Source: an uncultured Bacilli bacterium (GTDB lineage Bacteria; Bacillota_I; Bacilli_A; RFN20; CAG-631). From it: a stretch of 37,599 nt of DNA. Location: NCBI GenBank assembly GCA_947626825.1, contig CANQTM010000015.1, positions 1 through 37,599 on the forward strand, read 5' to 3'. The notes under the pieces were generated by a model that was given only the letters and a program-made list of their open reading frames with translations, ran no database searches and was not told the origin of the DNA. A program made the position numbers and the translations under genes. Positions 1-37,599 of this stretch are shown piece by piece (position 1 is the stretch's first letter; each line of letters starts with the position of its first letter).

Positions 1-152
1 CATGCCATTTTTACCCATTTTTTAACATAAAAGCCACTATTTTTTATTTATTTTTGCTTTCATGCGTAATTACTATTAATTTTTGTAAATTAAAAACACA
101 TTACAAATACAAACTTAATTAAAATTTTAACTTCAAAAATAAAATACAAAAA

Positions 153-395
153 CTATTTATTAAATAAAGCCATGGCAATTGCAAAACTTATTAATGACAA
201 AACAATACTTGAAAGGCAAAAAATAATTCCTTTTTCTATTTTTATATTGTCAACTTTATTGGCAATTTTATTTTCTTTATATGCTAAAACCAAAGTTGGA
301 ATAGCATAAATAAGCCCAAGTCCACCTATTAATGAAGTTATTAAACTAACAATACTAAAAATATAAACTTGATTGACCTGTGTTATCTTTGACAT
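153..395 (-). CDS. Small two-helix membrane protein, unknown function
   Basis: An 80-residue protein with two hydrophobic segments at about residues 12-38 and 56-78, separated by a short charged lysine/asparagine-rich loop. The arrangement resembles small DUF4190-like membrane proteins, but I cannot assign a family with confidence. I chose the ATG at 395 because an AGGGTG ribosome binding site lies just upstream; a longer frame opening with GTG at 404 would start inside that site. The gene follows ribF by about 40 bases on the same strand and has no promoter of its own that I can see, so it is probably the last gene of the truB-ribF transcript. No clear terminator follows it, and 1-152 holds only AT-rich sequence with no gene that I can see. 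Confidence 0.6.
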   Translation of the reverse strand: MSKITQVNQVYIFSIVSLITSLIGGLGLIYAIPTLVLAYKENKIANKVDNIKIEKGIIFCLSSIVLSLISFAIAMALFNK

Positions 396-435
396 TTTTA
401 TCACCCTAAAGTTATTTTTAGCAAATATTATCTTT

Positions 436-1338
436 TTATGAAAAAAGTTCTAATTTTTTTAAATCTTTTTGCAATTGCTTTTTTAAATAAATTAAAGATT
501 TAAATGTGTGTTCTTTACGATGATATTTTAAAAATTCAATTTCTATTATATGATTATATAAATTTTGATTAAAATTAAGTAAATGTGCTTCGATTTTTAA
601 TGTTTTATTATTATTTATAGTAGGATTGTAACCTACATTAATCATAGCTTTATATTTATTTTTATTAACATATGCATATCCAAAATATACACCATGTTTT
701 AATAAATAACATGAATTATATATCTTTAAATTAGCAGTTTTAAAATTAATTTTTTGACCATTTTGTAAACCTTTAATGATTCTTGATTTTAAAGAAAATG
801 GCCAATATAAAAGTTTATTTGCTTCTTTAATTGCTCCATTTAATAATAAATTGCGTATATATGATGAAGATATTTTATTATTTTTATAATAAACATCTTT
901 TATTTCAAATATTTTATATAAAGTATTTTCTTTAAAATAATTTATATTGCCCATTTTATTTTTGGCAAAAGAAAAATCGCTTCCTAAAACTAATCCTAAA
1001 CAATTTAATGGTTCAAGATATAATTTAACAAATTCATCAGGATTTAAATTTTGAAAATTATCTTTTATTTCTAATAATAATAAATAATCAATTTTTAAAG
1101 ATTTAAAAGCTTTTATTTTTTTATTTAAAGACATCAAACAATTAGTTAACTTCCACAAATTTAAAATGTCATTATCAAAAGAAATCACAACACTTTTAGC
1201 ATTGTAATATTTTGCTTTTTTAACTAAAACATTTAAAATTTTTTGATGTCCTTTATGAATGCCATCAAAAAATCCAATAGTAATAATGGTTTTATCATTG
1301 AAGTTCTTTAAGTCGTTGATATTTATAATCTTCATCAT
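436..1338 (-). CDS. ribF: Bifunctional riboflavin kinase / FAD synthetase RibF
   Basis: Cytoplasmic enzyme that phosphorylates riboflavin to FMN and adenylylates FMN to FAD. The N-terminal half is the nucleotidyltransferase domain, with GFFDGIHKGH at residues 22-31 carrying the HxGH-type ATP-binding signature. The C-terminal half is the riboflavin kinase domain, recognisable by NVGYNPT followed by the IEAHLL segment. The length of 300 residues is usual for the family. The start overlaps the end of truB by 44 bases, which suggests translational coupling. Two consecutive ATG codons follow an AGAGG site; the second (1335) has the better spacing, so the protein may start there. The truB-ribF order is common in Bacillota. 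Confidence 0.93.
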   Translation of the reverse strand: MMKIININDLKNFNDKTIITIGFFDGIHKGHQKILNVLVKKAKYYNAKSVVISFDNDILNLWKLTNCLMSLNKKIKAFKSLKIDYLLLLEIKDNFQNLNPDEFVKLYLEPLNCLGLVLGSDFSFAKNKMGNINYFKENTLYKIFEIKDVYYKNNKISSSYIRNLLLNGAIKEANKLLYWPFSLKSRIIKGLQNGQKINFKTANLKIYNSCYLLKHGVYFGYAYVNKNKYKAMINVGYNPTINNNKTLKIEAHLLNFNQNLYNHIIEIEFLKYHRKEHTFKSLIYLKKQLQKDLKKLELFS

Positions 1339-2185
1339 ATAAACCTCTTATACATTGATAAATTTTTTCTTCTTTTTTTTGATAAATTGCAATTGGTAAT
1401 TGGTTATCACATATTAATATATTTTCATCAATTTCATTTTTTAAAATTAATTTTTGTCCATTATATGTTCTTTTTAAAATACTATGATCATTTATAAATA
1501 ATTTTTTCATATTTAAAGCATCTTTAATATCAATTATTTTGATATTTTCATCTAATAAATCATCATAACTTTGAGCATCTTCAACTGATATATCACCAAT
1601 TTTAATACGTCTTAACATAGTTAAATATCCTAAATTATCAAGTTTATTTGCAATATCTACTCCAAGGGTCCTAATATATGTACCTTTAGAACATTTTACA
1701 TAAATCTTTAAACTATCATTTGTAAAATCAATTAAATTTAATTCATATATTTTGACTTTACGACTTGGAATAGTTACATTTTCATTATTTCTTGCATATT
1801 CATATAGATGTTTACCAGACACTTTGATAGCTGAAAAAACAGGTGGTATTTGTTCTATTTCTCCAATAAATGATTGTAAAACTTCTTCTATTTGTTTTTT
1901 ATTTATTTTATTAATGCTTTTTTCTTTTATAACATTTCCTTGATTATCAAAAGTATCAGTTAAAATTCCTAAAGTAATTGTAGCAATGTATTCTTTAGTT
2001 TCATTTTCTAAAAATGGTAATATTTTTGTAGCTTGATTAAGTCCAATAATTAATAAACCACTAGCAAAAGGATCAAGTGTTCCACAATGACCAACTTTAT
2101 TTGTATTAAATCTTTTCTTTATTAATTTAATTGCTTGATAACTGCTTACACCAATTTTTTTATCTACTAAAATAATGCCATCCAT
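1295..2185 (-). CDS. truB: tRNA pseudouridine-55 synthase TruB
   Basis: Isomerises U55 in the T-loop of tRNAs to pseudouridine. The N-terminus reads as the canonical catalytic domain: IILVDKKIGVSS, then the GTLDPFASGLL signature at about residues 35-45, with Asp38 as the expected catalytic residue. A further family motif, KCSKGTYIRTL, lies near residue 165. The length of 296 residues is normal. The start ATG is preceded by a GGTGG Shine-Dalgarno-like stretch. It is the first gene of a transcript with ribF, which it overlaps, and its promoter at 2208-2236 is nearly consensus. Confidence 0.95.
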   Translation of the reverse strand: MDGIILVDKKIGVSSYQAIKLIKKRFNTNKVGHCGTLDPFASGLLIIGLNQATKILPFLENETKEYIATITLGILTDTFDNQGNVIKEKSINKINKKQIEEVLQSFIGEIEQIPPVFSAIKVSGKHLYEYARNNENVTIPSRKVKIYELNLIDFTNDSLKIYVKCSKGTYIRTLGVDIANKLDNLGYLTMLRRIKIGDISVEDAQSYDDLLDENIKIIDIKDALNMKKLFINDHSILKRTYNGQKLILKNEIDENILICDNQLPIAIYQKKEEKIYQCIRGLYDEDYKYQRLKELQ

Positions 2186-2207
2186 TATGTCACCACCATC
2201 AATAAAT

Positions 2208-2236
2208 ATTCTACTTTAATTTTAAAAAAATGACAA
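2208..2236 (-). promoter_or_regulatory. Promoter of truB-ribF
   Basis: On the minus strand, TTGTCA is followed by a 17-base spacer and TAGAAT, about 22 bases upstream of the truB start. The -35 box lies inside the terminator hairpin of the upstream glycosyltransferase operon, so termination and initiation signals share sequence here. Assigned from the sequence match only. Confidence 0.6.
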
Positions 2237-2256
2237 TGAATTACTTCATTATCATT
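2224..2256 (-). terminator. Intrinsic terminator of the GT8/acyltransferase operon
   Basis: On the minus strand, a 12-bp stem (arms 2229-2240 and 2245-2256, one G-U pair, four-base loop) is followed by a run of seven T residues, nine bases after the stop codon of the fusion gene at 2265. Confidence 0.7.
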
Positions 2257-2264
2257 ATTAGTAA

Positions 2265-4028
2265 TTATTTTAAATAAGTTAATGGAATATTATATGTTTT
2301 TTCATAAACTTCTTTCCAAACTTCATAATTTTCTTGTAATAACATATTTGTGTTTTGGGCAATAGATTGCCCTTCTTTTGGATATATAGGTTTGGAAATA
2401 TTTATAGTATATTCTTGAACATAAAAACCATCAGGGCCTAATACATCAGAATCTTTCATTGTAATAAAACATGGCAATACAGGAACGTGATTTTTACTTG
2501 CAAAATTATAAGCACCTTTTTTTAATGGTTTTGGTTTACGATAGTTCCACCATAAACTTTGTTCAGGATAAACTAAAACCAAATGGCCATTTTGCAATAA
2601 AGTATCAACTGCTTTAATAAATTTTTTCATAGTTTCTGGATGTGATGATAATGGTAATGTATTACAATGTCTCATCAAAAAGCCATAAAAACCAGGAAAA
2701 GATGTATAATTACCTTCCCTTATTACTCGATAAAATGTTCGACCATTTTCTTTTTGTTTAGATGCTTCATAGGCAATTTGAATTGCAAAACTATCAAATG
2801 GATTAAAATGATTACAAGTTATAATGGCTCCAGAATCTAAATTTTTAAAATTTTCTAAACCTTTTATTTCTTTAATAATCATCATTTTTTCATCTAAAAG
2901 ATGGTTAACAAATTTTCTAGCCATATGATAAGCAAATTTTGTCTTTACGCGATTAGTAAAACCTTTTTTTAGATAATTAATATCATTTGGAAGTAAAACT
3001 TTTCCAGGTGGATCTTGCTCTAAATCTTGATCAAATTTACCTTCTTTTTCAAATTCATCCATCTTTTTTAAGATAGCAACACGATCTGACGAACGAGTCA
3101 CTTTATTTAATCTATTTAAATAATTATCATCTTTATTTGCTTCATTAACAGCCATTTTTAAAAGATTTTCCATAGTTTTTTGATCTTTTAATTTATTTTC
3201 ATCACTATAATTATTTAATTCATTTAATAATTCTTGATAAATGTTTGTATCTTTAGCATATTGCCAAAAAATATCATAGCCAAGACAATTATTATAATAC
3301 CAAGGTTTACTTACCATATTATAATGAACAATGTATGCTTCATCTATTGGAAATGGTATCTCACTAAATGTTTGGGCATTCCACCTTTGGTCATAAAAAT
3401 AAATGTGATCTTTGCAAATAACATTTAAATAATCTTCATCTTGAGCAACTACAAACTTATAAGTATGAAGTAATTGTATAAATTTATCTAAGATAAAATG
3501 TAAACGAAATTGTTCACAATTAATTACAATAATTCCTGCATTAAAAAAATTATATTTAGATATTCCATCACATTTTTCAACATAATTAGCAAAATCTTCT
3601 AATTGTAAAACAGCAAGTTCATTACAAGCACCTAAATAAGCATCTTTAATATCAATTTCATACAATTTACTAATATCACCTTGAACTATAGTATCACTAT
3701 CAATATAAATTGCTTTATTATATTCAGGAAACATTTCAGCAATAAATAAACGATAATAAGTAGTATTAGAATAATAATCTCTAATTGGGAACTTATCAGA
3801 TATTGAATTTAAATAATCAGTAACATCTTCAAAAGAAATTTCAAAATTTTCATTAGCCATAATTAATAATTTTTCTTTCATTTTTGAAGAAATATTTGTA
3901 TTTAAAATATAAACATGATATTTGTATTCTTTAGAAGCATTTTTAATCATTGAATATAATGATACTATTGTATATTTAACAAAATTATCATCACATGAAT
4001 AAAAAATAGGTATAACTTCTTTTCCCAT
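2265..4028 (-). CDS. GT8 glycosyltransferase - PlsC-type acyltransferase fusion
   Basis: A 587-residue two-domain protein. Residues 1-260 form a family 8 glycosyltransferase: an IPIFYSCDDN opening, the metal-binding DSD at 110-112, and the C-terminal HYNMVSKPW with His235. A charged, probably helical linker spans about 265-345. From about residue 353 a PlsC/LPLAT-type acyltransferase follows, with NHFNPFD (the HX4D motif, His407 and Asp412) and a later YPEQ block. The predicted role is sugar transfer plus acyl transfer to a glycolipid or lipid carrier at the inner membrane face; the substrates are unknown. I chose the ATG at 4028, which has a GGGGGA site ten bases upstream, rather than a TTG at 4049 that overlaps that site. 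It is the last gene of its operon and is followed by a terminator. Confidence 0.85.
   Translation of the reverse strand: MGKEVIPIFYSCDDNFVKYTIVSLYSMIKNASKEYKYHVYILNTNISSKMKEKLLIMANENFEISFEDVTDYLNSISDKFPIRDYYSNTTYYRLFIAEMFPEYNKAIYIDSDTIVQGDISKLYEIDIKDAYLGACNELAVLQLEDFANYVEKCDGISKYNFFNAGIIVINCEQFRLHFILDKFIQLLHTYKFVVAQDEDYLNVICKDHIYFYDQRWNAQTFSEIPFPIDEAYIVHYNMVSKPWYYNNCLGYDIFWQYAKDTNIYQELLNELNNYSDENKLKDQKTMENLLKMAVNEANKDDNYLNRLNKVTRSSDRVAILKKMDEFEKEGKFDQDLEQDPPGKVLLPNDINYLKKGFTNRVKTKFAYHMARKFVNHLLDEKMMIIKEIKGLENFKNLDSGAIITCNHFNPFDSFAIQIAYEASKQKENGRTFYRVIREGNYTSFPGFYGFLMRHCNTLPLSSHPETMKKFIKAVDTLLQNGHLVLVYPEQSLWWNYRKPKPLKKGAYNFASKNHVPVLPCFITMKDSDVLGPDGFYVQEYTINISKPIYPKEGQSIAQNTNMLLQENYEVWKEVYEKTYNIPLTYLK
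3901..4012. repeat. Near-identical DNA copy, 5' end of the fusion GT8 gene
   Basis: These 112 bases match 4980-5091 with about four differences by eye, in the same orientation and offset by 1079 bases. The similarity continues more weakly through the rest of the GT8 domains. It marks a tandem gene duplication with recent divergence or gene conversion at the 5' end. Confidence 0.85.
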
Positions 4029-4057
4029 AATAATTAAATCCCCCAACAAATTAATTT

Positions 4058-5110
4058 TTAATAATTTATATCATCAGTAAGTATCATTTTATTAGAAATT
4101 TTAGAATTTTGATTATTTTTTTCTTTTTTATATTCAATATTATTTTTCATAATATTAATATTTTCTGTTAATTGTTTTACTTTATTTAAACTATTCAAAT
4201 AATTATTTTTATTATTTGTTTCAGCAATTGCAAGTTTTAATAAATTGTCAGCAGATATTTGATCATTTTCTTTTTCTTTATCTGTATAACTATTTAAAAC
4301 ATCTAATATATCTTCATAAACATTTGTTTCTTCAGCATATTGCCAAAAAATATCCCCAAAACGACAATCTTGATAATGCCATGGTTTACTTACCATAATA
4401 TAATGGATAATATATGCATCTTTTATTGGATAAGGTATTTCACCAAATACTTCTGTATTCCACTTTTGATTTAACCATAAAACATGGTTCTTACATATTA
4501 CATTTAGATAATCTTCATCTTGTGTTACAACAAATTTATAAACTTGAAGTAATTTAATAAATTTTTCTAAAACTTTATGATCTCTAAATTGTTTGCAATT
4601 AATTAAAATCATTCCAGCATTGAAGAAACTATAACGTGATACTCCTACACACTTTTCAACATATGTGCCATATTCATTTACTTGAACCATAGCTTGTTCA
4701 TGACAAGCACCAACATAATAATCTTTTAAATCAATTTCATATAAATTACTAATATCACCTTGAACTATTGTATCGCTATCAATATAAATTGCCTTATTAT
4801 ATTGAGGAAACATTTCAGCAATAAATAAACGAAAATAAGTTGTTTTTGAATAATAATCTCTAATTGGAAACTTATCAGCTATAGAATGTAAATAGTTGGT
4901 AACATCTTCAAAAGAAATTTCAAAATTTTCATTTGCTAAAACCATTAACCTATCTTGCATTTCTTTTGTAATATTAGTATTTAAAATATAAACATGATAT
5001 TTATATTCTTTAGAAGCATTTTTAATCATTGAATGTAATGATACTATTGTATATTTAACAAAATTGTCATCACATGCATAAAAAATAGGTATTATTTGAT
5101 TAGTTTTCAT
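4058..5110 (-). CDS. GT8 family glycosyltransferase, truncated paralog of the fusion
   Basis: A 350-residue family 8 glycosyltransferase with DSD at 111-113 and a late HYIMVSKPW motif. It is very similar to the N-terminal half of the next gene (2265-4028), at DNA level near the 5' end and at protein level through the linker. It ends LTDDINY, while the paralog reads LPNDINY and continues directly into its acyltransferase domain. It therefore looks like a copy that lost, or never gained, the acyltransferase half at precisely that point. The start ATG has an AAGGAGA site and overlaps the stop of the upstream gene as ATGA, so the two are probably translationally coupled. The acceptor and sugar donor cannot be told from sequence. 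Confidence 0.87.
   Translation of the reverse strand: MKTNQIIPIFYACDDNFVKYTIVSLHSMIKNASKEYKYHVYILNTNITKEMQDRLMVLANENFEISFEDVTNYLHSIADKFPIRDYYSKTTYFRLFIAEMFPQYNKAIYIDSDTIVQGDISNLYEIDLKDYYVGACHEQAMVQVNEYGTYVEKCVGVSRYSFFNAGMILINCKQFRDHKVLEKFIKLLQVYKFVVTQDEDYLNVICKNHVLWLNQKWNTEVFGEIPYPIKDAYIIHYIMVSKPWHYQDCRFGDIFWQYAEETNVYEDILDVLNSYTDKEKENDQISADNLLKLAIAETNNKNNYLNSLNKVKQLTENINIMKNNIEYKKEKNNQNSKISNKMILTDDINY
4980..5091. repeat. Near-identical DNA copy, 5' end of the stand-alone GT8 gene
   Basis: Partner of 3901-4012: about four differences in 112 aligned bases, same orientation. Confidence 0.85.
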
Positions 5111-5946
5111 TTTTGTAAAATCTCCTTTTTAAATTTTTCTTTCAAATAAATATATTCATATAAAATATCATCAAATTGATAATATTTAAAGACTTTGTGA
5201 ACTTTGCTGACATGCCATTGTTTTATATTGTCAGTATGTGGATAAGGTAACCAAAACAATCTTTTAGAAAAATGTCTAATAATTGTCCAAGAGTGTAAAA
5301 ATTTTTGATCATTATATCTTTGAGGCAAAACTTTTCTTTTCGTAGTTGCTCTTATTAAAGCACTTTGATCTGCAAATAATAATTTTTTCTTCTTTAGCCA
5401 TTCTCGTGCTTTTTCAAAAATGTTTGTTTCTTTCATTTTTTCTAAATTAAATAAAAGCACTCCAGCATTGATATAATTTGGATTAATTAAATATTTACCA
5501 TAATGATCTCTTGCAGCTGCATATTCATAATCACTAATATCAATATCATAAATTAAACTAATATCTTTATTAAATAAAATATCAATATCTAAATATAATA
5601 TCTTATCTGGTAAGCCATCAATCTTATCAGCCAAGAGTCTTATTAAAGTATATGGTGATGTATAAGGATTTTTATTAGGTGTATTTGCAAAATATTCATT
5701 ATATAAATCAGTTACATCTATTTTAATAACTTCATTTTCTTGATTATATTCTTTAATGACTTTTCTAAAAAAATCTATTTGACAATCATTAATTGGTAGA
5801 TATTTTTTATCAAAATTGGAAAGATCCATTGTAAAAATATAAAATATTATTGGTTTAGATGTTTCTTGACGTTTAAAAATTGATAATGAACAAGTTAATA
5901 TTCCATCGAAAACCTTATCATTGCCACAAAACAAAACATTAATCAT
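5107..5946 (-). CDS. GT8 family glycosyltransferase, divergent member
   Basis: A 279-residue family 8 glycosyltransferase opening INVLFCGND, with the metal-binding DID at residues 120-122 inside ILYLDIDILF and a late WHVSK segment in place of the usual HxxxxKPW. It is clearly less related to the two downstream GT8 domains than they are to each other, so it may add a different sugar. I chose the ATG at 5946 because GGAGG sits nine bases upstream; a longer frame to 5988 lies wholly inside the preceding gene. It overlaps the upstream acyltransferase gene by eight bases and the downstream GT8 gene by four, so the operon is tightly coupled. Confidence 0.85.
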   Translation of the reverse strand: MINVLFCGNDKVFDGILTCSLSIFKRQETSKPIIFYIFTMDLSNFDKKYLPINDCQIDFFRKVIKEYNQENEVIKIDVTDLYNEYFANTPNKNPYTSPYTLIRLLADKIDGLPDKILYLDIDILFNKDISLIYDIDISDYEYAAARDHYGKYLINPNYINAGVLLFNLEKMKETNIFEKAREWLKKKKLLFADQSALIRATTKRKVLPQRYNDQKFLHSWTIIRHFSKRLFWLPYPHTDNIKQWHVSKVHKVFKYYQFDDILYEYIYLKEKFKKEILQK

Positions 5947-6727
5947 TATGGATTTCCTCCGATTTAATATACTTAATCCATTCAACATTTGAATTCAAAC
6001 TACGATTTCTCATACAATTATATATACGATCACGCAAATCTTTTTTTCTTAAATTCAATGGTAAATCATTATTTGGATAAAAAGGACCATCAATATAAGT
6101 AACAATTTTAGGCTTAGATGAATGTTTCCTTTTTTGATAAGTATTAGTGAAACAAAAACTAGGAACATTATATGTTATTGGATAATGGAATGACTTATCA
6201 ACAAATGGTCTTATTTTAGTATAAAATGGCCAAATATGAGCTTCAGGATAAATCACAACAACTTGATTTTTTTTAATTTTATTACTAATTGCTTTTAAAA
6301 AATTTTTATAAGCTAACGTATCATCTGGAAGAGGTAAAGCTCCCATTGATGATGTTACTTTTCCAAGAATTGGCATTGAAACATTATTAGCATGAACAAT
6401 GACATAACTTCTTTTGGGATAACTTAATATATTTGGAATAAAAGCATCAGCAATATCCTGAGTATGATTTCCATAAATGAAATATGAATTTTTTTTAAAC
6501 TCCTTTAAAAATTGCTTATTAATTATTTTGTGATGAAAAACAATTTTTGTATATAAATATGCAATAGGAGCAGCTACAATACGATACCAAAAAAACGATG
6601 TGAATTTTTTAAATAATGATGTGTGTTCATATTTATATGAACCATCGATTTTTTTGGGAGTTATTTTAGCAGTTGAAAATTCATCATTTAATTCATCAGA
6701 ATAACAAATAATTTTTCTTTTTTCCAT
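5939..6727 (-). CDS. PlsC-type acyltransferase, first gene of the GT8 operon
   Basis: A 262-residue LPLAT-superfamily acyltransferase, expected to move an acyl chain onto a phospholipid or glycolipid precursor at the membrane. YGNHTQDIAD at 86-94 is block I, and IYPEAHIWPFY at 159-169 is block III with Glu162. The catalytic spacing is unusual: His88 is followed by Asp94 (HX5D) rather than HX4D, with Asp91 as an alternative. From memory, a Bacillota subfamily with an NHTQ opening has this spacing, so I do not read it as inactive. A hydrophobic segment lies near residues 45-65. It is the promoter-proximal gene of the four-gene operon, and a perfect palindrome overlaps its promoter. Confidence 0.8.
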   Translation of the reverse strand: MEKRKIICYSDELNDEFSTAKITPKKIDGSYKYEHTSLFKKFTSFFWYRIVAAPIAYLYTKIVFHHKIINKQFLKEFKKNSYFIYGNHTQDIADAFIPNILSYPKRSYVIVHANNVSMPILGKVTSSMGALPLPDDTLAYKNFLKAISNKIKKNQVVVIYPEAHIWPFYTKIRPFVDKSFHYPITYNVPSFCFTNTYQKRKHSSKPKIVTYIDGPFYPNNDLPLNLRKKDLRDRIYNCMRNRSLNSNVEWIKYIKSEEIHND

Positions 6728-6743
6728 AACAACTTACCTTCAT

Positions 6744-6760
6744 CGGACATTATATGTCCG
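6744..6760. promoter_or_regulatory. Palindromic operator over the -10 box of the GT8 operon
   Basis: Perfect inverted repeat CGGACAT-TAT-ATGTCCG, 17 bp, starting 17 bases upstream of the acyltransferase start codon. On the minus strand it contains a perfect TATAAT. A palindrome covering the -10 box is typical of repressor operators, for example those of the TetR family. No regulator gene lies nearby, so the cognate protein, if any, is encoded elsewhere. Confidence 0.65.
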
Positions 6761-6775
6761 CTACCATATTATCAA
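6749..6775 (-). promoter_or_regulatory. Probable promoter of the acyltransferase-GT8 operon
   Basis: TATAAT at 6749-6754 on the minus strand, with TTGATA at 6770-6775 as the nearest -35-like hexamer. The spacer is only 15 bases, shorter than optimal, so the -35 assignment is uncertain. The -10 lies inside the palindrome. Confidence 0.5.
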
Positions 6776-6835
6776 ATTAATCAAAATAAAATCAATCTAT
6801 TTCATTTATATATCAGTCTACACTTTATAATTTGT

Positions 6836-6873
6836 TAGTAGAGTTATTAAAAATATGCTCTACTATTAGTAGA
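6836..6873. repeat. Triple TAGTAGA half-site cluster in a divergent intergenic region
   Basis: TAGTAGA occurs at 6836-6842 and 6867-6873 and in inverted orientation at 6859-6865. The last two form a perfect 15-bp palindrome (7-1-7), and the first pairs with the second over eight bases (TAGTAGAG / CTCTACTA). It lies about 95 bases upstream of the cysteine-rich protein gene and may be a regulator binding site or an mRNA leader hairpin. Confidence 0.45.
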
Positions 6874-6967
6874 ATTACCAATTTTTCTCAATAAATATGG
6901 GCATTTATAATGTCATTTTTTAATTTATGTGCATATTGTTTAATGTAGTAAAAAGGAAGGTGAAAAT

Positions 6968-7429
6968 TTGTATAACTGTAATTGCAATAATGGATGTAAT
7001 GCAAATTCATGTCCAAATGTTACTTTAACTTTACAAGCAAATGCTACAACTCTTGCTCCGTGCAATCTAATAACATATACTTGCACTATCACAAATGAAG
7101 ACCCTAATGTTACATATGGTGTATTTAAAGAAAATATGCCTTCACCTATCGTTTTCCTTCCTGGTACTGTAACAATTAATGGTCAAAATTATCCAACTTT
7201 AAATCCTACAAATGGTTTTAATGTAAACTTCTTAACAATGGGAAATACAATTACTATTACTTATATGGGTAAGGCTTATGGTGATAGTTGCTGCTGCGTT
7301 AAAGTTACAACATGTGATTGTTGTCGTAACTATAGACCAGTAAACAATTATGCAACATTATGTTATAAACAATGTTGTTGTAATAAAGTTGCTACATCTA
7401 ATGATGTCATAGTTCAGGTAGAGTACTAA
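6968..7429 (+). CDS. Cysteine-rich DUF11-like protein, possible spore-coat/surface component
   Basis: A 153-residue protein with 16 cysteines, clustered at the N-terminus (CNCNNGC) and in the C-terminal third (CCC, CDCC, CCC). Between them, about residues 17-102 resemble a DUF11-type beta-sandwich repeat (LTLQANATTLAP, then a PGTVTINGQ strand pair). There is no signal peptide or membrane segment. Cysteine-rich proteins without export signals are typical of cross-linked spore-coat or exosporium layers, and this genome carries other sporulation genes; that role is inference. The start is TTG, chosen because AGGAAGGTG lies just upstream and no ATG fits. A strong bidirectional terminator follows. 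Confidence 0.7.
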   Translation: MYNCNCNNGCNANSCPNVTLTLQANATTLAPCNLITYTCTITNEDPNVTYGVFKENMPSPIVFLPGTVTINGQNYPTLNPTNGFNVNFLTMGNTITITYMGKAYGDSCCCVKVTTCDCCRNYRPVNNYATLCYKQCCCNKVATSNDVIVQVEY

Positions 7430-7440
7430 ATAAAGCTACA

Positions 7441-7479
7441 AAAAAATACTTTCATAGATTTTTGATGAAAGTATTTTTT
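7441..7479. terminator. Bidirectional terminator between the cysteine-rich gene and copA
   Basis: Perfect 15-bp stem (7441-7455 with 7465-7479) and nine-base loop. The A-rich and T-rich ends allow it to act on both converging transcripts. Confidence 0.9.
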
Positions 7480-7488
7480 AATGTTTTA

Positions 7489-7689
7489 TTATGCCTTATA
7501 ACCAGCTTTATTTATTGCTTGTTTGATGGCATCTACATCAATTTCAGTTTCATATGAGATAGTAACATTTTTATCATTTACTGAAGCTTTAGCATCAACA
7601 ACATTTTTTATTGTTTTGCATGCTTCTTCAACATGCATTTTGCAATGATCACACATCATGCCTTCAACACTTATAGTCAATGTTTTCAT
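7489..7689 (-). CDS. copZ: Nested CopZ-like copper chaperone, internal in-frame start in copA
   Basis: The last 66 codons of copA form a complete HMA domain that begins MKTLTISVEGMMCDHC and ends at the shared stop codon. The internal ATG at 7689 is preceded by AAAGGAG with six bases of spacing, an excellent ribosome binding site for this genome. A stand-alone copper chaperone is therefore probably made from within copA. CopZ proteins of about 65-70 residues deliver Cu(I) to CopA and exchange it with CsoR-type sensors. Whether the fused form, the free form or both exist cannot be decided from sequence; a homopolymer error that hides a normal copA stop is a real alternative. Confidence 0.6.
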   Translation of the reverse strand: MKTLTISVEGMMCDHCKMHVEEACKTIKNVVDAKASVNDKNVTISYETEIDVDAIKQAINKAGYKA

Positions 7690-9981
7690 TTTTTTCTCCT
7701 TTCCTTTTTTTACTTTAAATAAATTTATTGTCAAAGCATTTAAGACAACTGATACACTAGATATACTCATAGCCAAAGATCCTAACATTGGATTAATTTT
7801 GAAACCATTAATATAATAAAATAAACCAGTTGCTATTATTACACAAATAAAATTATAAAAGAAAGCCCAAAATAGATTCACTTTAATTGTTAATAATGTT
7901 CTTTTACTTAAACTTATAACATTTAATACATCCATTAAATCATTTCTAAGCAAAATAATATCTGATGAATCAATGGCTACATCACTGCCATTCCCAACAG
8001 AAATACCTAAATCAGCTGATGTAAGTGCTAAAGCATCATTAACACCATCACCAACCATTGCTACTAAATTTTTTTGATCTATCTTTAATGATTCTATTAT
8101 TTTTTGTTTATCAATTGGCTTTACATTAGCAATTACTTTAGATAGTCCTACTTCATTTGCAATGGCATTAGCTGTTACTTCATTATCCCCTGTTATCATA
8201 ACAACATTAATTCCTAATTTTTTTAAATTCAAGATTGCTTCTTTAGAACTTTCTTTAACATTATCTTTAATAGCAATCAAACCAACCAATTCATTATTTT
8301 TTAAAATAACTAATGGCGTTTTGCCTTCATGTGCTAAATCGTTAATTTTATTTTCTATATTATTTGATATTTTATTTTTAACTAAATTATAATTTCCAAT
8401 ATAATAATTATCATTTAAAATAGTGCCTTGAATACCAAGTGATTCTAAAATTTCATAATCATCAACATCATAAAGATTAGCATTTTTTTCTTTAGCATAA
8501 TTAATTATAGAAAGTGCCAAAGGATGTTTAGATCTATTCTCAAGAGTAAATATTTTTGATAATAAGTCATTATCATTACTATAATTGATAAAATCTGTTA
8601 CTTTAGGATTTCCTTCAGTAATTGTTCCTGTTTTATCTAAACAAACAACTTTAATTAAATGAGCCTTTTCTAATATCTCAGCATTTTTAATAAGTAAACC
8701 ATTTTCTGCACCTTTACCAGTACCCACCATTATAGCTACAGGAGTTGCAAGTCCTAAAGCACAAGGACAAGCAATAACAATAACAGTAATTGCAAAATTA
8801 AATGAAAGTTCAAAATTTTTATTAATTAATATATTAATAATAAATGTTAAAATTGCAATTACAAATATTACTGGAACAAAAATTCCTGAAATTCTATCAG
8901 CAAGTTTTGAAATTGGTGCTTTTGAATTACTTGCTTCTTCAACTAATTTTATTATGGTTGCAATACTACTATCTTCATTTGATTTACTAACTTTAACTTT
9001 AATATATCCTGCACTAATAATGCAAGAAGCATAAACTTCATCATTTTCTTTTTTATAAACAGGAATTGATTCTCCTGTAATGTTTGATTGATTTATTGAA
9101 GCACTTCCTTCAACAATAATTCCATCAAGAGGAATACTATCACCATTTTTACAAATAATAATATCACCTACATTGACATTTTCAACTAAAGTTTCTACTT
9201 CAATATTGTTTTTTAAAACCATGGCCTTTTTAGGTGCTAAATCCATTAATTTAGTTATAGAATTTGTTGTTTTCTTTTTTGATAAATTCTCTAAATATTT
9301 TCCTAATGAAACTAAAGTTAAAATCATGGCAGATGATTCAAAATATAAATTATCATGATATGTCATAATAATATTTTGATAATAATCAATATCATTTGTT
9401 CCATTTACAATTTTACTTGCAGCAAAACTCATCATAAAAATAGCAAAGATTCCATAAAGCAATGAAAAACTTGAACCAATAGCGATTAATGAATCCATAT
9501 TTGGTTGACCTTTAAATAATTTTTTATATCCATTAATAAAATAATGTTGATACATAAAAATTATTGGCAATGTTAAAATTAATTGAATAAAGGCAAAACC
9601 TAATGGATTTTCTTTATGGTCTAAAAATGGGAACACTTTAAAATTCCACATCATATTTCCCATTGAAAAATACATTATAACTAGTAACAATATAAAACTA
9701 ATTACTAATTTTACTAATGAATAATCTTTTTTATTATTTAAATTTTCATTTGATCTTGTTACCTTTTTATCTTTATAGATTGCTTGATAACCAGCTTTAC
9801 TAACAGATTGTAAAATATTATCTATGCTACATATTCTTTCATCAAATTCAACAATCATATTATTAGATAATAAATTGACATTAACACCTTTAACACCATC
9901 TAACGACCTAACTGCCTTATCAACATGACTTTGACATGAAGCACAACTCATTCCTAAAACATCAAATTTTGCTTTCATCAT
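7489..9981 (-). CDS. copA: Copper-exporting P1B-type ATPase CopA with C-terminal CopZ-like domain
   Basis: An 830-residue membrane ATPase that exports Cu(I). An N-terminal metal-binding domain carries CASC at residues 13-16. Transmembrane segments lie at about 90-110, 128-148, 165-188, 215-230, 366-386 and 393-412, with another pair near 700-745. The TGE phosphatase motif is at 302-304, the CPC ion-binding motif at 405-407 and the phosphorylated Asp449 in DKTGT. Unusually, a second metal-binding domain (MCDHC) is fused at the C-terminus from residue 765, after a lysine-rich linker that encodes a ribosome binding site. Shortening the seven-A run just before that linker by one base would end CopA at a TGA overlapping the CopZ ATG. 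It forms an operon with csoR, whose TGA overlaps its start. Confidence 0.95.
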   Translation of the reverse strand: MMKAKFDVLGMSCASCQSHVDKAVRSLDGVKGVNVNLLSNNMIVEFDERICSIDNILQSVSKAGYQAIYKDKKVTRSNENLNNKKDYSLVKLVISFILLLVIMYFSMGNMMWNFKVFPFLDHKENPLGFAFIQLILTLPIIFMYQHYFINGYKKLFKGQPNMDSLIAIGSSFSLLYGIFAIFMMSFAASKIVNGTNDIDYYQNIIMTYHDNLYFESSAMILTLVSLGKYLENLSKKKTTNSITKLMDLAPKKAMVLKNNIEVETLVENVNVGDIIICKNGDSIPLDGIIVEGSASINQSNITGESIPVYKKENDEVYASCIISAGYIKVKVSKSNEDSSIATIIKLVEEASNSKAPISKLADRISGIFVPVIFVIAILTFIINILINKNFELSFNFAITVIVIACPCALGLATPVAIMVGTGKGAENGLLIKNAEILEKAHLIKVVCLDKTGTITEGNPKVTDFINYSNDNDLLSKIFTLENRSKHPLALSIINYAKEKNANLYDVDDYEILESLGIQGTILNDNYYIGNYNLVKNKISNNIENKINDLAHEGKTPLVILKNNELVGLIAIKDNVKESSKEAILNLKKLGINVVMITGDNEVTANAIANEVGLSKVIANVKPIDKQKIIESLKIDQKNLVAMVGDGVNDALALTSADLGISVGNGSDVAIDSSDIILLRNDLMDVLNVISLSKRTLLTIKVNLFWAFFYNFICVIIATGLFYYINGFKINPMLGSLAMSISSVSVVLNALTINLFKVKKGKEKKMKTLTISVEGMMCDHCKMHVEEACKTIKNVVDAKASVNDKNVTISYETEIDVDAIKQAINKAGYKA

Positions 9982-10271
9982 TGAAACCTCTTAAATAGAT
10001 CAACAATTTCATCTACTATTTTATCATTACCATTTTTAATGTTTTCTATTAAACATGAATGCATATGATCATCTAAAATTACATTTGCTAAACTTTTAAT
10101 TGATTTATCAATAGCTGCCAGTTGGATTAAAATATCATCGCAATAACGATTATTTTCAATCATCTTTTTTATTCCTGTTGTTTGACCTATTATTCTATTA
10201 ATACGATTAATTAATATTTTCTTATTATTATCATCTCGTAATTTTGTTTTATGATTATTTTCACATGACAT
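9978..10271 (-). CDS. csoR: Copper-sensing transcriptional repressor CsoR
   Basis: A 97-residue all-helical CsoR/RcnR-family repressor that releases DNA when it binds Cu(I). The copper ligands match the family pattern exactly: Cys44, His69 and Cys73, with the 25- and 29-residue offsets of classical CsoR (Cys36, His61, Cys65). It is the first gene of the csoR-copA operon and its stop overlaps the copA start. A GC-containing inverted repeat lies in the spacer of its promoter, so it most likely represses its own operon. Confidence 0.93.
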   Translation of the reverse strand: MSCENNHKTKLRDDNNKKILINRINRIIGQTTGIKKMIENNRYCDDILIQLAAIDKSIKSLANVILDDHMHSCLIENIKNGNDKIVDEIVDLFKRFQ

Positions 10272-10294
10272 ATCATCACTTCCATTTCAAAATT

Positions 10295-10323
10295 ATTATA
10301 TACCTAGTAGGGGTATATGTAAA
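10295..10323 (-). promoter_or_regulatory. csoR-copA promoter with CsoR operator in its spacer
   Basis: On the minus strand, TTTACA, a 17-base spacer and TATAAT. The spacer and its edges hold the inverted repeat ATATACC-N7-GGTATAT (10298-10318), with a run of C/G bases that stands out in this AT-rich DNA and resembles CsoR sites. Binding there would block RNA polymerase. Confidence 0.8.
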
Positions 10324-10327
10324 GTAC

Positions 10328-10356
10328 AAAAAAAATGCATGTATCAAATACACACA
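10328..10356 (-). terminator. Terminator of the DUF3737-malY operon
   Basis: On the minus strand, an imperfect 9-bp stem (10336-10344 with 10348-10356, wobble or mismatched pairs near its base) spans the malY stop codon and is followed by eight T residues. Confidence 0.55.
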
Positions 10357-11513
10357 TTAATTTTTTTTATAGCTTTATTTAATCTATTTAAACCATCTAA
10401 TAAAGTTTTTTTGCTACAAGCAATATTCATTCTTAAAAAATATTGTCCAGGATTACCATATTCAAGACCACTACATAAATATAAACCTGTTTCTTTTTTA
10501 ATAAAATTTTGTAATTTATTGGCATCAATTTTCAATGATGAACAATCAAGCCATAATAAATAAGTAGCATATGATTTTACACATTTAATTTGAGGAATGT
10601 TTTTTAATAAATATTCATTTACAATTCTATAATTATTATCAATATAGGCATTTAATTGCTCTAACCAATCTTCACATTCATTAAAAGCAGTTATTGTAGA
10701 AATTATTGCGAAAGCATTTGGTTCAGCTATTTCATCATTATTAAGTCCACGATTAACTCTTAAATACAAATCATTATTAGGAATACATACTGCCGCACTT
10801 TGCATTCCTGCAAGATTAAAGGCCTTACTTGCAGATAAACATGTAATACTATTTTCTAAATTTGTTTTTGAAACACTAGCAAATGGAACATATTCATAAT
10901 TTTTTCTTGTAATATCACAATGAATTTCATCAGAAAGTACAACAACATTATATTTTTTGCATAATTGACCAACTTTATCTAATTCATCTTTTGAATATAT
11001 TTTACCAACAGGATTATGTGGATTACATAAAATAAATAAACGAACTTGAGGATCTTTTAGTTTTTCTTCTAAATCTTTAAAATCAATTTGATAACTATTA
11101 CCATCATAAATTAAAGGATTTTCAGCAACATAACGTCCATTATTTATAATAGAATTAAAAAAGATATTATAAACTGGTGTTTGAATTAATACTTTTTCAG
11201 CAGGCAAAGTTAAACGTCTAACAACACTTGAAATGGCAGCAACTACACCACTTACAAAAATAAGCCACTCTTTTTCCATTTTAAAATGATGTCTTCTATC
11301 CCACCAATTAATATAACTTTCATACCAAGCTTGTGGAACAATTGAATAACCAAATATTCCATGTTCAACTCTTTTTTCTAATTGCTTGATAATTTTTGGA
11401 GCCGTTTTAAAATCCATATCTGCAACCCACATTGGTAATATATTTTCTGCAACATCATATTTATAAGAAAAAGTATTTTTTCGATTAATTATTTTATCAA
11501 AATCATATTTCAT
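10344..11513 (-). CDS. MalY/PatB-type cystathionine beta-lyase (PLP enzyme)
   Basis: A 389-residue fold-type I PLP-dependent C-S lyase / aminotransferase. The N-terminal NILPMWVADMDF is diagnostic for the MalY/PatB group. NPHNPVG is at 164-170, DEIH at 195-198, and the PLP-binding lysine is Lys230 in SASKAFNLAG. The likely reaction is cleavage of cystathionine or cysteine to pyruvate, ammonia and a thiol; some members also bind regulators. Its start overlaps the stop of the DUF3737 gene as ATGA, so the two are co-translated, a pairing that from memory recurs in Bacillota. Confidence 0.9.
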   Translation of the reverse strand: MKYDFDKIINRKNTFSYKYDVAENILPMWVADMDFKTAPKIIKQLEKRVEHGIFGYSIVPQAWYESYINWWDRRHHFKMEKEWLIFVSGVVAAISSVVRRLTLPAEKVLIQTPVYNIFFNSIINNGRYVAENPLIYDGNSYQIDFKDLEEKLKDPQVRLFILCNPHNPVGKIYSKDELDKVGQLCKKYNVVVLSDEIHCDITRKNYEYVPFASVSKTNLENSITCLSASKAFNLAGMQSAAVCIPNNDLYLRVNRGLNNDEIAEPNAFAIISTITAFNECEDWLEQLNAYIDNNYRIVNEYLLKNIPQIKCVKSYATYLLWLDCSSLKIDANKLQNFIKKETGLYLCSGLEYGNPGQYFLRMNIACSKKTLLDGLNRLNKAIKKINVCI

Positions 11514-12355
11514 TTTTTTTCATCCTTACAAATTATTATTGTTTTACTTGGATCAATTTTATCATTTTCTAAAATTAATTTATCAATGTGTTTAGCAACT
11601 ATTTTACCTTCTTTAGGATTAATAACACTATCAATTGAACTATCAATGTCAACATCTAATGTTGAATATTCAAAACATAATGTTGTATTAATCAATTTAC
11701 AATTTATCATTTTTAAATTATTTATATAACATAATCCTTGCAAACTTTCTAATGTACAATTAACAAATGTAATATTTTTACTATTCCATCCTATATATTC
11801 ACCTTGAATATAACTATCATATACTATGACATCTTCACAATTCCAAAAAGCATCTTTTGATATTAATTTAGCATTTCTAATTTCTAAATTTTTACAACCA
11901 TCAAATGGATAATTACCATCAATTATCAAATCTTTAGCCTTAATAAAACTTGAATTTAAACCAAAATAATCACCTTTAATTGTAACATTATCTATTGAAA
12001 CATTATTACAATGCCATAATGTTTCTGAAGCATTATTAATTGTAATATGATTTAAGGTTATGTTTTGGCAACGACGAAAAGTTTTTGGAGCATCGATAAT
12101 AGTATTTTGCAAAATAATGTCTTTTGTATACCAAATTCCAGCTCTTGCATGAATTGTTAATGCTGAGTCATAAACATTAATTTGATTACAATACCATAAT
12201 GGATATTTCCAATCAAAAGTACAATTATATAATGTGATATTTTTACTTTCTTTTAAAGGTGATTCACCATCAGTAAATGTAACATTTTTTATAAGTAAAT
12301 CATTTGACGTAAATAAGGCCCTTTCACCTGTAAATGTTTTATTTTCAATTATCAT
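11510..12355 (-). CDS. DUF3737 beta-helix protein
   Basis: A 281-residue protein made of short repeated strands (ITLYNCTFDW, ITLNHITINN, VSIDNVTIKG, ITFVNCTLES), as expected of a right-handed parallel beta-helix. The repeats match the DUF3737 family as I know it. It has no signal peptide and no recognisable catalytic site, and its function is unknown. The ATG has a GGAG site upstream. It ends in TGA overlapping the start of the PLP-enzyme gene, which suggests a shared pathway, and it has its own sigma-A promoter. Confidence 0.8.
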   Translation of the reverse strand: MIIENKTFTGERALFTSNDLLIKNVTFTDGESPLKESKNITLYNCTFDWKYPLWYCNQINVYDSALTIHARAGIWYTKDIILQNTIIDAPKTFRRCQNITLNHITINNASETLWHCNNVSIDNVTIKGDYFGLNSSFIKAKDLIIDGNYPFDGCKNLEIRNAKLISKDAFWNCEDVIVYDSYIQGEYIGWNSKNITFVNCTLESLQGLCYINNLKMINCKLINTTLCFEYSTLDVDIDSSIDSVINPKEGKIVAKHIDKLILENDKIDPSKTIIICKDEKK

Positions 12356-12395
12356 AATCTTACTCCAAAATCCTTTAATAACAATTAGCAGTAAT

Positions 12396-12424
12396 ATTAT
12401 AAACCAATTCTATTGATATTTCTA
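12396..12424 (-). promoter_or_regulatory. Promoter of the DUF3737-malY operon
   Basis: On the minus strand, TAGAAA, 17 bases, then a perfect TATAAT, about 40 bases upstream of the start codon. The -35 is only partly consensus. Confidence 0.5.
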
Positions 12425-12488
12425 TATTATGTTGGAATTTTTAAGTCATATATAAATGCAATATATTTAATTTTTCAATTTTTGTAAG

Positions 12489-12517
12489 TTGTTATTGTTT
12501 AATTTATAAGTTATAAT
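12489..12517 (+). promoter_or_regulatory. Promoter of the six-hairpin glycosidase-like gene
   Basis: TTGTTA, 17 bases, then a perfect TATAAT, 32 bases upstream of the start codon. The 12425-12488 stretch before it is AT-rich and shows nothing else I can identify. Confidence 0.65.
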
Positions 12518-12549
12518 TTAAGTAATAATTTCAAGGAGACTTTACTAAT

Positions 12550-14523
12550 ATGGAATATAAACTTAATCCATGGCCTATATTTGAAGATTGTTATATAAAA
12601 GGTAATCAAATTAATATTCATAATAAACATCAATTAAAAAAAGATAAAGTAGTTTATTATCAAACTAAAAAAGAAAATTTACCATATTTTGATCATATTG
12701 AAACAAGTAATATCTTCTCTTCTTTAATATTGTCATATGGTGCTGATATTAAAAGAAACTTTGTCCATTCTTTTCATATTGTTTTTCCAACATTTAGAAG
12801 AAAAATTAATGATACAAGGGGCTCTTTTGCTTGTCGTATAAAAAATCCAATTGATATTATTAATAATAATAGAGAAATTAACGAAAAGCTTAAAAGTGTA
12901 ACTTTAGATGGCAGCATAAAAATAGATACATTATCAAAAAATTTAAAAATAAATCGTAAAATAATTATTCCCAAATTTCCTGGAATGGCAATATTATATG
13001 CAATTACAAATAAAAGTAAACAAAAACAAAATTTAAAAATTATTTGTCCAACAAATTATATTCAATGTGATAATAATGATTATTTTGATAAACCATATCA
13101 TTTAGAATTATCAATTTTTAAAAATAATAATACAAAATTAAATAAAGAATTAAATAAGATTTTAAAGCCAAATGAAACTTTTATCTTTTATTTATCTATT
13201 AGATGTTTATATAATGATGAAATTGTAAATAATACTAATAAATTAGTAGCAAATGCTTTATTAAATAGAAAATTATACAACATTAAAATGAACCAATGTT
13301 GCTTTTTAAAATTGGGTAATTTGGAATTAGAAACCATGTATTATTTTTCAAAAATACATAGCGTTGAAGCAATCTTTTTAACAAAAAACGGATATATGCA
13401 TTCTCCATGTGGTGGACAATATTATGCAGCAACATGGACTAATGACCAATGTGAATATGCTTTTCCATTTTTTAGTTACTTACCTTACAATTTAGTTACT
13501 AAAACCATGATTAATTGTTTTAAACAATATGAAAAATATATGTATACTGATAAGCCATTAGTGAGTTCTATTATAGCAGAAGCTACATCATTTTGGAATG
13601 GAGCAAATGATCGTGGCGATAGTGCTATGTATGCCTATGGGTTGACAAGATTTTTATTAACATATGGTCAAAAAAGTTTAGCAAAAGCTTTTATAAAACC
13701 TCTAAAATGGTGTCTTGATTATACTTTAAATAAAACAAATCAAGATGGTGTAATTGAATCTGATACTGATGAACTTGAAAATCGTTTTGAATCAGGAAAA
13801 GCAAATTTAGCAACTAATGCTATATTTTATCAAGCGTTAGTTAAAGCAAATATTTTATTTAATGAATTGAATATAAAAAATAATTATGATGTTTTAGCTA
13901 ATAATTTAAAAGAAAATATTAATAAATATTTCTATAAAGAACAAAAGTGTTTATATTGCAAAGAAGAAAAAAATCAAAGAACTCATATCGTTTATCCATT
14001 AATTATGGGAATTTATGATCATAAAGATGATATTATCAATACTTTATTAAATAATAATTTATATACTGATTTTGGTTTTAAAGTAAGTGATAATGAAGAT
14101 GTTTATTGGGATCGCATTACTTTAATGGCTATAAGAGGTTTATTTAATGCTGATGAAGCTGATTTAGCTTACAAAATATTAGAAAAATATACTAATAATC
14201 GATTACTTAATGACCATGTTCCTTATGCAATTGAGGCTTATCCTGAAGGAAATCAAGCACATTTAGCTGCTGAAAGTGCTTTATATGCTAGAATATTTAT
14301 TGAAGGTATGTTAGGCTTTGAACCTTATGGATTTAAAAAATTTAAATTGCATTTGTCATTGCCAAATAAAATTAAAAAGTTATATTTAAAAAATTTCTTA
14401 TATAATAAACATTTATTATCAATTTATATTTCAAGAAATAAAAATATAATTAAAATAAAAATACCTGAACTAAATTTAAATAAACAAATTTCAAATCATC
14501 AAGATTTTATCATTAATATCTAA
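12550..14523 (+). CDS. Six-hairpin glycosidase-like protein, cytoplasmic
   Basis: A 657-residue protein without signal peptide or membrane segments. The first 250 residues look like a beta-rich domain. From about residue 255 onward the pattern of paired helices and aromatic motifs (YYAATWTNDQCEYAF, FWNGANDRGDSAMYAYG, HVPYAIEAYPEGNQAHLAAES) fits an (alpha/alpha)6 six-hairpin glycosidase fold such as the GH15/GH63/GH78-type clans. Asp and Glu residues in these motifs are candidate acids, but I cannot name the family or the substrate. The start ATG follows AAGGAG. It is a single-gene transcript with its own promoter and terminator, probably acting on an imported or internal oligosaccharide. Confidence 0.65.
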   Translation: MEYKLNPWPIFEDCYIKGNQINIHNKHQLKKDKVVYYQTKKENLPYFDHIETSNIFSSLILSYGADIKRNFVHSFHIVFPTFRRKINDTRGSFACRIKNPIDIINNNREINEKLKSVTLDGSIKIDTLSKNLKINRKIIIPKFPGMAILYAITNKSKQKQNLKIICPTNYIQCDNNDYFDKPYHLELSIFKNNNTKLNKELNKILKPNETFIFYLSIRCLYNDEIVNNTNKLVANALLNRKLYNIKMNQCCFLKLGNLELETMYYFSKIHSVEAIFLTKNGYMHSPCGGQYYAATWTNDQCEYAFPFFSYLPYNLVTKTMINCFKQYEKYMYTDKPLVSSIIAEATSFWNGANDRGDSAMYAYGLTRFLLTYGQKSLAKAFIKPLKWCLDYTLNKTNQDGVIESDTDELENRFESGKANLATNAIFYQALVKANILFNELNIKNNYDVLANNLKENINKYFYKEQKCLYCKEEKNQRTHIVYPLIMGIYDHKDDIINTLLNNNLYTDFGFKVSDNEDVYWDRITLMAIRGLFNADEADLAYKILEKYTNNRLLNDHVPYAIEAYPEGNQAHLAAESALYARIFIEGMLGFEPYGFKKFKLHLSLPNKIKKLYLKNFLYNKHLLSIYISRNKNIIKIKIPELNLNKQISNHQDFIINI

Positions 14524-14525
14524 TA

Positions 14526-14549
14526 AAAAAATGTCATATGACATTTTTT
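14526..14549. terminator. Bidirectional terminator between converging genes
   Basis: A perfect 24-bp palindrome centred on ATGTCATATGACAT with A/T tracts on both sides. It lies between the glycosidase-like gene and the end of the thioesterase gene and can serve both transcripts. Confidence 0.75.
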
Positions 14550-15270
14550 ATTTTTTTAATTCAATTTTACATATAAAAACAGTATCTGTATTTTTTAATG
14601 CCTTTATATGGTATATATTATCTTCTTTATAATAATAAAGATTTAAAACATCATCTAAATAACATTCATGAACAAATTCTATTTGAAATTTATCAATTAT
14701 TTCATCTTCTTTTAATTTTATAGCATTCAATATATAATTTGTATATTTAGCATTATTTGCATGACCATTATGATCTATATCACAAAATTGTACTTTAGTT
14801 GTATATTTTTGACAATTATTAATTTCAAAATCTGGCAATTTGGTAAATGGTTCATTAAAATTAGTTTCATCTAAACATTGACCTTTAAATTCAATATGTT
14901 TTGCAGGAATGATTTTTCTAGTATTAACATCAACAATGACCCATTTTGATATAGCATTAACAACAATATCACCATTTTCATCTAAAATTTGAGTCTCTCT
15001 ATCAAAATCAACTAAGCCTTTATTTTTAGGCCAAGTTACGACTTTTAATTTAGCAAATAAAGGTATTTGTTTTAATACTTTATATTTAATGCGAACTAAA
15101 ACCCAAATTTGATTTTTAACAATCAAATCACCATATGCCATGCCAAAAGTAGTACTATGTTTTCCAGCAATATCTTGTAAAACATCTAAAACGCCGTATG
15201 GAGAAAATTGATCATAGCATGTATAATCTACAATTTTTAAACGATAATTATCACTAAATTTCGTCTTCAT
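14548..15270 (-). CDS. Acyl-ACP thioesterase (FatA/FatB-like double hotdog)
   Basis: A 240-residue protein with two tandem hotdog folds: the first around DYTCYDQFSPYGVLDVLQDIAG, the second around CDIDHNGHANNAKYTNYI with the Asp/Asn/His residues typical of acyl-ACP thioesterases. It is expected to release fatty acids from acyl carrier protein in the cytoplasm. I chose the ATG at 15270 (AGAGG upstream); a longer frame to 15321 lies inside the preceding gene. It overlaps the Sel1-repeat gene by 17 bases, so the two are co-translated. Why a Sel1 protein is paired with it is unclear. Confidence 0.85.
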   Translation of the reverse strand: MKTKFSDNYRLKIVDYTCYDQFSPYGVLDVLQDIAGKHSTTFGMAYGDLIVKNQIWVLVRIKYKVLKQIPLFAKLKVVTWPKNKGLVDFDRETQILDENGDIVVNAISKWVIVDVNTRKIIPAKHIEFKGQCLDETNFNEPFTKLPDFEINNCQKYTTKVQFCDIDHNGHANNAKYTNYILNAIKLKEDEIIDKFQIEFVHECYLDDVLNLYYYKEDNIYHIKALKNTDTVFICKIELKK

Positions 15271-16042
15271 CTTGACTAATCCTCTTATATTTTCCAAACA
15301 TTGATTTCTTATATTTTTCAAGAGGTTCTTTTGCTTTCTCTAAGCCAGATTTTAATGCTTTATCATACCAATAGCCAGCTTTATTATAATCTTGTTCAAC
15401 GCCAAATCCTCTTTCATAACAACTTGCTAGTGAAAACATTGCTTCAGGATAATTTTGCATTGCCGAACGTTGATACCAAAAAAATGCCATTTCTTCAAAT
15501 ACAGGGATTCCAAGACCAAATTCATAACATCTTCCCAAACTATATTGACCAAGTGGATATTTTTTCTTGCAAGTTTCTTGATACCAACAAAATGCCTTGT
15601 TATAATCTCTTTTTACACCTGATCCATCAGCATAACAAATGGCAGTATTATATTGTGCTTCAAGAAGTCCTTGTTCAGCTGCTTTTTTAAACCATATAAA
15701 AGCTTTAGAAAAATCTTTTTTTATTCCATCACCTAAATAATATAACATTGCCAAATTATATTGAGCTAATGCAACATTATTTTCTGCTGCTTGTTGGAAA
15801 CATTCTATTGCTTTATTTTGATTTTTTTGACAACCATAGCCATTTTTATAACAAACTCCTAACATAAACATGGCCATATAATTATTTTGTTTAGCAGCTT
15901 TATCAAACCAATATATGGCTCTAGCATAATCTTGTTTACTACCATTAAAGCCTTTAAAACTATATTGCCCCATTTCATATTGTGCATCAGCATCGCCACT
16001 ATTTGCTTCTTTTATTAATAATTTAAAACTATTTTCTGCCAT
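15254..16042 (-). CDS. Sel1-like repeat protein
   Basis: A 262-residue soluble protein made almost entirely of six 36-residue Sel1-type (TPR-like) repeats, each with the A-x-Y-x-L-G/A...G-x-G-x-x-x-D-x-x-K-A-x-x-W-x pattern. Such solenoids mediate protein-protein contacts; no partner can be named. I chose the ATG at 16042, with AAGGTG upstream, over a longer frame to 16090 that begins inside the promoter. Its promoter at 16062-16090 is close to consensus. The acidic C-terminal tail overlaps the start of the thioesterase gene. Confidence 0.9.
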   Translation of the reverse strand: MAENSFKLLIKEANSGDADAQYEMGQYSFKGFNGSKQDYARAIYWFDKAAKQNNYMAMFMLGVCYKNGYGCQKNQNKAIECFQQAAENNVALAQYNLAMLYYLGDGIKKDFSKAFIWFKKAAEQGLLEAQYNTAICYADGSGVKRDYNKAFCWYQETCKKKYPLGQYSLGRCYEFGLGIPVFEEMAFFWYQRSAMQNYPEAMFSLASCYERGFGVEQDYNKAGYWYDKALKSGLEKAKEPLEKYKKSMFGKYKRISQDEDEI

Positions 16043-16061
16043 TTTTTTCACCTTTTTTATT

Positions 16062-16090
16062 ATTATATAATAAAAAATTGGTATTTTCAA
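16062..16090 (-). promoter_or_regulatory. Sigma-A promoter of the Sel1-thioesterase operon
   Basis: On the minus strand, TTGAAA, 17 bases, then a perfect TATAAT, about 20 bases upstream of the start codon. Confidence 0.7.
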
Positions 16091-16123
16091 TTACTTTAAA
16101 GCAATATATGACATTTTTATTCA

Positions 16124-16149
16124 AGAAAAAAACTGGTATTTAGCCAGTT
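16124..16149 (-). terminator. Terminator of the GerMN-domain gene
   Basis: On the minus strand, AACTGG, a seven-base loop and CCAGTT are followed by a T run. The stem overlaps the stop codon of the gene. Confidence 0.75.
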
Positions 16150-17167
16150 AAATATAAAATTTATTTAATTCAACACTACTAACTGTAGTTTCATTTTCAT
16201 CTACTTTTCCATTTACTGATACTTCTTCTAAATCCATTAAGAATGAAACATCTTTAATATCAGCAAAAGTTAAGGCAACTTCTTTTAAAATTTTGTATAC
16301 ATCATATGATACAGTTAATTCATCAAATAAAATATCTTCCGATAATGACAAATATAATACATTATCAGTAATTACTGAACTTGATAACATTGTTGCATCT
16401 TCTAAACATCTACAAACATCAAGTGATGAAGTAATACCTGGATCTGTAAACATTGTTTGTATTGTTAAATCATAAATTGATAAATCTTTTTTATTATTAA
16501 CATAATGACTTACTGGAACATAATAATAATCATTGTCAATTTGTTTTTCATAATAACTAAACACTTTTGTTCCTGTTCCTAAAATTGATGTCGTTAATAA
16601 ATAGTTATTAATGCCAAACTCTTTTGTGAGTGGATATGAAAGTGGCATATTCTTATTTGGCATTTTTGTTAATAATTCATCATTTAGTGATAATGTTAAA
16701 CTATCAACATAATCTAAATCTAGAAATGTCCAAATTAATGATTCAACAATTCTCATTTCATTTGTATCACCATATTCTTTAAATGAATCATTAAAATTGA
16801 TATTTAAATTCCCATCTTTTAATGATAAACCATTAATTGTTAAATCTTTTGGAAGTAAACCATTAAATTTTTCATTAGCAATTACACTATCTTTTTTTAA
16901 TAAAGATAATATATGCATTACTTCTTCACCTTGATTATCAAAATCTTGATATTTAACTGTTAAAGGATATAAGACATCATCTTTATCAGCCAAATAAACT
17001 TTACTATAATGATAATTTGAATTATCAACTTGTGGTGTTAAATTGGCATTACTCCTTTCTAAAACATTAAATTTAATACCAAAAACAAAACCAACAACAG
17101 CTAATACTACTAAAAGCGGTGTGAAAATAAAAACTATTTTCCTTTTACTATCTAAATGTATTCTCAT
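16148..17167 (-). CDS. gerM: GerMN-domain protein (GerM-like), membrane-anchored
   Basis: A 339-residue protein with one N-terminal membrane anchor (about residues 10-30) and an extracytoplasmic part with two GerMN domains, the first around KYQDFDNQGEEVMHILSLL to LSLNDELL and the second around LTIQTMFTDPG to FLMDLEEVSVNG. In Bacillus, GerM acts in the developing spore envelope and affects germination. The protein here has no clear lipobox. A sigma-E-like promoter motif lies upstream, which agrees with mother-cell expression, and a terminator follows, so it appears monocistronic. The sporulation role is inferred from family knowledge and context. Confidence 0.8.
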   Translation of the reverse strand: MRIHLDSKRKIVFIFTPLLVVLAVVGFVFGIKFNVLERSNANLTPQVDNSNYHYSKVYLADKDDVLYPLTVKYQDFDNQGEEVMHILSLLKKDSVIANEKFNGLLPKDLTINGLSLKDGNLNINFNDSFKEYGDTNEMRIVESLIWTFLDLDYVDSLTLSLNDELLTKMPNKNMPLSYPLTKEFGINNYLLTTSILGTGTKVFSYYEKQIDNDYYYVPVSHYVNNKKDLSIYDLTIQTMFTDPGITSSLDVCRCLEDATMLSSSVITDNVLYLSLSEDILFDELTVSYDVYKILKEVALTFADIKDVSFLMDLEEVSVNGKVDENETTVSSVELNKFYI

Positions 17168-17185
17168 ATTAATTACCTCAACCTT

Positions 17186-17215
17186 AATATATGTTAATGA
17201 TAATTAAAATAGAAC
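17186..17215 (-). promoter_or_regulatory. Sigma-E-like promoter of the GerMN gene
   Basis: On the minus strand, GTTCTATT, 14 bases, then CATATATT. This resembles the mother-cell sigma-E pattern (ATATT-type -35, CATACANT -10) more than a sigma-A promoter. It starts directly beside the hydA terminator, so the gene is separate from the hydrogenase operon. Confidence 0.5.
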
Positions 17216-17250
17216 AAAAAAGGAAATTACATATTTAGTGCAATTTCCTT
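17216..17250 (-). terminator. Terminator of the hydCBA operon
   Basis: On the minus strand, AAGGAAATT and AATTTCCTT arms with a 13-base loop are followed by six T residues, just after the hydA stop codon. Confidence 0.85.
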
Positions 17251-17257
17251 AAATTTA

Positions 17258-18991
17258 TTAGTCGTCTTTACGATTTAGAAAATGTGTATGAAGTAATTCA
17301 TGAGCTTTATGTGAATTAGGTTCACCTAAATAATTATCATACAATTCTTTGATTTCTGGATTATCGCAAGAGACACGCATTTTTTTATTTTTATCGATAT
17401 TATAAATTCCAGCTTGGCGAGCTCTTATAACATCAATTTGTTCCATATCTTTATGAATTGGTTGACCGCCACCATTTACACAACCACCAGGACATGCCAT
17501 AATTTCAATTGCATCATAAGAAGCAGTTCCATCTTTAATAGCATCAAGAACTTTACGTGCATTGGCAAGACCTGAAACTACGCATAGTTTTACTGATAAG
17601 TCATCTGTAACTTTAACAGTAGCTTCCCTAGTTCCAGATAAACCACGAACGGCTTCGAAATCAACTTTTTCTAAATTATTGCCATTTAACCATTTAGCGG
17701 CTGTTCTAGTAGCAGCTTCAATAACACCACCAGTATTTGCAAAAATATCTGCTGCACCAGTTGAATCACTTAATGTTGAATCATATTTACCATCTTCAAG
17801 ATTTGCAAAATCTATACCATATCTTTTTAGCATAGCAGCAAATTCTTTAACTGACATTGAATAATCAGTTGCAGGAAGGCCATTAACTTTTAATTCATCA
17901 CGACGGCATTCATCTTTTTTAGCAATACAAGGCATTAATGATACAACAACCATATTTTTAGGATCAATACCCATACCCATTTTTTCAGCATAATAAGTCT
18001 TAGCCATTGAACTAAACATTTCTTGTGGAGACTTACATGTTGAAGGTAAATGAAGTAATTCAGGATAATTGTATTCAATAAATTTAATCCATCCAGGGCA
18101 ACATGAAGTAATAAGAGGTAAATTTTGTTTTGTTTGTAATCTTGTTACTAATTCTTTTGCTTCTTCCATAATAGTTAAATCAGCACCAAAGTTAGTATCA
18201 AAAACTTTTTTAAAACCTACCATTCTTAAAGCAGTAACCATTTTTCCTGTAACATCAGTTCCAGGTTCCATACCGAATTCTTCACCAAGAGATACTCTTG
18301 TAGCTGGAGCAGTATGAACAATTACATATTTTGATTCATCTGCTAAAGCTTTTTCAATTTTATAAGTATCATCTACTTGAAGTAAAGCACCAGTAGGACA
18401 AACTTGAACACATTGTCCACAATTAATACAATTATTAGGTTCACTTATGACTGTAGCAAAACCACGTTTTGAAGCTGATATAGCACCAACTGATTGAATA
18501 GCATTACATACAGCTACACAGCGACCACATAAAACACATTTACTAGGATTTCTTCTAATAACACCATTGACAATTGTTTTATTTTCTTGTGATAATGGTC
18601 CATCAAATGGAATTTCTTTTACACCAAGTTCAATTGCCAAATCTTGTAATAAACATTTACCTGATTTTTCACAAGTTAAACAATCTTTTGGATGGTTTGA
18701 AAGTAATAGTTCAACAACAGTACGTCTTTCATTACGTACTCGAGCATTGTTAGTTGAAACTACCATACCATCTGCAATATTTGTAGCACATGCAGGTAAT
18801 AAATTATTTTTGCCTTTTACTTCTACAACACAAACTCTACATGAAGCTGGTTTGTGTTCAAAACAACTTTCTTCTTTCTTTAAATAACAAAGTGTTGGAA
18901 TATGAATTCCATGTTTTTTTGCTACTTGAAGAATAGTTAGGGAAGAATCTTCTTCAAAAACTTGATTATTAATTGTTACTTTTACTAACAT
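17258..18991 (-). CDS. hydA: [FeFe]-hydrogenase catalytic subunit HydA (trimeric, NADH-linked)
   Basis: A 577-residue catalytic subunit that makes H2 from protons. The N-terminal [2Fe-2S] domain has Cys35, 51, 54 and 68. A His-Cys3 cluster follows (His100, Cys104, 107, 113), then two [4Fe-4S] clusters (Cys152/155/158/162 and Cys188/191/194/198). The H-cluster motifs are intact: TSCCPGW at 295-301, MPCIAKKDE at 353-361 and MACPGGCVNGGGQP near residue 500. This layout, with hydB and hydC upstream, matches group A3 electron-bifurcating hydrogenases, which oxidise NADH and reduced ferredoxin together. No HydE, HydF or HydG maturation genes are in the window. GGAGG precedes the start. Confidence 0.96.
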   Translation of the reverse strand: MLVKVTINNQVFEEDSSLTILQVAKKHGIHIPTLCYLKKEESCFEHKPASCRVCVVEVKGKNNLLPACATNIADGMVVSTNNARVRNERRTVVELLLSNHPKDCLTCEKSGKCLLQDLAIELGVKEIPFDGPLSQENKTIVNGVIRRNPSKCVLCGRCVAVCNAIQSVGAISASKRGFATVISEPNNCINCGQCVQVCPTGALLQVDDTYKIEKALADESKYVIVHTAPATRVSLGEEFGMEPGTDVTGKMVTALRMVGFKKVFDTNFGADLTIMEEAKELVTRLQTKQNLPLITSCCPGWIKFIEYNYPELLHLPSTCKSPQEMFSSMAKTYYAEKMGMGIDPKNMVVVSLMPCIAKKDECRRDELKVNGLPATDYSMSVKEFAAMLKRYGIDFANLEDGKYDSTLSDSTGAADIFANTGGVIEAATRTAAKWLNGNNLEKVDFEAVRGLSGTREATVKVTDDLSVKLCVVSGLANARKVLDAIKDGTASYDAIEIMACPGGCVNGGGQPIHKDMEQIDVIRARQAGIYNIDKNKKMRVSCDNPEIKELYDNYLGEPNSHKAHELLHTHFLNRKDD

Positions 18992-19008
18992 TTTCTTTTC
19001 CTCCCTTA

Positions 19009-20910
19009 TTATTTAGTTATTGCCTTGAAGCGGCAATTACTGAAACAAACACCACATTTAATACATTTCTTAGGATCGATTACGTGAACCATCATCTTAG
19101 GCGACTTAACTGTTGGTGTATCAGTTTTTGTAATAGCACCAACTGGACAATTTCTTGCACATAAGCCACAACCAATACATTTTTCAGGATCAATAGCATA
19201 AGAAATTAAATTCTTACATACTCCTGCAGGGCATTTTTTATCAACGACATGAGCAATATATTCGTCTTTAAAGCCCTTTAATGTTGATAATACTGGGTTA
19301 GGTGCAGTTTGTCCTAAAGCACATAATGAACAATCTTTGATAGTTTTTGATAAATCATAAAGTCTATCAATATCTTCAAGTTCACCTTTTCCATCAGTAA
19401 TTTTCTTTAAAATTTCAAGTAAACGTTTGTTTCCGATACGGCATGGACTACATTTACCACATGATTCTTCAACTGTAAATTCAAGATAGAATTTAGCAAT
19501 ATCAACCATACAATCATCTTCATCTAAGACAATCATTCCGCCAGAGCCCATCATAGAACCTTTGGCTACAAGGTTATCATAATCAATCGGTGTATCAAGA
19601 TCAGCTTCAGTTAAACAACCACCTGAAGGTCCTCCTGTTTGAACGGCTTTGAATTTTTTGTTATTAACAATGCCACCACCAATATCATATATAATTTCTC
19701 TTAATGTTGTTCCCATAGGAATTTCAACTAAACCAACATTATTAATTTTACCAGCTAAAGCAAAGACCTTAGTTCCTTTTGATTTTTCAGTACCAATTTT
19801 AGCAAAATTTTCTGCACCATCTAAAATGATAACAGGAACTGATGCCCATGTTTCAACATTATTAACATTTGTTGGTTGACCATTTAAACCACGAACTGCT
19901 GGGAATGGAGGTTTTAATGTTGGTTCTCCTCTATTGCCTTCAATTGAGTGGATTAAAGCTGTTTCTTCACCACAAACGAAAGCACCTGCTCCATATTTGA
20001 TATTAATATGGAATGAAAAATTAGAACCCATAATATTATCGCCTAATAATCCTGCATCTGTTGCTTGTTTAATTGCAATTTTTAAACGTTCAACTGCTAA
20101 TGGATATTCAGCACGAATATAGATTTCTCCTTCATCAGCACCAATTGCATAACCAGCAATTGCCATTGATTCTAATACTGAATGTGGATCGCCTTCCATA
20201 ATTGAACGATCCATAAATGCTCCTGGGTCACCTTCATCAGCATTACAAATAATATATTTCTTTTCAGAAACTGAAGCTTTAGCAAATTTCCATTTTGTTC
20301 CAGTAGGGAAACCTGCACCACCACGGCCTCTTAAACCAGATTTTGTTACTTCATCAATTATTTCATCTGGAGTCATATCAAAAATTGCTTTTGCTAATGC
20401 TTGATAGCCACGAGTAGCAATTGTTTCAGCTAATACTTCAGGATTAATATAACCTGCATTTCTTAAAGCAATTCGATGTTGTTTTTGATAAAAAGGAATT
20501 TCTGTTTGACTAGCAATTATCTTATTATCAGGTGTCTTATATAATAAGTCCTCAACAACATGTTTTTCAACTAAATGTTCTTTTACAATTCTTTCTGCAT
20601 CTTCAGGTTTTACTTGAACATAGAAAGTATTATCAGGGAATATTTTAACAATTGGTCCTTTAGCACAAAAGCCAAAGCAACCAGTAATTGCTACTTCAAC
20701 TTTATCTTCTAAATGATATTCCTTAACAAAATGCTTTAAATTTTCAACTATTTTCAAAGAATTAGAAGATGTACAACCTGTTCCAGCACAAACTGAAACA
20801 TGATATTTATCAACTTCTTTTGAAACGCCATTTCTAATATCTAGAAGGCCTTTAACATTTTCATAATAGTTAAGTAAATCTTGTTTTGATCTAATTTTAA
20901 TATTACACAT
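19009..20910 (-). CDS. hydB: NADH-binding subunit HydB of the hydrogenase (NuoF-like)
   Basis: A 633-residue flavoprotein subunit that binds NADH and FMN. The N-terminus is a thioredoxin-like [2Fe-2S] domain (CAGTGC, later CFGFC). The central NuoF domain has [13 protein letters not shown] for NADH/FMN binding and [11 protein letters not shown] for a [4Fe-4S] cluster. The C-terminus has two ferredoxin-type clusters ([11 protein letters not shown] and [11 protein letters not shown]). This domain order is that of HydB of trimeric bifurcating hydrogenases, where FMN is the proposed bifurcation site. GGAGG precedes the ATG; the gap to hydC is nine bases and to hydA 17. Confidence 0.96.
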
Positions 20911-20919
20911 AAAAACCTC

Positions 20920-21393
20920 CTAATTATTTTGATATTTGGCTAAGATAGATGCAACTTCACTTGCTTTAACTTTGCCATGAGTTTCACCATTAATTTGAAC
21001 AACTGGTGCTAAGGCACAAGCTCCAACACATCTTAAAGATGTTAAAGTGAATTTTCCGTCTTCTGTAGTATGACCATTTTTAATTTTTAATAATTCTTCA
21101 AATTTTTCTAATACTTGTTGTGAACCTCTTACAAAGCATGCAGTTCCAAGACAAACATTTATTACATTTTCGCCTTTTGGAACCATTGTAAAGAATGAAT
21201 AAAATGTGACTACACCATAGACTTTAGAAACATTAACACCTATTTTATTTGCAATGTGTTTTTGCACTACCATTGGTAAATAGCCAAAAATTCCTTGTGC
21301 TCTGTGAAGAATGGCAATTAATTCTTCTGGATCATTATTTAATGATTCAATGAATTCGTCAAGTTCTGCAAACATTTCTTCATTTGTTCTCAT
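20920..21393 (-). CDS. hydC: [2Fe-2S] thioredoxin-like subunit HydC (NuoE-like)
   Basis: A 157-residue subunit with Cys81, Cys86, Cys122 and Cys126 (CLGTAC and CVGAC) coordinating a [2Fe-2S] cluster, the NuoE/HydC arrangement. It transfers electrons within the HydABC complex. It is the first gene of the operon, with a strong GGAGGAG site. A long palindrome lies in its leader between the promoter and the ribosome binding site. Confidence 0.95.
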   Translation of the reverse strand: MRTNEEMFAELDEFIESLNNDPEELIAILHRAQGIFGYLPMVVQKHIANKIGVNVSKVYGVVTFYSFFTMVPKGENVINVCLGTACFVRGSQQVLEKFEELLKIKNGHTTEDGKFTLTSLRCVGACALAPVVQINGETHGKVKASEVASILAKYQNN

Positions 21394-21415
21394 TTTACAT
21401 TTCTCCTCCCTGACA

Positions 21416-21445
21416 GTTCTTTATAAAAGAATTTATAAAGAGAAC
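21416..21445. promoter_or_regulatory. Palindrome in the hydCBA leader, candidate operator or hairpin
   Basis: GTTCTTTATAAA, a four-base gap and TTTATAAAG(AG)AAC form a nearly perfect inverted repeat, interrupted by a two-base insertion. It lies just downstream of the proposed -10 and 23 bases upstream of the start codon. It does not match the Rex operator as I know it. It could be a repressor site or an mRNA stem. Confidence 0.5.
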
Positions 21446-21461
21446 ATTTCTTTGATATTTT

Positions 21462-21490
21462 AACATAAAAGTGATAGTTAGTCTATGCAA
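21462..21490 (-). promoter_or_regulatory. Candidate promoter of hydCBA
   Basis: On the minus strand, TTGCAT, 17 bases, then TATGTT. Both boxes deviate from consensus, so activity may depend on regulation. Confidence 0.4.
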
Positions 21491-21532
21491 ACTCCATTAA
21501 TTGGAAGATAAATTTATATTTTTTATCAATAT

Positions 21533-21567
21533 AAAAAAACTACTCTATGTATAAAATACATAAAGTA
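21533..21567 (-). terminator. Terminator of the 245-residue hypothetical gene
   Basis: On the minus strand, an 11-bp stem (21541-21551 with 21557-21567, one G-U pair) with a five-base loop is followed by seven T residues. Confidence 0.75.
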
Positions 21568-21575
21568 ATCAAATT

Positions 21576-22313
21576 TTAATATTTTTTATCCTTTTCATGC
21601 TCTTTTTGATAATTTAACCAACCTTGATAAAATTCATCATAATTTTCTATTTGAGTAAGACCATAAGTGTTAAGATTTTCAAATTCAATATAGAAATGTC
21701 TATTATAATCAAATATTTTTTCATAAAGATTAGGATCTTTAGTCATTATTAAAGAATATATACATAACAGACACATTTTAGATGTGTCAATATTTAAATC
21801 ATCGATTACTGATTGAAATTCAACATCATATGAATCAATAACATCATTGTTATCAGCATATTCAGGATTACCAATTTCTTCACATAAAAATGTAGTATTA
21901 TATAAACGATCAAACAATTCAATAACCTTTTTATATTCTTTATATAGAACTAGTTTTTCAAGTAATTGTCCTAAATTAACTAAAAACAAATGAAGTTCTT
22001 TGCTAGGATAATAAACATATTCAGTGTCTTCGTCATAATATGAATACGTACCTGTCCAATAAGAATATGATTTTAAACAAATTTCACCATTTTCAACTTT
22101 GGTAAATTTCTTTAAAATATTATTATATTCTTTGATAGTTTTTTCATCTAAAGGATTTTCTTCATTTTTAAAATTTTTGATTTTGAATAAAAAATAATCA
22201 TATTTACTATTTTTAGCATTTAAAACTAATTCATTGATGAACTCTTTTAATTCATTTTCATTTAAACCTTCTAATTCTTGATTAAATTCTTTGATAAATT
22301 GTTCTTTTTCCAT
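21576..22313 (-). CDS. Acidic, helix-rich protein of unknown function
   Basis: I do not recognise this 245-residue protein. It is soluble, strongly acidic and apparently mostly helical, with a central aromatic stretch (YWTGTYSYYDEDTEYVYYP) and a later segment rich in Tyr and Leu. There is no signal peptide, membrane segment or obvious catalytic motif. I chose the ATG at 22313, with AAGGA upstream, over a frame extending to 22340. It is a single-gene unit with a near-consensus promoter and its own terminator, which suggests steady or strong expression. Roles as an immunity protein or a stress protein are possible but unsupported. Confidence 0.65.
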   Translation of the reverse strand: MEKEQFIKEFNQELEGLNENELKEFINELVLNAKNSKYDYFLFKIKNFKNEENPLDEKTIKEYNNILKKFTKVENGEICLKSYSYWTGTYSYYDEDTEYVYYPSKELHLFLVNLGQLLEKLVLYKEYKKVIELFDRLYNTTFLCEEIGNPEYADNNDVIDSYDVEFQSVIDDLNIDTSKMCLLCIYSLIMTKDPNLYEKIFDYNRHFYIEFENLNTYGLTQIENYDEFYQGWLNYQKEHEKDKKY

Positions 22314-22344
22314 AATTACATCCTTTATTTTGATAAGCAATGCT

Positions 22345-22373
22345 AATATATTAAATTTTTAAACAATTGTCAA
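22345..22373 (-). promoter_or_regulatory. Near-consensus sigma-A promoter
   Basis: On the minus strand, TTGACA, 17 bases, then TATATT, about 32 bases upstream of the start codon of the acidic hypothetical protein. A second TTGACA directly precedes the first. It is among the best promoter matches in the window. Confidence 0.75.
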
Positions 22374-22438
22374 TGTCAATAATTTATTTGATATCATAAA
22401 ACATTTAGTTACGCAAAAAGTCTTTAAAAAAATCATAA

Positions 22439-22468
22439 AAAAATAAAGATATTTGTATCTTTATTTTT
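22439..22468 (-). terminator. Terminator of the GerE-like gene
   Basis: A 13-bp AT-rich stem (22439-22451 with 22456-22468) with a TTTG loop lies over the end of the gene, followed on the minus strand by T-rich sequence. Confidence 0.6.
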
Positions 22469-22670
22469 CTAATGTTATTTCATTCATCAATAATAACTTA
22501 ACTATTGCTTGAGATCTTCCTTTAACATCTAATTTTATAATAACATTTGAAATGTGATTTCTTACTGTTTTTTCAGATATATGTAATAAAGAAGCAATCT
22601 CTTTAGTTGAATAGTTTAAAACTAAATAATCAAATATTTGTTTTTCTTTTTTAGTTAAAACATGATGCAT
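22461..22670 (-). CDS. gerE: GerE-like LuxR-type transcriptional regulator
   Basis: A 69-residue protein consisting of a single LuxR/GerE helix-turn-helix domain: LTKKEKQIFDYL, then TKEIASLLHISEKTVRNHISN and a KGRSQAIVKLLLMNE ending. Recalled from memory, the Bacillus subtilis GerE sequence agrees closely, including SEKTVRNHISN and VKGRSQA. GerE is the late mother-cell regulator that works with sigma-K on spore-coat genes. The small size with no receiver domain fits GerE rather than a response regulator. I chose the ATG at 22670, with GGGTG upstream. It lies 31 bases after the ParB-like gene and may be read with it. Confidence 0.82.
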   Translation of the reverse strand: MHHVLTKKEKQIFDYLVLNYSTKEIASLLHISEKTVRNHISNVIIKLDVKGRSQAIVKLLLMNEITLEK

Positions 22671-22701
22671 AAATATCACCCATTTTATAATATGATAATA
22701 T

Positions 22702-23274
22702 TTATGATTGAGGCATTTTTTCTAAAAGTTCTTCTTCAAATTCATCAAAATCATCATCTATAACTGGAACCCAACTTTTTGAAAATTCTGCATCTTTAAA
22801 TAATGATGTTAATCCAGTAATTTGTTTTAAACGTAATATTTCATCTTTATCCATTCCAAGATGTTTGCTTATCCATTCATCACTTCGACCTAAATCATGT
22901 AGTTCTTTAACAATGTTACTCATTAAATCAACATCATGGCTACCTCGTGCTCGATTATGACGAATTGTTGATGCCATTCTTTGATCTAGTGGTTTATTGA
23001 TTATTGATACTGGTAACATACCATTTTCTCTTTCATATATATCTTTATATTCAAGCATGACACGATATCTATGAAAACCATCAACAATAATATATTTATC
23101 ATTATCTTTATCATAATAACAAACAATTGGCATAGTGTAGCCATCTTCTTTAATACTATCATATAATAGTTTCATTTCAGGAGGTGCAACATTATTTGGG
23201 TTGTAATCATTTGGAAGCACCTTATTGATTGGTACTCTTATTATTTTATATACAGGACTTTCTTTATTATTCAT
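22702..23274 (-). CDS. ibrB: ParB/Srx-fold protein, IbrB-like
   Basis: A 190-residue protein with a ParB N-terminal-type domain: the opening IIRVPINKVLPNDYNPN, the VDGFHRYRVM motif near residue 70 and RHNRARG near 110, followed by a helical domain with a WISKHLGMDKDEILRL helix-turn-helix-like stretch. Its pairing with the upstream PAPS-reductase-like gene identifies it as IbrB-like. In Escherichia coli, IbrA and IbrB together activate prophage-borne genes for immunoglobulin-binding proteins; the biochemistry is not settled. The start overlaps the end of the ibrA-like gene by eight bases, and GGAGG precedes it. No phage genes are nearby. Confidence 0.78.
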   Translation of the reverse strand: MNNKESPVYKIIRVPINKVLPNDYNPNNVAPPEMKLLYDSIKEDGYTMPIVCYYDKDNDKYIIVDGFHRYRVMLEYKDIYERENGMLPVSIINKPLDQRMASTIRHNRARGSHDVDLMSNIVKELHDLGRSDEWISKHLGMDKDEILRLKQITGLTSLFKDAEFSKSWVPVIDDDFDEFEEELLEKMPQS

Positions 23275-24601
23275 TATTCAAATCCTCCAAACTTTTATAT
23301 TTTTCTTTTATTTGATCAATTTGACGTTGTTGAATACGAGTAAGACCAAACCCCATATAACGACACATGTGATCATTTTTCAAAATACAATAACACATTC
23401 TTTTCCAACTTGGAACATCTTTAGTTGTTTTTATATTATCTGTGTCATCAGGAATCTTTTCTAAAAATATGACTCTTTGATTTTTAAAAATTGTATAATT
23501 TGAAACACCATTAGTACGAACTTTATAACCATTTGCTAAAAGTTCTTGATATGTGGCATCTTCTAATCCTCCACCAACAAGATGCCAAAATTCAATAGAA
23601 GTTTTAAATTTTTTAATATAATTTAATGATATTCTTTTAGGTAATGTTTTTAAAAGAAAAATTGTGTATTCTTTCCAAGTATAGTTTTCAGGCAAAGTAA
23701 TATTTCTATATCCCAACGCTTTGCTTTTACCATATATATTGCCAAAATTAACACCTTTAACACGACATAATAATTTTACCCAAGTATCAAAGTCAATAAC
23801 ACGATATAAATTTAATGATTCCTTTGCATATTCATTAAATGGTGATGCAACTCGCATTTGACTTGGAGTAGCACCGGCCATGTAATACATATCATATAGT
23901 TTATTATAATCATAATTAAATTTAAATACAGCGTGCCATACATCTGATATTTGCCAATCATATATTGGAGATGCACACCAAACATTTTTAAATTGTTTTG
24001 TTATCCAACATTTATTTTTATATCCTTTTTTCTTATTAATAAAACTATTATATCTTTGTAATGATTCATCTGCTCTAATTCCAAGTAAACATATAGTAGG
24101 GCCAGTATCATGAGTTAATTTATACCATCTTCCAAATTGTTTAGCTAAATCTTCTTGATGCATTTTATATTTATATGTTGAAATTGTATTATTTTTTAAA
24201 TTGATAACATATGGGTAATTAGGCATTGGTCGAACCCAATTATTTTCTTTTTTATCATCCCATGGATACCAAAATAATTCATAATTGCTTATAGCCGTTC
24301 TTGTGGCCATAGGTAAGCAAACCCAAAATAATTCATTATTCTGATTTAATGATAATTTTTTAAATGTTTTTTCAACATATTCGGTTGTATAACAATATTG
24401 GGCTTCAAAATCTTGATGAAAAATGCCAATTTTACGATTGGGATAGTATTTATCTCTATAATCTAATAATAAATTAAGTAATAAGCCACTATCTTTACCA
24501 CCTGAAAATGAAATGTAAATATTTTCAAATTCTGCAAAGATAAAGGCAAATCTATCTAAAATGCTTTCATAAACATTTTTTTCTAAATACTGCTTTCTCA
24601 T
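23267..24601 (-). CDS. ibrA: PAPS-reductase-like PP-loop protein, IbrA-like (DUF3440)
   Basis: A 444-residue protein with an N-terminal PP-loop ATP pyrophosphatase signature, SGGKDS at residues 33-38, as in PAPS reductases and the DndC-type sulfur-transfer enzymes. The remaining Trp/Tyr-rich region, including the IYDWQISDVWHAVF segment, fits the DUF3440/IbrA family. The C-terminal part carries cysteines (YCILKNDHMC) of unknown use. The likely chemistry is adenylation of an oxygen or sulfur substrate; the target is unknown. It overlaps the ParB-like gene, so the two act together. It follows uvrC by 40 bases with no clear terminator between; a weak promoter candidate lies at 24631-24659. Confidence 0.8.
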   Translation of the reverse strand: MRKQYLEKNVYESILDRFAFIFAEFENIYISFSGGKDSGLLLNLLLDYRDKYYPNRKIGIFHQDFEAQYCYTTEYVEKTFKKLSLNQNNELFWVCLPMATRTAISNYELFWYPWDDKKENNWVRPMPNYPYVINLKNNTISTYKYKMHQEDLAKQFGRWYKLTHDTGPTICLLGIRADESLQRYNSFINKKKGYKNKCWITKQFKNVWCASPIYDWQISDVWHAVFKFNYDYNKLYDMYYMAGATPSQMRVASPFNEYAKESLNLYRVIDFDTWVKLLCRVKGVNFGNIYGKSKALGYRNITLPENYTWKEYTIFLLKTLPKRISLNYIKKFKTSIEFWHLVGGGLEDATYQELLANGYKVRTNGVSNYTIFKNQRVIFLEKIPDDTDNIKTTKDVPSWKRMCYCILKNDHMCRYMGFGLTRIQQRQIDQIKEKYKSLEDLNNE

Positions 24602-24630
24602 TTATTTTTCCCTTACCTTTATATTTATAT

Positions 24631-24659
24631 ATGATATATTTTTATTGTTTTTCATGCAA
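24631..24659 (-). promoter_or_regulatory. Weak promoter candidate upstream of ibrAB
   Basis: On the minus strand, TTGCAT, 17 bases, then TATCAT, spanning the end of uvrC. The match is modest; read-through from uvrC is the alternative. Confidence 0.25.
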
Positions 24660-26399
24660 GACTTTTAAAAGATTTTCTGCAACATTTTTTGGAAGAATTT
24701 GACTTAATTGTTCAATTGGAGCCTTAGATATTTCATCTATAGTATGATATACAGTTAGTAATCTTTTTTTCCTAATTTCACCAAGGCCAGGAACTTTATC
24801 TAAAATTGAAGACATCATTGATTTACTTTTTTTGTTTTTGAAAAAAGTAATGGCAAAACGATGAACTTCATCCTGCATTCTCATCAAAAATAAAAATAAT
24901 TTTGAATCTTTTTCCAATGGAATTTCTTGAAAATTTGGAGTGATAAAAGCTCTAGTACGATGATGATCATCTTTAGCCAATCCACAAACTAACATATTAC
25001 TTATTCCAAGTTCATTTAAAGCAGAATTTGCAGCATTCATTTGATTTATACCACCATCAACAATTAACATATCTGAAAATGATAAATTATCTTTAAGCAA
25101 ATTATAAAAACGTCTATAAATAACTTCATGAGTTGAAGCTAAATCATCTTTAGTATTTTCGCCTTGAATATTATACTTTCGATATTTATTTTTCATTGGA
25201 TAGCCATTTTGATAAACAACAACTACTCCAACTGCACTATCACCTGAAATATGAGACATATCGCACATTTCAATAGTAAAAATTCGACTTTTACCAACAT
25301 AACTGCCAAGTTGAACAAAAATATCTTCATCTTTTGATGCAAGTTCAATAAATCTAGCTTCTAAAGATTTTTTAGCGTTTTCAATAGCCATCAGAAGTAA
25401 TTCTTGGCCTTTTGATATTTTAGGATTTACAATATTAACATTTAATGTTTCGTTTAAAATAGTAATATTTATATTTTCCGAAATATATATTTCTTTTGGA
25501 ATGTCATGAGTTTGATAAAATTGCATTAAATAAGTGACAATTAATTCATCAATTTCACCAATTAAATCAATAACTTCATTAATTTTAGCATTTAAATATC
25601 CATTACGATACATCAAAATAGATATTGATAAAAAGCCTTCTTTTATGTAAAAACCAACAACATCACGACTTACTTTATCATTAAATTCAATAATTTGTTT
25701 ACTTGTTATTTTTTTAATTCCTTCGATTAATAATTTATATTCATTAGCTTTTTCAAAGTTTAGATTTTCAGAAGCTTCAAACATTTTATTAGTAAGATCT
25801 TTTAAAATTTCATTACTATAACCTTTAAAGAATCTATCAACATCTTTAACATATTCATTATAAATGTTTTTATCTAATTTATTAATACAAGGGGCTAAAC
25901 ATTGATTCATATGATAATATAAACAACTAATGTGAGGAATATTTTTACATTTTCTAAATGGATAAATTCTATTTAATAAATTTAAAACTGCATATGCATC
26001 TTTAGAATCAGGAAAAGGACCATAATGATAATATTTTTTTGATTTTGCGTCTCTTCTTATTGATAATTTAGGATAATCTTCTTTTGATAATGAAATATAT
26101 GGATAATGCTTATCATCCATAAAAATAATATTAAAAGGAGGCATATATTGTTTTATTAAATTTATTTCTAAAACTAAAGCTTCTTTTTCAGATAAGGTCA
26201 TGACAAATTCAACATCATCAATTTGCTTAACAAGATTAGCAGTTTTATTAAAATAGACACGATCAAAATATTGATTAACTCTTGTTTTTAATCTTTTTGC
26301 TTTGCCAACATATAAAACATTTTTATCAATATCTTTATATATATAACATCCAGGTGAATCTGGCATCATATCAAGTTTTGCTTTTAATTTATCATTCAT
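24642..26399 (-). CDS. uvrC: Excinuclease ABC subunit UvrC
   Basis: A 585-residue nuclease that makes both incisions around DNA lesions in nucleotide excision repair. The GIY-YIG domain at the N-terminus reads GCYIYKDIDKNVLYVGKAKRLKTRV; a UvrB-interacting UVR motif lies near residue 205 (FEKANEYKLLIEGI); the RNase H-like endonuclease domain contains IEMCDMSHISGDSAVG; a helix-hairpin-helix (KVPGLGEIRKKRLL) closes the protein. The length is normal. Its ATG overlaps the mutS2 stop by one base, so the two repair genes are coupled. Confidence 0.96.
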   Translation of the reverse strand: MNDKLKAKLDMMPDSPGCYIYKDIDKNVLYVGKAKRLKTRVNQYFDRVYFNKTANLVKQIDDVEFVMTLSEKEALVLEINLIKQYMPPFNIIFMDDKHYPYISLSKEDYPKLSIRRDAKSKKYYHYGPFPDSKDAYAVLNLLNRIYPFRKCKNIPHISCLYYHMNQCLAPCINKLDKNIYNEYVKDVDRFFKGYSNEILKDLTNKMFEASENLNFEKANEYKLLIEGIKKITSKQIIEFNDKVSRDVVGFYIKEGFLSISILMYRNGYLNAKINEVIDLIGEIDELIVTYLMQFYQTHDIPKEIYISENINITILNETLNVNIVNPKISKGQELLLMAIENAKKSLEARFIELASKDEDIFVQLGSYVGKSRIFTIEMCDMSHISGDSAVGVVVVYQNGYPMKNKYRKYNIQGENTKDDLASTHEVIYRRFYNLLKDNLSFSDMLIVDGGINQMNAANSALNELGISNMLVCGLAKDDHHRTRAFITPNFQEIPLEKDSKLFLFLMRMQDEVHRFAITFFKNKKSKSMMSSILDKVPGLGEIRKKRLLTVYHTIDEISKAPIEQLSQILPKNVAENLLKVLHEKQ

Positions 26400-28732
26400 T
26401 ATTTTATTTTTAAAGTAACAATTGTTGCTCCTTGTCCTCCTTCATTAAATCCACCTAAACGAAAATCTTCAACAAATTTACAATTTTTTAAATATTCATG
26501 AGTTGCTTTTCTTAATGCGCCACTACCAAAGCCATGAATTATAGTGACATTTTGATATCTTGCTAGAATTGCACTATCTAAATAATTTTTTAAAGCAATT
26601 AAAGCTTCATCAACATGTAAACCAATAATATTTAAACTAATAGGAATATTTCTTTGTAAATTATCAATATAATTATGAGTTATATTTTTCTTAGTGGTTT
26701 TTGGTTCAATTGTTGTTTTTGTTAAGTCAGATTTAGAAACAATCATTGTAGTATTATTGGCAACAACAAGACATTTATCTCCTTTAATTTCTTTAATTTG
26801 CACTATTTTATTGATACTTTTAATAATGGCATAATCAGAAACTTCTAAATTTTCATTAGATACTACTTTATTTATATTATTATCTTTTAAATTATTAAGT
26901 TTTTCTAAAGCGTTATTTTTTAAATGTTGTTTGAAGCCTTCATTTTGCATTTTATTTTTAAAATCATTTGATATATTAATGATTTCTTCATAAGCTTCAT
27001 TAATTAATTCATCTTTTTTTAAATTAGCTTCTTCTAAAACATCATCATATTCTTTTTGCAATTTTTCTTTTGATTTAGAAATTTCTTGCAATTTATCATT
27101 TAATTCTTTTTCTTTTTCTTTTAATGAATTTACTAATTCATCTTGTTTTTTTACTTTTTTTGACATTTCATCAATTAATAAGTCTAAATCATTTGCTTTA
27201 GTATTTTTATATTCTTTAGCTTTATCAATTATTTTAGGATTTAAACCTAAGCGATATGAAATTTCTAAAGCATAACTACGACCAACAACATCCAAAAGTA
27301 ATTTATATGTTGGTTTTAAGCTTTCTTCATCAAAGCCCATTGATGCTAAAGTAATTTGCGAATTTTCTTTTGCATAATCTTTTATTCCTAAATAATGTGT
27401 CGTTATTAAAGCAATTGCTCCACTATCTTCAATATAATCAATAATAGCTTTTGCTAAGGCTTCACCTTCATTTGGATCTGTTTTACTACCAAGTTCATCC
27501 ATAATGACTAGTGAATGATTATCAATATGATCTAAAATATAACTAACGTTTTTCATATGTGATGAAAAACCAGATAATGATAAAGCTATAGATTGTTCAT
27601 CCCCAATATCAACAAATATATTTTTAAATATTGGTAAATTACCTTCTTTTATTGGTAATGGTAGGCCACATTGATTCATTAAAACAATTAGACCAATTGT
27701 TTTTAATGCTACTGTTTTACCACCAGCATTAGGCCCTGATATTACTATAATACGATTATTTTGACCACCAAGATAAAAATTATTTGCAACAACACTATTT
27801 TTATCTATTAATGGATGAGTAGCTTTAATTAAACTAATTATATTTTCTTCATTAATTGAAGCTATTTCATAATTATTATTTAGCCCAAAACTACCTTTTA
27901 GCATCATAAATGATATTTCTTTTAATATATCATTATTATTATTTAGGATACGATTGTATTTATTGATAAATTCACACAAAGCTTTAATAATTCTTTGAAT
28001 TTCCATTTCTTCTTCATAATGCAAATTTTCAAGCAAAACATTATTTTCAATAACACTATATGGTTCAATAAAAAATGTATTTTGACTATCTGAAACGTCA
28101 ATTACTAAACCTTTTATTTGATTTTTAAAAGCTGCTTTAACTGGTAAAACATAATGATTACCACGTGTTGCAATATAATTATCAGAAAGTATTGATGAAT
28201 TATTTCTTAAATAACCATTTAATTTATCTTTAATTTCATTTTCACATTTTTTTATGGAATTTCTTATATTTTTTAATTTTGATGAGGCATTATCATATAA
28301 AGTATAATTGGGACTAATACAAAATTTAATTTGTTCTAATAAATCGTTTAAAGGTTGCAAATTATTTATATAATTTAATGTATAAAAGAATTTGTCATCT
28401 AATAATTTATTTTTATTAATAAATTGTTTTAAAGAATTAATCGATTCTAAAAAACTAACAAATTGATATATTTCTTCTAAATCCAAAACTGCATTTTTGC
28501 CAACTTTATTAAGATAATCACTAATATCATTAACATATGTAAGTGAAGGAAAAGTACCTAAATTAAAAAGTAAATATGCTTCTTTTGTTTTATTTAGTTC
28601 TTCTTTAACAGTTTCAATAAAATAATTTGGTTTTAGTTCATTTACCTTTTTAAAACTTAAAGAATTTATATTATATTTTAAAAGCATATCTTTGATTTTA
28701 TCAAATTCTAATACTTCAAATAATTTTTCCAT
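26399..28732 (-). CDS. mutS2: MutS2 ATPase / endonuclease-like protein
   Basis: A 777-residue MutS2-family protein, involved in suppressing recombination and/or rescuing collided ribosomes. The ATPase core has Walker A GPNAGGKT and a Walker B region, VIMDELGSKTDPNEG. A long coiled coil spans about 515-640. The C-terminal Smr domain keeps HGFGSGALR, but the upstream motif, usually LDLRG, reads LNIIG, so nuclease activity may be weakened. I chose the ATG at 28732 with AAGGTG upstream; a GTG at 28741 lies inside that site. It is transcribed before uvrC. Confidence 0.94.
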   Translation of the reverse strand: MEKLFEVLEFDKIKDMLLKYNINSLSFKKVNELKPNYFIETVKEELNKTKEAYLLFNLGTFPSLTYVNDISDYLNKVGKNAVLDLEEIYQFVSFLESINSLKQFINKNKLLDDKFFYTLNYINNLQPLNDLLEQIKFCISPNYTLYDNASSKLKNIRNSIKKCENEIKDKLNGYLRNNSSILSDNYIATRGNHYVLPVKAAFKNQIKGLVIDVSDSQNTFFIEPYSVIENNVLLENLHYEEEMEIQRIIKALCEFINKYNRILNNNNDILKEISFMMLKGSFGLNNNYEIASINEENIISLIKATHPLIDKNSVVANNFYLGGQNNRIIVISGPNAGGKTVALKTIGLIVLMNQCGLPLPIKEGNLPIFKNIFVDIGDEQSIALSLSGFSSHMKNVSYILDHIDNHSLVIMDELGSKTDPNEGEALAKAIIDYIEDSGAIALITTHYLGIKDYAKENSQITLASMGFDEESLKPTYKLLLDVVGRSYALEISYRLGLNPKIIDKAKEYKNTKANDLDLLIDEMSKKVKKQDELVNSLKEKEKELNDKLQEISKSKEKLQKEYDDVLEEANLKKDELINEAYEEIINISNDFKNKMQNEGFKQHLKNNALEKLNNLKDNNINKVVSNENLEVSDYAIIKSINKIVQIKEIKGDKCLVVANNTTMIVSKSDLTKTTIEPKTTKKNITHNYIDNLQRNIPISLNIIGLHVDEALIALKNYLDSAILARYQNVTIIHGFGSGALRKATHEYLKNCKFVEDFRLGGFNEGGQGATIVTLKIK

Positions 28733-28807
28733 TTTCTTCACCTTTTATCTTTATAATTATAACAAAAAATGATAATATAGACTAGTAAAATTAATTCGAG
28801 GTCAAAA

Positions 28808-29833
28808 ATGAAATATCCAAATTTTTTAAAAACTAATGACACAATAGGAGTTATTGCTCCTTCATGTGGAAGTAATGTAAACCCATATCGTTACAAAACT
28901 ATGCAAGCAATTAAATATTTTGAATCATTAGGTTATAAAATTAAAAGAGGTCATCGCGTATATGCCAATTATAATGCCACAAGTGCTAAAGCCATAATTC
29001 GCGGTCACGATTTTATGTCAATGTATCAAAATAAACACGTTAATTTTATTTGGTCTACTGGTGGTGGCGAATTAATGATTAATATGTTACCTTTTGTAAA
29101 TTTTGAAAAAATCAAAAAATTACCACCAAAATTTTTTATGGGATTTTCAGATAATACTAATTTAACATTTACATTAACAACTATTGCAGATGTTGCCACA
29201 ATATATGCCCATTCATTAGGTGATTTTGCTTATGAAAAATTAAATGATGATGTAATTGACACTTATAAATTAATTACAAATCAAAGTTTATCTTTTTCAT
29301 CTTATCAATATTATTATGGCCCAATAAGCAAAGAAAATAATGTTAACTTAAAAATAAATGAAAGTTTAAATTATAAAGATTTAAATATTTGGAAAAGTCT
29401 AAATGACAATAAATTTACTATTCAAGGAAGAATTATTGGAGGTTGTCTTGATTGCTTAGTTTGTTTATGTGGAACGAAATATGATAATGTTGTAAACTTT
29501 ATAGAAAAATATAAAGAAGATGGTTTTATATGGTATTTTGATGTATGTGATTTAACATCAACTGGCCTTTATCGAGCATTATTTCAATTAATTAATGCAA
29601 ATTGGTTAAAATATTGTAAAGCAATCTTAATTGGACGAATTGGTAACAATAACGTTATATTGAATTATAGTTTTCTACAAGCAATAAAAGATGCTTTAGA
29701 ACAATTAAATGTTTATGTTTTATATGATGTTGATATATCTCACATTTCTCCATCAATGCCAATACTTAATGGTGCAATAGCAACAATTTCATATGAAAAT
29801 AATAAAGGTACAATTAGTTATAAATTAAAATAA
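28808..29833 (+). CDS. S66-family serine peptidase (LD-carboxypeptidase / MccF-like)
   Basis: A 341-residue cytoplasmic peptidase of the S66 family, which cleaves L,D bonds in murein tetrapeptides or related peptide nucleotides. The nucleophile is Ser114 in GFSDNTN and the His is His312 in SHISPSMP. At the position where most members have the catalytic Glu, the sequence reads WYFDVCD, giving Asp245. A GAGG site precedes the ATG. It is transcribed divergently from mutS2 with 75 bases between, and ends in a bidirectional terminator. Murein recycling is the most likely role, with antibiotic self-immunity (MccF type) as an alternative. Confidence 0.85.
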   Translation: MKYPNFLKTNDTIGVIAPSCGSNVNPYRYKTMQAIKYFESLGYKIKRGHRVYANYNATSAKAIIRGHDFMSMYQNKHVNFIWSTGGGELMINMLPFVNFEKIKKLPPKFFMGFSDNTNLTFTLTTIADVATIYAHSLGDFAYEKLNDDVIDTYKLITNQSLSFSSYQYYYGPISKENNVNLKINESLNYKDLNIWKSLNDNKFTIQGRIIGGCLDCLVCLCGTKYDNVVNFIEKYKEDGFIWYFDVCDLTSTGLYRALFQLINANWLKYCKAILIGRIGNNNVILNYSFLQAIKDALEQLNVYVLYDVDISHISPSMPILNGAIATISYENNKGTISYKLK

Positions 29834-29876
29834 AAAAGGAACTTTGTATAGTATAATTCTATATAAGTTCCTTTTT
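29833..29876. terminator. Bidirectional terminator between the S66 peptidase and secDF
   Basis: 12-bp arms AAAAAGGAACTT (29833-29844) and AAGTTCCTTTTT (29865-29876) with a 20-base loop between them, serving both converging genes. Confidence 0.85.
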
Positions 29877-29879
29877 AAA

Positions 29880-32393
29880 TTAATCGTTAATACCTAATAC
29901 TAAAACTTCTTCTGGAGCATTTGATTTTTTCTTTGGATGTTCAAGAGCTTTAATTGCTTTTTCTTTTAATCTTCTCATATGACGTTTTTCTAAGATTAAC
30001 CAGAATGAAGGAGCAATAAATAATGAAGTAAAGATACCAGAACATAAACCAACTAATATAGCAATTGAGAATGCTCTAGTTGCTTCTGCACCAATAAAGA
30101 TTAATGCAACAACTGGTAAAATTGTAGAAATTGTTGTCCAGAATGATCGTGAAGCACAATTTTGTAATGCTTTATTAACAATATTACGACGACCTTGTTC
30201 ATCAATTTTTCCATAATTAGTTTCTTTTGCAATTTCTCTCATTCTATCAAAAATAACAACTGTATCATTAATAGAATAACCAATTATGGCAAGTACTGCT
30301 GATACAAATTCAACTTGAACTTCAATTCTAAAGACAGCAAAGACTGAAAACATAAACAAGCAGTCAAATACCAATGCCACAATTGAAGCAATAGCATATG
30401 TATACCTAAATCTAATAGAAATATAGACAATTATCAATGCAAATGCTACAAGTAATGACAACATCGCATTTATAACAGTAGCCTTAGCCATCGTTGGTGA
30501 AGATACTTGTTGAGAAATATTTACATATTCTTCATAGTTTTCTATTGTATCTAAACCAAGTTGACTAACAACAGTTCCTTCAAAATCAGTTAGGAAATTA
30601 GTTTCACTTGAATCAGGATTAATATTTGAAAATTCAATTTTAATAGCTATTGTACGATAACCACTATCAGCGTCATAAGCATCATTAATTGAAATATCTT
30701 TTTCTGCAGGTAAACGATCACCTTCTAAATTAGCATATTCACCTAGAAATTCAATTATTTTTTCCTTTGTTACTTCTTTTTTATCAGTATCATAAATATA
30801 TGTTATATTTTCAACATCTTCAAAGGCATCAAAATTTGAAAAATTAATTGTGGCTGTAGCACCTGCTTTAAAATCAAGTCCAAGATTTAAAGCACCAGTT
30901 GAATCATTTCTTACAGCACCAGCAATTGAATAGCCTCCAGCAAATACAAGACCAATACCAAATACACATAATAAAGCAATTAAAACTTTTTTAGATCCTT
31001 TTACAAAATCTACTTTGCTAAAGCGTCCAAAATATGTTTGTTCTTCACCTTTATTAATATCTGGAACATTTTTCATATTAACGCCAAGTAAATATTTTTT
31101 ATTATCAAGTTTACCACTCTTAATTAATAGATGCATCAATATTCTTGTAACAAGTAACATGATAACAACATTAAATACAGTAGTAATTAATAACATCGTA
31201 GCAAAACCTTTAACAGATCTTTTACCAAAGAAATATAACGCACAACCAGCAATTATTGTTGTAATATTTGAATCAAGAATTGATGATAATGATTTCTTTG
31301 TTGATTCTTCATAAGCAGCTTTAACTGAACGGCCTTTATATAATTCATCAGTAAGTCTTTCAAATAAAATAATACATGCATCGACTGCCATACCAAGACC
31401 AATAACAATAGCTGCAATTGTATCAGGTCCATATTCTCCTCCAATTAAATTAAATACAACCAAAATAATTGAAGTATAGAATAACAATGTAATTGAAGCA
31501 ACAACGCCAGGAATTTTATAAATTACAATCATCATAACAATAATTGCAAGTAAACCAACAATACCAGCAATCAATGATCTATTAAATGCTTGAGATCCAA
31601 AAGCACCATCAACTTTCAATACATCACTTCTTGTAATGACAAAGTTCATATTACCAGCTGATAAAAGTTTACCAATTTGACTAGCTTCTTCTGCTGTAAA
31701 GTTTCCAGTAATTTGTGCTGTATCACCTGTTAAAGCTTCATTAACAGTAGCATTGATAATCATCTTACGACTAGCAGCAGAACGTTGCGCATCACTTACA
31801 TTGGCATTTGAATCAAAAACAGCTGCATAATCACCAGGATATCCTGTTTCATCATTTGCTTGTTCATAACCAATCCAAGCAATCATATTATGACCAGCAA
31901 GTTCACCTGTAACTCTTCCAAAAGTATCAGTATCTGCAATATTAAGCAAAACTATAGGTTGACCATTATCATAAGATAAAACTGCACCATTAGTTTCTTT
32001 TAAAACTGATCCATCCATTACAATATTACCTTCTTCATCTGTGAAAGTAATTTCAGTATCAGATTCGATTAATGTTAAAATTTGAGCAAGTTCAGTAGTA
32101 TCTTTTGAAGAAACACATACACGAATATGAGATGAAACATCTTCACCTGGAGTCTTTTCAACAGATACTTGAGGGTTTTTAACACCTGCGATATCAATTC
32201 TTCCAGCAATAACATCAGCAATATCTTCAATTACTGGGAGTTCAAAACCTTCCTTTTCTGAAACATCATAAACAATTTCATAACCACCTTTAAACTCAAT
32301 ACCTAAGTTTGGATCTTTTATTGAAGGTAAAGTAAAAAATAAAATTGCGAAAATGGTAAATACCATTGATATGAAAGATAATAATCTACGCAT
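29880..32393 (-). CDS. secDF: Protein translocase subunits SecD and SecF, fused
   Basis: An 837-residue membrane protein that uses the proton gradient to help pull proteins through SecYEG. The SecD half opens with a membrane segment and LGIEFKGGYEIVYDV, and its second membrane block contains VIGLGMAVDACIILFER. The SecF half starts near residue 505 with LGLDFKAGATATI and contains IIGYSINDTVVIFDRMRE. Natural SecD-SecF fusions are common in Bacilli; this one is about 100 residues longer than the B. subtilis protein, mostly in the first extracytoplasmic domain. GAGGGGG precedes the start. It lies next to the SpoVB-type gene as in Bacillus. Confidence 0.96.
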   Translation of the reverse strand: MRRLLSFISMVFTIFAILFFTLPSIKDPNLGIEFKGGYEIVYDVSEKEGFELPVIEDIADVIAGRIDIAGVKNPQVSVEKTPGEDVSSHIRVCVSSKDTTELAQILTLIESDTEITFTDEEGNIVMDGSVLKETNGAVLSYDNGQPIVLLNIADTDTFGRVTGELAGHNMIAWIGYEQANDETGYPGDYAAVFDSNANVSDAQRSAASRKMIINATVNEALTGDTAQITGNFTAEEASQIGKLLSAGNMNFVITRSDVLKVDGAFGSQAFNRSLIAGIVGLLAIIVMMIVIYKIPGVVASITLLFYTSIILVVFNLIGGEYGPDTIAAIVIGLGMAVDACIILFERLTDELYKGRSVKAAYEESTKKSLSSILDSNITTIIAGCALYFFGKRSVKGFATMLLITTVFNVVIMLLVTRILMHLLIKSGKLDNKKYLLGVNMKNVPDINKGEEQTYFGRFSKVDFVKGSKKVLIALLCVFGIGLVFAGGYSIAGAVRNDSTGALNLGLDFKAGATATINFSNFDAFEDVENITYIYDTDKKEVTKEKIIEFLGEYANLEGDRLPAEKDISINDAYDADSGYRTIAIKIEFSNINPDSSETNFLTDFEGTVVSQLGLDTIENYEEYVNISQQVSSPTMAKATVINAMLSLLVAFALIIVYISIRFRYTYAIASIVALVFDCLFMFSVFAVFRIEVQVEFVSAVLAIIGYSINDTVVIFDRMREIAKETNYGKIDEQGRRNIVNKALQNCASRSFWTTISTILPVVALIFIGAEATRAFSIAILVGLCSGIFTSLFIAPSFWLILEKRHMRRLKEKAIKALEHPKKKSNAPEEVLVLGIND

Positions 32394-32437
32394 TAGGTTG
32401 CCCCCTCTTTAAATCAAATTTTATAAGTTTTATTAAC

Positions 32438-32476
32438 GCAAGTAATATATATTATATATATTAAAAAAACACTTGC
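32438..32476. other. AT-rich inverted repeat between secDF and the spoVB-type gene
   Basis: GCAAGT (32438-32443) and ACTTGC (32471-32476) flank an alternating AT palindrome centred near 32453. In this 146-base divergent region it may be a hairpin or a shared regulatory site; promoters here are not clear. Confidence 0.35.
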
Positions 32477-32539
32477 TCATATACTTTAACACTTTTTCAT
32501 AAAATAATCAATAAGAAAAAAAAGAAAGGTGGCTACATT

Positions 32540-33874
32540 ATCAAAAAAAATCTTTTCACTGCATTAAGTAAATTGATATTTTTAAGTTTATTATCAAAAA
32601 TTTTATCAATTGTAGCAAAAGTAATTATTGCTAGAAAAATATCAACAATTGCAATGTCAGTATATTCTTTAACTTTGCCTACGTTAAGCCTACTTTTAAA
32701 TATTGCACAACTTGGCATACCAACAACAATTTCAAAATTAATAGCAAAAAAAAGATATTCAACCTTTAAAATAATGCAAGTAAGTGTTTTTATAATGTTA
32801 TTTTTAGATCTAATAATTGGAATTACTTATTTATTTTTTGTACCAAAAATTGCAACATCTTATTTGCAAAATGAATTTACTATGCCAACATTGTATGGTA
32901 TGGTTTTGCTATTACCTTTAGTATCTTTTACATCATTATTAAAAGGATATTTTGTCGGCATTAATCGAGTTGAAATGGGTTCAAGTTGCCAAATAAGTGA
33001 AGAAATCGGGCGTTTACTTTTTATTGTTCTTTTTGTTGATTATATAGATAAACAAAACATTTCATTTTTGGCATTTTTTGCTATGTTTTCATCAATTGTT
33101 GGCGAAATATTCCAATTAATTCATTTAATTTTGGCATTAAATATAAAGAAGAAAAAAATAACTAAAAGAATTAAAGAAAATAATAATGAAAATAATAAAA
33201 TAATTAAAAACATTTTAAGTATTTCTATGATGAGTACATCAACAAGATTAATTGGTTCAATTATTTATTTTTTTGAACCCATTATATTTACATATTTAAT
33301 GCTTAAAAGTAATGTATCTAATGAAGAATTAACTCTTGAATATGGTATTGTAAATAGTTATATTTTTCCTTTAATATTGCTTCCTTCCTTTTTTTCAAAT
33401 TGCATTTCAACATTTATGTTACCAAAATTATCACGTAATGTTGAACAAAATAATTATAAAAAAGCAAAATATTATTTTTTATCAATTACATCTATTTCCT
33501 TTTTTAGTGGTTTAATTTGTTTAACAACAATTTATTTATTTCCTGAATTCTTTTTAAACATTTTATATGGAAAAATTGTAGGATTAAATTATTTAAAAAG
33601 ATATATTTTCTTTATTAGTATCTATTTTATTCAAATGCCAATTCATTGTGCATTAGTTGCCTTTGACCAAGAAAAATTACTTCTTTTTGAATCAATTATT
33701 TGTAATTTAGTTCGTATTATATGCTTTTTTATTTTTATACCATTATATAAAACAGATGGTATGGTTATTGCAATATTAATTTCTATTTACTTATCTTGTA
33801 CTATTCATATAGTTACTTTATTTAGATGTTTTAGAACTCTTAAGAATAAATGTAAGTCCATTATTAATATATAA
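32540..33874 (+). CDS. spoVB: SpoVB-type oligosaccharide flippase (MOP superfamily)
   Basis: A multi-pass membrane protein of about 444 residues and 12 or more hydrophobic segments, with the family opening of a membrane segment ending in VIIARKIS. It resembles SpoVB/MurJ-type lipid-oligosaccharide flippases; SpoVB acts in spore cortex formation. No ATG, GTG or TTG lies at the right place: the reading frame is open from an AAAGGTGG site through ATT (32537) and ATC (32540) into KKNLFTALSK, a natural N-terminus. The TTG at 32573 has no ribosome site and would cut into the first helix. I therefore propose an ATC or ATT start. Its 3' end overlaps the converging DUF421 gene by 57 bases. Confidence 0.75.
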   Translation: MKKNLFTALSKLIFLSLLSKILSIVAKVIIARKISTIAMSVYSLTLPTLSLLLNIAQLGIPTTISKLIAKKRYSTFKIMQVSVFIMLFLDLIIGITYLFFVPKIATSYLQNEFTMPTLYGMVLLLPLVSFTSLLKGYFVGINRVEMGSSCQISEEIGRLLFIVLFVDYIDKQNISFLAFFAMFSSIVGEIFQLIHLILALNIKKKKITKRIKENNNENNKIIKNILSISMMSTSTRLIGSIIYFFEPIIFTYLMLKSNVSNEELTLEYGIVNSYIFPLILLPSFFSNCISTFMLPKLSRNVEQNNYKKAKYYFLSITSISFFSGLICLTTIYLFPEFFLNILYGKIVGLNYLKRYIFFISIYFIQMPIHCALVAFDQEKLLLFESIICNLVRIICFFIFIPLYKTDGMVIAILISIYLSCTIHIVTLFRCFRTLKNKCKSIINI

Positions 33875-34468
33875 ACATAAACGTATATCTTTAAGACTTT
33901 TTATTTTCTTTTCCTTTATTTTATTTAATAAATCTTTTTCATCTATTTTTACTTTTTTAAGATTTTCTTTATCAATAATACCATCACTAATTAATGGATC
34001 TGGAAAATTTGAAATTGAATCTTTATAAGTTATTACTGAAAGTTTTCCAGATGTTTCTAAAATTGCCCAACGAATTGCTGTAACACTATCAAGCCCTTTT
34101 TCTCTTATTTGATTATATAAATCATCAATTGTATATCTTTGTTTTTCCATTTCCTGAAAATCAATATTACCATTATCAATGATAATGGCCTTTTTACCAT
34201 CAATAAAATCGCGAATTTTTTTATTTTTTAAAGTTATAAAGGCAAGACTTATTTGCAAAAAGCATAATATTCCAACTGATACAATTGTAAAATAAATTGG
34301 AACAGTATGATCAATTATTGACATTGTTATTAAATCTGAAATTGTAAAATAAACTGCTAAATCAAAAATTGATAAACTTCCAACTTCTCTTTTCCCCATA
34401 ATTCGTATAATTAAAATTAAATAAAAATACATTAAAACTGTATAACAAATAACCTTTAAAATTTCCAC
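33818..34468 (-). CDS. DUF421 membrane protein (YetF/YrbG-like)
   Basis: A 216-residue protein with three N-terminal membrane segments (about residues 1-22, 33-52 and 58-80) followed by a soluble part with the family motif RYTIDDLYNQIREKG. DUF421 proteins of Bacillus (YetF, YrbG) are linked to spore envelope properties in some species. The start is GTG, preceded by GGAAGTG. It lies between the SpoVB-type gene and yrzE as in the B. subtilis spoVB-yrbG-yrzE neighbourhood. Its coding end overlaps the converging flippase gene by 57 bases. Confidence 0.85.
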   Translation of the reverse strand: MEILKVICYTVLMYFYLILIIRIMGKREVGSLSIFDLAVYFTISDLITMSIIDHTVPIYFTIVSVGILCFLQISLAFITLKNKKIRDFIDGKKAIIIDNGNIDFQEMEKQRYTIDDLYNQIREKGLDSVTAIRWAILETSGKLSVITYKDSISNFPDPLISDGIIDKENLKKVKIDEKDLLNKIKEKKIKSLKDIRLCLYINNGLTFILKSSKTSK

Positions 34469-34552
34469 TTTAACACTTCCATAGTTATATTTTTAACTTT
34501 TTTTGAATATATATACTTTGACAAACAAATGTTTGCTAGGGAAGGAAATTTT

Positions 34553-34915
34553 ATGAAAAAATTTATTTTAGCACTTTTAATTTCAATAATATCATTACTT
34601 ACTTTTTCTATCATTACTTCATCAATTGTAGCATATTTACAATATGGAAAAGATATCAAAATAAACATGTATTTATTACAAGCAATTTCTATAATTTTAT
34701 TTTTAATTTCTGGTTTAATTTTTGGACTTATAAATAAAAAACAAGGATTATTTGGTGCGTTAGCATTTATCCTTGTTTATGTTATTTTTGTTTTTATTTT
34801 TAATATTTTATCAAAACCTGAAAACATTCAAACATATTATTTTTTATTTATTATTGGAAAATGTTTATTTTATAGTTTGGGTTGTGTTGTTGGTGTTAAT
34901 ATTAGACGACATTAA
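34553..34915 (+). CDS. yrzE: TIGR04086-family small membrane protein (YrzE-like)
   Basis: A 120-residue protein with four hydrophobic segments (about 5-25, 42-62, 67-87 and 98-117) and a [12 protein letters not shown] loop, matching the TIGR04086/YrzE family of Bacilli; the function is unknown. I chose the ATG at 34553, eight bases after GGAAGG; a longer frame from 34529 starts upstream of that site. In B. subtilis yrzE sits between yajC and yrbG; here yajC is absent and ruvB follows directly, with the two stop codons overlapping in TTAA. Confidence 0.8.
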
Positions 34916-35919
34916 AATAATGTTGTTTGATATGGCAATTTTAAATGTTGATAAGCTTTTTCAGTAACAATACGCCCTCTTGGTGTTCTATTTATTAGAC
35001 CTTGTTGTAATAAATAAGGTTCATAAACATCTTCTAAAGTAACTTCTTCTTCTCCAATAGCTGCTGCTATTGATTCAATTCCAACTGGTCCACCTTTAAA
35101 TCTTTCAATAATGCCTTTTAAATAACGAATATCAACATCATCTAATCCTAAAGAATCAACTTTTAAAGCATTTAATGCATTTTTTGTTACTTCAAGATTA
35201 ATATGGTCATCGTTAGTTACAATAGCAAAATCTCTAACTCTTCTAAATAAACGATTAGCAATTCTAGGAGTTCCTCTACTACGTCTTGCAAGTTCATTAG
35301 CAGCATCATCATCAATATTATTATTATAAACTTTAGCAGTTCTTTTTACTATTTTAGTAATATCTGCAATATCATAATAATTTAATTTAAAAATTATACC
35401 AAAACGATCTCTTAAAGGTGCAGAAACATCACCAACTCTTGTTGTTGCTCCAACTAAAGTAAATGGTGGTAAATCAATTGAAATGGAATGGGCACTACTA
35501 TCTTTACCTACAACAACATTAATAACATAATCTTCCATAGCACTATAAAGCACTTCTTCTACAACTTTTGGAAGACGATGAATTTCATCAATAAATAAAA
35601 CATCGCCAGGCTCAAGCATTGAAAGAATAGCTGCTAAATCGCCTGTTTTTTCAATTGCAGGGCCACTTGCAGTTTTAATATGAGCATTTTTTTCATTAGC
35701 AATTACATATGCAAGTGTTGTTTTGCCAAGTCCTGGAGGGCCATAAATCAAAACATGATCTAAAGCTTCTTCTCTTTTTTTTGAAGCCTCAATAAAAACT
35801 TGCAAGTTTCTTTTCATATCTTCTTGGCCAATATATTCATTTAAAGTAGCAGGACGAAGTTTTATTTCTTCTTCTTCATCAGTATATTTTTTTGTTGAAT
35901 CTAAAAGTCTATCTTGCAC
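34912..35919 (-). CDS. ruvB: Holliday junction branch-migration ATPase RuvB
   Basis: A 335-residue AAA+ motor that drives branch migration of Holliday junctions with RuvA. Walker [10 protein letters not shown] is at residues 60-68, Walker [10 protein letters not shown] near 105, sensor 1 GATTR, and the C-terminal winged helix ends [12 protein letters not shown]. The start is GTG, with an AGGA site upstream. It follows ruvA by nine bases in the same operon. Confidence 0.97.
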
Positions 35920-35928
35920 AATATTTTC

Positions 35929-36498
35929 CTACTTTCTTAACATTTGTAAACATTCTTTGATAATTGTTTTTGTTTCTTTTTGTTCAATATTGGTTATTTT
36001 ATTTATCACGGAATCAATTTCAGTAACTTTAAAACCAAATTGTCTTAATGCATCATAAACATCACTATAAACTTCACTTTTCTTAGCTGAAGAATTATTT
36101 TTATCATCATGAACAAGTCTGCCTTTCAAATCTAAAATGATTTGTGAAGCAGCTTTAGGACCAATAGTTGGTAATTTTTTTAAAAATGCAACATTTCCTA
36201 GTTCAATTGCAGTTATTAAATTGTTTGGTGTTGTTGCACCTAATATAGCACAGGCTGTTTTTGGGCCAATACCACTAACACTAATTAATTCATTGAATAA
36301 ATCTTGTTCTTGTTTTGTTTTAAAACCATATAGGGAAAAACCATCTTCTTTAACTTGAAAATATGTGTAGATTAAATCATTTCCATAAGTGAAATCTTGT
36401 GGACGACTAACATTTATTTGGAAACCTATTCCATTAACATCGACTAAAATGTAATCAGAATTAATTCCAACTACATCTCCCTTTAAAAAATTTATCAT
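35929..36498 (-). CDS. ruvA: Holliday junction DNA-binding protein RuvA
   Basis: A 189-residue subunit that binds four-way junctions as a tetramer and recruits RuvB. It has an OB-fold N-terminal domain, two helix-hairpin-helix motifs (VSGIGPKTACAIL and LPTIGPKAASQII) and a C-terminal RuvB-binding domain. GGGGGA precedes the ATG, and its promoter is close to consensus. Confidence 0.96.
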   Translation of the reverse strand: MINFLKGDVVGINSDYILVDVNGIGFQINVSRPQDFTYGNDLIYTYFQVKEDGFSLYGFKTKQEQDLFNELISVSGIGPKTACAILGATTPNNLITAIELGNVAFLKKLPTIGPKAASQIILDLKGRLVHDDKNNSSAKKSEVYSDVYDALRQFGFKVTEIDSVINKITNIEQKETKTIIKECLQMLRK

Positions 36499-36523
36499 GT
36501 AATATTTTCCCCCTGTTGGTTTA

Positions 36524-36552
36524 ATTATACATTAATCACTTATGACATTCAA
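36524..36552 (-). promoter_or_regulatory. Promoter of ruvAB
   Basis: On the minus strand, TTGAAT, 17 bases, then a perfect TATAAT, 26 bases upstream of the ruvA start. Confidence 0.7.
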
Positions 36553-36570
36553 ACAATAATTATTTGATGA

Positions 36571-37266
36571 TTAATTAATTTGAAATTTTTGCTCCCTTGC
36601 CAAACTATAATATTCATTTTGTCCAATGATAATGTGATCAAGCAATTTAATTTGTAAATATTCCAAAGCTGACTTTAAGGAAAAGAATGATGCAATATCA
36701 TCTAACGATGGACTTGAATTACCAGATGGATGATTGTGACATAATAAAATTTTTTTTGCATATTTTTCAATAGCATTTTTGCATATCAGTTTGTTATTGT
36801 TTACTGCTAGAGTATCATTTCCAATTGAAATAGTTTCTTCATATAAAATTTTATTTTTAACATTTAGATATAGTACTACTTGATTTTCTTGTTTTAAATT
36901 TTCCATTTTAAAATGAAGATAATTATATACATCAAGTGGACTTGATAGTTCAATATTTTGTTTCTCATTTATAAAATTATTTCTTAAAAAACGTTTAAAT
37001 AATTCTCCAACTGCTAAAATTAAAATTGCTTTATTTTTATTGATGCCTTTTTCCTTACATAATTCATAAAAACTTAAATTAAACACATTATTTAGACCAT
37101 TAGCTGTTGTTATTAATGATGTTGCAATTTCTATGGCTGAATTATTTTTAGTACCACATTGAATAATAATTGTTAACAATTCAGCATCTGATAATACACC
37201 AATGCCATAACTTAATGCTTTTTCTCTTGGCCTATCATAAATTGGCAAATCTTTAATTGTACCCAT
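36571..37266 (-). CDS. radC: RadC-family JAB-domain protein
   Basis: A 231-residue RadC protein with a UPF0758-type helical N-terminus (DLPIYDRPREKALSYG) and a C-terminal JAB/MPN domain. The metal-binding motif HNHPSGNSSPSLDD gives His177, His179 and Asp190. The family is often called a DNA repair protein, but that role has been questioned and the substrate is unknown. Its ATG overlaps the stop of the upstream small membrane protein by one base. Confidence 0.92.
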   Translation of the reverse strand: MGTIKDLPIYDRPREKALSYGIGVLSDAELLTIIIQCGTKNNSAIEIATSLITTANGLNNVFNLSFYELCKEKGINKNKAILILAVGELFKRFLRNNFINEKQNIELSSPLDVYNYLHFKMENLKQENQVVLYLNVKNKILYEETISIGNDTLAVNNNKLICKNAIEKYAKKILLCHNHPSGNSSPSLDDIASFFSLKSALEYLQIKLLDHIIIGQNEYYSLAREQKFQIN

Positions 37267-37466
37267 TAAGTTGTAAATTTAAATTTAAAGCCACCAGGTA
37301 AAGTAATATCGCCACTTGATGAACTATATAATTTATAAACGATTATAGTTACAACAGCTACCACACCAAATGCCAATACTAATCCCATGCCTAAATCAGC
37401 ACCTTTGCCATATCTTTCTTTTAACTTATTTTTTGATAATTCATTGTATTTTATTTCTGATAGCAT
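37266..37466 (-). CDS. Small single-helix membrane protein upstream of radC
   Basis: A 66-residue protein: a charged N-terminus (SEIKYNELSKNKLKERYGKG), one membrane segment at about residues 26-47 and a short C-terminal tail ending GGFKFKFTT. It has an excellent AGGAGG site and is coupled to radC by a one-base overlap. The charged leader, glycine-rich junction and hydrophobic segment loosely recall class II bacteriocin precursors, but there is no double-glycine cleavage site and no transporter nearby. I do not recognise the family. Confidence 0.65.
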   Translation of the reverse strand: MLSEIKYNELSKNKLKERYGKGADLGMGLVLAFGVVAVVTIIVYKLYSSSSGDITLPGGFKFKFTT

Positions 37467-37539
37467 TTTTATATCCTCCTACTTTTAAAATAGTGATTTC
37501 ATTAATAAATTACTAAAAAAAGTGGCTCTATTTTTTTTT

Positions 37540-37593
37540 GTGGGGTCAAAAAAAAGCTGTTCACGGCGTGGGGTCGAAAAACCCCACGTTTTT
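37540..37593 (+). terminator. GC-rich hairpin with two alternative pairings at the window edge
   Basis: CGTGGGGT (37567-37574), a six-base loop and ACCCCACG (37581-37588) followed by five T residues form a canonical plus-strand intrinsic terminator. A second GTGGGGTC at 37540-37547 could pair with the same ACCCCAC instead. No plus-strand gene precedes it, so it may belong to a leader or small RNA whose target lies beyond the window. 37467-37539 shows nothing else clear. Confidence 0.5.
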
Positions 37594-37599
37594 GAATAG

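Follow-up and report, generated by a model that had tools for sequence, protein, structure and literature searches.

A GT8/PlsC gene set recurring in gut and rumen Firmicutes is a candidate pathway to an acylated glycolipid

The window analysed here, a stretch of 37,599 nucleotides from an uncultured Bacilli bacterium, carries four tightly packed minus-strand genes at 2265-6727: Q (a PlsC-like acyltransferase), C and B (both GT8) and A~P (a GT8~PlsC fusion). Judged from its sequence, this gene set probably serves the biosynthesis of an O-acylated glycolipid. More tentatively, we advance the fuller reading that it represents an undescribed, horizontally spread pathway of gut and rumen Firmicutes to a multiply acylated glycosyl lipid, in which the bifunctional GT8~PlsC protein would both add and acylate a sugar, C plus Q or CrtO would act as interchangeable finishing modules, and some hosts would have their own acyl-ACP supply. 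Little is known of the glycolipids that uncultured Firmicutes of the gut and rumen make and, to our knowledge, most of the genes for sugar-acylated glycolipids in this phylum have yet to be assigned. The gene set predicts a bifunctional enzyme and is tied to a known sugar acyltransferase family, and GT8~PlsC beside Q and C provides a searchable genetic marker. Acylated glycolipids are a class seen by host immune receptors, and carriage of the set may therefore matter for host interaction. We found no family model naming the gene set and no open-access paper assigning it or its glycolipid, an absence that is weak evidence; the original prediction, too, named no described pathway of this composition.

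All four ORFs are present in the sequence (Table 1). Pfam searches matched PF01501 (GT8) in three of them (E 3.7e-41 for the fusion, 7.8e-47, and the value listed for C) and PF01553 (Acyltransferase) in Q and in fusion residues 395-529 (E 3.2e-12). The stop of Q overlaps the start of C by 8 nt, C overlaps B by 4 nt (ATGA), and a GGAGG ribosome binding site precedes the C start ATG at 5946. B is separated from the fusion ATG (4025) by 32 nt; this start was preferred over the TTG because GGGGG precedes it. Both the family assignments and the compact operon first proposed for this locus are thus borne out.

Table 1. Coordinates of the gene set and flanking features in the window.
Feature	Position	Strand	Description
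Q	5939..6727	-	PlsC-like acyltransferase; PF01553 E 1.1e-6; 42-member alignment; AF2 model and fold matches
C	5107..5946	-	GT8 glycosyltransferase, best-conserved member of the set; PF01501 E 1.4e-17
B	4058..5110	-	GT8 on its own; arose by lineage-specific duplication of the GT8 half of A~P
A~P	2265..4025	-	GT8~PlsC fusion, 586 aa; alternative start TTG 4049
GT8 half of A~P	3096..4025	-	Residues 1-310, LgtC/WbbM-like
PlsC half of A~P	2268..3059	-	Residues 323-586; H406-X4-D411; YPEQSLWWNYRKPKP block
Intrinsic-terminator-like hairpin and U-tract	2224..2256	-	Downstream of last gene
Perfect palindrome CGGACAT-ATA-ATGTCCG	6744..6760	none	Just upstream of Q

The fusion protein has the hallmarks of both families. 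Its GT8 half contains a PF01501 domain with the DxD metal site, and its P half a PF01553 domain with the H(X)4D motif of the PlsC/LPLAT superfamily. In an alignment of the window's A~P with 75 other fusions, the catalytic residues are near-invariant in both halves (GT8 D109xD111, H234 and K240; PlsC H406, D411 and E488), with D109xD111 at least 97% conserved. The AF2 model of A~P is of high confidence (pLDDT 92.8, pTM 0.86). Phylogenetic trees require at least two changes of the fused state in the P tree and at least three in the A tree, so A has been joined to or split from P more than once. As A and P are joined in a single unit, P would probably acylate the sugar that A adds.

Q is a divergent member of the PlsC/LPLAT superfamily. 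It has the PF01553 domain and the superfamily fold, with H-X5-D (N87 H88 ... D94) in place of H(X)4D in 42 of the 42 aligned members, together with a YPEAHIWP block and an invariant Glu at block 3 (E162). The AF2 model of Q (pLDDT 90.3) finds its best PDB folds in PlsC (5kym) and PatA, the phosphatidylinositol mannoside (PIM) acyltransferase of Mycobacterium. PIM glycosyltransferases are not known to be GT8 enzymes, and PatA differs further in having no glycosyltransferase fusion, in its sugar, acceptor and taxon, and in an identity of 7-10% to Q over the fold match. It is nonetheless a PlsC-superfamily enzyme acylating the sugar of a membrane glycolipid, namely the mannose of PIM, and PatA, HtrB and MsbB are said to depend on an acidic residue at block 3 (PMC4792965), the position of E162 in Q.

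PlsC-family membership alone does not dictate the acceptor, and a lysophospholipid could be what P or Q acylates. A broader form of this argument, that both are ordinary phospholipid acyltransferases merely co-transcribed with unrelated GT8 genes, draws on the generic nature of the PF01553 and weak TIGR00530 matches, and on one genome (G012) where a further PlsC and a DAG-kinase-like gene come after the set. We consider it very unlikely. The TIGR00530 model (1-acylglycerol-3-phosphate acyltransferase) gives 30.8 bits against a curated cut-off of 102.95, and PEQ/PEA is found instead of the PEG motif of that enzyme. A PExxxW..RP block takes the place of PEGTRS in both P and Q, P is fused to a GT8, and CrtO is mutually exclusive with Q and C (see below). 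Moreover, the window's genome has six other PlsC-family genes, one of which (on contig 32, which also bears the single 4'-phosphopantetheinyl transferase) has the canonical NHxSxxD and FPEGTRS motifs.

Gene order is well conserved. Among the best 80 relatives, mostly Clostridia MAGs, Q-C-A~P occurs in one order in 74 loci, which removes the concern, raised with the original prediction, that the neighbours might not be conserved. The set recurs in many gut and rumen Firmicutes, and remoter Bacilli and Clostridia relatives keep all four genes, unfused and reordered. The predicted alternation of sugar and acyl transfer therefore holds as a description of gene order in the window and no further, the order being shuffled in distant relatives.

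The same comparison sets B apart. B is 64% identical to fusion residues 9-361, ending in ..DDINY where the fusion runs on; it is the sister of the fusion's GT8 half in the tree (support 98/95), and it is missing at the equivalent place in a genome of the same genus (G001). B is thus a recent, lineage-specific duplicate, and the conserved unit in these sequences is Q, C, A and P. Synteny and tree together led us to reject a conserved four-gene unit that includes B, and the three GT8 domains originally put forward are not a general feature of the pathway. Near-invariant columns are altered at 8 of 83 positions in the fusion's GT8 versus 2 in B (Fisher p 0.10), which is only a hint that the fusion's GT8 may have changed role after duplication.

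C is 61-74% identical to its counterparts in three other genomes, and relatives of C at other loci are fused to ABC-2 exporter ATPases. LgtC and WbbM, the closest solved structures to the GT8 half of A~P, share its fold and DxD site; unlike A~P, they are without an acyltransferase domain and act on lipooligosaccharide or O-antigen. These exporter fusions and substrates would fit a product of larger size, an acylated lipoglycan or a polysaccharide of the surface, for which the GT8s would assemble an oligosaccharide on a carrier, either polyprenyl or lipid. However, the syntenic loci have no polymerase or additional sugar genes in common and only two GT8 activities recur, making such a product quite unlikely.

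Several associations point instead to an O-acylated glycolipid, an acylated glycolipid having been suggested originally. Acyl-activation genes adjoin the set in some distant relatives: an AMP-ligase, ACP and PPTase (L169), a ligase and PPTase (L166-L168), or ligases and ACP (L175). The Q and P genes are grouped with glycosyltransferase genes, and the AF2 model and fold search relate Q to PatA. The PExxxW..RP block also occurs in PlsC proteins that accompany other glycosyltransferases, as a GT2~PlsC fusion (L051) or beside a GT28 (L054, L055). In L215 and L218 the set has flippase-like PF03706 proteins as neighbours.

Where Q and C are missing, A/P has a CrtO-family gene beside it, matching PF18927 at E 3.3e-15 to 3.7e-22 in the loci scanned. 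Across loci that are related and not independent events, 95 have Q and C, 10 have CrtO only, 8 have neither and none has both. CrtO acylates the sugar of the staphyloxanthin precursor, and CrtQ is not known to be a GT8 enzyme. The CrtQ/CrtO pair resembles the present set in combining a glycosyltransferase with a sugar acyltransferase to yield an acylated glycolipid, although CrtO, a small protein of the membrane, has no relation to PlsC and the acceptor is an apocarotenoid. CrtO acts on glycosyl-4,4'-diaponeurosporenoate to give staphyloxanthin (PMC12924280). By analogy, the acceptor of the present set might be another hydrophobic alcohol or acid rather than a glycerolipid, as the CrtO-family partner in ten loci would suggest. 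We regard this as the least likely of the readings weighed here, as no carotenoid genes were noticed by eye among the neighbours of those ten loci and none of the window's four proteins matches PF18927.

For the acylated glycolipid, we propose that A and C (and B, as a duplicate of A) would act as retaining enzymes that move hexoses from nucleotide sugars onto a lipid acceptor in the membrane, in the simplest case (hexosyl-)diacylglycerol. Using acyl-ACP or acyl-CoA as donor, P and Q would next place fatty acids on hydroxyls of the sugars so added, with A and P acting as a first unit and C and Q as a second; the acceptor, sugar identity, acyl positions and reaction order are all putative. A MGDG-synthase-type GT28 in the window's genome (57% to its G002 counterpart) could supply the hexosyl-DAG. 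AMP-binding enzymes (PF00501) were absent from this genome, leaving no acyl-activation ligase, so the acyl donor in this host is putative. The product type has a parallel in the acylated glucolipids of Acholeplasma (MAMGlcDAG, MADGlcDAG), glycosyl-DAGs with an extra sugar-bound fatty acid; the glucosyltransferases for these are GT4, and no gene is known to be assigned to the sugar acyltransferase.

Alternatively, the acylated glycosyl-DAG might be a lipid anchor, the starter that an LtaS-like enzyme extends into a polymer resembling lipoteichoic acid or decorated with phosphoglycerol. The recurrent neighbours of the 80 loci are an LtaS-like and a P-type-ATPase-like gene, the others being shadow ORFs antisense to Q/C or an ABC ATPase. 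At about 13 Ruminococcus/Lachnospiraceae loci, a PF00884 LtaS/phosphoglycerol-transferase-like gene (about 680 aa) adjoins the set, co-directional with gaps of about 7-20 nt in L110, L117, L118 and L119 and convergent in L080, L081, L088, L093, L102 and L123. The LtaS pathway likewise uses a glycolipid anchor, although the anchors known for it come from GT28 or GT4 enzymes and not from GT8~PlsC. PF00884 matches are absent from the window's genome (95% complete; E 0.001, controls positive), from G001, G055, G344 and G104, and from the set-carrying Clostridia genomes G559, G562, G567, G568 and G573. The window's genome also lacks DltA, having no AMP-binding enzyme. Anchor synthesis as the purpose of the set is therefore unlikely, and for this host the classical lipoteichoic acid route was set aside as unlikely, neither PF00884 nor PF00501 having a match. 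Given the LtaS-like gene beside the set in some Clostridia, the product may there also be a phosphoglycerol acceptor, and lipid anchoring could be one of its uses in some hosts.

A known RNA element was rejected, no Rfam match being found in 1-12000. The palindrome upstream of Q is missing from the corresponding region of G001, and a palindrome regulon was rejected, there being one genomic copy only with up to two mismatches allowed. A promoter-like TTGATT-16-GATAAT site lies at 6795-6768. The idea of a dedicated promoter was not supported, such sites being no commoner than chance (80 versus 76.7 in shuffles). The predicted terminator, by contrast, was supported by a hairpin, AATGATAATGAA-GTAA-TTCATTGTCATT, with a U-tract directly 3' of the last gene (dG -12.3, z -3.2, equalled by 0 of 200 shuffles).

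The original prediction placed a candidate acyl-glycolipid operon with its own promoter and terminator in this window. Every domain claimed for its genes, which overlap or are narrowly spaced, was borne out by Pfam; NCBIfam holds no model naming any of them, all matches lying far under cut-offs. The terminator is supported by a hairpin with a U-tract 3' of the last gene (dG -12.3, z -3.2), between that gene and truB. The dedicated promoter is not supported, promoter-like sites occurring at chance level. A perfect palindrome, CGGACAT-ATA-ATGTCCG, separates the first gene from a promoter-like site and is single-copy in this genome. A small cysteine-rich DUF11-type protein gene diverges from the operon and is kept at the same place in the nearest relative, the same-genus genome G001 (78%).

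Coordinates of the operon and other features (window positions unless a locus is named)
Feature	Position	Strand	Description
Operon	6727 down to 2265	minus	four genes: Q, C, B, A~P
Q		minus	PlsC-like; Pfam domain match
C		minus	GT8; Pfam domain match
B		minus	GT8; Pfam domain match
A~P		minus	GT8~PlsC fusion; Pfam match for each domain
Palindrome	6744-6760		upstream of Q
DUF11-type gene	6968-7429		divergent from operon
Thioesterase gene	14548-15321		acyl-ACP thioesterase
ParB-like gene pair	22702-24601		with PAPS-reductase-like gene
GT2~PlsC	L051 2-1612		fusion gene in genome G010
PF04018~PlsC	L053 5112-6788		fusion gene on contig 2 of the window's genome
GT8_C-like with ABC-2 ATPase	L146 541-2322		fusion gene
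LtaS-like genes	L110 6829; L117 6879; L118 6838; L119 3884		PF00884

The equivalent site in G001, framed by the divergent DUF11 gene upstream and truB and ribF downstream, lacks B but has Q, C and the fusion; G012, from another family of the same order, carries the same three genes at a different genomic place. With the P half as query, a scan of named genomes yielded at least 574 relatives, and the best 80 were examined for gene order. Nearly all of these 80 belong to MAGs of Clostridia (Ruminococcus, Lachnospiraceae, Oscillospiraceae), for which herbivore gut and rumen are frequent sources. The neighbours are conserved, with Q, C, A and P in this order and on one strand in 74/80 loci; A~P stands without Q and C in four, and contig ends cut two. 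Matches at E 1e-60 or better were found in 13/392 genomes sampled from the window's phylum and 17/391 from a Clostridia-type class, and the gene set is therefore widespread but patchy.

In distant Bacilli and Clostridia the same four genes are unfused, in the orders C-A-P-Q, Q-C-A-P and A-Q-C-P, and changes between fused and unfused states number at least two in the P tree and at least three in the A tree. Because one GT8 and one PlsC have repeatedly fused or split, Rosetta-stone reasoning points to a single molecule as the shared target of A and P. The predicted A~P structure is confident (pLDDT 92.8, pTM 0.86), WbbM and LgtC being the best solved structural neighbours of its GT8 half. An analogous GT2~PlsC fusion occurs at L051; in PlsC proteins paired with GT2 (fused, L051) or GT28 (adjacent, L054 and L055), a PExxxW..RP block, which P and Q share, replaces PEGTRS.

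All three predicted GT8 domains are present, but B is no part of the conserved set. It is 64% identical to fusion residues 1-361 and ends at DDINY, where the fusion continues into its PlsC half. The GT8 tree places B as sister of the fusion from the window itself (support 98/95), and B is thus the product of a tandem duplication later than the split from G001. B and the fusion both nest among sequences of Clostridia, which suggests horizontal transfer. The fusion's GT8 half has a longer branch than B (0.36 vs 0.20) and more altered near-invariant columns (8/83 vs 2/83, p 0.10), a hint that B may retain the ancestral role.

Our best reading of the observed genes, residues, conservation and associations is that the set makes an acylated glycolipid, in which A and C would hexosylate and P and Q would carry out O-acylation; we infer the acceptor, sugar, acyl positions and reaction order. 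The main rival, in hosts with an LtaS-like gene beside the set, is a product used as an anchor by an LtaS-like enzyme: in some Clostridia such a gene lies directly downstream of the fusion in the same direction, but PF00884 is wholly absent from the window's genome (95% complete) and several other carriers. The set falls within a known type of pathway, in which glycosyltransferase and acyltransferase together make a glycolipid, and its combination of enzymes is new; no name for the set was found among family models, solved structures or papers (open-access text, so that an earlier description may exist elsewhere).

H-X5-D is present in 42/42 aligned Q members. The predicted Q fold resembles PlsC and PatA, which acylates a mannose of PIM (PMC4792965). 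PatA, HtrB and MsbB are said to use an acidic block-3 residue replacing the Asp of HX4D (PMC4792965), and Q has an invariant Glu in this block.

Genes for acyl supply accompany the set in some loci. At L169, Q-P-A-C adjoins an acyl-AMP ligase, ACP and PPTase; in L166, L167 and L168 a ligase and a PPTase lie upstream of C-A-P, and Q is adjacent; at L175, two ligases, two PlsC-like genes and one ACP come after C-A-P-Q. The window's genome (95% complete) contains no AMP-binding enzyme, and one 4'-phosphopantetheinyl transferase. In ten loci that have P (and A) and lack C and Q, a gene of the CrtO family is present; CrtO itself converts glycosyl-4,4'-diaponeurosporenoate to staphyloxanthin (PMC12924280). 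Across 113 loci, Q+C occurs in 95, CrtO in 10, neither in 8 and both in 0 (Fisher p 7e-10, overstated because the loci are related and some are counted twice). In L215 and L218, a gene next to C encodes a flippase-like PF03706 protein. At L146, L147, L156, L162 and L164, an ABC-2-type exporter ATPase is fused to a GT8_C-like domain and the permease gene adjoins; this makes a candidate for an exporter coupled to glycosylation.

The window, contig 15, belongs to a 1.84 Mb genome with four GT8 and eight PlsC-family matches. Its MGDG-synthase-type GT28, 57% identical to the PlsC-adjacent GT28 of genome G002, is a possible source of hexosyl-DAG. The G001 relative of the window's thioesterase sits two genes upstream of the Q-C-A~P operon. 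At L053, a DUF368/undecaprenyl-phosphate-translocase-like domain is fused to PlsC, and a DAG-kinase-like gene and a further PlsC come next; together these may form a lipid flipping-acylation unit. Elsewhere in the window, a ParB-like gene lies beside a PAPS-reductase-like gene, a pattern we take to be IbrA/IbrB-like.
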